Made by a program: the position numbers and the translations under genes. DNA of 64,000 nucleotides from Nocardioidaceae bacterium. Its GTDB lineage: Bacteria > Actinomycetota > Actinomycetes > Propionibacteriales > Nocardioidaceae. Below, piece after piece: positions 1 through 64,000 of the stretch. The notes below the pieces were generated by a model. It saw nothing but the letters and a program-made list of their open reading frames with translations. It was not told the DNA's origin and made no database searches. The stretch covers positions 124,001-188,000 of the forward strand of contig JAGIBL010000001.1 of assembly GCA_017744365.1 (NCBI GenBank). The letters run 5' to 3'. How positions within the stretch are numbered: position 1 is the first letter of the stretch; every line of letters begins with the position of its first letter.

Positions 1-187
1 CGATCCGCTGGGCGGTCTCGTCGTCGGGGTCGACCAGCACCTCGATCCGGTGGTGACCCGCGGCGAACCCCTCGATCATCACGCGCCGGATCGCCTCGAC
101 GCTCGGACCGAGCCCCTCGGCCTGGAGGTCCTCGGTCCAGGACAGCCGGACCACACCGGGGGAGACGGGCGAGAGCTGGGCGGGCAC
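1..187 (-). CDS. GNAT-family N-acetyltransferase, N-terminal part (runs off left edge)
   Basis: On the minus strand an open frame begins at a GTG (187) and is still open at base 1, giving about 62 residues. The visible part includes VRLSWTEDL, then VEAIRRVMIEGFAAGHHRIEVLVDPDDETAQRI. This resembles a GNAT acetyltransferase segment in which a strand with basic and acidic residues is followed by the acceptor-adjacent D(P)xDxxA helix. It lies 9 bases downstream of the glgB stop, with a GGGTGGGGG ribosome-binding stretch directly before the GTG, so it is probably translated from the glg operon transcript. The acetyl-CoA-binding motif is outside the window, so family membership is probable only and the substrate is unknown. 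Confidence 0.5.
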   Translation of the reverse strand, partial: MPAQLSPVSPGVVRLSWTEDLQAEGLGPSVEAIRRVMIEGFAAGHHRIEVLVDPDDETAQRI

Positions 188-196
188 GCCCCCACC

Positions 197-2049
<1,853 letters not shown>

Positions 2050-2053
<4 letters not shown>

Positions 2054-3386
2054 CTCTGCTGGGTCAGCTCCTCCAGTGCGGCCAGCGGGATGCCCAGCCA
2101 GCCGGGTCGGTTGCGTGCTTCGTAGCCGGTCTCGTAGACCGCCTTGTCCGCCACGTAGGCGTCCAGGAGGACCTGCTCGTCCGGCGTGATCGGGGCGCCG
2201 CGCTCCTGGGTGTAGCCGTCCAGGAACGCCTGCACGTTGTGCTTGACCCACTCGCCGGCGCGGTAGGCGACCTGGGTCCCGTCGCCGGCCTCGAGGTCGC
2301 GCGCGGTCGCCGCGGCCGCGTAGTCGAACGAGCGCACCATGCCGGCGACGTCGCGCCACGGGGAGTCCGGCAGCACCCGCTCGGCCAGCGGCTTGGCGGG
2401 CTCGCCCTCGAAGTCGACGAGCTTCCAGCCCAGCGAGGTGCGCAGCGTCTGACCCAGGTGCAGGTCGCCGTGCACCCGGTGCGCGGTCGCTGTCCCGAGC
2501 CCGGCGACGGCAGCGAACCGGGCCTGCAGCGGCACCGCCACCGCGGCCAGCGCCGGCACCACCTCGACCGCGGCGGCCAGCCGAGTCGTCATCGCCGCGG
2601 CCAGCGCGGGTGGGTCCAGCGGCGTGGTGCCGAAGGCGTCGGCGAGCACCCGGTGCACCGAGGCGACCGCACTGCCGAGCCGGTGCGCCTCGCCGGCGAA
2701 GTCGCCGCCCACCTCGTCGGCGTGCAGGTCGCCCTCGGCGAACAGGTTGCGCGCGCTGTTCTTGGCCAGCTCCCAGCCGTCGCTCGCGGTCCGCAGGAAC
2801 TGCTGCAGCATCGCGAGGTCGATCACGGAGTCCTCGTGCTCGCAGGACAGCCAGCCGTACAGCTGCGCCACGTGCTCGTCACCGCCCTCGGTGAGCGCCC
2901 GGTGGATCTCGATGTCCGGGTTGCGCCCGGAGGTCACCTTGCGGAACACCTTGAGGATCGACTCCTCGCCGAAGACCACCGAGGAGTTGCTCTGCTCGGC
3001 GGCCAGGAACGTCGAGTGCGCGGTCGTGTCCGGGACGTGGTCGCCGACGACGTGCACCTCGATGCCCTCGGCCTTCCCGTCCGCGAAGGCCTGCAGCAGC
3101 ACCGCCATCGCGTCCCGGTCGTGGAGCGCGTCGTAGGTCCACTCCCCGTCGCCCTCGCGGACCAGCGCGTGCCCGAGCCGGTCCTGCGGGCCGTCGTACG
3201 CGACCACCGGCATCTGGTAGGTCTCCCGCCGCGGCTCGCCGGACTCGTAGACGACGTCGACGAGCTCGATGCGCACCCGGTCGGAGAGGGTGGCGATCGG
3301 GCGGACCTCCTCGACGGAGAAGGCGCGGCCCTTGCCGGCGAACCAGCGCTGCTCGGCCAGGTACACGGTGCGCTGCGGGTGCGTGG

Positions 3387-3390
<4 letters not shown>
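2050..3390 (-). CDS. pep2: Maltokinase Pep2 (Mak)
   Basis: ATP-dependent maltose 1-kinase that makes maltose 1-phosphate, the donor used by GlgE. The 446-aa protein has the aminoglycoside-phosphotransferase-like kinase fold. An N-terminal cap contains [13 protein letters not shown] (about 10-22), the ATP lid region contains SILKVFRK, the catalytic loop is HGDLHLGQ (His307, Asp309), and the metal-binding Asp is in VDFEGEP (Asp326). The start is the GTG at 3390, overlapping the treS stop as GTGA. Longer upstream in-frame extensions only repeat antisense or shadow sequence. Position between treS and glgB matches the conserved treS-pep2-glgB order of mycobacteria and streptomycetes. Confidence 0.95.
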
Positions 3391-7105
<3,715 letters not shown>

Positions 7106-7193
7106 GCCCCAACCCTTGCGAACTCCGGGGCATCACGCAAACGATCGAGGCTCCGGGCGCCTTCTGGGTACGGGGGTGGGTTCAGCCCAGGGC

Positions 7194-8864
7194 TCAGGTC
7201 AGCGGACCGGACGCCTTGGCGACCTTCTTCGAGCCCTTCAGGGTCCGGTACGACGCCGCGACCTTGACCTTGCTGTCCGGGTCGTTGCCGTCGTCGAGCA
7301 GGTGCCAGTCGGCCTGCACCCGGTTGGCGTCGAAGTCGACGACCATGAAGCCACGGCGGAACCCCTCGGCGTACTTCACCCAGGGGTTCGCGAGCGCGTC
7401 GTTGGTGGTGAGCACGGTGTCGACCAGGTTGCCGAGCCCGGGCACGATCTGGTTGATCTGGGTCTGCAGCGACGGGCTGCCGATGCCCGGGGTGATGTAC
7501 TCCACCGCCGCCGACTTCCGGTCCAGCAGGTACTTGTTCGGCTTCACCGGGATCTCGCAGGCGTAGCTCTGGTGCACGTCGCCGGTCAGGATCACCACGT
7601 TCGGGATCGAGGCCATCCCGTCCACGATCCGCTGCCGCTGGTCCAGGAAGCCGTTCCAGTCCTCGACCTGCAGCTGGACCAGCGGCTTCTCGAAGATCGC
7701 GGCGAGCTTGGGTCCGAGCAGGTCGGTGATCTGCCCGGGCACGTTGGCCAGCAGCGTGGTCGGGTAGAAGGGCACCTGGTTGCCGACCACCTTCCAGGTG
7801 GCGTCGCTGCTGCCGAGACCCTCGACCAGCCAGTGCTCCTGGGCGTCGCCGATCATGCCCCGGCCGGGCTCGCTGGACGTGCCGCCCCAGGAGCCGTACC
7901 CGAACAGCAGGCTCTTGGGGGGCTGGTCGCGGAACCGCCGCTCGTCGAGCATCCAGAGGTCGACCAGCCCGCCGAAGCGCAGCCGCCGGTTCACCCGGTA
8001 CCAGTCGTCGGGGTCGGTGTGCCGGACCGGCAGCCACTCCAGGAAGGCGCGCCGCCCGGCCGAGGCCCGGGTGGCCCAGTCGCCCTCGGTGGCGGGGTCG
8101 TGGTTCTCGGCGCCGTCCTTCCAGGTGTCGTTGGCGATCTCGTGGTCGTCCCAGACCGCGACCATCGGGTGCGCCGCGTGCAGGGCCTGCAGGTCGGCCT
8201 CGAGCTTGTAGCAGCCGTGCCGGACGCGGTAGTCGGCCAGCGTCAGGCATTCGTGCTGGGGGTCGGCGGACCGGACCGTCCGGGGCACGTCCTCGGCGAG
8301 CACGCCGCCGGGTCCGTACTCGTAGACGTAGTCGCCGAGGTGCACCACCGCGTCGAGGTTCTGCTGCTGGGCCAGGTGCCGGTAGCCGGCGAAGTAGCCC
8401 CAGTTGTAGTTCGCGCAGGAGACCACCCCGAAGCGAACCGGCACGTTGCTGCTCGGCAGTGCGGCGGTCCGGGTGCGGCCCGCCGGCGAGGTGGCGCCGA
8501 GGGCACGGAAGCGGAACCAGTACGTCGTCGCCGGCTCCAGTCCGGCGGCGTCCACGTGCACGGTGTGGTCCGCGTCGGGACCGGTGCTGGTGCTGCCGCT
8601 GGCCACGATCGTGGTGAAGGCCGGCGTGGTGGCCACCTCCCAGTCCACGTCCACGACCGGCCCGATCCCGGACCCGGGCATCGCCTCGGCCGAGGGGGTC
8701 ACCCGGGTCCACAGGATCACCTGGCGGGGGAGCGGGTCGCCCGAGGCGATGCCGTGCACGAACGGTGCCTGCGCGGCCACCGCCTCGTCCCAGCGGCCGA
8801 GGGCGAGCAGGGCGCCGCCGCCGAGGCCGGAGGCGAGCAGCGTACGACGGGTCAGATCGGCCAT
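7194..8864 (-). CDS. phoD: PhoD-type alkaline phosphatase/phosphodiesterase, Tat-exported
   Basis: Secreted metallophosphatase releasing phosphate from mono- and diesters. The protein is 556 aa. It starts MADLTRRTLLASGLGGGALLAL, a twin-arginine signal (Arg6-Arg7), then has the PhoD N-terminal beta domain (FVHGIASGDP, ILWTRVTP). Metal-site motifs in the catalytic domain are VVSCANY, VVHLGDYVYEYG, AVWDDHEIANDTW and ILTGDVHQSYACEI, the set that binds Fe/Ca in PhoD enzymes. An AGGAG sits 5-6 bases before the ATG. It is downstream of, and co-oriented with, the Ig-like protein gene but separated by 80 bases that contain a hairpin. No Pho-box was recognised. Confidence 0.93.
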   Translation of the reverse strand: MADLTRRTLLASGLGGGALLALGRWDEAVAAQAPFVHGIASGDPLPRQVILWTRVTPSAEAMPGSGIGPVVDVDWEVATTPAFTTIVASGSTSTGPDADHTVHVDAAGLEPATTYWFRFRALGATSPAGRTRTAALPSSNVPVRFGVVSCANYNWGYFAGYRHLAQQQNLDAVVHLGDYVYEYGPGGVLAEDVPRTVRSADPQHECLTLADYRVRHGCYKLEADLQALHAAHPMVAVWDDHEIANDTWKDGAENHDPATEGDWATRASAGRRAFLEWLPVRHTDPDDWYRVNRRLRFGGLVDLWMLDERRFRDQPPKSLLFGYGSWGGTSSEPGRGMIGDAQEHWLVEGLGSSDATWKVVGNQVPFYPTTLLANVPGQITDLLGPKLAAIFEKPLVQLQVEDWNGFLDQRQRIVDGMASIPNVVILTGDVHQSYACEIPVKPNKYLLDRKSAAVEYITPGIGSPSLQTQINQIVPGLGNLVDTVLTTNDALANPWVKYAEGFRRGFMVVDFDANRVQADWHLLDDGNDPDSKVKVAASYRTLKGSKKVAKASGPLT

Positions 8865-8879
8865 CGGGGCTCCTGGGAG

Positions 8880-8918
8880 GGGAGGGGGTGCTGCCCGCAG
8901 GCAACCACGCCCCCTCCC
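8880..8918. terminator. Possible hairpin between the Ig-like gene and phoD
   Basis: GGGAGGGGG (8880-8888) and its exact complement CCCCCTCCC (8910-8918) form a 9-bp stem with a 21-base loop. On the minus strand it lies after the stop of the Ig-like gene and just before the phoD ribosome-binding site. There is no T-run, so it could be a weak terminator, a 5' UTR structure or chance in GC-rich DNA. Confidence 0.3.
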
Positions 8919-8944
8919 GTCCTGCAACCGGTTCTAGAAAAGGT

Positions 8945-11440
8945 CTAGCGGGTGTGCACCCGGACCAGGTGCAGCTTCTCGGCGTACCTGACCCCGAGGT
9001 TCCAGGTGCGGTCGTGACCCAGGTTCCGCATGGTCACGGTGATCTCCCAGCGGCTCGGGCCGACCTTGCGGAAGTATCCGCCGAAGCCGGAGGGGCGGGC
9101 CGGGACCGGGGCCGCGTTCACGTACGACGGCCGGCTCCTCGTGCCCGTGACGACGAGCGTGTAGCTCTGGCCGGTCCGCACCTGCCAGGCACCCCGCGCG
9201 AACGGCACCCCGGCCAGGTGGACGCGAGGCACCCGGTAGGAGCCGCGCACGCTCGCCCGGTTCCCGGCCCGGTCGGTCGCGGTGGCGACGTACGAGGTGA
9301 CCGTGCCGCGGGTGTGCCGGGTCAGCCGGCAGCTCGCCACCCCGGAGTGCGCGTCGGTGGCAGCGCAGCGCATCCGCGGCGCGCCGCCGTACACGCCGCC
9401 GTTGCGGACGCCGGTGACCCGGACCCGGGGAACGGTGCGGTCGATGTGCAGCCCGCTGACCGCGACCATGGCGACGCCGCCGTCGGTGGCCAGGATCGTG
9501 CGGGTCACCGACTGTGCCGCGCCGCTGGTCGCGAGCACGACCGGGGCCGGGCACGGGGCGGTCAGCGGGGCGCCGTTCGGGGTGCAGGTGAACGTGACCG
9601 TGACCGGGGTGCGGTACCAGCCGGCGGCATTCTTCGGCAGCGTGCTGGCCACCGCCGCGGTGATCGCCGGGTCGTGGCGGGTGGTGGAGTCCGCGGAGCC
9701 GGTGAAGTCGGCATCACCGGCGTAGACCGCGCTGACCTGGCGCGTCATGCCCGCGGGCACGGTGTAGGCCAGCGTGGCGGTGCCGCTGGTCACCGGCGCG
9801 GTGCCGACGGGGTTGCCGTCGACGAGGAAGGTGACCGTCCCGGTCGGCGAGCCGGCGCCCGGCGCGGCGACCTCGACGTCCGCGACCACCTGGTGCGGGG
9901 CGACGGTCAGCGCCGTGGTGGTGGCGGCCTGGCCGACGCCGACGGTCAGGTCGACGGTGCGGGCCAGGTAGTTCGCGTCGGTCTCCCGGGTGAGGGCGAT
10001 GGTGCAGGAGCCGCTGTGCAGGTAGGTCACCGTGGGACCGTCGACCGAGCAGGTCCCCGGCGTGCTCGAGGCGTACGTCAGGGTGCCGCCGGGGGTGGCG
10101 ACGTGGGTGATCGCCGCGGTCTCGCCGACCACGCCGCCCACGCTCGGGCCGGTGATCCCCAGGGACGGCACCATCTTGTCGACGGTGAGGGTGTAGGCCT
10201 GCGCGCCGGTGAAGCCGGCCGCGTCGGTCGCGGTGATGGTGAACGTCGCGTCCCCGGCCGCGGTCGGCGCGCCGCTGATCGCGCCGGTGGACGGGTTCAG
10301 CACGAGTCCCGGGGGGAGGTCGCCCGCGGTGACCTCGTAGGTGTACGGCGCGGTGCCGCCGGTCGCGCTGACGCCCTCGGCGTACGCCGTCGCGTACGTC
10401 GCGTGCGGGAGCGTGCTCGGCATCGTGATCGCCGGGTCCGCCGCGGTCACCGTGACGTCGTCGAGCGAGTAGGTGCCGTCGGCCGCCCGCCCGGCGATGG
10501 ACAGGGTCGGGGCGGTGGCGCCGGCGACGAACGAGCCGGTGAACAGCGTCCAGTCGAAGCTGGGCTCGTCGGTGAGCTCGGCCAGGGTGACGGTCCCCGC
10601 GGCGGTGCTCTGGACGTCGATGCGCAGGTGGTTGGCCGCGTCGACCACGCTGATGTCGCGCACCCAGAGCTGGACCAGGTAGGTGGTGCCAGGGCTGGTG
10701 CCCTGGATCGGCTGGGTCCAGACGTCGTCAGCCGGCAGCGTCGAGGACAGGTACGCCGTCTGCGGACCGGAGTGACCGCCGACCGGCGCGACGCCGTAGC
10801 CGTTGAAGGAGACCGGGACCGGAACCCACGGCGCGAACAGCGGTGCCTCCCAGCCGCAGTTGCCGATCAGGTTGCCGACGACGTCGGAGCAGTTGTCGGC
10901 CGCCGGGGTGACGGCGATGTCGTCCAGGTAGTCGAAGTTGCTCGTGTTCCTCCCCGCGAAGCGCAGCACGGGGGCGTCCGTGCCGGCTACGAACGACCCG
11001 GTGAACAGGGTCCATCCGAAGCCGCCGGAGTAGCTCACCTCGGTGATCGGTACGGTCTCCGTTCCGGTGTCGACGCTGGCCGCGAAATGGTTGTTGGTGG
11101 TCTGGACCCGGAGCCAGAACCGCACCACGTAGGACTTCCCGGGCGTCGTGCCCTGGATCGCCTGCGAGATCTTGTCGTCGACGACGGTCGACCCGAACCA
11201 GGCGGCGTGGCTGCCGAGGTGCCCCTGGTCGCGCACCGCGATGTTGTAGTGGACCGGGTCGACGTCCCAGCCGGTGAAGTCGCCGGTCTCGAAGCCGCAG
11301 TTCTGCACCAGGTTGCCGGGGACGCCGCACGGCGGCGGGGGCGCGGCGGTGGCGACCGGGGTGGCGACGACGGTGAGGCCGGCGGCCACGACGAGGGTGG
11401 CGAGCAGCCGGCCGAGGAGACGGTGGATGCGCGTGGACAT
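8945..11440 (-). CDS. Secreted multidomain Ig-like/putative-Ig protein
   Basis: 831-aa predicted extracellular protein of unknown function. The signal peptide MSTRIHRLLGRLLATLVVAAGLTVVATPVATA fixes the start at 11440. Two related beta modules follow. The first begins LVQNCGFETGDFTGWDV and the second LIGNCGWEAPLFAPWVP; each has a later LFTGSFVAGxxAP segment, so they look like a duplicated carbohydrate-binding-type fold. A putative-Ig domain (TAPYTYEVTAGDLPPGLVLNPSTG) comes next, then one Big_5-like repeat with SPTGTVTFLVDGNPVG and AVYAGDADFTGSAD. A C-terminal region has paired cysteines (RMRCAATDAHSGVASCRL). No LPXTG anchor is visible. The Ig repeat is the same type as those in the two giant proteins at 54271-61604. 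Confidence 0.75.
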   Translation of the reverse strand: MSTRIHRLLGRLLATLVVAAGLTVVATPVATAAPPPPCGVPGNLVQNCGFETGDFTGWDVDPVHYNIAVRDQGHLGSHAAWFGSTVVDDKISQAIQGTTPGKSYVVRFWLRVQTTNNHFAASVDTGTETVPITEVSYSGGFGWTLFTGSFVAGTDAPVLRFAGRNTSNFDYLDDIAVTPAADNCSDVVGNLIGNCGWEAPLFAPWVPVPVSFNGYGVAPVGGHSGPQTAYLSSTLPADDVWTQPIQGTSPGTTYLVQLWVRDISVVDAANHLRIDVQSTAAGTVTLAELTDEPSFDWTLFTGSFVAGATAPTLSIAGRAADGTYSLDDVTVTAADPAITMPSTLPHATYATAYAEGVSATGGTAPYTYEVTAGDLPPGLVLNPSTGAISGAPTAAGDATFTITATDAAGFTGAQAYTLTVDKMVPSLGITGPSVGGVVGETAAITHVATPGGTLTYASSTPGTCSVDGPTVTYLHSGSCTIALTRETDANYLARTVDLTVGVGQAATTTALTVAPHQVVADVEVAAPGAGSPTGTVTFLVDGNPVGTAPVTSGTATLAYTVPAGMTRQVSAVYAGDADFTGSADSTTRHDPAITAAVASTLPKNAAGWYRTPVTVTFTCTPNGAPLTAPCPAPVVLATSGAAQSVTRTILATDGGVAMVAVSGLHIDRTVPRVRVTGVRNGGVYGGAPRMRCAATDAHSGVASCRLTRHTRGTVTSYVATATDRAGNRASVRGSYRVPRVHLAGVPFARGAWQVRTGQSYTLVVTGTRSRPSYVNAAPVPARPSGFGGYFRKVGPSRWEITVTMRNLGHDRTWNLGVRYAEKLHLVRVHTR

Positions 11441-11541
11441 GGTGGTGGAGGCCCTCCCTAGCTGCCCCCAACCGGAAATTGCGCAGGAAACGTACCTCCG
11501 GGACACGGCCCGCGTGACCGGAATTGTGAAACTGGCCGGTC

Positions 11542-12903
11542 TCAGCCGTGCATGAGGGGTGCGAGCGCCTTCGCGATCCGGCTCGGGCGCCCGGTGCGGG
11601 CCTCCTCGGCGTCGGCCAGCGTCATCGCGCGCAGGCCGGCGTTGGCGCCCAGCCAGCGCAGCGGCTCGGGCTCCCAGCGGCGGCTGCGGTGGTTGACCCA
11701 GGGCAGCGAGGTCAGGTCGGTCTCGCGCCGCAGGACGAGGTCCGCGAGGGTGCGGCCGGCCAGGTTCGAGGTGCCGACCCCGTCGCCGACGTAGCCGCCC
11801 GCCCAGGCGAGCCCGGTGGCCCGGTCCAGCCCGACCGAGGCGGCCCAGTCGCGGGCGATCCCGAGCGGCCCGCCCCAGGCATGCGTGAACTCGGCGTCAC
11901 CGAGCTGGGGGAGCAGCTCGCGCAGCGTGTCGCGCAGCATCGCGAAGACCCGCGGCTCCTCGTCGTACGACGGGTCGATCCGCGAGCCCAGGTGGTACGG
12001 CGCGCCGCGACCGCCGAACGCGAGCCGGCCGTCGGCGGTGCGCTGGCCGTAGATCAGCACGTGCCGGCCGTCGGAGAACGTCGGCCGGCTGCTCAGCCCG
12101 ATCTCGGCCCAGGTCTGCTCGGGGAGCGGCTCGGTGGCCACCATCAGCGAGTACACCGGGACGACCGCGCGCCGGGTCCCGGGCAGCCGCGAGGTCCACG
12201 CCTCCGTCGCCCGTACGACGACCTCGGCACCGACCTCGCCGGCGTCGGTGAGCACCCCGCCCGGCCGGATCTCCCGGACCGGGGTGTGCTCGACGATGCG
12301 TACGCCACGCGCCTCGACCGCCCGGGCCAGGCCGCGGACCAGCTTCGCCGGGTGCACCGCCGCGCAGTGCGGGGTGAACAGGCCGCCCTGGATGCGAGAG
12401 GCGTTCAGCAGCGCGCTCGCCTCGCCGGCCTCCAGCCAGCGCAGGTCGTCGTCGGTGAAGCCGCGCTCGCGGGCCGTGGCCAGCTCCCCGCGCAGGCTGG
12501 TGACCTGGGCAGCCGAGCGGGCCAGGGTCAGGGTGCCGCCGTGGGCGAAGCCGGCGTCGATGTCCTCGGCGGCGACGACCCGGCCGACCTCGGCCACGGT
12601 GTCCGCCATCGCGCGGTGCAGCCGCAGCGCCTCGGCCGGCGAGGACCGGGCCACCAGCTTGCGCCACGGGGTCGGGAACAGCGCGCTGCACCAGCCGCCG
12701 TTGCGCCCGGACGCGCCGAACCCGGCGTGCTCGGCCTCGAGGACGGCGATCCGCAGCGACGGGTCGGCGGCGCTCAGGTAGTACGCGGTCCACAGCCCGG
12801 TGTAGCCGGCGCCGACCACGACGACGTCGTACGACGCGGGGCCCTCCAGTGGGGAGCGGGAAGGTTGCGCCGGAGCCGTGTCGGCCCAGAGGGAGAGCGT
12901 CAC
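11542..12903 (-). CDS. FAD-dependent amine oxidoreductase (DAO/PuuB-like), first copy
   Basis: 453-aa flavoenzyme of the glycine/D-amino-acid oxidase family. Motifs are the dinucleotide-binding VVVVGAGYTGLWTAYYL (about 27-43), the FAD segment EHAGFGASGRNGGWCSALFP, and a C-terminal GGYVGDGVGTSNLAGRTLADL. This architecture is shared with gamma-glutamylputrescine oxidoreductase and related polyamine or amino-acid oxidases. The GTG start overlaps the Lrp stop as GTGA, so the regulator and oxidase are co-translated, and both face away from the Pot transporter. It is a clear paralogue of the oxidoreductase at 17535. The amine substrate is inferred from context only. Confidence 0.85.
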   Translation of the reverse strand: MTLSLWADTAPAQPSRSPLEGPASYDVVVVGAGYTGLWTAYYLSAADPSLRIAVLEAEHAGFGASGRNGGWCSALFPTPWRKLVARSSPAEALRLHRAMADTVAEVGRVVAAEDIDAGFAHGGTLTLARSAAQVTSLRGELATARERGFTDDDLRWLEAGEASALLNASRIQGGLFTPHCAAVHPAKLVRGLARAVEARGVRIVEHTPVREIRPGGVLTDAGEVGAEVVVRATEAWTSRLPGTRRAVVPVYSLMVATEPLPEQTWAEIGLSSRPTFSDGRHVLIYGQRTADGRLAFGGRGAPYHLGSRIDPSYDEEPRVFAMLRDTLRELLPQLGDAEFTHAWGGPLGIARDWAASVGLDRATGLAWAGGYVGDGVGTSNLAGRTLADLVLRRETDLTSLPWVNHRSRRWEPEPLRWLGANAGLRAMTLADAEEARTGRPSRIAKALAPLMHG

Positions 12904-13379
12904 CGCACTCCCCAGGAGTAGGTCTGCTTGCGGAGCTGGAGGTAGACGAACGTCTCGGTGCCGCGCACCCCCGGGATCGCCCGGATCCGGGAGGAGAGCA
13001 CCTCGAGCAGGTGCTGGTCGCTCTCGCAGACCGCCTCCGCGAGGATGTCGAAGCCGCCGGCGGTGATGACGACGTACTCGATCTCCTCCATCGCCGCGAG
13101 CTCGTCGGCGACCGGCTCCAGCGGGCCCTCGACGGTGACGCCGATCATCGCCTGCCGGGCGAAGCCGAGTTCGATCGGGTCGGTGACGGCGACGATCTGC
13201 ATGACGCCGCTGTCGATGAGTCGCTGCACCCGCTGCCGGACGGCGGCCTCGGAGAGCCCGACGGCCTGGCCGATCTTGGCGTACGGCCGCCTGCCGTCCT
13301 GCTGGAGCTGCTCGATGATCGCCTTGGAGACCTCGTCGAGCGGGGCGGCGCGGCGGGAGGAGCCGTCGTGGTCTGACAT
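12900..13379 (-). CDS. Lrp/AsnC-family transcriptional regulator
   Basis: 159-aa one-component regulator. An N-terminal winged helix (residues about 15-60: DEVSKAIIEQLQQDGRRPYAKIG, then LSEAAVRQRVQRLIDSGVM) is followed by a RAM effector-binding domain (about 70-150) with VVITAGGFDILAEAVCE and a C-terminal GVRGTETFVYLQL strand. It is divergent from potD and co-transcribed with an amine oxidase. It is therefore the best candidate to control the polyamine genes, probably in response to an amine or amino acid. Palindromic sites in the shared intergenic region are plausible targets. Confidence 0.9.
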   Translation of the reverse strand: MSDHDGSSRRAAPLDEVSKAIIEQLQQDGRRPYAKIGQAVGLSEAAVRQRVQRLIDSGVMQIVAVTDPIELGFARQAMIGVTVEGPLEPVADELAAMEEIEYVVITAGGFDILAEAVCESDQHLLEVLSSRIRAIPGVRGTETFVYLQLRKQTYSWGVR

Positions 13380-13426
13380 GGGGTCAGAATGGCGGGGAAG
13401 GACGCTGCTGGCAAGTTAACAACACG

Positions 13427-13442
13427 GTTTTCGTTGCGAAAC
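13427..13442. promoter_or_regulatory. Imperfect palindrome in the lrp/potD control region
   Basis: GTTTTCG-TTG-CGAAAC is an AT-richer near-palindrome in the middle of the 143-bp divergent region between the Lrp gene and potD. It is a candidate Lrp-type binding site; assignment is inference. Confidence 0.35.
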
Positions 13443-13446
13443 ATGA

Positions 13447-13461
13447 TTGTGACAACGGAAT
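13447..13461. promoter_or_regulatory. Candidate polyamine-regulon operator upstream of potD
   Basis: The palindrome TTGTGACAA (13447-13455) overlaps TGACAACGGAAT (13450-13461). The same 10-base core TGACAACGGA occurs again at 20500 in the control region of the aminotransferase/aldehyde dehydrogenase pair. Two copies in the two control regions of one inferred pathway suggest a common regulator site. Confidence 0.45.
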
Positions 13462-13522
13462 CCCTTGTCGATGGCCGATTCTCATGTCACGATGCGCCCA
13501 TCGTGTGAGGGAGGTCTCTTTC

Positions 13523-14692
13523 GTGCCAGGTGATTCTCGTATCGGCCGCAGGACCATCCTGAAGGGGGCCGCCGGGGCTGTCTTCGGGCTGGGCAGCGTG
13601 GCCGTGCTCCCCGTCTTCGGACAGGGGGGCAAGAAGCAGGACCCGGCGCAGTGCCGGGCGGACGACGAGTCGGCGCGGGACAAGCGCCTGGTCATCTCGA
13701 ACTGGCCGGAGTACCTCGACGAGGACGACGGCAAGAACCTCTCGACATTGCACCTGTTCGAGAAGAAGACCGGCATCAAGGTCTCCTACACCGACGACGT
13801 CAACGACAACATCGAGTTCTTCGGCAAGGTCAAGAACCAGCTCGGCTCCTGCCAATCCTCGAAGCGGGACATGTTCATGCTCACCGACTGGATGGCCGCC
13901 CGGATGATCCAGGTCGGCTGGATCCAGGAGCTGGACAAGACCAAGGTGCCGAACCTGCACGCGAACCTGATCGACTCGCTCGCGCACGTCGGTTGGGACC
14001 CGAACCGGGAGTACTCGGCCCCGTGGCAGAGCGGCCTGACCGGCATCGCCTACAACAAGAAGAAGGTCAAGGAGGTCCGCACCTTCGAGGAGCTGCTCAC
14101 CCGGCCGGACCTGCGTGGGCGGATCTCGCTGCTCACCGAGATGCGCGACACGATGGGCCTCATCATGCTCATCGACGGCACCGACCCGTCCAGGTTCACC
14201 CAGGCCCAGTGGGACAAGGCGCTGGAGCGGCTGCGCAAGGCCCGGCATGACGGCCAGGTGCGCGCCTTCACCGGCAACGAGTACATCCAGGACCTGGCCG
14301 CCGGCAACGTCGTGGCCTGCGAGGCCTGGTCCGGCGACGTGGCCAACGCCGGCAACGACGACCTGGTCTTCGTGCCTCCCGAGGAGGGCATGATGATCTG
14401 GGCCGACAACATGCTGATCCCCAACCTCGCCACCCACACGGCGAACGCGGAACGGTGGATCGACTACTACTACGACCCCGAGGTCGCGGCGAAGCTCGCC
14501 GACTACAACCAGTACATCTGTCCGGTCAAGGGCGCCCAGCAAGCCATGGAGAAGATCGACCCGGACAACGTCGACAACGAGCTCATCTTCCCGACCGAGA
14601 AGACCCTCTCGGTCACGCACTCGTTCATGGCCCTCTCGGAGGACCAGATCCGCAGCTACGAAGGAGACTTTGCCGATGTCACAGGCGGCTAA
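13523..14692 (+). CDS. potD: Spermidine/putrescine ABC transporter substrate-binding protein (PotD-like)
   Basis: 389-aa extracytoplasmic solute-binding protein for polyamines. The N-terminus carries a twin-arginine signal (RIGRRTILKGAAGAVFG, Arg9-Arg10) rather than a lipobox. The mature part has VISNWPEYLDEDDGKNL and the type-II periplasmic fold hallmarks MLTDWMAARMIQ, PWQSGLTGIAYNKK and GNVVACEAWSGDV. I chose GTG 13523 because GAGGGAGGT lies 7-8 bases upstream and the signal then begins near the start. The ATG at 13484 would add 13 atypical residues. It is the first gene of potDABC-oxidoreductase, and its end overlaps potA by 17 bases. Confidence 0.93.
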   Translation: MPGDSRIGRRTILKGAAGAVFGLGSVAVLPVFGQGGKKQDPAQCRADDESARDKRLVISNWPEYLDEDDGKNLSTLHLFEKKTGIKVSYTDDVNDNIEFFGKVKNQLGSCQSSKRDMFMLTDWMAARMIQVGWIQELDKTKVPNLHANLIDSLAHVGWDPNREYSAPWQSGLTGIAYNKKKVKEVRTFEELLTRPDLRGRISLLTEMRDTMGLIMLIDGTDPSRFTQAQWDKALERLRKARHDGQVRAFTGNEYIQDLAAGNVVACEAWSGDVANAGNDDLVFVPPEEGMMIWADNMLIPNLATHTANAERWIDYYYDPEVAAKLADYNQYICPVKGAQQAMEKIDPDNVDNELIFPTEKTLSVTHSFMALSEDQIRSYEGDFADVTGG

Positions 14693-15821
14693 CGGACAGC
14701 GGGCCGACGGATCGCGCAGCCTGCGGCTGAGCAAGCTCACCAAGGAGTTCGCCGCGTTCACCGCGGTGAAGTCCCTGGACCTCGAGGTGCCCGCGGGCTC
14801 GTTCTTCGCGCTGCTCGGACCCTCGGGCTGCGGGAAGACCACCACGCTCCGGATGGTGGCCGGGCTGGAGACGCCGACCTCGGGCAGCATCCACCTCGGC
14901 GACCTGGACGTCACCTACGAGAAGCCGTACCGGAGGCCGGTGAACACCGTCTTCCAGAACTACGCGCTCTTCCCACACCTCGACATCTACGAGAACGTCG
15001 CGTTCGGGCTACGCCGTCGTGGCGGCAAGGAGGTCGACCGGCAGGTGCGCGAGATGCTCGACCTGGTCGAGCTCACCACCCAGGCCCGCAAGAAGCCGCC
15101 GCAGCTCTCGGGTGGCCAGCAGCAACGGGTCGCTCTCGCCCGGGCGCTCATCAACCGGCCCGACGTGCTCCTGCTCGACGAGCCGCTCGGTGCCCTGGAC
15201 CTCAAGCTGCGCCGCTCGATGCAGCTGGAGATCAAGCGGATCCAGACCGAGGTCGGCCTCACCTTCGTGCACGTCACGCACGACCAGGAGGAGGCGATGA
15301 CGATGGCCGACACCATCGCGGTGATGAACGCCGGCGTCATCGAGCAGATGGGGTCCCCGGACGAGCTCTACGAGAACCCGCGGACGACCTTCGTCGCCAA
15401 CTTCCTCGGACAGTCCAACCTGATCGCCGGCACCATCGTCGGCCGGGATGGTGACGTGGTGAAGGTCGACATGGAGGGCACCGTCGTCTCGATCCCAGCC
15501 GAGCGTGCTCATGCCGACGCCGGGAAGGGCTGGGTCGGGATCCGCCCGGAGAAGGTGCTGATCGCCCCCGCCGGCGAGCCGATCAACGCGCCGGGCAACC
15601 ACATGACGGGCGGGGTCGTCACCGACGTCAGCTTCGTGGGCGTCTCCACGCAGTACCTGGTGCGGATGCCGTGGGGCCAGGAGCTGATGGTCTTCGAGCA
15701 GAACACCGGCCACCGCGCGATGCTCGCGCCCGGTACGCACGTCGACGTCTCCTGGCGCCCCGAGTTCGCGTTCCTGCTCGACGCCAGCCAGGACGTCAAC
15801 GCCGGCATCGAGGAGGCCTGA
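14676..15821 (+). CDS. potA: Polyamine ABC transporter ATP-binding protein PotA
   Basis: 381-aa ATPase energising the polyamine importer. An N-terminal ABC domain has Walker [11 protein letters not shown]-loop [10 protein letters not shown], signature LSGGQQQR, Walker [13 protein letters not shown] and the switch His in [11 protein letters not shown]-terminal TOBE domain (about 270-375, [30 protein letters not shown]) follows. The ATG at 14676 is preceded at nine bases by AAGGAG inside the potD 3' end, which fixes the start. The stop shares one base with the potB start (TGATG). Confidence 0.95.
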
Positions 15822-16720
15822 TGGCCGCGGTCGAGACCAGCGCACCGCCGGGGCCCACCACCCCGGCACAGCCGGGGCGTCGCAAGCTCACCGGCTACTG
15901 GCTGTTGCTGCCTGGCGCGCTCTGGCTCGGGGTCTTCTTCGTGATCCCGTTCTACTCGCTGCTGGCCACGAGCCTGTACGACCCGAAGGGGTCCGTGCTC
16001 GGCGGGTACGACGTCACCTTCCACCTCGCGAACTTCGTCGACGCCATCCGCGACAACGCCGACGTGCTGGTCCGGTCGCTCTGGTACGCGGGGCTGGCGA
16101 CTCTGTTCTGCCTGCTGCTCGGCTACGTGCTGGCCTACGCGATTGCGTTCAAGGCGGGCCGTTGGCGCAACCTGCTGCTGGTGCTGGTGATCGCGCCGTT
16201 CTTCACCAGCTTCCTGGTGCGCACGCTGTCCTGGAAGCTCATCCTTGCCGACGACGGCTTCGTGGTGAACACGCTGCAGACCCTGCACCTGATGGGTGAC
16301 AACGACCGGCTGCTGGCCACGCCGGTCGCGGTGATCGCCGGCCTGACCTACAACTTCCTGCCGTTCATGGTGCTGCCGCTCTACGCCAGCCTGGAGAAGA
16401 TCGACCACCGGCTGATCGAGGCGGCCGGCGACCTCTACGCCTCGCCGGTGCGGGCGTGGTTCAAGGTGACCTGGCCGCTCTCGCTGCCCGGCGTGGTGGC
16501 CGGCACGCTGCTCACCTTCATCCCGGCCGCGGGCGACTACATCAACGCCTCGCTGCTGGGCAGCCCCAACCAGCGGATGGTCGGCAACGTGATCCAGAAC
16601 CTCTTCTCGGCCACCGGTGACTACGCGGCCGCCGGTGCGCTCTCGGTGATCCTGTTGACGATCATCATCGGCCTGGTGCTGATCTACGTCCGTACGGCGG
16701 GGACGGAGGACCTGGTATGA
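15821..16720 (+). CDS. potB: Polyamine ABC transporter permease PotB
   Basis: 299-aa inner-membrane permease. After a Pro-rich cytosolic N-terminus it has about six transmembrane helices, starting LTGYWLLLPGALWLGVFFVIP. The EAA loop that docks on PotA is EAAGDLYASPVRAWFKVTWPLSLPG. It overlaps potA by one base and potC by four (ATGA), so the subunits are translationally coupled. It forms a heterodimer with PotC. Confidence 0.93.
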   Translation: MAAVETSAPPGPTTPAQPGRRKLTGYWLLLPGALWLGVFFVIPFYSLLATSLYDPKGSVLGGYDVTFHLANFVDAIRDNADVLVRSLWYAGLATLFCLLLGYVLAYAIAFKAGRWRNLLLVLVIAPFFTSFLVRTLSWKLILADDGFVVNTLQTLHLMGDNDRLLATPVAVIAGLTYNFLPFMVLPLYASLEKIDHRLIEAAGDLYASPVRAWFKVTWPLSLPGVVAGTLLTFIPAAGDYINASLLGSPNQRMVGNVIQNLFSATGDYAAAGALSVILLTIIIGLVLIYVRTAGTEDLV

Positions 16721-17538
16721 CCGGCCTCGGACGTCTCCGGCTGTGGGTGGGCGACCACCTCATCATGCTGCTCGGCCTGCTCGTGCTCGTGTACATGTTC
16801 GTGCCGATCGCGGTCGTCGTGATGATGAGCTTCAACGACAACTCCAAGTCCCGCAACGTCTACAAGTTCCAGAGCTTCACCTGGGACAACTGGACCAACC
16901 CGTGCAAGCCGAGCGGGATGTGCCACGACGTGGTGGTCAGCATCGAGATCGGCCTGCTCGCCACCGTGGCGGCGACGATCCTGGGCACGCTGGCCGCGTT
17001 CGCGATGGTGCGGCACCAGTTCGTGGGTCGCTCGGTGGCGAACCTGGTGGTGTTCCTGCCGATGGCCACCCCCGAGATCGTCATGGGTTCCTCGCTGCTG
17101 TCCCTCTTCGTGGTGGCGCCGATCGTGCCGCTGGGCTTCTGGACGATCTTCATCGCGCACGTGATGTTCTGCATCTCGTTCGTGATCGTCACCGTGAAGG
17201 CGCGTCTCTCCGGTCTCGACCAGAACCTCGAGCAGGCGGCGATGGACCTCTACGCGACCGAGTCGCAGACGTTCTGGCGGGTCACCTTCCCACTGGTGCT
17301 GCCGGGCATCCTGGCCGCGGCGCTGCTGAGCTTCTCGCTCTCCTTCGACGACTTCATCATCACCAACCTGAACGCCGGCCAGACGGTCACCTTCCCGATG
17401 TTCGTCTGGGGCTCCGCGCAGCGCGGCGTGCCGATGCAGGTCAACGTGGTGGGCACAGTGATGTTCCTGGTCTCGATCGCGATCGTCCTCGGCGGCGAGC
17501 TGAACAGCCGCCGGCGGGCGCGCGCTCTCGCGTCGTGA
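16717..17538 (+). CDS. potC: Polyamine ABC transporter permease PotC
   Basis: 273-aa permease partner of PotB with about six membrane helices, beginning HLIMLLGLLVLVYMFVPIAVVV. The EAA loop is EQAAMDLYATESQTFWRVTFPLVLPG, and FSLSFDDFIITNL is typical of PotC. Its stop overlaps the GTG of the following FAD oxidoreductase (GTGA). Uptake and oxidation are therefore encoded on one transcript. Confidence 0.93.
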   Translation: MTGLGRLRLWVGDHLIMLLGLLVLVYMFVPIAVVVMMSFNDNSKSRNVYKFQSFTWDNWTNPCKPSGMCHDVVVSIEIGLLATVAATILGTLAAFAMVRHQFVGRSVANLVVFLPMATPEIVMGSSLLSLFVVAPIVPLGFWTIFIAHVMFCISFVIVTVKARLSGLDQNLEQAAMDLYATESQTFWRVTFPLVLPGILAAALLSFSLSFDDFIITNLNAGQTVTFPMFVWGSAQRGVPMQVNVVGTVMFLVSIAIVLGGELNSRRRARALAS

Positions 17539-18932
17539 CGCGCGCTCTGGCCGAGGCCCGTGCGGTTCCGTACTGGCTCGAGGACCCGGCTCGCCCGGAG
17601 CCGCTGGCGCCCCTGACCGGTGCGGCGCAGGCCGACCTGGTCGTGGTGGGCGGCGGCTACCTCGGGCTGTGGACAGCGCTGCTGGCGGTCACCCGCGAGC
17701 CCGGACGCGACGTGCTGCTGGTGGAGGGGGAGACCTGCGGGCACGCGGCCAGCGGGCGCAACGGCGGCTTCTGCGAGGCCAGCCTCACCCACGGCTTCGG
17801 CAACGGCCTGTCCCGCTGGCCCGAGGAGCTCGGCACGCTGCTGCGGCTGGGCCGGGAGAACCTGGACGCGATCGAGGCCGCGGTCGCCGAGCACGGCATC
17901 GACTGCGACTTCCTGCGCTCGGGCGCGCTCAGCGTGGCCACCAGGACCGACCAGCTGGCCGACCTCGCCGACGAGCACGCGCTGGCGGCGTCGTACGGGG
18001 AGAAGCTGGAGCTGCTCGACGCCGACCAGGTGCGCGCCCGGGTGGACTCACCGACGTACCTCGGGGCGGTGCACGACCCGGAGTCCGCGGTGATCGAGCC
18101 GGCCCGGCTGGCGTGGGGACTGCGGGCGGCCTGCCTGCGCGCGGGGGTGCGGATCCACGAGCACACCCGCGTGGACGCCGTACGTCGTGAGGGCGGCCGG
18201 CGTGAGGGCGGCCGGATCGCGCTGCGGACCACCGGCGGCACCGTCACGGCCCGCCAGGTCGTGCTCGCCACCAACGCGTTCCGCCCGCTGCTGCGCCGGC
18301 TGCGGCTGCGCGTGGTGCCGGTCTACGACTACGCGCTGATGACCGAGCCGCTCTCGCCCGAGCAGCGCGCCGCGATCGGCTGGAGCGGCCGCGAGGGGAT
18401 CTCGGACCGGACCAACCAGTTCCACTACTACCGGACCACCCGCGACGGGCGGATCCTGTGGGGCGGGTACGACGCGATCTACCACTACGGCAGCGGACAG
18501 CGGCCGTCGTACGAGCAGCGTCCGGAGACCTTCGAGGTGCTGGCCCGCAACTTCGCGACGACCTTCCCGCAGCTCGAGGGCCTGCGGTTCACGCACTCCT
18601 GGGGCGGCGTGATCGACACCTGCACCCGGTTCACCGCGTTCCACGGCACCGCGTACGACGACAACCTGGCCTACGCGCTCGGCTTCACCGGACTCGGCGT
18701 CGGGGCGACGCGGTTCGCCGCCGAGGTCGCCCTGGACCAGCTGGCCGGCCTGGACACCGAGCGCACCGCGCTGCGGATGGTGCGCGAGAAGCCGCTGCCG
18801 TTCCCGCCCGAGCCGTTCCGCTGGGCCGGCGTGCAGGCCACCCGCTGGTCCCTGGCCCGCGCCGACCGCACCGGCAAGGAGAACCTCTGGCTCAAGACCA
18901 TGGACCGACTGGGCCTGGGCTTCGACTCCTGA
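17535..18932 (+). CDS. FAD-dependent amine oxidoreductase (PuuB/DAO-like), second copy
   Basis: 465-aa flavoenzyme of the DAO family: LVVVGGGYLGLWTALLA (about 35-51) binds ADP-FAD, GHAASGRNGGFCEASLTHG follows, and LGFTGLGVGATRFAAEVALDQL is the C-terminal FAD contact. Directly coupled to potC (GTGA), it is the likely first oxidation step for imported polyamine or a derivative. It is a paralogue of the protein at 11542. An in-phase perfect 15-bp tandem duplication at 18186-18215 yields the peptide REGGRREGGR, an apparent recent slippage insertion between domains. Whether it acts on free polyamine, glutamylated polyamine or another amine cannot be decided from sequence. Confidence 0.85.
   Translation: MTRALAEARAVPYWLEDPARPEPLAPLTGAAQADLVVVGGGYLGLWTALLAVTREPGRDVLLVEGETCGHAASGRNGGFCEASLTHGFGNGLSRWPEELGTLLRLGRENLDAIEAAVAEHGIDCDFLRSGALSVATRTDQLADLADEHALAASYGEKLELLDADQVRARVDSPTYLGAVHDPESAVIEPARLAWGLRAACLRAGVRIHEHTRVDAVRREGGRREGGRIALRTTGGTVTARQVVLATNAFRPLLRRLRLRVVPVYDYALMTEPLSPEQRAAIGWSGREGISDRTNQFHYYRTTRDGRILWGGYDAIYHYGSGQRPSYEQRPETFEVLARNFATTFPQLEGLRFTHSWGGVIDTCTRFTAFHGTAYDDNLAYALGFTGLGVGATRFAAEVALDQLAGLDTERTALRMVREKPLPFPPEPFRWAGVQATRWSLARADRTGKENLWLKTMDRLGLGFDS
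18186..18215 (+). repeat. Perfect 15-bp tandem duplication inside the oxidoreductase gene
   Basis: CGTGAGGGCGGCCGG is present twice back to back (18186-18200 and 18201-18215). It is in frame and adds five residues, consistent with replication slippage. Confidence 0.8.
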
Positions 18933-18941
18933 CCCCTGTCC

Positions 18942-19012
18942 GCGAGCGGGCAGTTTGTCAGCCGCAAGCTGCCCGCTCGACGCGCTTCAGCGCGTACGCA
19001 CTGCCCGCTCGC
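18942..19012. terminator. Nested inverted repeats between convergent genes, likely bidirectional terminator
   Basis: GCGAGCGGGCAGT (18942-18954) can pair with ACTGCCCGCTCGC (19000-19012) over 13 bp. Its inner 10 bases GAGCGGGCAG can alternatively pair with the nearer CTGCCCGCTC (18969-18978). A third perfect hairpin, ACGCGC-TTCA-GCGCGT (18980-18995), sits inside. The element fills the 92-bp gap between the oxidoreductase (plus) and the aminotransferase (minus). It suits transcription termination from both sides, although no T-run is present. Confidence 0.55.
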
Positions 19013-19024
19013 GCTCCCTGGGGG

Positions 19025-20407
19025 TTACAGGTGGTTCTCGGCCTCGGTCAGCACCGAGCGCAGGATCTGCTCGATCTCGTCGAAGTGCTGCTGGTCGCAG
19101 ATCAGCGGCGGGGAGAGCTGGATGACCGGGTCGCCGCGGTCGTCGGCGCGGCAGTACAGCCCGGCGTCGAAGAGGGCCTTGGAGAGGAACCCGCGCAGCA
19201 GCCGCTCGGACTCGGCGTCGTCGAAGGTCTCCTTGGTGGCCTTGTCCTTGACGAGCTCGATCCCGTAGAAGTACCCGTCGCCGCGGACGTCACCGACCAG
19301 CGGCAGGTCGAGCAGCTTCTCCAGCGTGGCCCGGAACGCCCCCTCGGTGTCCCGGACGTGCTCGTTGAGCTGCTCGCGCTCGAAGATGTCCAGGTTGGCC
19401 ATCGCGACCGCGGTGGAGACCGGGTGGCCGCCGAAGGTGTAGCCGTGCATGAACGTCTCGGTGCCGGACTTGAACGGCTCGAACAGCCGGTCGGTGGCGA
19501 TCATCGCGCCCAGCGGGGAGTAGCCCGAGGTCAGGCCCTTGGCGCAGGTGATGATGTCGGGCTGGTAGCCGTAGCGCTCGGCGCCGAACATGTGCCCGAG
19601 CCGGCCGAACGCGCAGATCACCTCGTCGGAGACCAGCAGCACGTCGTACTCGTCGCAGATCTCCCGGACCCGCTGGAAGTAGCCCGGCGGCGGCGGGAAG
19701 CAGCCACCGGAGTTCTGCACCGGCTCCAGGAAGACCGCGGCCACCGTCTCGGGGCCCTCGAACTCGATCACCTCGGCGATCCGGTCCGCGGCCCAGCGGC
19801 CGAAGGCCTCGGGATCGTCCCCGTGCACGGGCGCCCGGTAGAGGTTGGTGTTCGGCACCCGGAACGTGCTCGGCACCAGCGGCTCGAACGGCGCCTTCAT
19901 CCCCGGCAGGCCGGTGATGGAGAGCGCGCCCTGGGGGGTGCCGTGGTAGGCGATCGCGCGGCTGATGACCTTGTGCTTGCCGGGCTTGCCGGTGAGCTTG
20001 AAGTACTGCTTGGCCAGCTTCCACGCGGTCTCGACGGCCTCGCCGCCGCCGGTGGTGAAGAAGACCCGGTTGAGGTCACCCGGCGCGTAGTCGGCGATCC
20101 GCGCGGCCAGGTCCATCGCGCCCGGGTGGGCGTAGGACCAGAGCGGGAAGAAGGCGAGCTCGGCGGCCTGCTTGGCGGCGGCCTCGGCGAGCTCGGTGCG
20201 GCCGTGGCCGGCCTGCACCACGAACAGCCCGGCCAGGCCGTCGAGGTAGCGCTTGCCCTGGGCGTCGTACACGTAGGCGCCGTCGCCACGCACGATCGTG
20301 GGGATGTCCGCGTGCTCGTACGACGAGTGCCGGGTGAAGTGCATCCAGAGGTGGTCGCGGGCGGCCTGCTGTCGGGCCGAGTCGTCGACCGGGTGCTGGG
20401 AAGTCAT
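19025..20407 (-). CDS. Class III PLP aminotransferase (putrescine/omega-amine:pyruvate type)
   Basis: 460-aa fold-type I PLP enzyme. The PLP pocket contains FTTGGGEAVETAWKLAKQY, AYHGTPQGALS, LLVSDEVICAFGR (the Asp that pairs with the pyridine N) and the Schiff-base Lys in IITCAKGLTSGYSPLGA. The sequence is closest in style to SpuC/omega-amine:pyruvate aminotransferases, which convert putrescine to 4-aminobutanal. It is divergent from an aminobutyraldehyde-type dehydrogenase that would take the product. The ATG at 20407 lies 6 bases from a -10-like box, so the mRNA may be leaderless. In-frame upstream codons reaching 20965 run antisense to the dehydrogenase and were not used. Confidence 0.9.
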   Translation of the reverse strand: MTSQHPVDDSARQQAARDHLWMHFTRHSSYEHADIPTIVRGDGAYVYDAQGKRYLDGLAGLFVVQAGHGRTELAEAAAKQAAELAFFPLWSYAHPGAMDLAARIADYAPGDLNRVFFTTGGGEAVETAWKLAKQYFKLTGKPGKHKVISRAIAYHGTPQGALSITGLPGMKAPFEPLVPSTFRVPNTNLYRAPVHGDDPEAFGRWAADRIAEVIEFEGPETVAAVFLEPVQNSGGCFPPPPGYFQRVREICDEYDVLLVSDEVICAFGRLGHMFGAERYGYQPDIITCAKGLTSGYSPLGAMIATDRLFEPFKSGTETFMHGYTFGGHPVSTAVAMANLDIFEREQLNEHVRDTEGAFRATLEKLLDLPLVGDVRGDGYFYGIELVKDKATKETFDDAESERLLRGFLSKALFDAGLYCRADDRGDPVIQLSPPLICDQQHFDEIEQILRSVLTEAENHL

Positions 20408-20413
20408 GCCCGA

Positions 20414-20442
20414 AGTGTGCCAAGTCGGATGCGCTCCGGCAA
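20414..20442 (-). promoter_or_regulatory. Promoter for the aminotransferase, apparently leaderless
   Basis: Reading the minus strand, TTGCCG (20442-20437), a 17-base spacer and CACACT (20419-20414) are followed after six bases by the ATG. This suggests transcription starts at or next to the start codon. Confidence 0.45.
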
Positions 20443-20499
20443 GTGAATCCGTGGTGTTTGGCTCAATTCGACGTCGCGATCCTGCATCACATTGCTCCA

Positions 20500-20520
20500 T
20501 GACAACGGATTTCGTCGTGA
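20500..20520. promoter_or_regulatory. Candidate operator shared by the aminotransferase and aldehyde dehydrogenase genes
   Basis: TGACAACG (20500-20507) and CGTCGTGA (20513-20520) form an imperfect inverted repeat (6 of 8 positions). TGACAACGGATT repeats the box found at 13450 upstream of potD, differing only at position 11. It abuts the presumed -35 of the dehydrogenase promoter, a position suited to control of both divergent genes. Confidence 0.45.
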
Positions 20521-20525
20521 TTTGC

Positions 20526-20556
20526 TTGACCCTGCCACGTCGCCCCGGTTGACTCT
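20526..20556 (+). promoter_or_regulatory. Putative promoter of the aldehyde dehydrogenase gene
   Basis: TTGACC (20526-20531) and GACTCT (20551-20556) are separated by 19 bases. Only five bases separate the -10 from the ATG at 20562, again fitting a leaderless transcript. The long spacer makes this tentative. Confidence 0.35.
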
Positions 20557-20561
20557 GGGCC

Positions 20562-22004
20562 ATGGCCCAGACCTCTTTCTCCAACATCGTCAACGGCGAG
20601 CGCGTGGACGCCGCCTCCGGCGCGACGTACGACGTGATCGACCCGACCACCGGCGAGGTGTACGCGACCGCGCCCGCGAGCTCGGCCGAGGACGTGGACC
20701 GCGCGTACGGCGCCGCCGCGGCCGCCTTCGAGACCTGGGGGCGCACCACCCCGAAGGAGCGCAGCGAGGCGCTGCTCAAGATCGCCGACGCCATCGACTC
20801 GCGCGCCAAGGAGATCACCGACGTCGAGGTGCGCGACACCGGCAAGCCGCTCGGGCTGACCCTGTCCGAGGAGCTGCCCCCGAGCTCGGACCACTTCCGC
20901 TTCTTCGCCGGGGCGGCCCGGCTGCTCGAGGGCAAGTCGGCGGGGGAGTACCTGCCCGGGCACACCTCCTGGATCCGCCGCGAGCCGATCGGCGTGGTCG
21001 GCCAGGTGACCCCGTGGAACTACCCGCTGATGATGATGATCTGGAAGATCGCACCGGCGCTCGCGGCCGGCAACACCATCGTGCTCAAGCCGAGCGACAC
21101 CACGCCCGCCTCGTCGGTCCTGCTCGCCGAGATCTGCCAGGAGTTCCTGCCGCCGGGCGTGCTCAACGTGGTCACCGGCGACCGTGACACCGGCCGTGCG
21201 CTGGTCCAGCACAAGACCCCGCAGCTGGTCGCGATCACCGGCTCCGTCCGCGCGGGCATGGAGGTCGCCGGTGCCGCCGCGACCGACCTCAAGCGGGTGC
21301 ACCTCGAGCTCGGTGGCAAGGCACCGGTGATCGTCTTCGACGACGCCGACGTGGAGGCCGCCGCCGAGGCGATCGCCGGCGCCGGCTACTTCAACGCCGG
21401 CCAGGACTGCACCGCGGCGACCCGGGTGCTCGCCGGACCGCGGGTGCACGACGACTTCGTCGCCGCGCTGGCCGAGCAGGCCCGCAACACCCGGACCGGC
21501 ATGCCCGACGACGAGGACGTGCTCTACGGCCCGCTCAACAACCCCGACCAGCTGGCGCGGGTCAGCGGCATGGTGGACCGGCTGCCCGACCACGCCCAGG
21601 TGCAGGCCGGCGGCGGCAGGGCCAGCGTCGCGGGCGGTGAGAACGGCTACTTCTACGAGCCCACCGTGCTCTCCGGGCTGCGCCAGGACGACGAGCAGAT
21701 CCAGAGCGAGATCTTCGGCCCGGTCATCACCGTGCAGCGGTTCTCCGACGAGGCCGAGGCGCTGCGCTGGGCCAACGGGGTCGAGTACGGGCTGTCCTCG
21801 AGCGTGTGGACCAAGGACCACGCCCGGGCGCTGCGGATGAGCCGCGACCTCGACTTCGGCGTCGTCTGGATCAACACGCACATCCCGTTCATCTCCGAGA
21901 TGCCGCACGGCGGGTTCAAGCACAGCGGCTACGGCAAGGACCTGTCGATGTACGGCCTGGAGGACTACACGAGGATCAAGCACGTGATGAGCTACATCGG
22001 ATGA
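20562..22004 (+). CDS. Aldehyde dehydrogenase, gamma-aminobutyraldehyde dehydrogenase type
   Basis: 480-aa NAD(P)-dependent ALDH superfamily enzyme. Motifs are PWNYPLMMMIWKIAPALAAGN (cofactor and oxyanion Asn), HLELGGKAPVIVFDDADV (general-base Glu) and FNAGQDCTAATRV (catalytic Cys). NTHIPFISEMPHGGFKHSGYGKD gives the aminobutyraldehyde/PuuC-PatD flavour. It would oxidise 4-aminobutanal to GABA, the step after the divergent aminotransferase. The final codons overlap the next start as ATGA. Substrate assignment combines family resemblance with pathway context. Confidence 0.88.
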   Translation: MAQTSFSNIVNGERVDAASGATYDVIDPTTGEVYATAPASSAEDVDRAYGAAAAAFETWGRTTPKERSEALLKIADAIDSRAKEITDVEVRDTGKPLGLTLSEELPPSSDHFRFFAGAARLLEGKSAGEYLPGHTSWIRREPIGVVGQVTPWNYPLMMMIWKIAPALAAGNTIVLKPSDTTPASSVLLAEICQEFLPPGVLNVVTGDRDTGRALVQHKTPQLVAITGSVRAGMEVAGAAATDLKRVHLELGGKAPVIVFDDADVEAAAEAIAGAGYFNAGQDCTAATRVLAGPRVHDDFVAALAEQARNTRTGMPDDEDVLYGPLNNPDQLARVSGMVDRLPDHAQVQAGGGRASVAGGENGYFYEPTVLSGLRQDDEQIQSEIFGPVITVQRFSDEAEALRWANGVEYGLSSSVWTKDHARALRMSRDLDFGVVWINTHIPFISEMPHGGFKHSGYGKDLSMYGLEDYTRIKHVMSYIG

Positions 22005-23224
22005 GGATCCTCCTGGTCGGCGCCGGCGGCGTCGGGTCCGCCTTCACGGCGATCGCCAGGCGCCGCGACTTCTTCGAGCTGTGCGTGGTCGCCGACCACG
22101 ACCTGGCTCGGGCGGAGAAGGCGGTCGCGGACGTGGCCGACGAGCGCTTCGTCGCCGCCCAGGTGGACGCCTCCGACGCGGTCTCGGTGGCCGCGCTCGC
22201 CCAGCACCATGGCGTCACCCACGTCATGAACGCGGTCGACCCGCGCTTCGTGATGCCGATCTTCGACGGGGCCCTGGTGGCCGGCGCCGACTACCTGGAC
22301 ATGGCGATGTCGCTGTCCCAGCCGCACCCGGAGGTCCCGTACGACGAGACCTGGGTCAAGCTCGGCGACGAGCAGCTCGCCGTGGCCGGGGAGTGGGAGA
22401 AGGCCGGCCGGCTGGCGCTGGTCGGGATCGGCGTGGAGCCCGGGCTCTCCGACGTCTTCGCCCGCTACGCCGCCGACCACCTCTTCTCCGAGATCGAGGA
22501 GCTGAACACGCGCGATGGCTCGAACCTGGTCGTCGACGGGTACGAGTTCGCACCGTCGTTCTCGATCTGGACGACGATCGAGGAGTGCCTCAACCCGCCG
22601 GTGATCTGGGAGAGGGACCGGGGCTGGTTCACCACCGAGCCGTTCTCCGAGCCGGAGGTCTTCGACTTCCCCGAGGGCATCGGCCCGGTCGAGTGCGTCA
22701 ACGTCGAGCACGAGGAGGTGCTGCTGATGCCTCGCTGGGTCGAGGCGAAGCGGGCCACCTTCAAGTACGGCCTCGGTGCCGAGTTCATCGACGTGCTCAG
22801 GACACTGCACAAGCTCGGCCTGGACCGCACCGAGAAGGTGCGCGTCGGCGGCGTGGAGGTCAGCCCGCGCGACGTGGTCGCCGCCTGCCTGCCCAACCCG
22901 GCCGAGCTGGGCCCGCGGATGACCGGGAAGACCTGCGCGGGGCTCTGGGTGACCGGCACCGGCCTCGACGGGAAGCCCCGCTCGACGTACCTGTACCACG
23001 TGGTCGACAACGCCTGGTCGATGGCCGAGTACGGCCACCAGTGCGTGGTCTGGCAGACCGCGGTCAACCCGGTGGTGGCGCTGGAGCTGCTCGCGAACGG
23101 CACCTGGTCCGGGGCCGGCGTGCTCGGCCCGGAGGCGTTCGACGCGGTCCCGTTCCTGGACCTGCTGACCGCCTACGGCTCCCCGTGGGCCATCGAGGAG
23201 GTCGGCTCCCAGGAGCTCACTTGA
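22001..23224 (+). CDS. Saccharopine dehydrogenase/carboxynorspermidine-dehydrogenase-like protein
   Basis: 407-aa oxidoreductase with an N-terminal Rossmann motif MRILLVGAGGVGSAF, then HVMNAVDPRFVMPIFDGALVAGADYLDMAMS and GIGVEPGLSDVFARYAADHLF. This is the family of saccharopine and carboxynorspermidine dehydrogenases, which act on secondary amines formed between an aldehyde and an amino acid. It is coupled to the aldehyde dehydrogenase by ATGA, so it probably processes a related amino aldehyde, but its exact reaction is unknown. Its last eight bases overlap the convergent PqqD-like gene. Confidence 0.8.
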   Translation: MRILLVGAGGVGSAFTAIARRRDFFELCVVADHDLARAEKAVADVADERFVAAQVDASDAVSVAALAQHHGVTHVMNAVDPRFVMPIFDGALVAGADYLDMAMSLSQPHPEVPYDETWVKLGDEQLAVAGEWEKAGRLALVGIGVEPGLSDVFARYAADHLFSEIEELNTRDGSNLVVDGYEFAPSFSIWTTIEECLNPPVIWERDRGWFTTEPFSEPEVFDFPEGIGPVECVNVEHEEVLLMPRWVEAKRATFKYGLGAEFIDVLRTLHKLGLDRTEKVRVGGVEVSPRDVVAACLPNPAELGPRMTGKTCAGLWVTGTGLDGKPRSTYLYHVVDNAWSMAEYGHQCVVWQTAVNPVVALELLANGTWSGAGVLGPEAFDAVPFLDLLTAYGSPWAIEEVGSQELT

Positions 23225-23480
23225 CCCGGACGATGTCCTTGTCGAGCAGCTGCCTCAGGAACGCCTCGATGTCGGCCCGGCAGCCCTCGGCGGTGACGTC
23301 GTACTCCGCGGCCACCAGCGTGCACAGCTCGTCGAGCGTACGGGGCGTCTCCAGGTGGTGCCACAGCGATGCGGCGACGTCCTTGAGACCGTAGTACTCG
23401 CCCTGGTCCTGGCCCATCATCACCAGCTCGCCGTCCATCTCGACGGCACGCAGGTCGGGTCGGCGGACGTACTCGGTCAT
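23217..23480 (-). CDS. PqqD-like RiPP recognition protein (lasso B1 type)
   Basis: 87-aa stand-alone PqqD/RRE protein. It contains YVRRPDLRAVEMDGELVMM, then GEYYGLKDVAASLWHHL and CRADIEAFLRQLLDKDIV: three strands followed by three helices that bind a RiPP leader and deliver it to processing enzymes. In lasso peptide systems this is the B1 half of the split leader protease and recognises the YxxP motif, which is present in the precursor at 24939-25067. AGGAG lies five bases before the ATG, and the start overlaps the kinase stop (ATGA). It is the last gene of the minus-strand A-B2-K-B1 set. Confidence 0.85.
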   Translation of the reverse strand: MTEYVRRPDLRAVEMDGELVMMGQDQGEYYGLKDVAASLWHHLETPRTLDELCTLVAAEYDVTAEGCRADIEAFLRQLLDKDIVRVK

Positions 23481-24403
23481 CGGCTCTCCTGGGCGGGACG
23501 CAGGTCGCGGGCGAGGTCGGCCAGGATCGCATCGGCCGTCGCCTCCGCGGTCATCGTCTCAGCAGGGCGCAGCACCCGTCGTACCCGGGCCCGCTCCACC
23601 AGCCGGGCGCACTGCTGCAGGTGCGCGGCGACCGCGGCCGGCCCGTGCACCAGCTCGTGCCGGTAGGTGTGCTCGTGCAGCAGGGCGAAGGTGACCGCGC
23701 CGCGGGCCTCCTCCACGCGCAGGTCCCCGCCCGCGTGCCGCTCGAGCACGAAGACCCAGCGCAGCGGCAGCGGAGCGAGCGCGCCTCGTTCCAGCGGGAC
23801 CTGGAACTTGGGGTGGTCGTCGTGGATGCGCTCCAGGTCGCCGGTGCCGCGCCCGAGCCGGTCCAGCGCGTCGTCCCAGAGCTTGATCCTGGGGTATCCG
23901 GGCAGCGCCAGCCCGTCGGCGTCGACCGGGACCACGTCGTCGCTGAGCACGTCGTGACCGCGACGGTGCAGCTCGGCGGCCAGGGTCGACTTGCCGGCGC
24001 CGGAGTGGCCGAGCACCACCGCGCACGCCGCGTCGTCGCCGTGGCCGATCCGGAACGCGTTGCCGTGCAGAACCAGGCAGCCGCGCAGCATCATGGTCGC
24101 GCCCATCGCCGAGCCGAGCAGGAACAGCCGGACCGCCTTCGGGTCGGCCTCCGGCAGCGGGTCCACGACGATCTCGGTGGCGGTGGCCCGGTAGCGGCCG
24201 ACCTCGTCGACCTCGACGCCGCACACCTCGCCGTCGCGCCACAGGCCCAGCCCCAGGTCGGTGCCGGGAGGCGGTGCCGGCAGGCCGCCGTACCGGATCA
24301 GGACGTCGGGGACGGCGTCGCCGGCGATCGGCTCGCCGAGGTCGGGCAGCGGGATCTCGCTGCCGAGCACCAGGCCGTAGCAGGAGTACCGGGTCAGGCT
24401 CAC
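23477..24403 (-). CDS. HPr-kinase-like RiPP kinase (PadeK/ThcoK type)
   Basis: 308-aa protein related to the C-terminal domain of HPr kinase. It shows MMLRGCLVLHGNAFRI, a P-loop GHSGAGKST (residues 132-140) and the acidic VLSDDVVPVD (Asp155, Asp156). Homologues in paeninodin-type lasso clusters phosphorylate the C-terminal Ser of the precursor; the precursor here does end in Ser. The first 100 residues are a poorly conserved cap. Both ends overlap neighbours by four bases (GTGA and ATGA). Orphan HprK-like proteins also occur in polysaccharide loci, but the adjacent B1, B2 and precursor genes argue for a RiPP role. Confidence 0.8.
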   Translation of the reverse strand: MSLTRYSCYGLVLGSEIPLPDLGEPIAGDAVPDVLIRYGGLPAPPPGTDLGLGLWRDGEVCGVEVDEVGRYRATATEIVVDPLPEADPKAVRLFLLGSAMGATMMLRGCLVLHGNAFRIGHGDDAACAVVLGHSGAGKSTLAAELHRRGHDVLSDDVVPVDADGLALPGYPRIKLWDDALDRLGRGTGDLERIHDDHPKFQVPLERGALAPLPLRWVFVLERHAGGDLRVEEARGAVTFALLHEHTYRHELVHGPAAVAAHLQQCARLVERARVRRVLRPAETMTAEATADAILADLARDLRPAQESR

Positions 24404-24888
24404 GCGTGCCTGCCCGCCGGGTCCCAGACGAAGGAGGCGACCTCGGTGTAGTCGCGGCCGTCGCCTCCGACGACCGGCGTTCCTCCCGCTGTCACCCAGG
24501 CGTGAGCCGCCAGGCGGTCACCGTCGCGGCGCAGCCCGAAGCTGACCCGGTGCGGGATCTTGCGCAGGCCCAGGAGGATCCGGGCGGTCAGTGCCTGCGG
24601 GTAGCACTCCGAGCGCCACGGGGTGTGCTGCGCGGCGACCTGCACGACCAGGCCGATCCGGTCCGCGCGGGCGCGCTGGACGGGGGTGAGCAAGACGTCG
24701 GGGGAGTCGGACTGCTCGTGCCCGTCGTCACCCCGTGGATCGAAGCCCAGCAGACGTCGTACGACGCGGAACGGCACGCACAGGATGAGCAGGCGGGTGA
24801 GACCCAACAGGGACCAGGCCGCCGCGAGGCGGACCTGGTCCCTGTGTCCGAGTCGGACGAAGCCGGCCACCTTCTCGGAAAGACGCAT
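24400..24888 (-). CDS. Lasso-peptide B2-like leader protease (transglutaminase-like)
   Basis: 162-aa cysteine-protease-fold protein of the lasso B2 family. The catalytic triad appears as Cys95 (SECYPQALTARILL), His129 (LAAHAWVTAGG) and Asp143 or Asp146 (VVGGDGRDYTEV). An N-terminal helical region (LAAAWSLLGLTRLLILCVPFRVVRRLLG) matches the usual B2 extension. With the B1-like protein it should remove the leader after the conserved Thr. I chose the ATG at 24888; a GTG at 24915 would add nine residues without a ribosome-binding site. It lies 50 bases downstream of the precursor gene. Confidence 0.82.
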   Translation of the reverse strand: MRLSEKVAGFVRLGHRDQVRLAAAWSLLGLTRLLILCVPFRVVRRLLGFDPRGDDGHEQSDSPDVLLTPVQRARADRIGLVVQVAAQHTPWRSECYPQALTARILLGLRKIPHRVSFGLRRDGDRLAAHAWVTAGGTPVVGGDGRDYTEVASFVWDPAGRHA

Positions 24889-24938
24889 CGGTGACGGGCC
24901 CCAGGTTGGCACCACGGGTGCCAGAAGGGTTCTGGCCT

Positions 24939-25067
24939 TCAGCTGCCGAGCGGCAGGCCGAGGTGGATGTGGATGTCGGCACCAAGGTTGATGTCGATAT
25001 CACGCGTCGCACGCAGGCTCAGCGACTCGAGCTGAGGTGCGCTGTAGGCCTTCACGGAACCGGTCAT
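24939..25067 (-). CDS. RiPP precursor peptide with lasso-type leader and octad-repeat core
   Basis: Small gene, 42 codons plus stop; AGGAG is seven bases before the ATG. The leader (1-22) carries Tyr8-x-x-Pro11-x-Leu13-Glu-x-Leu16 and Thr21, matching the YxxPxLExL....T pattern bound by B1 proteins of paeninodin-type lasso systems. Cleavage two residues after the conserved Thr would leave a 20-residue core starting at Asp23. The core consists of two imperfect octads, DIDINLGA and DIHIHLGL, plus PLGS. Asp at core position 9 could in principle accept a macrolactam, but the core N-terminus is Asp instead of the usual Gly/Ala/Ser/Cys and no cyclase gene is present. The C-terminal Ser fits the neighbouring kinase. 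Product structure and activity are unknown. Confidence 0.8.
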   Translation of the reverse strand: MTGSVKAYSAPQLESLSLRATRDIDINLGADIHIHLGLPLGS

Positions 25068-25092
25068 GGTGGAGCTCCTGTCGGTAGTTCCC

Positions 25093-25108
25093 TTCTCACA
25101 CCTGAGAA
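25093..25108. promoter_or_regulatory. Palindrome TTCTCA-CACC-TGAGAA upstream of the precursor gene
   Basis: Perfect 6-bp arms around four bases, 26-41 bases upstream of the precursor ATG. This is where a regulator could block or position RNA polymerase. No regulator gene lies within the cluster, so the binding protein is unknown. Confidence 0.45.
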
Positions 25109-25113
25109 CGACC

Positions 25114-25132
25114 CGTCACGAGCGAGGTGACG
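25114..25132. promoter_or_regulatory. Second palindrome CGTCAC-N7-GTGACG in the RiPP divergent region
   Basis: Perfect 6-bp arms separated by seven bases, just beyond the first palindrome in the 177-bp region between the precursor and nucleotidyltransferase genes. Could serve either direction. Confidence 0.4.
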
Positions 25133-25232
25133 GCCGGACCAGGCGATGACGCGAGATTAATCCCGGCTTCATCCCCTTGGTGGCGATCCGCAGAACTTGC
25201 CCGTTCAGGTGCGCCCCGGTGACCGCACTCCC

Positions 25233-25244
25233 TACGCTGCTGGC
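25233..25244 (+). promoter_or_regulatory. Leaderless -10 box for the nucleotidyltransferase gene
   Basis: TACGCT (25233-25238) fits the TANNNT consensus and is followed by exactly six bases and then the GTG at 25245, with no ribosome-binding site. This decides the start. No good -35 was found. Confidence 0.45.
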
Positions 25245-26411
25245 GTGCAACCCTCCCCGGCCGCCACCCGGCACGTCCGCGCGCTGGCCAGGACCGCGCT
25301 GGCGCTCGAGTCCGGGACGGTCGCGCCCGAGGGCCCGCCGCCTCCTCCGACCACCCCGCAAATCGTCCCAGAGCTGCTCTTTTCGGTCACCCGGCACCGG
25401 CTGGTGGACCTGCTGGACAGCCATGCGGACGACCTCCGGCTGCCCGGCGAGCTGGCTGGTCCACTGGCCGACCTGCGCGCCTCGGGGCGCCGGCTGCTCA
25501 TGGTCCAGCTGCTCGAGATCGGCCGTGTCCAGGCCCTGCTGGAGGCCGCCGGGGTGCCCGCGCTGGTCATCAAGGGCCTGCCGCTGGCGGTCCAGACCAC
25601 CGGCGATCCGGCGGCCCGCGGACCGGGCGACATCGACCTGCTGATCCCGCCGGACGCGGTCGAGCGGGTGCACGCGCTGCTGCTCTGCGGAGGCTGGTCG
25701 CCGCGGCCGGACGCGGAGGTGGCGCCGGGGACCTGGGCGTGGCGCCACGTCCAGCGGACCACCTGCGCCCTGCCCTACCTCGGCTCCGCCTCGAACATCG
25801 ACCTGCACTGGCGGCTGGACACGACCCGGGACGCGCTGCCCGGCTTCGAGGAGCTCTGGGACCGGCGCGAGGTGGTCGACCTCGACGGCATCGCGGTGGC
25901 CACCCTGGGTCGCGCCGACCTGCTCGCGCAGACCTGCTTCCACGCCGCCAAGGACCGCTGGCGCTGGCTGCGCAGCCTGGTCGACGTGCACCGGATCGCG
26001 GCGATGCCCGCGTTGCTCGACGTGCCGCTGCGACCGCTCGAGCTGCGCACGCTGGCGATCACCCGGGCCGCGCTCGGGCTGCCGGCCGGAGTCCCGGCCG
26101 GGGTGCTCGCCCAGCTGGACGCGGTCCGGGAGGCTCCCGTACGACGGGCGCTGGCCGACCAGGAGCGGCCGGCACTGAAGAGCCTGGCCACCCCGGGAGT
26201 CGAGAGCGCACTCAACCTGCGCTACCTGGTCACCGCCAGCCACACCCCGCGGGACCTGGCGCGCTCGGTGGTCGCCACCACGCTGCCGGTGAAGATGGTC
26301 GCCGGGGTGCCGTCGCGCACCGCCTGGACCGGGATCCCGGCGACGCTGTGGCGGCGGCTGCGCCGGCTGCGGCAGCGAACGTTCGCCTGGGCGCGGGGAG
26401 GCTCGGCTTGA
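25245..26411 (+). CDS. RiPP-cluster nucleotidyltransferase family protein (PadeN-like)
   Basis: 388-aa member of the uncharacterised nucleotidyltransferase family found in paeninodin-type lasso clusters. The polymerase-beta-like motif is ARGPGDIDLLIP (Asp129, Asp131), preceded by ALVIKGLPLAVQ and followed by NIDLHWRLD, which may supply the third acidic ligand. The rest is helical with Arg-rich segments. The substrate is not established for the family; nucleotide or phosphate transfer to the peptide, or to phosphate added by the kinase, is an inference. The GTG start is chosen from the leaderless box; a TTG at 25197 would add 16 residues. The stop overlaps the ABC gene (TTGA). Confidence 0.78.
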   Translation: MQPSPAATRHVRALARTALALESGTVAPEGPPPPPTTPQIVPELLFSVTRHRLVDLLDSHADDLRLPGELAGPLADLRASGRRLLMVQLLEIGRVQALLEAAGVPALVIKGLPLAVQTTGDPAARGPGDIDLLIPPDAVERVHALLLCGGWSPRPDAEVAPGTWAWRHVQRTTCALPYLGSASNIDLHWRLDTTRDALPGFEELWDRREVVDLDGIAVATLGRADLLAQTCFHAAKDRWRWLRSLVDVHRIAAMPALLDVPLRPLELRTLAITRAALGLPAGVPAGVLAQLDAVREAPVRRALADQERPALKSLATPGVESALNLRYLVTASHTPRDLARSVVATTLPVKMVAGVPSRTAWTGIPATLWRRLRRLRQRTFAWARGGSA

Positions 26412-28057
26412 TCGCGCGGGCGCGGCACTGCCTGGCCCTGATGAGCGCCACCTCGGGCCGCGGCAGGCTGGTCGGCCTGGTCGGGCTGCAGCTGCTGGTC
26501 GCCCTGCTCGAGGGCGCCGGCCTGGTGCTGCTGGTGCCGGTGATCCAGGCGCTCGGCGGGGACAGCCGGCTCTCCCTGCCCGGGCTGGACCTGCACTTCT
26601 CGCTGCCGGTCGCGTTCACCGCGGTGGTCGTGGTGGTGGTGCTGCGCGCGCTCGGCCAGTGGTCCGCGGCGGTACTGGCCACCGACATCCGGTTGGCCAC
26701 CGTGGACCGGCTCCGGCTCGGACTGCTCGACGACCTGTACGCCGCGGACTGGACCTACCTGTCCGGCAAGCGGCGCAGCCACATCGTGCAGCAGCTCACC
26801 ACCGACGTGGAGCGCGCGCACAGTGCCTTCGCGATGGTGCTGCGGCTGCTGGTCGGCGCGCTGGTGCTGGCCGCGACCGGCGCGGTGGCGGTGCTGCTCG
26901 CCCCGGCGATCGGCGGGCTGGCGGTGCTCGCGGTGCTGCTGGTCGCCCTGGTGGCCTCCCGGTCCACGCGCAGCGCCGCGGTGCTCGGCCGGGTGATGAC
27001 CGAGCGGCTGCAGGACTTCGGCGCCGCGCTCTCCGACTCGCTGGCCTCGGCCCGGGTGATGCGCGCGCACGACGCCGCCTCCTCCTGGTCCGCGCTGGTC
27101 GGCACCGAGGCCGCCCGGGTGCGCGAGGTGCGGCGCTCGTACGTCGCCAAGGGCAGCGCCATCTCGGCCGCGCTCGGGGTGGTCGCGGTGCTGGCCGTGC
27201 TCGCGATGATCCTGCTCGGCCGCGAGGCCGGCATGTCCCTGCCCGAGCTGGCCACCCTGGCCGTGGTGGCCACCCGGCTGCTCACCTCGGCGCAGAACCT
27301 GCTCTCCTCCGCGCAGCTGTTCGCCAACGACGTCCCGGCCGTCGAGCGGCTCGAGGAGTTCCACCGCGAGGTGCTGCGGCACCCCGAGTCCTCTCGCGCC
27401 CCGTCGGTCCTCGCGCCCGCGTCCTCGACCTCGGCCCTGGTCGCGCTGCGCGACGTCCGGGTCGGCTACGACGGGGTCGTCGCCCTCGACGGCATCTCGC
27501 TGGAGGTGCCGTCGTACGGGCTGGCGACGGTGGTCGGGCCGAGCGGCTCGGGCAAGAGCACCCTGCTCGACGTGGTGCTCGGCCTGCGCCGCCCGGAGGC
27601 CGGGGAGGTGCTCGTCGACGGCCGGCCGCTGACCGACCTGGCCGGCTGGCGCGCCCGGGTCGGGTACGTGCCGCAGCAGACCGTGCTGGTCCCGGGGACC
27701 GTCTGGCAGAACCTCGCCTGGTCGCTGCAGCCCGGCCGCACCCTGACCGAGGACGAGGCCTGGGACGCCCTGCGCACCGCCGGCCTCGACGACGTCGTAC
27801 GAGCGTTGCCGGGGAGCCTGCAGGCACCCCTGCAGGAAGTGGCCGAGCTGTCCGGGGGAGAGCAGCAGCGGCTCAGCATCGCCCGGGCCCTGGTCCGCCG
27901 CCCCGACCTGCTCATCCTCGACGAGGCCACCAGCGCCCTGGACCGCGACACCGAGGCCCGCGTCCTCGCCAGCCTCCTCGACGGCAGCCGCGCGGTGCTC
28001 ATGGTCACCCACCGGGATCTCGTGGGGTCCGAGGGCGTCGTGCTGCGGCTCGGCTGA
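26408..28057 (+). CDS. ABC exporter (fused permease-ATPase) of the RiPP cluster
   Basis: 549-aa half-transporter. An N-terminal membrane domain of about six helices (LVGLVGLQLLVALLEGAGLVLLVPVIQAL onward) is followed by an ABC ATPase with Walker A VGPSGSGKST, Q-loop YVPQQTVLVPG, signature ELSGGEQQR, Walker B LLILDEATSALD and switch His VTHRD. It has no C39 peptidase domain, consistent with leader removal by B1/B2. The TTG at 26408 overlaps the upstream stop by four bases; an ATG at 26441 is an alternative. It is likely to export and confer immunity to the peptide product, and corresponds to PadeD-like exporters. Confidence 0.85.
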   Translation: MIARARHCLALMSATSGRGRLVGLVGLQLLVALLEGAGLVLLVPVIQALGGDSRLSLPGLDLHFSLPVAFTAVVVVVVLRALGQWSAAVLATDIRLATVDRLRLGLLDDLYAADWTYLSGKRRSHIVQQLTTDVERAHSAFAMVLRLLVGALVLAATGAVAVLLAPAIGGLAVLAVLLVALVASRSTRSAAVLGRVMTERLQDFGAALSDSLASARVMRAHDAASSWSALVGTEAARVREVRRSYVAKGSAISAALGVVAVLAVLAMILLGREAGMSLPELATLAVVATRLLTSAQNLLSSAQLFANDVPAVERLEEFHREVLRHPESSRAPSVLAPASSTSALVALRDVRVGYDGVVALDGISLEVPSYGLATVVGPSGSGKSTLLDVVLGLRRPEAGEVLVDGRPLTDLAGWRARVGYVPQQTVLVPGTVWQNLAWSLQPGRTLTEDEAWDALRTAGLDDVVRALPGSLQAPLQEVAELSGGEQQRLSIARALVRRPDLLILDEATSALDRDTEARVLASLLDGSRAVLMVTHRDLVGSEGVVLRLG

Positions 28058-28107
28058 TTCACTCCTGCCCCAGAATTCACTCGTCAACACGGGAATTCGA
28101 CGCCGAA

Positions 28108-28138
28108 TTGGAACGATCAAGTCGACGTCGGCTACGGT
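28108..28138 (+). promoter_or_regulatory. Promoter of glgP with leaderless -10 box
   Basis: TTGGAA (28108-28113), 19-base spacer, TACGGT (28133-28138), then exactly six bases to the GTG at 28145. The TANNNT-N6-GTG arrangement indicates leaderless transcription; the spacer is longer than ideal. Confidence 0.45.
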
Positions 28139-28144
28139 CGACGG

Positions 28145-30718
28145 GTGCGTGCGATTCGACGATTCACCGTCCGACCCGTCCTGCCCGAGCCCCTGGCTCC
28201 GCTCCTGGAGCTGGTGACCAACCTGCGCTGGTCCTGGCATCCCGAGACGCAGGATCTGTTCCGCTCGATGGATCCCGAAGCCTGGGAGGCGGCCGGGCGC
28301 GACCCGGTCAAGCTGCTCGGCTCGGTCAGCACCGCGCGGCTCGACGAGCTCGCCGCGGACAAGAAGTTCCTCAAGGCGCTCGAGCTGGCCCACGCCGACC
28401 TGGAGCAGTACCTGACCGGGCCGCGCTGGTACCAGGAGCTGGCCGTCGAGGGCGCCTCGCCGCGGTCGATCGCCTACTTCTCGCCCGAGTACGGGATCAC
28501 CTCGGTGCTGCCGCAGTACTCCGGCGGACTGGGCATCCTGGCCGGCGACCACCTCAAGACGGCCAGCGACCTGGGCATCCCGATCGTCGGGGTCGGCCTG
28601 CTCTACCGGCACGGGTACTTCCGGCAGGCGCTCTCCCGCGAGGGCTGGCAGCAGGAGACCTACCCGGTGCTCGACCCGGACGGCCTGCCGATCACACCGC
28701 TGCGCGAGGCCGACGGCTCGCACGCGCAGGTCTCCCTCGCCGTACCGGGCGATGCGCCGCTGCTCGCGCGCATCTGGGTCGCCCAGGTCGGCCGGGTGCC
28801 GCTGCTGCTGCTCGACTCCGACGTCGAGGGCAACCCCGAGGCGCTGCAGGAGGTGACCGACCGGCTGTACGGCGGCACCGCGGAGCACCGGCTGCTGCAG
28901 GAGCTGCTCCTCGGTGTCGGCGGCGTCCGCGCGCTCCGGGCCTGGTCGCGGATCACCGGCGCCCCCGAGCCGGAGGTCTTCCACACCAACGAGGGCCACG
29001 CCGGTTTCCTCGGCCTCGAGCGCATCCGTGAGCTCAGCGTCGCCGAGGACGGCCCGCACCTGGACTTCGCCGCCGCGCTCGAGGTCACCCGCGCCGGCAC
29101 CGTCTTCACCACGCACACGCCCGTGCCCGCCGGCATCGACCGGTTCCCGCGCGATCTGATCGCGCAGTACTTCGGCTCGACCTCGCCGGTGCCGGGCGTG
29201 GCCGTCGACGACGTGCTCGCACTCGGCGCCGAGGACTTCGAGGGCGGGGACCCGGGCGTGTTCAACATGGCTGTGATGGGGTTCCGGCTCGCGCAGCGCG
29301 CCAACGGCGTCTCGCTGCTGCACGGGCACGTCAGCCGGGAGATGTTCAACGGGCTCTGGCCCGCCTTCGACGAGGCCGAGGTGCCGATCACCTCGATCAC
29401 CAACGGCGTGCACGCGCCGACGTGGGTGGCCCGCGAGGTCTTCGAGGCCGCCGGGCGGCAGGGCGTGGACGTCGACTCCCCGGAGGTGTGGGAGGCGGTC
29501 GACAAGGTGCCCGCCGACGAGCTCTGGTCGACCAAGCGGGCACTGCGCCAGCGGCTCGTCCTCGACGCGCGGGCGCGGCTGCGCAAGTCGTGGATCGGGC
29601 GCGGTGCCGCCCCGGCCGAGCTCGGATGGATCGACTCCGCCCTCGACCCCGACGTGCTCACCATCGGGTTCGCCCGGCGGGTGCCGTCGTACAAACGGCT
29701 GACGCTGATGCTGCACGATCCCGAGCGGCTCAAGCGGATCCTGCTCGACCCGGAACGCCCGGTGCAGCTGGTCATCGCGGGCAAGGCGCACCCGGCCGAC
29801 GACGGCGGCAAGCGGATGATCCAGGAGATCGTCCGGTTCGCCGACGACCCTGAGGTGCGGCACCGGATCGTGTTCCTGCCGAACTACGACATCGCGATGG
29901 CCCAGCCGCTCTACCCGGGCTGCGACGTGTGGCTGAACAACCCGCTGCGGCCCTACGAGGCGTGCGGCACCTCGGGCATGAAGGCCGCCCTCAACGGCGC
30001 CCTCAACCTCTCCATCCTCGACGGCTGGTGGGACGAGTGGTACGACGGCGACAACGGCTGGGCGATCCCGTCCGCCGACGGCGTCGCGGACCACGACGAG
30101 CGCGACCGGATCGAGGCCGAGGCGCTCTACGACCTCATCGAGAACGACGTCGCGCCGCGCTTCTACGACCACGATTCCGACGGCCTCCCCGTTCGCTGGA
30201 TCGAGATGGTCCGGCACACCCTGAAGTCGCTCGGGCCCAAGGTGCTCTCCTCGCGGATGCTGGCCGACTACGTCGATCGGCTCTACCTCCCGGCAGCCGA
30301 CGCGGCGCACGCGATCAACTCCTCGTACGACGGCGCTCGCGCGCTGGCTGCCTTCAAGGAGCGGGTCCGAGCCGGCTGGGAGCACGTCCGGATCGACCAC
30401 GTCGAGTCCGGCGGCGTCTCGGAGACCCCCGAGGTCGGCGCCACCCTGGACGTCCGCGTCTTCGTCTCCCTCGGCTCGCTCTCCGCCTCGGACGTCTCCG
30501 TCGAGCTCGTGCACGGCCGGGTCAAGGGCGAGGACGACCTCCTCGACCCGGTCGCCACCCCACTGTCCCTCGCCGAGTCCTACGAGCCCGGCCGTTACCG
30601 CTTCGAGGGCCGCCTCCTCCTCGACCGCCCCGGCCCCTTCGGCTACACCGTCCGGGTCCTCCCGCGCCACGAGGGGTTGGCCTCGGGGGCCGAACTTGGC
30701 CTGGTCGCGACCGCGTGA
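28145..30718 (+). CDS. glgP: Alpha-glucan phosphorylase GlgP
   Basis: 857-aa PLP-dependent phosphorylase of the bacterial short-type family. It releases glucose 1-phosphate from alpha-1,4 glucans. A DUF3417-type N-terminus (LLELVTNLRWSWHPETQDLF, LYGG) is followed by IAYFSPEYGI, YSGGLGILAGDHLK, VFHTNEGHAGFLGLERI and THTPVPAGIDRF. The PLP-lysine segment is YEACGTSGMKAALNGALN. The family includes enzymes first annotated as glycogen phosphorylase in actinobacteria. It is separated from its catabolic partner glgX only by the inverted-repeat-bounded segment at 30719-31919. Confidence 0.95.
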   Translation: MRAIRRFTVRPVLPEPLAPLLELVTNLRWSWHPETQDLFRSMDPEAWEAAGRDPVKLLGSVSTARLDELAADKKFLKALELAHADLEQYLTGPRWYQELAVEGASPRSIAYFSPEYGITSVLPQYSGGLGILAGDHLKTASDLGIPIVGVGLLYRHGYFRQALSREGWQQETYPVLDPDGLPITPLREADGSHAQVSLAVPGDAPLLARIWVAQVGRVPLLLLDSDVEGNPEALQEVTDRLYGGTAEHRLLQELLLGVGGVRALRAWSRITGAPEPEVFHTNEGHAGFLGLERIRELSVAEDGPHLDFAAALEVTRAGTVFTTHTPVPAGIDRFPRDLIAQYFGSTSPVPGVAVDDVLALGAEDFEGGDPGVFNMAVMGFRLAQRANGVSLLHGHVSREMFNGLWPAFDEAEVPITSITNGVHAPTWVAREVFEAAGRQGVDVDSPEVWEAVDKVPADELWSTKRALRQRLVLDARARLRKSWIGRGAAPAELGWIDSALDPDVLTIGFARRVPSYKRLTLMLHDPERLKRILLDPERPVQLVIAGKAHPADDGGKRMIQEIVRFADDPEVRHRIVFLPNYDIAMAQPLYPGCDVWLNNPLRPYEACGTSGMKAALNGALNLSILDGWWDEWYDGDNGWAIPSADGVADHDERDRIEAEALYDLIENDVAPRFYDHDSDGLPVRWIEMVRHTLKSLGPKVLSSRMLADYVDRLYLPAADAAHAINSSYDGARALAAFKERVRAGWEHVRIDHVESGGVSETPEVGATLDVRVFVSLGSLSASDVSVELVHGRVKGEDDLLDPVATPLSLAESYEPGRYRFEGRLLLDRPGPFGYTVRVLPRHEGLASGAELGLVATA

Positions 30719-30741
30719 CGGTTTCCCAAGGGAACATGTGA
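30719..30741 (+). repeat. Left 23-bp terminal inverted repeat
   Basis: Starts CGGTTTCCCAAGGGAAC and ends CATGTGA; an exact reverse complement of 31897-31919. Directly follows the glgP stop codon. Confidence 0.9.
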
Positions 30742-30885
30742 TTCCGACCGAAACAGTCGATCCTTCAGGTCGGGAGCGCCCCTTTCGGGTCGGCTGAGTT
30801 GTCCACAGGCCCTTGATGGGACCCGTTATCCACAGTCACAGATCTCGGAGCGGATGATTCGAGCCCGAAGCGCGAACCTCGGCGG

Positions 30886-31815
30886 ATGCATGAACTTTCG
30901 CTATTGCATCCACACGGTGTCTTCTTGCGACGTGACGCACTTCGCTTCGGCTACGACGATCGCGATCTTCGCCGCGCGCTCGGCGCTGGCCAGCTCGTGC
31001 GGATCAGGCACGGAGCGTATGTGGCGTCGAAGAAGTGGAGCGTCGCCGACCCGGTAGCGCGACACATACTTCACGGACATGCGGTGATGTTGAGTCACGC
31101 AGCGCCTGTCGCTCTCAGCCATGTCTCGGGTGCGGCGATGCACGGCATGCGTCTGTGGGGAAGTTCGCTCGAGCGTATCCACGTCACGCGGCTCGGCGTG
31201 ACCGCGTGTCGGAAGCACCACGATGTCGCCTATCACGATGGACCTTCGGCACGGCCGTTCGCCGCTGTAGACGGCTCCCACGTGCTGTCACCGGCTGAGT
31301 GCGCGATTGGGGCAGCCTCGATGTCATCCGTCGAAGCGGGGCTCGTAGTGGTCGACTCGGCGTACAACCTCGGACTCTGTAACCAGGACGATCTTCGGAC
31401 CGCACTACGAGCGATGGAGCGCTGGCCCGGGACAGCGCGACTCCAGATCACCTTGAGACTTGCGTCGCCGGGTGCTGAGTCAGTCGGCGAGTCTCGTACT
31501 CGGTTCCTCTTCTGGGCACAGGGGATTCCTCGTCCGGAGTTGCAGTACGTCGTACGTGATGGTCGTGAGTTGATCGGGATCGTGGACTTCGCTTGGCCGG
31601 AGTACGGGCTCCTCGGCGAGTTCGACGGGCGCGTGAAGTACGGCAGGCTGCTCAAGCCAGGCGAGAGGCCTGGCGACGTCGTATACCGCGAGAAGATTCG
31701 CGAGGATCGGATCCGCGAAGTGACTGGGTGGCGCATGATCCGCTTCGGTTGGGCCGATCTCGAGCGCCCATCGCGGACGGCAGCAAGAGTTCGCGGCGCT
31801 CTCGGGGGTCGTTGA
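30886..31815 (+). CDS. AbiEi-like winged-helix / DUF559-type nuclease-fold protein
   Basis: 309 aa. The N-terminal part (about 5-45) resembles the AbiEi_4 winged helix of type IV antitoxins (LLHPHGVFLRRDALRFGYDD, then LVRIRHGAYVA). The C-terminal part (about 200-305) looks like a Vsr/DUF559 PD-(D/E)XK domain with GIVDFAWPEYGLLGEFDGRVKYG: Asp234, Glu245, Asp247 and Lys251 are candidate catalytic residues. REKIREDRIREVTGWRMIRFGWADL closes it. Such proteins are common orphans in Nocardioides-like genomes and have no established role; defence, toxin-antitoxin or mobile-element function are possibilities. Codon use is less GC-biased than in neighbours, and the gene sits between perfect inverted repeats, both signs of transfer. 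Confidence 0.75.
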   Translation: MHELSLLHPHGVFLRRDALRFGYDDRDLRRALGAGQLVRIRHGAYVASKKWSVADPVARHILHGHAVMLSHAAPVALSHVSGAAMHGMRLWGSSLERIHVTRLGVTACRKHHDVAYHDGPSARPFAAVDGSHVLSPAECAIGAASMSSVEAGLVVVDSAYNLGLCNQDDLRTALRAMERWPGTARLQITLRLASPGAESVGESRTRFLFWAQGIPRPELQYVVRDGRELIGIVDFAWPEYGLLGEFDGRVKYGRLLKPGERPGDVVYREKIREDRIREVTGWRMIRFGWADLERPSRTAARVRGALGGR

Positions 31816-31865
31816 CCAACCAAGCCGGCCGATGTCGACATCTGCCGATCTGAATCATTCGCATC

Positions 31866-31885
31866 CGATCTGAAGGATCAGATCG
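31866..31885. terminator. Perfect hairpin CGATCTGA-AGGA-TCAGATCG after the nuclease-like gene
   Basis: An 8-bp stem with a 4-base loop, 50 bases downstream of the stop and inside the right terminal repeat. It may terminate the cassette gene; there is no T-run. Confidence 0.4.
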
Positions 31886-31896
31886 ATCTGCCGGAG

Positions 31897-31919
31897 TCAC
31901 ATGTTCCCTTGGGAAACCG
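31897..31919 (-). repeat. Right 23-bp terminal inverted repeat
   Basis: Exact reverse complement of 30719-30741. Ends seven bases before the glgX stop codon region. Confidence 0.9.
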
Positions 31920-31925
31920 CGCCCC

Positions 31926-34103
<2,178 letters not shown>

Positions 34104-34137
34104 TGTGTCCGATCTGTACGACGGTGCAGGATGCCGC

Positions 34138-35190
34138 ATGACCATTCCTCGGTACGTCGTCCTCGCCGCCACCGTCTCGCTGGGCCTGACCGCGCTCGCA
34201 GGCCCCGCCGGCGCCACCAAGGCCGGGAGCGGCTCGGAGACCGGCGTCGGCCGGGTCTTCATGGTCAACCCGGTGCAGTCCTCGGGGAACGAGGACCTCG
34301 CCGACGCCAACGACTCCGCGACCGCGGTCCCGGACAGCGAGTACGCCGACGCGCCGCTGCGCAACCTGGACGGCTCCGGCTACCTGCGCGGGAGGTGGGT
34401 CAGCGTCGCCTCGGCCACCGGCACGCCCGCGTTCAGTCGCGACAACGTCTTCCGCTACGACCGGCACGCCGACCAGTTCGAGCAGGTGATGGCCTACTTC
34501 TGGGTCAACCAGGCGCAGGAGTACCTGCAGTCGCTCGGCTTCGGCACGGCCTATCCCGGGATCGTGCACCAGCAGTTCCCGGTCAAGGTCGACCAGTTCG
34601 GCGGCGACAACTCCTACCAGACCGACAAGCCCTACCGGGTCCGGCTCGGCAAGGGCGGGGTGGACGACGCCGAGGACGCCGAGGTGATCGTGCACGAGTA
34701 CGGCCACGCGGTGCACGCCTCGCAGGTGCCCGGCTTCGGCAGCAGCGAGGAGGCCGGCTCGATCGGGGAGGCCTGGGGCGACTACTTCGCGGTCAGCGTC
34801 GGCCTGGCCGCGGCCGCGCAGTACGGCTGGCCGGTCGCCGCGGACCCGTCCTGCCCGATGGACTGGGACTCGACCTCCTACACCGACGCCCCGCACTGCA
34901 TCCGCAGCTTCCACACCGGCATGACGGTCGCCGACAAGACCGGCGAGGTGCACCACGACGGGCAGATCTGGTCGCAGGCGCTCTGGGAGATCCGGGAGGG
35001 CTACGCCGGGCTCGGGCTGAGCACCGCGGCCTGGGACACCACCCTGGTGGCCTCGCAGTTCGGCTACGCGCCGGACACCTCGTTCGCGAACGCCGCGCGG
35101 GCGACGTACGAGACGGCGCTGGCGCGCGACGGCCAGCCCGCCGCGAGTCTCGTCAGGGAGCGCTTCGCGGACCGGGGCATCACCTTCTAA
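34138..35190 (+). CDS. Secreted zinc metalloprotease (HEXXH gluzincin, M36/fungalysin-like)
   Basis: 350-aa extracellular protease. The signal peptide MTIPRYVVLAATVSLGLTALAGPAGA is followed by a FRYDRHADQFEQVMAYFWVNQAQEYLQ segment and the zinc site VIVHEYGHAVHA (His186, Glu187, His190). The third ligand Glu211 is in GSIGEAWGDYFAVS, as in gluzincins of the M4/M36 group. It is shorter than classic fungalysins and lacks an obvious FTP propeptide. The divergent glgX start is only 34 bases away, so both promoters overlap. Confidence 0.85.
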   Translation: MTIPRYVVLAATVSLGLTALAGPAGATKAGSGSETGVGRVFMVNPVQSSGNEDLADANDSATAVPDSEYADAPLRNLDGSGYLRGRWVSVASATGTPAFSRDNVFRYDRHADQFEQVMAYFWVNQAQEYLQSLGFGTAYPGIVHQQFPVKVDQFGGDNSYQTDKPYRVRLGKGGVDDAEDAEVIVHEYGHAVHASQVPGFGSSEEAGSIGEAWGDYFAVSVGLAAAAQYGWPVAADPSCPMDWDSTSYTDAPHCIRSFHTGMTVADKTGEVHHDGQIWSQALWEIREGYAGLGLSTAAWDTTLVASQFGYAPDTSFANAARATYETALARDGQPAASLVRERFADRGITF

Positions 35191-35196
35191 TAAGGT
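35191..35196 (+). promoter_or_regulatory. -10 box TAAGGT for the enoyl-CoA hydratase gene
   Basis: TAAGGT directly follows the protease stop codon and is seven bases from the next ATG, with no ribosome-binding site between. A leaderless start is likely; no convincing -35 was seen. Confidence 0.35.
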
Positions 35197-35203
35197 CGCG
35201 CCC

Positions 35204-35983
35204 ATGGGTGAGTTCGTACGTCTCGAGGTGACCGACGGAGTCGGCACGATCCGGCTGGACCGACCGAAGATGAATGCGCTGAACGGCCAGGTGCAGGCCG
35301 AGATCCGCGAGGCCGCCGAGGAGGCCACCGCGCGCGCGGACGTGAAGGCCGTGGTGATCTGGGGCGGCGAGCGGGTGTTCGCGGCCGGCGTGGACATCAA
35401 GGAGATGGCCGAGATGTCCTACACGGACATGGCCACGCACTCGGTCGGGCTGATGGCGACGTACACGCAGGTGGCCCGGATCCCGAAGCCGGTGGTGGCC
35501 GCGATCAACGGCTACGCGCTCGGTGGCGGCTGCGAGCTGGCCCTGTGCGCGGACGTCCGGTTCGGCGGCGAGGGTGCCGTGCTCGGCCAGCCCGAGGTGC
35601 TGCTCGGCGTGATCCCGGGCGCCGGCGGCACCCAGCGGCTGAGCCGCCTGATCGGCCCGAGCAAGGCCAAGGACCTGATCTTCACCGGCCGCTTCGTGAA
35701 GTCCGGCGAGGCGCTCGCGCTGGGCATGCTCGACCGGGTGGTCCCCGACGACCAGGTCTACGCCGAGGCGGTCGCCTGGGCGAGCCAGTTCGTCAACGGC
35801 GCCGCCTTCGCGCTGCGCGCGGCCAAGGAGGTCATCGACCGCGGGCTCGAGGTCGACCTGGACACCGGCCTGGAGATCGAGCGGCAGCAGTTCGCCGCGC
35901 TGTTCGCCACCGAGGACCGGGCCATCGGGATGCGCTCCTTCATCGAGAACGGCCCCGGGAAAGCCGAGTTCCAGGGCCGCTGA
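35204..35983 (+). CDS. Enoyl-CoA hydratase/isomerase family protein
   Basis: 259-aa crotonase-fold enzyme that hydrates trans-2-enoyl-CoA in beta-oxidation. Hallmarks are VGTIRLDRPKMNALN, VFAAGVDIKEMAEM (oxyanion hole), AINGYALGGGCELALCADVRFG and PEVLLGVIPGAGGTQRLSRL. Two Glu residues, one in GGGCELAL and one in GQPEVLLG, occupy the positions of the catalytic pair of true hydratases. It lies upstream of etfBA, consistent with fatty-acid oxidation, though a small membrane-protein gene intervenes. Confidence 0.92.
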   Translation: MGEFVRLEVTDGVGTIRLDRPKMNALNGQVQAEIREAAEEATARADVKAVVIWGGERVFAAGVDIKEMAEMSYTDMATHSVGLMATYTQVARIPKPVVAAINGYALGGGCELALCADVRFGGEGAVLGQPEVLLGVIPGAGGTQRLSRLIGPSKAKDLIFTGRFVKSGEALALGMLDRVVPDDQVYAEAVAWASQFVNGAAFALRAAKEVIDRGLEVDLDTGLEIERQQFAALFATEDRAIGMRSFIENGPGKAEFQGR

Positions 35984-36018
35984 GCACGTAGCCTGGGACC
36001 GAGAGAAGTGGGGGAACC

Positions 36019-36396
36019 GTGGCCAAGGTTGTGAAGTCCGACGAGCCGCTGCCGCAGCGTGCCGAGGCCCGGAAGGCCGAGACCGACCAGATCCGGGACA
36101 CGATGGCCAAGATCCTCCGGGTCGTCTTCCTCGTCTTCGCGGTGGTGCTGGCGCTGGGGGCCTTCCTCGTGGCCGCCCACGACAACGTCAGCCAGGACAA
36201 CTCCCTGGTGAAGTTCGTGCTGAACTTCGCCGACACCATCGACGGCCCGTTCAGCCGGCACAACGGCATCTTCGACTTCCACGGGAAGAACGGCGACACC
36301 AAGGACGCGGTCGTCAACTGGGGCATCGCGGCGATCGTCTACCTGGCGATCGGGCGCTACCTGCAGCGGCTGCTGGCCCCGAAGAGCACCCGGTAG
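36019..36396 (+). CDS. Small two-helix membrane protein, actinobacterial hypothetical
   Basis: 125 aa. A charged N-terminus rich in Lys, Glu and Arg precedes one membrane helix (ILRVVFLVFAVVLALGAFLVAA). A soluble loop has DGPFSRHNGIFDFHGKNGDTK, then a second hydrophobic stretch (AVVNWGIAAIVYLAIGRYL) and a basic tail. GGGGGAACC just before the GTG serves as ribosome-binding site, and TAGCCT 30 bases upstream could be a -10. No function is recognised. Confidence 0.75.
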   Translation: MAKVVKSDEPLPQRAEARKAETDQIRDTMAKILRVVFLVFAVVLALGAFLVAAHDNVSQDNSLVKFVLNFADTIDGPFSRHNGIFDFHGKNGDTKDAVVNWGIAAIVYLAIGRYLQRLLAPKSTR

Positions 36397-36459
36397 GACC
36401 CCGCGGGACCTGTGACGGAATCCACGCGAGACGATGTGGGAGCGCCGGTGACTCGCCGG

Positions 36460-36465
36460 TAGTCT
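36460..36465 (+). promoter_or_regulatory. -10 box TAGTCT upstream of etfB; hairpin in the leader
   Basis: TAGTCT fits TANNNT and lies 55 bases from the etfB ATG. The transcribed leader then contains the perfect palindrome GGCTCC-CC-GGAGCC at 36499-36512, whose 3' arm GGAG is a possible ribosome-binding site ten bases from the ATG. The structure could modulate translation. Confidence 0.3.
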
Positions 36466-36520
36466 CAAGCGAACCTCATCACCGCAGATTTCAGGAGGGG
36501 CTCCCCGGAGCCGTACCAGC

Positions 36521-37315
36521 ATGAACATTGTCGTCTGTGTGAAATACGTACCCGACGCGACGGCGGACCAGAAGTTCGAGTCCGACAACACCGTTGACCG
36601 CGTCGCCGTCCCGGGGCTGCTCTCCGAGCTCGACGAGTACGCCGTCGAGCAGGCCCTGCAGCTGAAGGAGAAGTCCGAGGACCCGGAGTCGGTCTCCGTG
36701 ACCGCGCTGAGCGTCGGCCCCGAGGCCGCCGCGGACGCGATCCGCAAGGCCCTGCAGATGGGCGCCGACAAGGGCGTGCACGTGGTCGACGACGCGATCG
36801 CCGGCTCCGACGCGCTGGCCACCTCGAAGGTGCTCGCCGAGGCCATCAAGAAGATCGGTGGCGTCGACGTGGTCGTCTGCGGCATGGCCTCGACCGACGG
36901 CGGCATGTCCGTCGTGCCGGCGATGCTCGCCGAGCGGCTCGACCTGCCCCAGCTGACCTTCGCCTCGGTGCTCGGCGCCCGCGGCGGTGACTTCCGGATC
37001 CAGCGCGACGGCGACGTCGCCACCGAGCGGATCGCCGCCTCGGCCCCGCTGGTGCTCTCGGTCACCGACCAGACCGGCGAGGCCCGCTACCCGTCGTTCA
37101 AGCTCATCATGGCCGCGAAGAAGAAGCCGCTGGACACGTGGTCGCTGGGCGACCTCGGCGTGGACGCGAGCGAGGTCGGCCTCTCGGCCGCGTGGACCGT
37201 GGTGGAGAACACCGAGGCCCGCCCGCCGCGCACCGCCGGCGAGATCGTGACCGACGAGGACGGCTCGGGCGCCAAGGCGCTCGCCGACTTCCTCGCGTCG
37301 AAGAAGTTCATCTGA
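36521..37315 (+). CDS. etfB: Electron transfer flavoprotein beta subunit
   Basis: 264-aa subunit of the soluble ETF heterodimer that accepts electrons from acyl-CoA dehydrogenases; the beta subunit holds AMP. Recognisable segments are MNIVVCVKYVPD, NTVDRVAVPGLLSELDEYAVEQAL, VCGMASTDGGMSVVPAMLAERLDLPQLTF and the C-terminal PSFKLIMAAKKKPLDTWSLGDL. It is followed by etfA after 17 bases, the standard operon. Confidence 0.96.
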   Translation: MNIVVCVKYVPDATADQKFESDNTVDRVAVPGLLSELDEYAVEQALQLKEKSEDPESVSVTALSVGPEAAADAIRKALQMGADKGVHVVDDAIAGSDALATSKVLAEAIKKIGGVDVVVCGMASTDGGMSVVPAMLAERLDLPQLTFASVLGARGGDFRIQRDGDVATERIAASAPLVLSVTDQTGEARYPSFKLIMAAKKKPLDTWSLGDLGVDASEVGLSAAWTVVENTEARPPRTAGEIVTDEDGSGAKALADFLASKKFI

Positions 37316-37332
37316 GGGGCAGGGAACAAGAC

Positions 37333-38286
37333 ATGAGTGAGATCCTCGTTCTGGTCGACCACGTCGACGGCGCGGTCAAGAAGCCGACCTTCGAGCTGCT
37401 GACCATCGCCAAGCGCCTCGGTGAGCCCTCCGCGGTCTTCATCGGCGTTGCGGACGCCTCCGCCGCCGCGGTCGAGTCCGTCAAGAAGTTCGGCGCCGAG
37501 AAGGTGTACGTCGTCGACGACGCCGAGATCAAGGGCTACCTGGTCGCCCCCAAGGCCGAGGCGCTGCAGCAGATCGCCGCGCAGGCCAACCCGGACGCCA
37601 TCCTCATCACCTCCACCGCGGAGGGCAAGGAGATCGCCGGCCGTCTCGCGGTCAAGCTGGACTCCGGCCTCATCACCGACGCGGTCGACGTGCAGGAAGG
37701 CCCGGTCACCACGCAGTCGGTCTTCGCCGGCAGCTACACCGTGCAGGCGAAGGTCACCAAGGGCACCCCGATCATCACGGTCAAGCCGAACGCCGCCGCT
37801 CCCGAGGAGTCGGCCGGTGCGGGCGCGGTCGAGAACGTCGCGGTGACCCTGTCGGAGTCGGCGAAGAAGGCGCAGATCGTCAAGAGCGAGCCGCGCGCCG
37901 CTTCGGGCCGTCCCGAGCTGACCGAGGCCGCGATCGTGGTCTCCGGCGGTCGTGGCACCGGCGGCAACTTCGAGCCGGTGGAGAACCTGGCCGACGCGCT
38001 CGGTGCCGCGGTCGGTGCCTCGCGCGCCGCGGTCGACTCCGGCTGGAAGCCGCACGCCTTCCAGATCGGCCAGACCGGCAAGGTCGTCTCGCCGCAGCTG
38101 TACATCGCCGCCGGCATCTCCGGCGCGATCCAGCACCGCGCGGGCATGCAGACCTCGAAGACGATCATCGCCGTCAACAAGGACGAAGAGGCGCCGATCT
38201 TCGAGCTGGTCGACTTCGGCGTGGTCGGGGACCTGCACAGCGTGCTCCCCGCCGTGACCGCGGAGATCAACCAGCGCAAGGGCTGA
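37333..38286 (+). CDS. etfA: Electron transfer flavoprotein alpha subunit
   Basis: 317-aa FAD-binding partner of EtfB. The N-terminal half (MSEILVLVDHVDG, ITSTAEGKEIAGRLAVKLDSGLITD) resembles EtfB. The C-terminal FAD domain contains VSGGRGTGGNFEPVENLADALG, AAVDSGWKPHAFQIGQTGKVVSPQLYIAAGISGAIQHRAG and TIIAVNKDEEAPIF. The ATG at 37333 follows GAGGGGCAGGG; upstream in-frame codons overlap etfB and were not used. Electrons probably pass on to a membrane ETF-quinone oxidoreductase not in this window. Confidence 0.96.
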   Translation: MSEILVLVDHVDGAVKKPTFELLTIAKRLGEPSAVFIGVADASAAAVESVKKFGAEKVYVVDDAEIKGYLVAPKAEALQQIAAQANPDAILITSTAEGKEIAGRLAVKLDSGLITDAVDVQEGPVTTQSVFAGSYTVQAKVTKGTPIITVKPNAAAPEESAGAGAVENVAVTLSESAKKAQIVKSEPRAASGRPELTEAAIVVSGGRGTGGNFEPVENLADALGAAVGASRAAVDSGWKPHAFQIGQTGKVVSPQLYIAAGISGAIQHRAGMQTSKTIIAVNKDEEAPIFELVDFGVVGDLHSVLPAVTAEINQRKG

Positions 38287-38411
38287 ACCTGAGCCCCGGC
38301 AGCATCATCGGGCCGGTCAGGGTCGCCGCCGCGAGCATCGCGGCAGGCGCCCTGGCCGGCTCGGTCGTTCTCAGCCTCACCTGGCTGTTCACCCCGCCGG
38401 CGTACTGGTTC

Positions 38412-39281
38412 GTGGCCTTCGCCGCGATCGTGCCCTACGCGCTGCCCGGCTACCTGCTCGCGCTGCTGCTCCTCCTCGCCGTACGACGGGGAACGGTGCG
38501 CTCGCAGCGGCGCTGGGTGACCGGGGGTTCGGTGCTGGCGGTCACCGGGCTCGCCCTGCACGGCGCGCTGCTCGCCCCGGCCTTCCTGGGCGCGCACGCC
38601 CAGGGCAAGCCAGACCTGACCGTGATGACGCTGAACCTGCGGCACGGGCTGGGCGACGCGGAACGCGCCGTCTCGCTGGTGCGCTCGCGGCACGTCGGGC
38701 TGCTCGTGCTCGAGGAGGTCACCCCGCCGGCCCGCGAGCGGCTGCGCGCGGCCGGGCTCGACCAGGTGCTGCCGCACGTCGCCGGGCAGGCCCGTACCGG
38801 GGTCTCCGGGACGATGGTCTTCTCGTCGTACGAGCTCGGGGTCGCCACCGCGGTGCCGGTCCGCAACGGTGCCTGGCAGGTCGAGGTGCGGTCGCCGCGG
38901 CCGTTCACGCTCTTCGCGGTGCACACCAGCCAGCCGCTGGACTACGCCGTGCGCTGGCACCACGACTGGGACGCGATCCACCGGGCGGTGCGCGCGGCCA
39001 GCGGGCCTCGCCTGGTCGTCGGGGACTTCAACGCGACCCTCGACCACGGCCCGGTCCGCGACCTGCTCGGCGCCGGTTTCCGCGACGCCGCCCGGGCGGG
39101 CAACGCCGGCTGGCAGCCGACCTGGCCCAGCCACAGCGGCTACAAGTGGCTGCCCGGCGGGTTCCCGCTCATCGCGATCGACCACGTGCTGGTGACCGAG
39201 GGCTTCGGGGTGATCTCGGCCCGGACCGCGGTGGTGGAGGGCACGGACCACCGCGCGCTCGTGGCGCAAGTACGCTGGTGA
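38412..39281 (+). CDS. Membrane-anchored endonuclease/exonuclease/phosphatase-family protein
   Basis: 289 aa from a GTG at 38412. Two or three hydrophobic stretches ([38 protein letters not shown]) are followed by an EEP domain: [40 protein letters not shown], and IDHVLV with [11 protein letters not shown]. These supply the Asn, Glu, His and Asp residues of metal-dependent phosphodiesterases of this fold. The open frame extends upstream to the etfA stop and contains another hydrophobic segment. A CTG at 38289, six bases after AAGGG, may be the true start. The substrate is unknown; nucleic acid or phospholipid are both possible. Confidence 0.8.
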
Positions 39282-39286
39282 GCGCC

Positions 39287-40483
39287 ATGACCGTTTACCT
39301 GGACCATGCGGCGACCACGCCGATCCTTCCCGAGGCCGCCGCGGCGATGACCGCGCAGCTCGGTGCGGTCGGCAACGCCAACTCGCTGCACGCCTCCGGG
39401 CGGGCCGCGCGCCGCGTCGTCGAGGAGTCCCGGGAGACGATCGCCCGGGCGCTCGGGTGCCGGCCCGGCGAGGTGGTCTTCACCTCCGGCGGCACCGAGG
39501 CCGACAACCTGGCACTCAAGGGCCTGTACTGGTCGCGCCGCGCCGAGGACCCCCGGCGCACCCGGATCCTGAGCACCGCGGTCGAGCACCACGCCGTGCT
39601 GGACCCGCTGGAGTGGCTCGGCAGCGAGGACGACGCGCGCGTGACGCTCCTCCCGGTCGACCACGTCGGCCGGCTGGACCTGGACGCGTTCCGGGCCGCC
39701 GTCGAGGAGGCCCCCGACGAGATCGCGCTGGTCTCGGTGATGTGGGCGAACAACGAGGTCGGCACCGTGCAGCCGATCGCCGAGGTCGTCGAGATCGCGC
39801 ACGCGCACGGCATCCCGGTGCACACCGACGCGGTGCAGGCCGTCGGGCAGCTGCCGGTCGACTTCGCCGCGTCCGGGGTGGACGCGATGACCATCACCGG
39901 GCACAAGCTCGGTGGCCCGTACGGCGTCGGCGCGCTGCTCGTGCGCCGCGAGGTGCCGCTGACCGCGCTCCTGCACGGCGGCGGCCAGGAGCGCGACGTG
40001 CGCTCGGGGACCATCGACGTGCCCGCGATCGCCGGCCTCGCGGTGGCCTGCGAGCTGGCCGTCAAGCACCAGGCCGACCAGGCGGTGCGGATCGCCGCGC
40101 TGCGCGACGAGCTGGTCTCCCGGGTCCGCGCGGCGGTGCCGGAGTCGTCGTACAACGGGGACCCGGTCTCCGAGGTGACCCACCGGCTGCCCGGCAACGC
40201 GCACCTGACCTTCCCCGGCTGCGAGGGCGACTCGCTGCTGATGCTGCTCGACGCCCGGGGCATCGAGTGCTCCACCGGGTCGGCCTGCAACGCGGGCGTC
40301 CCGCAGCCTTCGCACGTGCTGCTCGCGATGGGCTGCGACGACGAGCAGGCCCGGGCCTCGCTCCGGTTCTCCCTGGGGCACACCTCCACCGAGGCGGACG
40401 TGGATGCCCTGGTCGAGGCGATCGTGCCCGTCGTCGAGCGGGCGCGAGCAGCCGGGCTGCTCTCCAAGCCGAGCGCTCGATGA
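39287..40483 (+). CDS. Cysteine desulfurase (NifS/IscS-like)
   Basis: 398-aa PLP enzyme that removes sulfur from L-cysteine as an enzyme persulfide. Motifs are [43 protein letters not shown], the PLP Lys in [17 protein letters not shown], and the active Cys in [24 protein letters not shown]. The next gene, mnmA, overlaps by ATGA, the common actinobacterial arrangement in which this desulfurase supplies sulfur for tRNA 2-thiouridine. Confidence 0.95.
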
Positions 40484-41604
40484 GGGTCCTCGCCGCGATG
40501 TCCGGCGGCGTCGACTCGGCAGTCGCCGCGGCGCGGGCGGCCGAGGCCGGCCACGAGGTCACCGGCATCCACCTGGCGCTCTCGCGCAACCCGAAGTCCT
40601 ACCGCACCGGCGCCCGCGGCTGCTGCACCATCGAGGACGCCAACGACGCCCGCCGCGCCGCGGACCTGATCGGCATCCCGTTCTACGTCTGGGACCTCTC
40701 CGACCGCTTCCACGCCGACGTCGTGGAGGACTTCCTCGACGAGTACGCGGCCGGCCGGACGCCGAACCCGTGCCTGCGCTGCAACGAGAAGATCAAGTTC
40801 GCCGCGGTCCTCGCGCGCGGCCTCGCGCTGGGCTTCGACGCGGTCGCGACCGGCCACTACGCCCAGCTGCGCACCGGTGCCGACGGGCTCTTCGAGCTGC
40901 ACCGCGCCGCTGACCCCGGCAAGGACCAGTCCTACGTGCTCGGCGTGCTCACCCAGGATCAGCTCGCGCACGCGCTGTTCCCCCTCGGCGACACCACCAA
41001 GACCGAGGTCCGGGCCGAGGCCGCACGCCGCGGGATCCAGGTGGCCGCGAAGCCGGACAGCCACGACATCTGCTTCATCAGCGACGGCGACACCGGTGGC
41101 TGGCTGGCCGAGAAGCTCGGGGAGGCCGCGCCCAACAGCGGGGGCGCGATCGTCGACGAGAGCGGCGCGGCGCTGGGCACCCACGACGGCTCCTGGCGGT
41201 TCACCATCGGGCAGCGCAAGGGGCTGCGGATCGGGACACCGGCGCCGGACGGCAAGCCTCGCTACGTGCTCGACATCGAGCCGGTCAGCGGGACCGTGAC
41301 CGTGGGCCCCCGCGAGGCGCTCGCGGTCACCGGGCTGACCTGCGTCAAGCCACTGTGGTGCGGCACGCCGCCAGCCGGTCCGCTGGAGTGCACCGTCCAG
41401 CTGCGCGCGCACGGGGCCGAGCACCGGGCGGTGCTGGAGCCCACGGCCGACGGGTTCGCCGTGACCCTGCGCGACCCGGCCTCCGGGATCGCGCCCGGCC
41501 AGGCCTGCGTGGTCTACGACGGCACCCGGGTTGTCGGGTCGGGCACGATGGCAGCGACGAGCCGCGCCGCGCGGCCCGCTGAGGAGGACTCGTGGACGAC
41601 CTGA
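40480..41604 (+). CDS. mnmA: tRNA 2-thiouridylase MnmA
   Basis: 374-aa ATP-dependent enzyme thiolating U34 of Glu, Gln and Lys tRNAs. The PP-loop is [18 protein letters not shown]. The catalytic Cys pair lies in [14 protein letters not shown] and [28 protein letters not shown] marks the central domain, and a C-terminal beta-barrel ends VVGSGTM. The N-terminal insert [26 protein letters not shown] is typical of actinobacterial MnmA. It is coupled to the upstream desulfurase and overlaps the next gene by 13 bases. Confidence 0.95.
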
Positions 41605-42014
41605 CCGCGTCGCGGATCGAGGCGACCCTGCTGCTCTGCGACGCAGCGGTGGGCGACCCGACCGGCAAGCTGCACATGCTCGGCGCCGGCTGGTCGGTGA
41701 CGGGCACGCCGACGGCGCCGTCCGCGGTCGCGGTGTTCCTCAAGGTGCCGTGGGACCGGACCAACGAGAAGATCGGGCTGACGCTGTACCTCTTCGACGC
41801 CGACGGGCGCCAGGTGCTCCTCGACGAGCGGCCGGTCGGCATCTCCCAGGACTTCGAGGTCGGCCGGCCCCCGGGCATCGAGATGGGCACCCCGGTCGAC
41901 CACGCCTTCCAGCTCTCGGTGGGCCCGATGCCGTTGCCGCCTGCGCGCTACCAGTGGCGGCTCGCGGTGGGGGACCAGGACTTCTCCGTGTCGTTTCAGG
42001 TGCGCTCGGCCTAG
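41592..42014 (+). CDS. Small conserved actinobacterial protein (DUF6941-like)
   Basis: 140 aa, no signal or membrane segment. It contains [31 protein letters not shown], a beta-rich centre ([21 protein letters not shown]) and a C-terminal [19 protein letters not shown] associate it with the DUF6941 family, which has no known function. The GTG start has GAGGAGG five bases upstream, inside the mnmA end. Its TAG stop overlaps the convergent DUF1295 gene stop in the tetranucleotide CTAG. Confidence 0.7.
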
Positions 42015-42766
42015 GAACGCCTCGGTGGCAGCGGGATGAACATGCTCGTCCGGGCCGCGTACTCCGGATAGCCCGGGCGCTTCGTCATCGTCTCCTCGAG
42101 CAGCCTCGCGCCGGTCGCGAAGACGAGGAAGTAGGTCATCGCGAGCGGCGAGAGGATCGTCAGCACGCCGGGCCAGGCCGAGGCGGCCACCGTGAAGACG
42201 CCCCACCACACGCACGCGTCGCCGAAGTAGTTGGGGTGCCGGGTGTAGCGCCACAGGCCGCGGTCCATCACCGGGCCCCGGTCCGGGTCCCGCTTGTACG
42301 CCGCCAGCTGGGCGTCCCCGACGGCTTCGAAGAACACTCCGAACGCCCACATCAGCACACCGGCCACGACGACGTACGGGACGCCGGGTCCGGCCACCGC
42401 GGAGACCTGCAGCGGCAGCGAGACCAGCCAGATCGCGCCGCCCTGCGGGATCCACACCCGGACCAGCGGGCCGCCACGGCCCGAGCCGAGCAGCTCGGTG
42501 TAGCGCGGATCCTCCGGGCGGCCCGCACCGCGGCGGTGGATGTGCCAGGAGAGCCGCAGGCCCCACAGGCTGACGAGCACGGCCAGCAGCCCGGCCCGCC
42601 AGGAGGGGAACAGCGCCGCGCACAGCACGGCGACGGCCGCCAGGGCCAGGCCCCAGGTCACGTCGACCACGGAGATGCGACCCGCCCTGCGCGCGGCGTA
42701 CGCGGTGACGAGCATCGCCAGCACGCAGAGCCCGGCGGTCGCGCCGGTGACGATCAGGAAGTCCAC
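42011..42766 (-). CDS. DUF1295 membrane protein (steroid-reductase/isoprenylcysteine-methyltransferase-like)
   Basis: 251-aa polytopic protein beginning VDFLIVTGATAGLCVLAMLVTAYAA. The C-terminal hallmark is GLWRYTRHPNYFGDACVWWGVF followed by LLEETMTKRPGYPEYAARTSMFIPLPPR, as in DUF1295 and related NADPH-binding membrane reductases. A homologue (Rv0446c) sits next to sigK in M. tuberculosis with a cyclopropane-synthase gene, so a role in lipid modification is likely. It is the last gene of the SigK operon and starts 13 bases inside the preceding gene. Confidence 0.88.
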   Translation of the reverse strand: MDFLIVTGATAGLCVLAMLVTAYAARRAGRISVVDVTWGLALAAVAVLCAALFPSWRAGLLAVLVSLWGLRLSWHIHRRGAGRPEDPRYTELLGSGRGGPLVRVWIPQGGAIWLVSLPLQVSAVAGPGVPYVVVAGVLMWAFGVFFEAVGDAQLAAYKRDPDRGPVMDRGLWRYTRHPNYFGDACVWWGVFTVAASAWPGVLTILSPLAMTYFLVFATGARLLEETMTKRPGYPEYAARTSMFIPLPPRRS

Positions 42767-43932
42767 GGCCGCTCCGCGAGGATCTGGTCGACGCCCATCC
42801 GCCCGTCCCGGAAGGCCATCCGGCCCCCGACCAGGTACAGCCGCCAGACCCGGACGACCTCCTCGGGCACCAGCGTGCGCAGCACCGGCAGTGACTCCTC
42901 GAAGCGCTCGATCCAGGCCTCGACGGTGCGGACGTAGTGCTCGCGCATCGGCTGCACGTCGAGGATCCGCAGCCCGCCCGCGGCGATCAGCCCGACCGTC
43001 TCCTCGACCGGCCGCATCGTCATGTCCGGAGCGATGAACGACTCGATGAACGGACCGCCGCCGGGATGGCTGCCGCTGCGGGACATCTGCTGCACGAGCA
43101 CTCGGCCGCCCGGCTTCACCGAGCGCCGCAGCGTCTCGACGTACGACGGGTAGCGGGCAGCCCCGACGTGCTCGCCCATCTCGATCGAGGCCACCGCGTC
43201 GAAGGTCCCGGTCACGTCGCGGTAGTCGCGCAGCAGGACCTCGACGCCGTCGTGGTCGCGGGCGTCGACGTAGCGCTTCTGCTCGGCTGAGAGGGTCAGC
43301 CCGGTCACCCGCGCGCCGAACTCGCTCGCGGCGTACAGGGACAGCGAGCCCCAGCCGCATCCGACGTCGAGCAGCCGGTCGCCCGGGCGCAGGTCGAGCT
43401 TCTCGCACACCAGTCCTGCCTTCGAGGCCTGGGCGTCCGCGAGGGTGCGGGCACCGGTCCAGTACCCGCAGGAGTAGGCCATCGACTCGTCGAGGATCGC
43501 GGCGTAGAACGCGTTGGACAGGTCGTAGTGGTGGCTGATCGCGGCACGGTCGCGACGCCGGCTGTGCAGCCGGCCGGTCATCGTCGCCTGGGAGGCGGGC
43601 GGGGCGGGCCGGCGGCCGACCACGCCCAGTCGCAGGGCGGTGCCGAGCAGGGGCAGCACCCGCAGGCGGACCTCGCGGGAGGACACCACCGACCGGACGT
43701 GGCTCAGGGCGTCGTCCAGGTCGCCCTCGACCTCGAGCTCGCCGGTGACGTAGGCCTGCGCGGCGCCGAGCTCGCCGGGGCTCCACAGCATCCGCCGCAG
43801 GGCGCGCTTGCTGTGCACGGTGACCACCGGACCCGCTCCGGCCTCGGAGCCGTCCCAGGCGCGCAGCCGCACCGGCAGCTCGCCGACGACGGGCCGCAGC
43901 GCGGAGGCGAGTGCCGGTGCGACCGCGGTCAC
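42754..43932 (-). CDS. Cyclopropane-fatty-acid-synthase-like methyltransferase (first downstream copy)
   Basis: 392-aa SAM-dependent methyltransferase of the CFA/UfaA1 family acting on unsaturated acyl chains of phospholipids. Motifs are SHHYDLSNAFYAAILDESMAYSCGYW, the SAM site LLDVGCGWGSLSLYAASEFGARVTGLTLS, and VASIEMGEHVG. An N-terminal DUF7884-type lobe includes VTVHSKRALRRMLWSPGELGAAQAYVTGELEVEGDL. The GTG overlaps the upstream homologue by GTGA. It is clearly diverged from that neighbour, so the two probably differ in substrate or product (cyclopropane versus methyl or methylene groups). Confidence 0.9.
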   Translation of the reverse strand: MTAVAPALASALRPVVGELPVRLRAWDGSEAGAGPVVTVHSKRALRRMLWSPGELGAAQAYVTGELEVEGDLDDALSHVRSVVSSREVRLRVLPLLGTALRLGVVGRRPAPPASQATMTGRLHSRRRDRAAISHHYDLSNAFYAAILDESMAYSCGYWTGARTLADAQASKAGLVCEKLDLRPGDRLLDVGCGWGSLSLYAASEFGARVTGLTLSAEQKRYVDARDHDGVEVLLRDYRDVTGTFDAVASIEMGEHVGAARYPSYVETLRRSVKPGGRVLVQQMSRSGSHPGGGPFIESFIAPDMTMRPVEETVGLIAAGGLRILDVQPMREHYVRTVEAWIERFEESLPVLRTLVPEEVVRVWRLYLVGGRMAFRDGRMGVDQILAERPWTS

Positions 43933-45134
43933 CGCTCCTCCCGGGTGAGCACGAGCTGCTGCACGTCGAGGTACCCCGAGGCGAACCCGGCGCGCGCGTA
44001 CTCGAGGTAGAAGTGCCACATCCGCAGGAACGTCTCGTCGAAGCCGAGGTCGAGGACGTGCTCGCGCGCGGCGGCGAAGCGCTGGTCCCAGCGGCGCAGC
44101 GTCTCGGCGTAGTGCGGGCCGAAGGAGAACCGCTCGCCGAGCCGCAGCGTCGTGTGCCGGCGCGCGGTCTGCTCGATCGCCTCGGTCGAGGGCAGGAACC
44201 CGCCGGGAAAGATGTACTTGTTGATCCAGGTGTAGGTGTTGCGGGTGGCGAGCATCCGCCGGTGCGGCATCGTGATCGCCTGCAGCGCGACCCGGCCACC
44301 GGGGGCGAGCACCCGGTCCAGGGTGCGGAAGTACGCCGGCCAGTACTCGTGCCCGACCGCCTCGATCATCTCCACCGAGACGACCGCGTCGTAGCTGCCG
44401 TCGAGCGCGCGGTAGTCGAGCAGGTCGACCGTGATCCGGTCCGCCAGCCCGGCGGCGGCGATCCGTTCCAGGGCGAGGCTGCGCTGCTCGCTGGACAGGG
44501 TGATGCTGCGGACGTCTGCACCGCGGCGCGCGGCCCGGATCGCGAGCTCGCCCCAGCCGGTGCCGATCTCGAGCAGCCGGGTGCCGGGCCCCACGACGGC
44601 GGCGTCGAGGATGCGCTCGATCTTGCGCACCTGGGCCTGCTCCAGGTCCTCGGTGCCCTCGAACAGCGCGGCGGAGTAGGTCAGCGTCGGGTCCAGGAAC
44701 GTCGCGAACAGCTCGTTGGACAGGTCGTAGTGGTGCGCGATGTTGCCCCGGCTGTTGGCGGTGCTGGACCGCTGGTGGCGCGGCGGCCGGATCACGTACG
44801 TCGGGCGCAGCCGCTGCATCCAGCGCGGCACCAGGTGGGCCACCTCGCGGCAGAGCACGGTCAGGGTGCCACCGAGGTCGTCGGCGTCCCAGGCCCCGGT
44901 CAGGTAGGACTCGCCGAACCCGATCAGCCCGTGGCTGCCGACCCGGGCGAAGAACTCCTCGGGCCGGTGCAGCGTGATGTCCGCGGGGACGCCGTCGTCG
45001 GACCAGGTGATGCCGAGACGCCGCGTTCCGGCGACGAACAGGCGACGCGCGATCGCGGCGGCCAGGGCGGCACGCGGGCCGGCCGGGACCGGCTCCAGGC
45101 CCGGCCACGCGGGTGCGGTGCGGGTCAGGGTCAT
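43929..45134 (-). CDS. ufaA1: Cyclopropane-fatty-acid-synthase-like methyltransferase (UfaA1-like)
   Basis: 401-aa CFA-synthase family enzyme with NIAHHYDLSNELFATFLDPTLTYSAALF, SAM-binding LLEIGTGWGELAIRAARRGADVRSITLS, and VVSVEMIEAVGHEYWPAYF. A C-terminal TWINKYIFPGGFLPSTEAI segment is typical of UfaA1/Rv0447c-like proteins near sigK. GGAGG is seven bases before the ATG, which overlaps the upstream fusion gene by ATGA. Likely substrate: cis-unsaturated phospholipid acyl chains, by family knowledge. Confidence 0.9.
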   Translation of the reverse strand: MTLTRTAPAWPGLEPVPAGPRAALAAAIARRLFVAGTRRLGITWSDDGVPADITLHRPEEFFARVGSHGLIGFGESYLTGAWDADDLGGTLTVLCREVAHLVPRWMQRLRPTYVIRPPRHQRSSTANSRGNIAHHYDLSNELFATFLDPTLTYSAALFEGTEDLEQAQVRKIERILDAAVVGPGTRLLEIGTGWGELAIRAARRGADVRSITLSSEQRSLALERIAAAGLADRITVDLLDYRALDGSYDAVVSVEMIEAVGHEYWPAYFRTLDRVLAPGGRVALQAITMPHRRMLATRNTYTWINKYIFPGGFLPSTEAIEQTARRHTTLRLGERFSFGPHYAETLRRWDQRFAAAREHVLDLGFDETFLRMWHFYLEYARAGFASGYLDVQQLVLTREER

Positions 45135-47062
45135 CGCACTCCCTCCTGGTGGTGCGGCGGCCGCGGGCGCAACGGCAGCCGCCGGGCCCACAGGGCGAGC
45201 CCGTGCAGCCGGATCAGCAGCGCACCGCGGGCGGCCGCGGGCGCGGTGCGCAGCGGGTGCGTCTCGGTCCGGCGGCCGTCGAGGGTGGCGTCGAAGACCT
45301 CGCCGTCGTCGGTCACCAGCCGCACGCAGACGCGCAGCCGTTCGCCGGGCACGGGCACCACCAGCTCGTAGTGGCCGTCGACGCCGTGGAACGGCGAGAC
45401 GTACATCTCCTTGGGCACCAGCGCCCGGCCGCGCTCGTCCGGGTGCACCAGGTAGGCGTGCCGGTCGCCGTAGGTGTTGTGCACCTCGAGGACGGTCGCG
45501 GCCAGCCCGCCGGTGCCGTCGAAGCACCAGAAGACGCTGATCGGGTTGAAGCAGTAGCCGAGGGCGCGGGCGTTCGCCGCCATCAGGACGCGGGTGGCGA
45601 CGATGCCCTCGCGGGCGAGGAACGCATCGACGTTGGCGCGCAGGCTGCGCGCCGGGTCGCCGAGGTGGTCGCGGGCCTCGAACCTGCCGAGCACGCCGTG
45701 GTCGGGCAGGTCGTCGAGATCGACCAGCCACAGGTGGCTGCGGTGCGTGAACCGCCTCCGCCACGGCGTACGACGAGCGTGCGTGATCGTGCTCGCGTAG
45801 ACCGCCGGCGTGCGCGGTGGTCCCGGCCAGGGGAACCCGAGCCGCGTGGCCGCCGCGACCCCCGAGCGGGCACCGTCCTCGTGGAAGCCCCAGCCGTGCC
45901 AGGCCCCGGCGAAGACGAGACGTCTCGTCTCGATCTCGGGTAGCCGTCGCTGGGCCGCCACCGAGGCCGGCGTGTAGATCGGGTGCGCGTAGTCGCGGGT
46001 GGCGATCACCGTCTCCGGGTCGACCAGGTCGGGTGCGTTCAGGGTCACCAGGTACCGCGTCCCGTCGTACGACGGAAGCCGCATCAGCCGGGTCAGGTCG
46101 TAGGTGACCGTGACCCCGCCGGGCCGGGCGAGCTGGTTCCACGACGCCCACGCCCGCCGGTGCCGCGGAAGCAGGGCGGTGTCGGTGTGCAGCTGGGCGA
46201 GGTTGCGCGAGTACGGCATCGCGCCGAGCACGTCGCGCTGGACCGGCGTCGGGCTGGCCAGCATCGACAGCGCCTGGTCCGGGTGCACGGCGAGGACCAC
46301 GGCGTCGTAGCGGGTGACCCGGCCGTTGCCGTCGGTCACGCTCACCCCGTCGGCCTCCTCGGCCACGGCGGTCACCTTGGTGTCGGTGAGCACCTCGGCG
46401 CCGCGGGTGGCCAGCACGGCGGCCAGCCTGTCGACGTACGAGCGGGAGCCGCCGGTCACCGTGCGCCATCGCGGCGAGCCGAGGACGCCGAGCATGCCGT
46501 GGTGGTCGAGGAACCGGAACAGGTACCGGGCCGGGTAGTCCAGCGCGACCGCCGGTTCGCACGACCAGACCGTGGCCACCAGCGGCTCGGCGAAGTGCTG
46601 CCGGAAGAAGGCCGAGAAGCCGGCGTCGTCCAGGAACGCGCCCAGGGTCCGGTCGTCCTCGGTCGCCAGCAGGGCCTGGGCCCGGCGGTGGAACCGGGGG
46701 ATCTCGGTGAGCATCCGCAGGTACCGCGGCCGGAGCAGGCTGCGCCAGGAGGGGAAGAGCCCGGGCAGCCCGCGTGCGCCGGCCCACTCCAGGGAGCCCG
46801 ACCGGAACGACATCGACATCTCGGCCGGCTGGGTGCGCACGCCGAGCTCGCCGAACAGCCGGCACAGGGTGGGGTAGGTGCGCTCGTTGTGCACGATGAA
46901 CCCGGTGTCGACGGCGATCCCGCCGACGTCGTGGGTGTCCGCGTGCCCGCCGAGCCGGGCGTCCGCCTCGAGGAGGGTGACGTCGGCGTGCGCGGAGATC
47001 ACGTACGCCGCGGTCAGCCCGGCGACCCCGCCCCCGACGACCGCGACCCGCTGCCGCCTCAC
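45131..47062 (-). CDS. Fused FAD-dependent oxidoreductase and DUF1365 protein
   Basis: 643-aa protein joining two families usually encoded by adjacent genes (Rv0449c and Rv0448c in M. tuberculosis). Residues 1 to about 412 are an amine-oxidase-like flavoprotein: RVAVVGGGVAGLTAAYVIS, LLEADARLGGHADTHDVGGIAVDTGFIVHNERTYP, VFAGAWHGWGFHEDG. Residues about 418-643 are DUF1365: HRSHLWLVDLDDLPDHG, ANARALGYCFNPISVFWCFDGTGGLAATVLEVHNTYGD, VPKEMYVSPFHGVDGHYEL. The junction is a short linker with no stop and no in-frame start codon nearby, so a true fusion is likely. GTG 47062 overlaps the rskA stop. Probable role: fatty-acid desaturation or modification with the CFA enzymes. Confidence 0.88.
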   Translation of the reverse strand: MRRQRVAVVGGGVAGLTAAYVISAHADVTLLEADARLGGHADTHDVGGIAVDTGFIVHNERTYPTLCRLFGELGVRTQPAEMSMSFRSGSLEWAGARGLPGLFPSWRSLLRPRYLRMLTEIPRFHRRAQALLATEDDRTLGAFLDDAGFSAFFRQHFAEPLVATVWSCEPAVALDYPARYLFRFLDHHGMLGVLGSPRWRTVTGGSRSYVDRLAAVLATRGAEVLTDTKVTAVAEEADGVSVTDGNGRVTRYDAVVLAVHPDQALSMLASPTPVQRDVLGAMPYSRNLAQLHTDTALLPRHRRAWASWNQLARPGGVTVTYDLTRLMRLPSYDGTRYLVTLNAPDLVDPETVIATRDYAHPIYTPASVAAQRRLPEIETRRLVFAGAWHGWGFHEDGARSGVAAATRLGFPWPGPPRTPAVYASTITHARRTPWRRRFTHRSHLWLVDLDDLPDHGVLGRFEARDHLGDPARSLRANVDAFLAREGIVATRVLMAANARALGYCFNPISVFWCFDGTGGLAATVLEVHNTYGDRHAYLVHPDERGRALVPKEMYVSPFHGVDGHYELVVPVPGERLRVCVRLVTDDGEVFDATLDGRRTETHPLRTAPAAARGALLIRLHGLALWARRLPLRPRPPHHQEGVR

Positions 47063-47760
47063 GTCGCCTTCTCGAAGTCGAAGAGCGCGAGCGGCGCGGT
47101 GGTGGGCTGGTTCGACCCGCCCGCCGGCTCGACGGTGAGACCGGCGGCGGTGGCATCGCCGAGGTCGCCGTCGAGCAGCCGGGCCTGGTCGCCGGCGCCG
47201 TGCATGAGCCCCGCGGAGACCATCCGGCCGTCCTTCTGCAGCCACAGCTGGTAGACCCGGCCGGTGGGGGCCGCGGGCAGGTGCCGGGTGACGATCGCGA
47301 CCCGGCCCTCGGAGCGGGACAGGTACACGGTCGCGCTGGCGCCGTCGGCGAGGTCGACCGAGACGGCCGCGGCGTCGCGGGCCTGGATCACCCGGTCCTC
47401 GGGGCTCTGCGTGCTGCTCGTCCGGGTCTGGTCCCAGAGGACCGCTCCGCCGCCGGCCAGGGCGGCCACCGTCGCCGCGGCGGCGAGTGCGCGGGTCCAG
47501 CGGCGCGGCCGGGTCCGGGTCTCCGGTGTCGGCGGCGGCAGCGGCCGGACGGTGCCGATCTCGGCGAGCACACGGTCGCGCAGGGCGGCCGGCGGAGCGA
47601 CGGGCTGGGGCAGCCGGGCCGCGGCCTCGCGCAGCTCGGCGACCTCGCGCTGGCAGGACGGGCAGGCGGCGAGGTGCTCGGCGAACCGGGCGCGCTCCTC
47701 GTCGTCGAGGGCGTCGACCGCGTAGGCCCCGGAGAGGGCGTGGATCTCGTGGTCGGTCAT
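47059..47760 (-). CDS. rskA: Anti-sigma factor RskA
   Basis: 233-aa membrane-spanning anti-SigK. The N-terminal cytosolic domain contains HALSGAYAVDALDDEERARFAEHLAACPSCQREV, a zinc-finger-like HxxxCxxC. One membrane helix follows (WTRALAAAATVAALAGGGAVLW, about 88-109). An extracytoplasmic RskA C-terminal domain has GRVYQLWLQKDGRMVSAGLM. It is coupled to sigK by ATGA. Family knowledge: it sequesters SigK until regulated proteolysis releases it. Confidence 0.92.
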   Translation of the reverse strand: MTDHEIHALSGAYAVDALDDEERARFAEHLAACPSCQREVAELREAAARLPQPVAPPAALRDRVLAEIGTVRPLPPPTPETRTRPRRWTRALAAAATVAALAGGGAVLWDQTRTSSTQSPEDRVIQARDAAAVSVDLADGASATVYLSRSEGRVAIVTRHLPAAPTGRVYQLWLQKDGRMVSAGLMHGAGDQARLLDGDLGDATAAGLTVEPAGGSNQPTTAPLALFDFEKAT

Positions 47761-48353
47761 CGGCCGACTCCCATCGCGTCGCGCAGCCGGATCAGTCCGT
47801 CCCGGATGCGGGTCTTGGCGGTGCCCACCGGCAGGTCGAGCAGGGTGGCGACCTCGGTGTGCGTGTAGCCCCCGAAGTAGGCCAGCTCGAGTGCCTCCCG
47901 CTGGACCTCGGTGAGCTGGCCGAGCGCGTCGCGCACCCGGCGCGCCTCCAGCGAGGCCTCGGCGGTCTCGACGGTGACGTCGTGCGGCACCTGCTGGCTG
48001 CGCAGGTGGTAGGTGGTGTCCTGGCGGGTGGCGGCCTCGGCGGCGCGGACGCGGTCCACGGCCCGCCGGTGCGCCAGCGTCATCAGCCAGGACAGGGCGC
48101 TGCCGAGGTCGGGGTCGTAGCGGCCGGAGGTGCGCCAGACCTGGAGGAAGACCTCCTGGGTGACCTCCTCGGCCTGGGCCCGGTCGCGGACGACCCGCAG
48201 CACCAGCCCGAAGACGCGGGCGCTGGTCTGGTCGTAGAGACGCGCGAACGACTGCTCGTCCCCGCGTGCGCAGCGGCGCAGCAGCTCACCGAGATCGAGG
48301 CCCGTTCCCTCCGGCGGGTGCTCGCCGGAGGGAACGGGGCGAAGGTGCGACAC
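47757..48353 (-). CDS. sigK: ECF RNA polymerase sigma factor SigK
   Basis: 198-aa ECF sigma. Region 2 is FARLYDQTSARVFGLVLRVVRDRAQAEEVTQEVFLQVWR with SWLMTLAHRRAVDRVR; region 4 is ALGQLTEVQREALELAYFGGYTHTEVATLLDLPVGTAKTRIRDGL. SigK identity rests on the RskA partner and the full neighbourhood of M. tuberculosis SigK-associated lipid genes and a fasciclin lipoprotein. Only 37 bases separate the GTG from the fasciclin stop and no promoter or terminator is seen there. Transcription from the SigK-type promoter at 49067-49093 would make sigK autoregulated. Confidence 0.92.
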   Translation of the reverse strand: MSHLRPVPSGEHPPEGTGLDLGELLRRCARGDEQSFARLYDQTSARVFGLVLRVVRDRAQAEEVTQEVFLQVWRTSGRYDPDLGSALSWLMTLAHRRAVDRVRAAEAATRQDTTYHLRSQQVPHDVTVETAEASLEARRVRDALGQLTEVQREALELAYFGGYTHTEVATLLDLPVGTAKTRIRDGLIRLRDAMGVGR

Positions 48354-48390
48354 GGTGATGGTCCTTGTCGTCGGCTCGGTCCGATTGTCC

Positions 48391-49023
48391 TCAGGACGCG
48401 GGCATCAGGACAGTGTCGACGACGTACACGGTGGCGTTCGCGGTCGGGATGTTGCCGCAGAGCACCTTCGCGCCCTGGACGGTGTAGCTCATCCCGGAGC
48501 CCGCCACGGTGACGGTGTCGCCGGCCAGGGTCTTGTGCTGGCCCGCCAGCTGGTCCGGGGAGAGCTTCCCGGCGACCACGTGGTGGGTCAGGATCTTGGT
48601 CAGCGTGGCCTTGTCCGCGAGCACCTTGTCGAGGGTGGCCTTCGGGATCTTGGCGAAGGCGTCGTCGGTGGGTGCGAACACGGTGAGCGCGTCGGCGCTG
48701 TTGAGGGTGTCCACCAGGCCGGCCTGGGTGACCGCGGCCACCAGGGTCTTGAGCAGCGGGTTGTTGCTCGCCGCGGTGGCGACCGGGTCGGTGGCCATCC
48801 CGTTGAAGGATCCCTTGCCGTCGGCGGGGATGAGCTTGCAGCCGTCGCCGAAAGTGTCGGCGCCGGCGTCCATGCTGGCGGTCTTCGTGGGCTCCGGCTC
48901 GGTGGTGGAGGACGTGCCGCTGGTGTCCGTGGAGTCGTCGTCGCCGCAGGCGGCGAGACCGAAGGAGAGGACGAGGGCGAGGGCGGCGAGTGCGCCGCCG
49001 CGACGCAGAGAGGAGGTGGCCAT
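48391..49023 (-). CDS. Fasciclin (FAS1) lipoprotein, MPT83/MPT70-like
   Basis: 210-aa surface lipoprotein. The lipobox LAAC (Cys26) follows MATSSLRRGGALAALALVLSFG. A Ser/Thr/Glu-rich linker precedes one FAS1 domain: VTQAGLVDTLNSADALTVFAPTDDAFAKIP, LTKILTHHVVAGKLSPDQLAG and NATVYVVDTVLMP. In mycobacteria, MPT70 and MPT83 of this family are the main SigK targets. Here the gene lies directly upstream of sigK, with GGAAGG before the ATG and a SigK-type promoter 44 bases upstream. Role: extracellular adhesion or protein interaction, by family. Confidence 0.92.
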   Translation of the reverse strand: MATSSLRRGGALAALALVLSFGLAACGDDDSTDTSGTSSTTEPEPTKTASMDAGADTFGDGCKLIPADGKGSFNGMATDPVATAASNNPLLKTLVAAVTQAGLVDTLNSADALTVFAPTDDAFAKIPKATLDKVLADKATLTKILTHHVVAGKLSPDQLAGQHKTLAGDTVTVAGSGMSYTVQGAKVLCGNIPTANATVYVVDTVLMPAS

Positions 49024-49066
49024 GGTTCGAGCCTTCCGATGTCCGGCGTGAGTGCTGTCGTCGGTG

Positions 49067-49093
49067 ATTCGGAGCCGAGCGGCGAACGGATGG
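49067..49093 (-). promoter_or_regulatory. SigK-type promoter of the fasciclin-sigK operon
   Basis: Minus strand: CCATCC (49093-49088), 15 bases, CCGAAT (49072-49067), with 43 bases to the fasciclin ATG. Both hexamers match the SigK consensus I recall from mycobacteria (CCATCC...CCGAAT); the spacer here is 15. It lies just after the stop of the molybdopterin oxidoreductase gene. Confidence 0.7.
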
Positions 49094-49096
49094 GTC

Positions 49097-50593
49097 TCAG
49101 GCGACCGTGACGACGATCTCCTGGATCCCGCTGGAGCCGGCCGGGAACGAGCTCGCCCGCACCGCGGTCTGCTCGGTGCCGTCCTGGCCGATCGCACGGA
49201 CGGCGATCTGGTGCTTGCCCGGGGTCGCGTCCCAGGCGAGGTACCACTGCCGCCAGTAGTCGACTCCGGCGTCGGGGCCCAGGGTGGCGCTCTGCCAGGG
49301 GCCGCCGTCGAGCCGGACCTCGACCGCCGCGACGCCGACGTGCTGGGCCCACGCGACGCCGCCGATCGCGCGCCGGCCGGCCGCGACCGTCGCCAGCGGT
49401 CGTGGGGTGTCGATCCGGCTGGAGAGCTTGATCGGTGCATCGGTGGCCCAGCCGCGCCTGGTCCAGTACGCCTCGTCGCGCTCGTACGTCGTGAGCCGGA
49501 GCGTCTCGAGCCACTTGGTCGCGCCCACGAACCCGTACAGACCGGGGGTGACCAGGCGGGCCGGGAAGCCGTGCTCGCGGGGGAGCACGGACCCGTTCAT
49601 GCCGAGGGCCACCAGCGCGGGCCGGTCGGTGAGCGCGGGCAGCGGGGTGCTGATCCGGAAGTCGTCGACGTCGATGGAGAGCACCTGGTCGGCCCGCGGG
49701 GACGGCCCGGCCTGCTCGAGGAGCGTGCGGACCGGGACACCGAGCCAGCGGGCCGCGCCGACGAGCTTGCCGCCGACGGTGTTCGACACGCAGGTCAGCG
49801 TGATGTCGTGCTCCTCGACGGCGAGGTCGCGCAGCTCGTCGTAGGAGAACGACAGCTCGCGCTCGACCATCCCGTCGACGTGCAGGCGCCAGCGGGTGTG
49901 GTCGACGAGCGGGACGGCCAGCTTGGTGTCGACGCGGTAGAAGGACCGGTTCGGGGTCCGGAACGCCGAGATCCCCGGGTGCTTCGCGTCCAGCCCGGCC
50001 GGCAGGTCCGGCAGGGGCGCGGTCACGCGCGGCAGCACGATGTCGGAGATCCGGGCGCGCGCCTTCACGATCCACTGGCCCGCCCCGGCCATCGCGACAC
50101 CGGCGAGCGCGACGACGCCCGCGCCGAGGAGGAACGTGCGCCGGGATGGGTCGGTCGGGGCGGCGCGTGGCCGCGTCCTGAGCAGGGCGGTCAGGGTGCC
50201 CGTGCCGACCGCCGCCGCGACCAGGGACGGCACCACGTCGCTCGCCGACGCGCCCGGCCGGTGCAGGGCGGCGGCGCCGGCCAGCGCGACCAAGCCGACG
50301 AGCAGGGCGGTGCCCAGCCCTGACCGGCGGCGCGCGACGACGCCGGCCGCGGCGGCGAGCAGCAGCGTCACCGCGAGCACGCTGCCGACCAGGATCGCCT
50401 TGTCGGCGGTGCCGAACGTGCGCACCGCCCATTCCTTGACCGGGGTGGGCGTCGCGTCGATGACGGTGCCGCCGACGGCGTAGACGGGCGAGGCCTGCGG
50501 GTTGGTGAGCGCGGCGACCAGGTGGGCGGCGGCCATGCCGAGGCACGCCGCGAGCATGCCCGCCAGTGCTCCCGTGACCAGTCGGCGTCCCAT
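49097..50593 (-). CDS. Membrane molybdopterin-dependent oxidoreductase (sulfite-oxidase fold)
   Basis: 498 aa. About four N-terminal membrane helices (residues 5-140) are followed by an internal Tat-like SRRTFLLGAGVVALAGVAMAGAG (Arg151-Arg152) and then an Oxidored_molyb domain. This has DHTRWRLHVDGMVERELSFSYDELRDL, the molybdenum-ligand Cys268 in ITLTCVSNTVGG, and HGFPARLVTPGLYGFVGATKWLETLRLTTYE. A Mo-co dimerisation-type beta domain ends the protein. It may act on sulfoxides or similar extracytoplasmic substrates. The SigK-type promoter upstream places it in the SigK regulon; the neighbouring fasciclin-sigK operon begins 30 bases after its stop. Confidence 0.88.
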   Translation of the reverse strand: MGRRLVTGALAGMLAACLGMAAAHLVAALTNPQASPVYAVGGTVIDATPTPVKEWAVRTFGTADKAILVGSVLAVTLLLAAAAGVVARRRSGLGTALLVGLVALAGAAALHRPGASASDVVPSLVAAAVGTGTLTALLRTRPRAAPTDPSRRTFLLGAGVVALAGVAMAGAGQWIVKARARISDIVLPRVTAPLPDLPAGLDAKHPGISAFRTPNRSFYRVDTKLAVPLVDHTRWRLHVDGMVERELSFSYDELRDLAVEEHDITLTCVSNTVGGKLVGAARWLGVPVRTLLEQAGPSPRADQVLSIDVDDFRISTPLPALTDRPALVALGMNGSVLPREHGFPARLVTPGLYGFVGATKWLETLRLTTYERDEAYWTRRGWATDAPIKLSSRIDTPRPLATVAAGRRAIGGVAWAQHVGVAAVEVRLDGGPWQSATLGPDAGVDYWRQWYLAWDATPGKHQIAVRAIGQDGTEQTAVRASSFPAGSSGIQEIVVTVA

Positions 50594-50600
50594 GGCAGTG

Positions 50601-50627
50601 GTTCGGAGCCGCCGCCGAGGCGGATGG
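50601..50627 (-). promoter_or_regulatory. SigK-type promoter of the molybdopterin oxidoreductase gene
   Basis: Minus strand: CCATCC (50627-50622), 15 bases, CCGAAC (50606-50601), only seven bases from the ATG at 50593. Same hexamers and identical spacing as the promoter at 49067, so both likely use SigK; the transcript would be nearly leaderless. Confidence 0.65.
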
Positions 50628-50637
50628 GCGCTGCTCG

Positions 50638-50643
50638 TACAGT
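50638..50643 (+). promoter_or_regulatory. Leaderless -10 box TACAGT for the MetE-like gene
   Basis: TACAGT is followed by exactly six bases and the GTG at 50650, as at 25233 and 28133. It is only 11 bases from the divergent SigK-type -35, so the two promoters are back to back. Confidence 0.45.
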
Positions 50644-50649
50644 GCCCGG

Positions 50650-51660
50650 GTGAGCGAACCCGAACCGAGACGAGCAGGGGCGACGGGGATCGGGTCGATG
50701 CCCGGGGAGGACTTCGCCGAGGCGGTCCGGATCGTGCTCGGCGAGCTGCCCGACCTGCCGTACCTGCCCGAGCTGCCGGCCCGGGGCGCGACCGCGTCGA
50801 TGACCGGGCGGAGCCTGGCCGTGGTGGCCGAGCTCGGCTTCGACCTGCAGCCGGCCGGCTGGCGGCTGACCGATGCGCCGGGCGTCGATCACCGCAGAGC
50901 CAGGTCGCTGCTGGCCCAGGACCTCGACGTGCTCGAGGAGCAGGCCCAGGGTTTCGCGGGGGAGCTGAAGATCCAGGTCGCCGGGCCCTGGACGCTGGCC
51001 GCGACCGTCGAGCGCCCGCGCGGCGACCGGATCCTCGCCGACCACGGCGCCCGTCGCGAGCTGGCCCAGGCGCTGGCGGCGGGGCTGGCCGAGCACGTCG
51101 CCGACGTCCGCCGGCGGGTGCCGGGCGCACGCGTGCTCGTCCAGGTCGACGAGCCGGCACTGCCGGCGGTCCTGGCTGCACGGATCCCGACCGCGTCCGG
51201 GTACGGCCGGCACCGCTCGGTGGAGCCGCCAGCCGCGGCCGAGGCGCTGGGCTGGGTGCTCGCGGCGGCGGGCGGCGGGGCGATCGTGCACTGCTGCGCA
51301 CCGGACGTGCCGATCGCGCTGCTGCGCCAGGCCGGCGCGGCGGGCGTCTCGGTGGACCTGGCCGTGCTCGCGGCCGAGCAGTACGACGCGCTGGGGGAGT
51401 CGCTGGACGCCGGCGAGCGCGCCTTCCTCGGTGTGGTGCCGAGCTCTGACCCGGCCACGACGCCGGCTGCGGAACGGGCCGAGCAGCAGGTCGTCGACCG
51501 GGTCCTGCGGCTGCTGGACATGCTCGGGTTCGACCCCGACGAGGTCACCGGCCGGCTGGTGCTGACGCCCGCGTGCGGGCTCGCCGGCGCGAGCCCCCGG
51601 TATGCACGCGAGGCGCTGTCCTTGGTGAAGGACAGCGCCTCGCGCTTGAGTTCCGGCTAG
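50650..51660 (+). CDS. MetE C-terminal-like methionine synthase family protein
   Basis: 336-aa single-domain protein of the cobalamin-independent methionine synthase fold, as annotated in many actinobacteria; it lacks the MetE N-terminal half. Segments are GIGSMPGEDFAEAVRIVLGELPDLPYLPELPARG, IQVAGPWTLAATVE and LVQVDEPALPAVL. The zinc-type residues are His and Cys in AIVHCCAPDVP and Cys in LVLTPACGLAGASPRYA. The methyl donor is unknown; such short forms may use corrinoid or homocysteine-like substrates. A perfect 38-base hairpin lies within its last codons (51607-51644). Confidence 0.85.
   Translation: MSEPEPRRAGATGIGSMPGEDFAEAVRIVLGELPDLPYLPELPARGATASMTGRSLAVVAELGFDLQPAGWRLTDAPGVDHRRARSLLAQDLDVLEEQAQGFAGELKIQVAGPWTLAATVERPRGDRILADHGARRELAQALAAGLAEHVADVRRRVPGARVLVQVDEPALPAVLAARIPTASGYGRHRSVEPPAAAEALGWVLAAAGGGAIVHCCAPDVPIALLRQAGAAGVSVDLAVLAAEQYDALGESLDAGERAFLGVVPSSDPATTPAAERAEQQVVDRVLRLLDMLGFDPDEVTGRLVLTPACGLAGASPRYAREALSLVKDSASRLSSG
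51607..51644 (+). terminator. Perfect 17-bp-stem hairpin inside the 3' end of the MetE-like gene
   Basis: Left arm CGCGAGGCGCTGTCCTT (51607-51623), loop GGTG, right arm its exact complement (51628-51644). It ends 16 bases before the stop, so it is translated, coding for the REALSLVKDSASR region. Weak T content follows (CTTGAGTTCC). It may terminate transcription between this gene and the convergent exporter gene. Confidence 0.6.
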
Positions 51661-51687
51661 TCGGGGGAACCAGCCGGAGACCATCGG

Positions 51688-53307
51688 TCAGCCGACGTGC
51701 GCGCCCTCCGGCGCCTCGTCGGTGGCCATCTCCTCGTGCTTGACGTTGAGGAAGATCCACACGATGAGGCTGGCGGTCCAGATCATGAACGCGCCGACCA
51801 GGAACGCCTGGGTGGCTCCGTCGGTGAAGCCCGCCTGAGCCGCGATGACCTGCTTGACCGTGGGGCTGGCGGCGTCCGGGCCGAGCGCCCCGAACAGCGA
51901 GGCCACCTTGTCGTTGATCGAGCTGACCGCGACGGTGGACAGGGTCGCCAGACCCAGCGCGCCGCCGACCTGCTGCATGGTGTTCAGCACGCCGGACCCG
52001 ACGCCGGAGTCGCGGTGGTCGACGCGGTGCACGGCCGCCAGGAACATCGGCGCGAAGGTCAGGCCCATGCCGACCGCCATCATCACGATGTACGGGAACA
52101 GGTCCGCCCAGTAGCTCACCGAGGTGCCGAGGTGACCGCCGGCCTTCGCGACGTCGAGGATGTGCGCCGGCGAGTCGTCCACGCTGAGGCGCGAGAACAT
52201 CAGCAGCGCCACGCCTGCGAGCGCGGTACCGGTGCCGGCGACCCAGCGCGGGTCCACCTTGGTGGCCAGCTTGGAGGCCAGGGTGGCGCCGAACACGATG
52301 CCCACGCTGAACGGCAGGAACGCGAAGCCGGTGTGCAGCGGGCTGTAGCCCATCACGTTCTGCACGAACTGCGAGAGGAAGTAGAACATCGCGAACATCG
52401 CGGCCGGCACGATCATCATCGCCACGAACGCGGTCGCCCGAGTCCGGTTGAGCAGGATCCGCAGCGGCAGCAGCGGGTGCTCGACCCGGCGCTCGATGGC
52501 CACGAAGATCGTCAGCAGTGCCACGCCGACCAGCAGGAAGGCGATGGTCCAGCCGTCGTCCCAGCCGTAGCGCTGGTCGCCGGCGCGGGTGATGCCGTAG
52601 ACGAGCGAGATCAGGCCGAGGGTCGCGCTGACCGCGCCCGGCAGGTCGAGCTCACCCGGGTGCGTCTCGGACTCGGCGAGGATGCGCGGCGCGGCGAGCG
52701 CGGCGGCGATGCCGATCGGGACGTTGATGAGGAAGGTCAGCCGCCAGCCGTCGACGTCCATGCCGAGCAGGTCCGGGTGCAGGCCGGTCAGCCAGCCACC
52801 GAGCACCAGGCCGATCGCGGCACCGACACCGGACATCGCGGCGTAGACCGAGAACGCGCGGTTGCGCGGCGGGCCGGCCGGGAAGTTCGTGGTGATGAGC
52901 GCGAGCGCGGTCGGCGCGGCGAGCGCGGCGCCGAGACCCTGCAGGCCCCGGGAGCCGAGCAGCATCAGCTCGTTCTGGGCGACACCGCCCAGGCCGGAGG
53001 CGACCGCGAAGATCGCGACGCCGTAGGTGAAGATTCGTCGGCGGCCGTAGAGGTCACCGAGGCGGCCGCCGAGCAGCAGCAGGCCACCGAACGCGAGCGC
53101 GTAGCCCGTGACGACCCACTGCAGGTTGCTGGCGGAGATGTCCAGGTCCTTCTGGATGAAGGGGAGCGCGATGTTGGCGATGGTGCTGTCCAGCACCACC
53201 ATCAGCTGCGCCACCGAGATGAGCACGAGCGCCCATCCCAGGTGCTGCTTGTGCCCGTCGGCCGACTCGGTGGAGTCGCCGGCGACCACGGTGGTCGTGT
53301 CTGTCAT
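51688..53307 (-). CDS. MFS multidrug exporter, DHA2 (EmrB/QacA) family
   Basis: 539-aa drug:proton antiporter with about 14 membrane helices. Recognition segments are ALVLISVAQLMVVLDSTIANIALPFIQKDL (motif D1), GYALAFGGLLLLGGRLGDLYGRRRIF (motif A) and FSVYAAMSGVGAAIGLVLGGWLT (motif C). The ATG at 53307 overlaps the TetR stop (ATGA) and has GGAAG upstream, so regulator and pump are one operon. Substrate unknown; export of antibiotics or dyes is typical of the family. Confidence 0.92.
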   Translation of the reverse strand: MTDTTTVVAGDSTESADGHKQHLGWALVLISVAQLMVVLDSTIANIALPFIQKDLDISASNLQWVVTGYALAFGGLLLLGGRLGDLYGRRRIFTYGVAIFAVASGLGGVAQNELMLLGSRGLQGLGAALAAPTALALITTNFPAGPPRNRAFSVYAAMSGVGAAIGLVLGGWLTGLHPDLLGMDVDGWRLTFLINVPIGIAAALAAPRILAESETHPGELDLPGAVSATLGLISLVYGITRAGDQRYGWDDGWTIAFLLVGVALLTIFVAIERRVEHPLLPLRILLNRTRATAFVAMMIVPAAMFAMFYFLSQFVQNVMGYSPLHTGFAFLPFSVGIVFGATLASKLATKVDPRWVAGTGTALAGVALLMFSRLSVDDSPAHILDVAKAGGHLGTSVSYWADLFPYIVMMAVGMGLTFAPMFLAAVHRVDHRDSGVGSGVLNTMQQVGGALGLATLSTVAVSSINDKVASLFGALGPDAASPTVKQVIAAQAGFTDGATQAFLVGAFMIWTASLIVWIFLNVKHEEMATDEAPEGAHVG

Positions 53308-53951
53308 GTCGTCGTCTTCCTTGCGTCGTTCTTCGTCAACTTGTGGTTGTTCTGAGAGCCGCACGAGGGGTGTCGTACGGCGGGGAGGATCACGTGGTCG
53401 ACGACACGCGCGATGGTCTCGTCGTCCGGGGGTGTGCCGAGGATGAAGGTGCGGTGCATGAGGATCCCGGCGAGCGCGGGGCCGATCAGCTCGAGGTCGA
53501 CGTCGTCGCCGATCTCGCCGCGTTCGCGGGCGCGCTGGTAGATGGCGTTGCTGATCTCGAGCTTGGGCGCCAGGAACTTCTCCCGGAACGCGTCGCCGAA
53601 CTCGGGGTCCGTGGTCAGCGCGGTGATGACCGCGCCCAGGATCGCGGTGCTCGTCGAGTTGAGCCCGTCGGCGCCGCAGTAGGTGCTGAGCAGGTCCGAG
53701 CGCAGGTCGCCGGTGTCGTGGTCCTCGACGTGCGGGGTGCCCTTGGCGCGCACCAGCGCGTCCACGACGAGGCTGGCCTTGGTCTCCCAGCGGCGGTACA
53801 GCGTCGCCTTGCTGGCCCGGGCCCGCTTGGCGACCGCGTCCATGGTGAGGCGGTCGTAGCCGGACTCGATGAGCAGGTCGACGCAGGCCTCGAAGATCTC
53901 GTCCTCGCGCTCGCCCTCGACCCGGGGGCGCTGCTTGGGGGAGTGCATCAT
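53304..53951 (-). CDS. TetR-family transcriptional regulator of the MFS exporter
   Basis: 215 aa (ATG 53951; a second ATG follows at 53948). The N-terminal HTH is EDEIFEACVDLLIESGYDRLTMDAVAKRARASKATLYRRWETKASLVVDAL; the C-terminal ligand-binding part is of the AefR/TetR_C type with LILMHRTFILGTPP-like helices. AGGAGGT lies 12 bases before the ATG. The in-frame extension to 54047 would pass through the palindromic operator and was rejected. It likely represses itself and the pump through the 17-bp palindrome at 53997. Confidence 0.9.
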   Translation of the reverse strand: MMHSPKQRPRVEGEREDEIFEACVDLLIESGYDRLTMDAVAKRARASKATLYRRWETKASLVVDALVRAKGTPHVEDHDTGDLRSDLLSTYCGADGLNSTSTAILGAVITALTTDPEFGDAFREKFLAPKLEISNAIYQRARERGEIGDDVDLELIGPALAGILMHRTFILGTPPDDETIARVVDHVILPAVRHPSCGSQNNHKLTKNDARKTTT

Positions 53952-53996
53952 CAGGGGGAAAGACCTCCTCTCGAGACGTTCGAAGGCACAACATGA

Positions 53997-54013
53997 AACG
54001 AAACAGTTTCGTT
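53997..54013. promoter_or_regulatory. Perfect 17-bp palindrome, TetR operator
   Basis: AACGAAAC-A-GTTTCGTT, arms of eight bases around a central base. It lies immediately downstream of the -10 box of the tetR promoter, where a bound dimer would block initiation or escape. Confidence 0.65.
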
Positions 54014-54021
54014 CCATCGAG

Positions 54022-54049
54022 AGAGTAGACCGGTCTTGGCCCAGCACAA
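54022..54049 (-). promoter_or_regulatory. Promoter of the tetR-MFS operon
   Basis: Minus strand: TTGTGC (54049-54044), 16 bases, TACTCT (54027-54022). The predicted start falls at the edge of the palindrome at 53997-54013, supporting autorepression. Confidence 0.5.
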
Positions 54050-54270
54050 AATTCTTTTACGGACCCCGTCGGCGAGATCTCGTTCTACCCACGCGTAACG
54101 TCGGCCCGCCTTGGCCGCAGATGCCCGATTTCGCGCTCGGCAGAGTCGGAACCGGCCCGTTCCCCAAGTTGCCGAAAGTGATTGTGGGCACATCGGCCGA
54201 CTGCTAGAACTCGCTCGCACCCGTACGGACGCCCTTGTCCGTGCCTCACCGCTTTCGAAGGGGTACTCGA
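54050..54270. other. Upstream region of the first giant Ig-repeat gene, no gene seen
   Basis: Together with the tetR promoter and operator this makes a 319-bp intergenic stretch. I see no supported open frame and no palindrome of note. An AAGGGG eight bases before the ATG at 54271 is the ribosome-binding site of the Ig-repeat gene. No confident promoter was identified. Confidence 0.6.
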
Positions 54271-57200
54271 ATGCGCGCTCGCGTGGTCGTCGCGACCGTT
54301 CTCGCCATGGCGGCCGCAGGGCTCGCCACCCTCACCGCCACCGCCCCCGCGCAGGCCGTGCAGGCCAGCGGCGACAACGTCGTCCCGTGGTCCGCCGGCT
54401 GGTCCTGGACCTACGGCAACACGTCGTTCAACTACAACGACGGCCAGGGCACCAACGTGACCATCAACGAGTCGGTCACCTACACGGTCGCCGGCCAGGA
54501 GACGTTCAACGGCCACGACGCCTACAGGCTCAACATCAGCGGCTCGATCACCGGTGGCAGCGGCGACGTCTCCGGCAGCGTCAACGCGCACCTGGACAGC
54601 TTCAGCGGCAACGTGACCGGCACCCGGTACGTGCGCCGCTCCGACCTGGCGCTGCTGCAGGAGAACCAGCACCAGCACCTCAACGCCAAGGCGCACGTCG
54701 GCATCATCACCCAGGGCATCACCGCGGACATCGACCTGCACCTGACCCCGAGCCCGTCCTGGAAGATCCACGACTTCCCGCTCAACAACGGCGACAGCTG
54801 GCACACCCTGACCGACATCGCCTACACCGGCGGCTTCACCTACGACGCCGGCTCGCTCGGTGGCAGCGGCTCGTCGCCGTTCGACGGCACCCTGCACTTC
54901 GACGCGAACACCACGAACACGACGCCGACCATCAACGCGATGGGCAACCCCAACCTGCCCACCGACCGGTCCTACGCGCAGAACTCGGACGCCTCGCAGA
55001 TCGAGGACTCCTACTGGTCCCCGCAGTACAAGAACCAGGTCAAGGAGTACATGAAGATCCCGATGGACGGGGCCACGCTGCAGATCAACCGCAACCTCAC
55101 CTCGGCGACCCTGTCCGGGGGCAACACCCTGACCGCGAACGCGACGCCGTCGTACACCTGCGCCGGGAACACCGTCACCGTGTCCGGCAACCTCAGCACC
55201 AACGCCGCCGGCGTCGGCGTGACCGCGCGCCTCGACCAGTCCCAGATCAACCCGGGCCAGGGCACCAGTGCGAGCACCACCACCGGTACCAACGGCGCCT
55301 ACAGCGTGACCCTGCCGGTGCCCGCACAGGCCGACGGCCTGGCGCGTGCCGGTGGGCAGCCCTCCCGCGCCAACTGGGGCGTGCTGGTCACCGCGCCCAG
55401 CGCGAGCGCGGTCGGCGCGACCACCGTCGTGGTCACGCCCAAGGACTGCAGCACCATCGAGTACACCGGCGCCGTGGCCGGCCCGCAGACCGGCACCGCG
55501 ACCGTCAGCGCGAAGCTCACCGACCTGGCCGACGCGAACGGCGCCGCCGGCCGCACGGTGACGTTCTCGCTCTCCGGTGGGGGCTCGGTCAACGCCACCA
55601 CCAACAGCGCCGGTGTCGCGAGCACGACCATCGCCGTCACCGGCCCGCCGCGCAGCGCGACGGTGACGGCGTCCTTCGCGGGCGCGGCCAACCTGGAGGC
55701 GGCGAGCACCAGCTCGAGCTTCTCGGTGACCACGATCCCGACCTCGACCACCGTGGTCGCGAACCCCGCGGTCGCGGTCGTCGACGACCCGGTCACCTTC
55801 ACCGCGACGGTCGCGCCCGGCATCGGCAGCGGCACCCCGACCGGCAGCGTCCAGTTCAAGGTCGACGGCGCCGACTTCGGTGCCGCGGTGCCGCTGTCCG
55901 GCGGGCCAGGGGGCAGCACCGCGACCAGCTCGCCGATCTCCACCCTGCCGGTCGCTTTCCACACCGTGCAGGCGATCTACCTGGGCAGCGCGGACTACAC
56001 CGGCAGCACCTCGGACTCGGTGCAGTTCCGGGTGCGCAACCCGCTGCTGCCGACCACGACCGTCCAGTCGGTCGCGCCGAGCAGCTCGGTCTCCGGCCAG
56101 GCGGTCACGCTGAGCGCCACGGTCACCAAGACCTCCGGCAGCGACCCGCTGACCGGCTCGGTGACCTGGACCGAGGGCAGCACCACGCTCGGCAGCGCCA
56201 GCCTCGACGGTTCCGGCGGCGCCTCGCTCACCCTCACCGACCTGGCCGTGGGCACCCACAACATCGTGGCCACCTACTCCGGTGACGACGTGTACGGCGG
56301 CAGCGCCTCCTCGCCCGGCAGCGCCACCGTGGCCAAGGCGGACGTGGCGGTCGAGCTGCAGAGCTCCGGCGACAACACGGTGACCGGCGAGGCCGTCGGC
56401 TTCTCCGCGACCGTCTCCCCGGTCTCGCCGGGCGCCGGCACCCCGACCGGGACCGCGCAGCTGGTCGTCGACGGCAACAACGTCGGTACCCCGGTGACCC
56501 TGTCCGCCGGTGTGGCCACCTTCGACCCGGTCGCCACCCTGGGCGCCGGCAACCACACCGTCGCGGTCTCCTACAGCGGCGACGCACGGTTCAAGAACGG
56601 GAACGACGCGCTGACCCAGCACGTCACCCAGGCCTCGACCACGACCACGCTGCTCAGCGGCCCGTCCCCGCAGGTCGAGGAGGAGGCGGTCACGATGACC
56701 GCCACCGTCGCGGCCGACGCGCCGGGCTCGGGCTCGCCGACCGGCACCGTGGTCTTCCGCGCGGACGGCGACGTGATCGGCTCGGCGCCGCTCTCGGCCT
56801 CCGGCGGCAGCAGCCAGGCCACCTTCACCACGACGCTGCTGGCTCCCGGCACGCACGTGCTGACGGCGACGTACGGCGGCGACGCCGACTACGCCGGGGA
56901 CGTCTCCGACGAGGTCGAGCAGGTCGTCATCGAGGCGGCGGCCATCGTGGCCACCACGACCCAGCTGTCCTCGTCGAAGAACCCCTCGACGTACGGCGAG
57001 CTGGTCGCCTTCACCGCCACCGTGGCCGCGGCGGACGACAGCCACCCGGACGGCGTGGTCCAGTTCTCCATCGACGGCACCCCGATCGGCGACCCGGTCC
57101 CGGTCGCGGTCGACGGCACCGCGGAGAGCCCGACCGTCTCCTCGCCGGAGCCCGGCGACCACCTGGTGATCGCCGCGTTCTCCTCCGAGGCCGCGTACGC

Positions 57201-58137
57201 CGCCAGCGGCGAGGCGCTCACCCAGACCGTGGCGGCCGCCCCGGTCACGGTCGACCTGACCTCCTCGGACGCCGACAGCGACTACGGCCAGGGCGTCACC
57301 TTCCACGCGACGGTGACCTCCGACCAGACCGGCACCGGCACCCCGGGCGGCTTCGTCCAGTTCCGGGTCGACGGGGTCGCGCTGGGCAACGCGGTCGAGG
57401 TCGACGAGGACGGCGAGGCCACCAGCCCGTCGGTCGCCACCCTGACCCCGGGCACCCACACGGTGACCGCGCTGTACTCGGGTGACGCGCACTTCCTGCC
57501 CGGCACGGACCAGCTGTCCCAGGGCGTCGGCAAGATCGCGACCACGACCACGCTGGCGGCCTCGTCCACCAGCCCGACGTACGGCGACGCGGTCACCCTG
57601 ACCGCGACGGTGACCCCGGGCTCGACGGCGATCGGCGCCCCGACCGGCTCGGTGGCGTTCGTCGAGGGCGGCACCACGCTGGCCACCGTCCCGCTGGCCG
57701 CGGTCGGCACCAACGGCAAGGCGTCGTTCACCACCTCGGCGCTGACCGGCGGCGCGCACACGATCAAGGCCGTCTACTCGGGCGCGGACGCGTTCGCGGC
57801 GAGCACCTCGGCCACCACCACGGTCAACGTCGCCAAGCGGGCGACCTCGATCAAGGCCGACGCAGCGCTGCTGCGGCTCAACCCCCTTCTCGGGATCAAC
57901 GTCGGGTTCCTCAAGGCCACGCTGACCACGTCCGCGGGTCCGCTGGCAGGTCAGCCGGTGGTGTTCACGATCGGCGGCAAGGTGGCGTGCACCGATGTCA
58001 CCGACGGCGCCGGCGTGGCCACCTGCGACGCCCTGTCCAAGCTGCTCCAGCTCACGCTGGCGAACGGCTACAAGGCGTCGTACGCCGGTGACGGCAACTA
58101 CCTGGGCTCGACCGACAACGGAACGCTCATCAAGTGA
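54271..58137 (+). CDS. Giant secreted protein with seven Big_5-type Ig-like repeats
   Basis: 1288 aa. The signal peptide MRARVVVATVLAMAAAGLATLTATAPAQA sets the start at 54271. Residues about 30-280 are a unique domain (VVPWSAGWSWTYGNTSFNYNDG). Two different Ig-like modules follow, one with YTCAGNTVTVSGNLSTNAAGVGV and a Big_1-like one with GRTVTFSLSGGGSVNATTNSAGVAST. Then come seven repeats of about 95 residues, each of the form TTT-x-L...VTFTATV...GTPTG-x-V-x-F-x-VDG...GTHTV-x-A-x-YSGD-x-x-F. A C-terminal cap contains two Cys (GGKVACTDVTDGAGVATCDAL). No sortase or membrane anchor is visible. Probably an extended surface or matrix protein; the ligand is unknown. Confidence 0.85.
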   Translation: MRARVVVATVLAMAAAGLATLTATAPAQAVQASGDNVVPWSAGWSWTYGNTSFNYNDGQGTNVTINESVTYTVAGQETFNGHDAYRLNISGSITGGSGDVSGSVNAHLDSFSGNVTGTRYVRRSDLALLQENQHQHLNAKAHVGIITQGITADIDLHLTPSPSWKIHDFPLNNGDSWHTLTDIAYTGGFTYDAGSLGGSGSSPFDGTLHFDANTTNTTPTINAMGNPNLPTDRSYAQNSDASQIEDSYWSPQYKNQVKEYMKIPMDGATLQINRNLTSATLSGGNTLTANATPSYTCAGNTVTVSGNLSTNAAGVGVTARLDQSQINPGQGTSASTTTGTNGAYSVTLPVPAQADGLARAGGQPSRANWGVLVTAPSASAVGATTVVVTPKDCSTIEYTGAVAGPQTGTATVSAKLTDLADANGAAGRTVTFSLSGGGSVNATTNSAGVASTTIAVTGPPRSATVTASFAGAANLEAASTSSSFSVTTIPTSTTVVANPAVAVVDDPVTFTATVAPGIGSGTPTGSVQFKVDGADFGAAVPLSGGPGGSTATSSPISTLPVAFHTVQAIYLGSADYTGSTSDSVQFRVRNPLLPTTTVQSVAPSSSVSGQAVTLSATVTKTSGSDPLTGSVTWTEGSTTLGSASLDGSGGASLTLTDLAVGTHNIVATYSGDDVYGGSASSPGSATVAKADVAVELQSSGDNTVTGEAVGFSATVSPVSPGAGTPTGTAQLVVDGNNVGTPVTLSAGVATFDPVATLGAGNHTVAVSYSGDARFKNGNDALTQHVTQASTTTTLLSGPSPQVEEEAVTMTATVAADAPGSGSPTGTVVFRADGDVIGSAPLSASGGSSQATFTTTLLAPGTHVLTATYGGDADYAGDVSDEVEQVVIEAAAIVATTTQLSSSKNPSTYGELVAFTATVAAADDSHPDGVVQFSIDGTPIGDPVPVAVDGTAESPTVSSPEPGDHLVIAAFSSEAAYAASGEALTQTVAAAPVTVDLTSSDADSDYGQGVTFHATVTSDQTGTGTPGGFVQFRVDGVALGNAVEVDEDGEATSPSVATLTPGTHTVTALYSGDAHFLPGTDQLSQGVGKIATTTTLAASSTSPTYGDAVTLTATVTPGSTAIGAPTGSVAFVEGGTTLATVPLAAVGTNGKASFTTSALTGGAHTIKAVYSGADAFAASTSATTTVNVAKRATSIKADAALLRLNPLLGINVGFLKATLTTSAGPLAGQPVVFTIGGKVACTDVTDGAGVATCDALSKLLQLTLANGYKASYAGDGNYLGSTDNGTLIK

Positions 58138-58160
58138 CCCGGCAGATCCGGAGAGAAGGA

Positions 58161-61100
58161 ATGACCGTGCGCAGACTCACCGCCGCCTTCACGGCACTGC
58201 TCATCGCACTCGGCCTGACCCTCGCGGTCACCGGGCCGGCCAACGCCGACTGGACCGCCCCGGCGAACGGGGCCGTCCTGCGGGGGTCGAGCGTCACGCT
58301 GTCCGCCAGTGGCGGGTACGACAACTCCACCCTCGGCCACTGCGGGTGGTTCGGTGGCTCGGGCGGGTCGACCCGGTTCCGGCTGATCAACGCCAGCAAC
58401 GCCATCGTGTTCGAGCAGTTCTGGAACACCGGTGGCTCGCGCAGCACCACGATCGACACCCGCAGCTACCCCAACGGCAGCTACACCCTGCGGGACATCG
58501 AAGAGGTCCGGCAGAACAGCGGGTTCGCGGGCCTCGGCTGCAAGACGGACACCAACACCTACAACCGCTCGGTGACGATCGACAACTTCGTCAGCGTCGC
58601 GTACTCGGGTGACACCACCGCGCCGCGGAACACCTCGATCCCGGTCTCCGCGACGGTCACCGACGGCACCCTCGGCAACCCGGTCGCGGGTATCACCGTG
58701 ACCTTCGTCCTCGACGGCGCCGGTGGCTCGGTCAGCGCGGTCACCAACGGCTCCGGTGTCGCTTCGGCGTCGCTGCCGGTGCTGGGCAACGCCCGGACCG
58801 CGACCCTGACCATCGCGACCCTCAACACCTCGTTCTGGCGGGGTGGGACCACCAGCCGCACCTTCGAGGTCACCAAGAACGACACCACCACCACGGTGGC
58901 CACCCCGGCGACCGTGGTGCACGGGCAGCCGATCAGCTTCAGCGCGAGCGTGGTTGCGGCCAACGGCACCGGCACTCCGACCGGGACGCTGCAGTTCAAG
59001 GTCGACGGCAACAACTTCGGCGCCCCGGTGGCGATGAGCAGCGGGGCGGCGACCACTCCGCCGACCACGGCCCTGTCGACCGGCAACCACACGGTCACGG
59101 CGGTCTACGGCGGGGACAGCGGCTTCCTCGGCAGCACCTCGGCCGGCAAGACCGCGACCATCGACAAGGCGAGCACGACGACGGACCTGAACGCGGACGT
59201 CAGCCCGACCCACTACGGCCAGCCGGTCACCTTCACGGCCATCGTCACTGCTGTTGCCCCGGGCGCGGGCGACCCGACCGGCGGCGTGCAGTTCAACATC
59301 GACGGACAGCCGTTCGGCACAGCGGTCCCGATCGGCGGTGGCAACCAGGCCCTGCTGACCGTGAGCAACCTGAGCGCGGGCAACCACGACGTCGAGGCCG
59401 TCTACAACGGTGACGCCGACTTCGCCTCCAGCACCTCGGCACAGGTCACCCAGGGAGTCGACAGGGCCGACACCGACCTGGCGCTGGCGACCTCGGACAC
59501 CACCGCGGTCTCGGGTCAGTCGCTGACCTACACCGCCACGGTCACCGCGGTCGCGCCGGGCGCCGGCACCCCCGCCGGCCAGGTCCAGTTCGAGGTCGAC
59601 GGCACCCCGCTCGGCGGCCCGGTGACCCTGTCCGGCGGCGTGGCCACCTCGCCGTCGACCAGCCTGCTGGTCGGCAGCCACCACGTCACCGCGAACTACC
59701 TCGGTGACGCCAACTTCGGCGGCTCGAACAACGCCTACGACCAGGTGGTCGGCGCGGCCTCGACGAGCACCGCGCTGTCCACCTCGCCGAACCCGTCGGT
59801 CTTCGGCCAGCCGGTCACGCTGCACGCCGACGTCACCGTCGACGGTCCCGGCAGCGGCGACCCGTCCGGCCAGGTGAAGTTCACCGTCGACGGCACCGAG
59901 GAGTACTTCGCGACCGTGACCGACGGCGTCGCGGAGACCTCGGTCAGCACGCTCGCGGTCGGCGACCACACCGTCGTGGCGACCTTCCAGAGCAGCGACT
60001 CGAACTTCCTCAACAGCACCTCGGAGGAGGCCACCCAGTCGGTGAACAAGGCGGCCACCAAGACGGTCGTGTCCTCCTCGTCGGCCACCTCGGTCTTCGG
60101 CCAGCCGGTGACCTTCACCGCGACCGTCTCGGTGCAGGCGCCCGGCGCCGGTGCCCCGGCGGGGACGATCACCTTCACCGACGGCACCACCGACCTGGCG
60201 ACCGTGCCGGTGAGCTCGGCGACCGGCTTCGAGGCCACCTACACCACCGCCGGTCTCTCGGTCGGGCAGCACGCGATCACCGCGACGTACAGCGGGGACG
60301 ACAGCTTCCTGACCAGCAACGGCTCGACGACCCAGACGGTGATGAAGGCGCAGACCTCGACCCTGGTGGCCTCGTCGAACAACCCGGCGCAGTCGGGCCA
60401 GTCGACGGTCTTCACCGCCGTGGTCAGCCCGGTCGCCCCGGGCGCGGGCAACCCGTCCGGCACGGTGCTGTTCACCGTCAACGGCCTGCCGCTGGGCGGT
60501 CCGCGCCCGGTCGTGGCGGGCCTGGCGACCAGCCCCGCCTTCTCCGCGCTGACCCCGGGCACCTACAAGGTCCAGGCGCAGTACAGCGGTGACGGCAACT
60601 TCACCAAGAGCACCGGCCTGCTCGACCAGGGCGCCGGCCAGAACGTGACCAAGGGTGCGACCACCACCGAGCTGGCGGCGACGCCGGACCCGGCGGACTA
60701 CAACAGCACGGTCATGTTCACCGCGACGGTCAAGGCGGTCGCCCCGGCGACCGGCCGGCCCTCCGGTGTGGTCCGGTTCTGGGAGGGCGGCGAGCTGCTC
60801 GGCTCGGTCAGCCTGGCCCCGGCCGGTACCGGGACCGCGAGCGCCGAGTTCACGACGGCTTCCTTCGGGCCGGGGACGCACGGGGTCCGCGCCGAGTACG
60901 TCGGGAACTTCAACTTCACCGGCTCCGAGGCGACCACCACGGCCACCGTGGACCGGGTGCCGACGGTGACCGGGGTGGAGTCCTCGGCGAACCCGATCGC
61001 GTACGGCGACTCGGTGACCCTGACCGCGGTGGTCTCCAAGTCGCTGCCGGCCGCGGGCCAGCCGACCGGGTCGGTGACCTTCACCGAGGGCGGCGACGTG

Positions 61101-61604
61101 CTCGGCACCGCGACGGTCAGCACGGTCGACGGCCGTCAGGTCGCCTCGGTCACGGTCGCGGGCCTGCACGCCGGCGCGCACGCGGTCACGGCGACGTACG
61201 ACGGGGACAGCACCTTCGCGGGCAGCACCTCGTCGGCGTACACCGTGAACGTGACCCGGCAGGCGACCAACGTGGCCGCCGGCTCGCCGAGCGTGCACGA
61301 CACCAACCGGATCCCGACCAAGGCCGGCTACGTCCGGGCGCGGCTCACCGACGCCAGCGGCAACCCGCTGCCCGGCCGGACGATCGCGTTCACCAACAAG
61401 CCGACGGCCGAGCGCCCCGCGTACCTGCTCTGCAACGCGGTCACCGGCGCCGACGGCATCGCCGAGTGCGACTACACGGTCATCAACATCGACCCGTCGC
61501 TCTCCGGTGACGACCTGCTCATCGACGTGAACGGCGCCTACGACGCCACCTTCGCCGGCTCCGCGGACTACGCCCCCGCCACCGACCGCGGGCACCTGTT
61601 CTGA
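58161..61604 (+). CDS. Giant secreted protein with eight Big_5-type Ig-like repeats
   Basis: 1147 aa, paralogue of the preceding protein. The signal is MTVRRLTAAFTALLIALGLTLAVTGPANA; a GTG at 58167 is an alternative, and another GTG at 58134 overlapping the previous stop (GTGA) is less likely because it would bury the signal. An N-terminal domain with two Cys (GHCGWFGGSGGSTRF, FAGLGCKTDTNTY) is followed by one Big_1-like module. Eight Ig repeats then carry GDPTG- or GTPAG-type turns and YNGDADF- or YSGDDSF-type endings. The C-terminal cap RARLTDASGNPLPGRTIAF is related to the cap of its neighbour, again with two Cys. The pair forms one operon and arose by duplication. Confidence 0.85.
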   Translation: MTVRRLTAAFTALLIALGLTLAVTGPANADWTAPANGAVLRGSSVTLSASGGYDNSTLGHCGWFGGSGGSTRFRLINASNAIVFEQFWNTGGSRSTTIDTRSYPNGSYTLRDIEEVRQNSGFAGLGCKTDTNTYNRSVTIDNFVSVAYSGDTTAPRNTSIPVSATVTDGTLGNPVAGITVTFVLDGAGGSVSAVTNGSGVASASLPVLGNARTATLTIATLNTSFWRGGTTSRTFEVTKNDTTTTVATPATVVHGQPISFSASVVAANGTGTPTGTLQFKVDGNNFGAPVAMSSGAATTPPTTALSTGNHTVTAVYGGDSGFLGSTSAGKTATIDKASTTTDLNADVSPTHYGQPVTFTAIVTAVAPGAGDPTGGVQFNIDGQPFGTAVPIGGGNQALLTVSNLSAGNHDVEAVYNGDADFASSTSAQVTQGVDRADTDLALATSDTTAVSGQSLTYTATVTAVAPGAGTPAGQVQFEVDGTPLGGPVTLSGGVATSPSTSLLVGSHHVTANYLGDANFGGSNNAYDQVVGAASTSTALSTSPNPSVFGQPVTLHADVTVDGPGSGDPSGQVKFTVDGTEEYFATVTDGVAETSVSTLAVGDHTVVATFQSSDSNFLNSTSEEATQSVNKAATKTVVSSSSATSVFGQPVTFTATVSVQAPGAGAPAGTITFTDGTTDLATVPVSSATGFEATYTTAGLSVGQHAITATYSGDDSFLTSNGSTTQTVMKAQTSTLVASSNNPAQSGQSTVFTAVVSPVAPGAGNPSGTVLFTVNGLPLGGPRPVVAGLATSPAFSALTPGTYKVQAQYSGDGNFTKSTGLLDQGAGQNVTKGATTTELAATPDPADYNSTVMFTATVKAVAPATGRPSGVVRFWEGGELLGSVSLAPAGTGTASAEFTTASFGPGTHGVRAEYVGNFNFTGSEATTTATVDRVPTVTGVESSANPIAYGDSVTLTAVVSKSLPAAGQPTGSVTFTEGGDVLGTATVSTVDGRQVASVTVAGLHAGAHAVTATYDGDSTFAGSTSSAYTVNVTRQATNVAAGSPSVHDTNRIPTKAGYVRARLTDASGNPLPGRTIAFTNKPTAERPAYLLCNAVTGADGIAECDYTVINIDPSLSGDDLLIDVNGAYDATFAGSADYAPATDRGHLF

Positions 61605-61605
61605 T

Positions 61606-61682
61606 CGTTGAGTAGTCAGGTCGTCCCCGTTGAGTGGTCAGTTCGTCCCGGACGAGCTGACCACTCGCGGGTGACGAGCTGA

Positions 61683-61692
<10 letters not shown>
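61606..61692. repeat. 87-bp nested inverted repeat built from four copies of a ~22-bp unit
   Basis: Two direct copies (GTTGAGTAGTCAG..TCGTC at 61607 and GTTGAGTGGTCAG..TCGTC at 61629) are followed by two inverted copies (GACGAGCTGACCACTC at 61651 and GACGAGCTGACTACTCAAC at 61673). Outer arms pair over at least 13 bp, and inner arms over 10 bp plus TCGTC-CCG-GACGA. It fills the gap after the second Ig gene and includes the stop codon of the convergent gene. It may be a bidirectional terminator or a mobile palindromic element. Confidence 0.7.

Positions 61693-64000
<2,308 letters not shown>

Follow-up and report, generated by a model that had tools for sequence, protein, structure and literature searches.

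The sequence examined, hereafter the window, was a 64 kb stretch of a Nocardioidaceae bacterium whose genome scored 100% complete. The cluster under study is arranged as A-B2-K-B1 (minus strand) and N-D (plus strand):

21989..23224, plus strand: flanking saccharopine-dehydrogenase-like gene (Pfam, NCBIfam)
23217..23480, minus strand: B1, PqqD-like RiPP recognition element (RRE; PF05402)
23477..24403, minus strand: K, predicted HprK-like peptide kinase (fold and motif residues)
24400..24915, minus strand: B2, predicted transglutaminase-like cysteine leader peptidase (PF13471, NF033537)
24939..25067, minus strand: A, precursor peptide of 42 aa (open frame with AGGAG upstream)
25068..25196, no strand: spacer separating the divergently oriented A and N genes, presumed from its position to hold both promoters
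25197..26411, plus strand: N, PF14907 nucleotidyltransferase-fold protein (start TTG 25197 or GTG 25245)
26408..28057, plus strand: D, ABC exporter with membrane and ATPase domains (PF00005; PF00664 weak), starting at TTG 26408 with a 4-base overlap with N
28145..30718, plus strand: flanking alpha-glucan phosphorylase gene (Pfam, NCBIfam)

An earlier sequence-only reading had placed the six genes correctly, and the identities it gave to both flanks agreed with the Pfam and NCBIfam results. Its main observation, a lasso-type cluster without a cyclase, is real, as no cyclase-like frame was found in the 64 kb. The cluster is more than a chance grouping, since both its gene arrangement and its precursor were met again in 29 further loci. 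In the window's genus, it adjoins metabolic genes and not a capsule locus.

The two proteins expected to handle the leader were both recognised above cut-off. B1 matched PqqD (PF05402, E 1.9e-19) and the solved RREs 9x90, 5v1u, 9x8z and 6jx3. Its residues Asp70 and Phe74 occurred in all 31 clade rows (the clade is described below); Asp70 lines up with the Asp by which LppB binds Tyr and is not clade-specific, being carried by 13 of 19 other rows. B2 matched Transglut_core3 (PF13471, E 1.5e-20) and the NCBIfam model NF033537, "lasso peptide biosynthesis B2 protein" (76.9 against a cut-off of 33 bits); no match to it was found among solved structures. Cys104 and His138 were present in the 29 rows covering both positions, the row of L066 falling short of them. 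In G012 and G016, the B2 match displayed one internal TGA, which may fall at the end of the gene; the profile still recovered the B2 frame. K remained below cut-off for Hpr_kinase_C (PF07475, 26.4 against 33.3 bits), and its predicted model resembled PEP carboxykinases and HPr kinases. H113, G132, G135, G137, K138, S139, D155 and D156 were invariant in 30 rows and correspond to the motif of BsfK as described in PMC10368454; a separate K alignment comprised 26 of the 31 clade rows.

N was assigned to NTP_transf_5 (PF14907, E 1.1e-31, above cut-off). It may start at GTG 25245 instead of TTG 25197, since residues 1-15 of the longer form were modelled with pLDDT below 50. The motif G144-D145-x-D147 was invariant in the 13 of 30 N rows that were aligned, and present in at least 90% of the 30. 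A fold search with N gave no match at E 0.001, and none among solved structures was credible; the model came closest to two adenylyltransferases, LnuA and ANT(2''), at E 2.0e-3 or weaker, and then, at E 0.031, to FKRP, which transfers ribitol phosphate. D matched ABC_tran (PF00005, E 3.2e-31, above cut-off). A close D lay beside 12 of the 30 clusters (the window and 11 others) and was absent from the stretch examined beside the other 18, so that export is not accounted for in these.

Precursor A, which gave no match in Pfam or NCBIfam, is predicted to consist of a 22-residue leader, with a YSAPQL motif and Thr(-2), and a 20-residue core ending in Ser, the cleavage site being inferred from the Thr(-2) rule. 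Homologous precursors were found in 29 other loci, and in 30 of 31 loci a precursor could be recognised, with YxxP in its leader. Leaders ended in AT, ST, QT or ET plus one residue. The leader Tyr, itself part of the extraction pattern, occurred in all 30, and Trp in none of the clade although one search pattern permitted it; since the precursors were picked with leader patterns, part of the leader conservation is built in. The C-terminal residue of the core was Ser in 30/30, which no search pattern required. Cores were 14-30 residues long and began with Asp (23), Gly (6) or Glu (1). An Asp or Glu at core positions 7-9 was present in 19 and absent in 11, including eight of the nine cores from the window's genus; the window, with Asp9, is the one exception in its genus, and by sequence alone its core could still form a ring. 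Additional Ser or Thr that K could use occurred in 14 of the 30 cores, and never as Ser at position 3. Among 11 similar precursors (the aligned ones of the 30), core codons displayed 68 nonsynonymous and 18 synonymous differences summed over all pairs, with a median core dN/dS of 0.46 (50 of 55 pairs); these changes do not point to strong selection on the core.

The phylogeny of K grouped 31 kinases, one per genome, into a single clade (support 100/98) separate from the Bacillota kinases examined; these 31 loci form one lineage and hence are not independent cases. The tree omitted L090-L094 (on the same contigs as loci already represented under genome handles), L101-L104 (weak kinase-like hits), L118 (a 3.4-kb contig) and K hits below 35 bits. 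Two of the loci carrying the cluster come from named strains, Pimelobacter simplex 3E (L092) and Nocardioides sp. Root682 (L093). Gene order was kept across 30 clusters from three genus-level groups. When the flanks of the 21 clade loci outside the window's genus were clustered, antisense frames of high-GC DNA dominated; ten frames were scanned with Pfam, of which eight gave no match, one was a short-chain dehydrogenase and one a marginal P_proprotein match.

Cyclases were sought with the PF00733 profile in the window's own genome, in 24 genomes of its genus and in sets of 35 and 27 genomes, and 11 of 14 control genomes gave matches. The full-genome search, as the sequence-only reading had proposed, gave no match in the window's own genome, which excludes for the PF00733 type its option of a distant cyclase serving the cluster. 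In the genus, 8 of 24 genomes had a match. The same reading had asked whether the absence is conserved, and it is: no cyclase occurred in any of the 31 clade loci within the stretch examined around the cluster, and 25 of the 31 genomes had no PF00733 match anywhere (one of these, G011, is only 75% complete). Some match was recorded in the other six. It was near full-length and on another contig than the cluster in G013 and G227, and partial in G006, G020, G028 and G281, where it lay on a different contig from the cluster or 90 kb or more away from it. For three of these another role is indicated: the G227 gene sits in a separate lasso cluster (L083) that has K, B1, B2, N and D genes to itself, while by eye that of G013 resembles an ordinary asparagine synthetase (AsnB) and the partial match of G020 resembles QueC. 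The search does find a cyclase where one is present, since 13 of 19 weaker K places of the same family had a PF00733 gene within 2 kb.

With enzymes for leader removal and phosphate addition and no cyclase, the product is probably a linear, tail-modified peptide. We consider it likely that the cluster uses lasso-peptide machinery, minus the cyclase, for making a linear peptide modified at its C-terminus, the chemistry being deduced from homologues. B1 would bind the YSAPQL motif of the leader, as homology and matching residues suggest. K, aided by B1, would phosphorylate the hydroxyl of the C-terminal Ser once or more, a target indicated by paeninodin-type kinases and by the conservation of that Ser: according to the review PMC9266682, PadeK and PsmK phosphorylate the Ser at the C-terminus, and hexoses are added to it only when PsmN is present. 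B2 would cut after the residue following Thr(-2), by the lasso leader rule, releasing the 20-residue core. The least certain step is the next, in which N may attach another group to the phosphorylated Ser, most likely a hexose by analogy with PsmN. D would export the product, and no ring would be closed. Computed [M+H]+ values for the window's core are 2083.12 (linear), 2163.08 (one phosphate) and 2325.14 (phosphate and hexose); the core with AMP would give 2412.17 and a macrolactam 2065.11. Among the options of the sequence-only reading, that of a linear phosphorylated peptide is the best; its interpretation as a whole was partly supported.

The same pathway could end differently if N transferred something other than a hexose to the phospho-Ser, namely a nucleotide or, with a CDP compound as donor, a phospho-alditol. 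The nucleotidyltransferase motif and the proximity of the model to LnuA, ANT(2'') and, more weakly, FKRP point that way, and the review PMC9266682 leaves a nucleotidyltransferase role possible for PsmN. Yet the fold search gave nothing at E 0.001, the mass added with PsmN in pseudomycoidin was that of a hexose (PMC9266682), and deletion of lppN from the LPP cluster (see below) was reported to cause no detectable change in a heterologous host (PMC13381572); we regard this variant as unlikely. The product may also not be secreted, the modified peptide remaining intracellular or being attached to an envelope polymer via the group added by N. This would suit the 18 clusters without a close D and the frequent location of LPP and paeninodin clusters in capsule loci (PMC13381572), but it fits poorly with the D of the window and 11 other clusters and with the metabolic neighbourhood in the window's genus, and seems very improbable.

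Cyclisation might still occur, via an enzyme outside PF00733 or, in some genomes, a distant cyclase, yielding a lasso or a simple macrolactam. Acceptors at positions 7-9 in 19 of 30 cores, the six cores beginning with Gly (e.g. G-I-D-I-D-I-D) and the near full-length genes of G013 and G227 are compatible with this. However, PF00733 is absent from the window's genome and from 25 of 31 clade genomes, most cores of the window's genus (8/9) lack such an acceptor, and the two genes are those attributed above to a separate lasso cluster and to an apparent asparagine synthetase, so that a ring appears distinctly unlikely. That the cluster is a decayed lasso cluster making nothing is hardly conceivable: the cyclase is the sole lasso gene missing and the B2 frames of G012 and G016 show a TGA, but this codon may be terminal, the profile still finds both frames, and gene order and catalytic motifs are preserved over 30 clusters from three genus-level groups, as are the precursors, C-terminal Ser included.

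If a linear, tail-modified product is correct, the annotation "lasso peptide biosynthesis" on B1 and B2 genes is not in itself evidence of a lasso peptide. Cores of 14-30 residues and clusters of five or six genes would also offer a small system for studying the purpose of the phosphate and of the group that N attaches.

Among lasso systems, the cluster has the discrete RRE and the B2 peptidase and lacks the PF00733 cyclase. As described in PMC9266682 and PMC13381572, the paeninodin/pseudomycoidin type likewise has B1, B2, an HprK-like kinase, a nucleotidyltransferase and an exporter, together with Thr(-2) in the leader and a C-terminal Ser as phosphorylation site (predicted here), but it has a macrolactam cyclase. 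Its leader motif is WxxP (PMC13381572) instead of YxxP, and cores here mostly start with Asp. The label "paeninodin-type" given by the sequence-only reading holds for the homologous enzymes and fails for the leader and for the K clade, which stands apart from the Bacillota kinases examined. The Bsf lasso cluster of Bradymonas sediminis also displays a discrete RRE, B2, an HprK-like kinase with the same motif and a nucleotidyltransferase; unlike the window cluster, it has a cyclase, a phosphorylated Ser3 and Ile(-2) (PMC10368454).

In the RRE-Finder survey, the discrete lasso RRE model was best for almost 8,000 proteins, only about 4,000 of which co-occur with peptidase and cyclase (PMC7470986). 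A B1 without cyclase, as here, would fall among these orphans, which according to that source may be false positives or may belong to classes still uncharacterised; the present B1 is accompanied by B2 and a precursor. Should our reading hold, some of them would serve the making of linear, tail-modified peptides.

Of the kinds described so far, the linear polyphosphorylated peptides (LPP) come closest; they were described from the lpp cluster of Paenibacillus alginolyticus (PMC13381572, May 2026), whose authors confine the family to Bacillota. Both share a discrete RRE, an HprK-like kinase, an NTP transferase, an MsbA-like exporter, a YxxP leader, the lack of a cyclase and a predicted linear product. 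They differ in protease (an SpI-like signal peptidase in LPP, B2 here), in leader (consensus YxxPxVLxHQxIxFETxxS, against AT at the leader's end here), in phosphosite (core Ser3 in LPP, a position never occupied by Ser here) and in host (Bacillota, against Actinobacteria). No SpI-like (SipW-type) signal peptidase occurred among the cluster genes, the nearest TIGR02228 match in the same genome being below cut-off and about 154 kb away. The sequence-only reading, which knew of no described family of such composition, has to be supplemented by LPP, similar in lacking a cyclase but with a signal-peptidase-like protease. Our literature search, largely of papers accessible without subscription, brought up no description that we recognised of a cluster so composed that has B2 and lacks a cyclase. 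The cluster is a B2-processed actinobacterial counterpart of LPP and not an LPP member. Taken with LPP, our reading, if true, would suggest that tailoring by kinase and nucleotidyltransferase, and not the ring, is a recurring core of such pathways. Tentatively, and with somewhat less than even confidence, we propose a distinct Nocardioidaceae RiPP class that joins lasso leader removal to modification of a C-terminal Ser, its products being short linear peptides with no ring, in many cases with Ile and Asp alternating along the chain. On their C-terminal Ser, K and N would build a cap joined by a phosphodiester, be it a hexose, a nucleotide or an alditol; the class would parallel LPP with another protease, phosphosite and phylum, and possibly a separate origin.

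All six genes that the sequence-only reading had proposed at 23217-28057 were found in place:

24939-25067, minus strand, precursor (A)
24400-24915, minus strand, leader peptidase (B2)
23477-24403, minus strand, HprK-like kinase (K)
23217-23480, minus strand, PqqD-like RRE (B1)
25197-26411, plus strand, PF14907 protein (N)
26408-28057, plus strand, ABC exporter (D)

Gene order on the minus strand is A, B2, K, B1, with 23 bases between the end of A and B2 and 4-base overlaps at B2/K and K/B1; on the plus strand, N and D likewise share 4 bases. Pfam matches lay above cut-off for B1, B2, N and D, and below it for K.

With K as query, matches occurred in 48 of 294 Nocardioidaceae genomes (50 places), genomes being sampled at one per species. 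A single clade (support 100/98 in a tree of 55 K rows) comprised 31 of these places, one per genome and the window's included, in three genus-level groups. Among rows outside the clade, the K of locus L095 from Pseudomonas alcaligenes RU38D (8908-18894) came closest to it, without strong support (92/77); a cyclase lies about 3 kb from this K. A, B2, K and B1 occurred together with a divergent N in 30 of the 31 clade loci, and a close D in 12 of these 30 clusters. The exception was L029 (genome G013, 6373-11033), in which the clade K and B1 adjoin another K, B2 and N; a sulfotransferase-like frame was also present there (by eye), and a precursor sought at this locus was not found. In the window's genus, glgP and the saccharopine-dehydrogenase-like gene adjoined the cluster in 8 and 7 of the 9 other loci, respectively; in the other two groups (21 loci) neither was seen beside it. 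Since flanks differ between groups, the make-up of the cluster has been kept in different settings.

Beyond the family, an order sample (391 genomes) gave 17 matches with E of 1e-60 or lower, every one of them from Nocardioidaceae. A phylum sample (396 genomes) yielded 8 further, more distant K-profile matches at E 1e-20 or better: the fetched stretch held a cyclase in four and none in three (L116, L117, L119), and one match was on a 3.4-kb contig. These three loci (9299-11323, 4031-6055 and 9407-11531, respectively) formed a second kind of cyclase-less cluster in another actinobacterial family, with B1, B2, precursor, K, N and D in one operon and a precursor displaying two Cys and no C-terminal Ser. 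Genome-wide, PF00733 (the lasso cyclase-type domain) gave only weak partial matches in two of their genomes (G380, G412) and a strong match about 2.7 Mb off in the third (G488).

The claimed lack of a cyclase in the 64 kb was borne out in a search with a profile made from eleven stretches of PF00733: it detected none there, nor at any of the remaining 30 clade loci (0/31; the other stretches searched were 9.2-19.5 kb long, some ending at contig ends). The same reading had asked for a full-genome search and whether absence is conserved, as it proved to be across the clade loci. The window's genome (100% complete by score) gave no PF00733 match, which means that an asparagine synthetase B gene of this type was not found there either; the same search was positive in 11 of 14 control genomes. 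Among the 31 clade genomes, 25 had no match genome-wide and six had one.

In contrast, the family's 19 weaker K places included 13 with PF00733 within 2 kb on the same contig (genomes G004, G067, G113, G119, G126, G149, G182, G206, G226, G227 contig 76, G231, G274 and G275). The six without were the second place in G013 and those in G024, G045, G108, G243 and G279, these five being weak K matches (E 1.4e-5 to 8e-4). G045 does have a PF00733 match, at a distance of 13 kb from K. The difference (0/31 versus 13/19) gave a Fisher's exact p of 7.6e-8, the 31 being one clade and not independent. Three changes of the cyclase label were needed on the K tree. This distribution shows one lineage in which the absence of the cyclase is stable, rather than a series of losses. 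G227 carried both a cyclase-less cluster (L063, contig 45) and a lasso-type one (L083, contig 76), the latter having K, B1, B2, N, D and a cyclase of its own, as likewise described in Bacillota for linear polyphosphorylated peptides (LPP) and paeninodin.

Thirty precursors were recovered. Their leader read YxxPxLExLSLxATx with few changes, a conservation partly by construction; the leader patterns used for picking took no account of the core. Cores were 14-30 residues long, began with Asp (23), Gly (6) or Glu (1), held neither Cys nor Lys and all ended in Ser, 28 of them in Gly-Ser. A typical core of the window's genus was DIDIGLGIHIPFPPLGS and a frequent one in the other groups DIDIDIDITLGLGS. 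Asp or Glu was absent from core positions 7-9 in 11 of 30 precursors overall and in 8 of 9 in the window's genus, the window's own core (Asp9) being the exception. At family loci with a cyclase, cores were readable with Gly1 and acids at 7-9 in L081, L084 and L085, and less clearly so in L083, L086 and L088.

B1 matched solved RREs in sequence, namely 9x90 (E 1.5e-09), 5v1u (5e-08), 9x8z (1.6e-07) and 6jx3 (1.8e-04); 9x90 and 9x8z are described as PbaB1 and LppB, the LPP RRE, each with its own leader (PMC13381572). Asp70 of B1 aligns gap-free with LppB D70, reported to bind the leader Tyr (PMC13381572). This Asp occurred in 31/31 clade rows and 13/19 others, with Gln or His in the four Bacillota rows; two of the Bacillota precursors found displayed WxxP. 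Position 33, where LppB N33 is reported to fix the leader Pro (PMC13381572), was Lys or Arg in 31/31 clade rows versus 1/19 others and may mark the clade. In B2, Cys104 and His138 were present in all 29 rows covering both. Its 106 relatives among 5.8 billion proteins all carried PF13471; the ten showing an NCBI name were called 'lasso peptide biosynthesis B2 protein' (8) or 'hypothetical protein' (2). The K model (mean pLDDT 91.5) resembled both PEP carboxykinases and HPr kinases (lowest E 5.3e-07 and 4.6e-05, respectively) with moderate TM-scores, a modelled likeness to the superfamily expected of an HprK-like protein. K residues matching the motif of BsfK, the kinase of a Bradymonas sediminis lasso cluster (PMC10368454), were invariant in 30 rows. 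Likewise, the N motif G144-D145-x-D147 was invariant in 13 rows; the nearest folds to the N model (mean pLDDT 83.6) were LnuA and ANT(2''), with no match at E 0.001. From gene content, conservation, motifs and cyclase absence we infer a pathway in which B1 and B2 would cut the leader, K would phosphorylate the C-terminal Ser of a linear core and N would decorate it.

According to RRE-Finder, the discrete lasso RRE model is best for almost 8,000 proteins, only about 4,000 of which co-occur with leader peptidase and cyclase (PMC7470986). The closest kind to the present cluster is LPP, whose core set is given as an SpI-like peptidase, a discrete RRE, an HprK-like kinase, an NTP transferase and an MsbA-like transporter, with no cyclase and with phosphate on core Ser3; its authors consider it confined to Bacillota (PMC13381572). 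Yet the peptidase here is B2 instead of SpI-like (SpI-type matches in the window's genome all lie at least 154 kb from the cluster), the leader end of clade precursors differs from that of LPP, and core position 3 is Ser in 0/30 clade cores. Cyclase-less like LPP but differing in these three respects, the cluster would function as LPP does, or as a paeninodin pathway minus ring closure, while lacking a defining feature of each.
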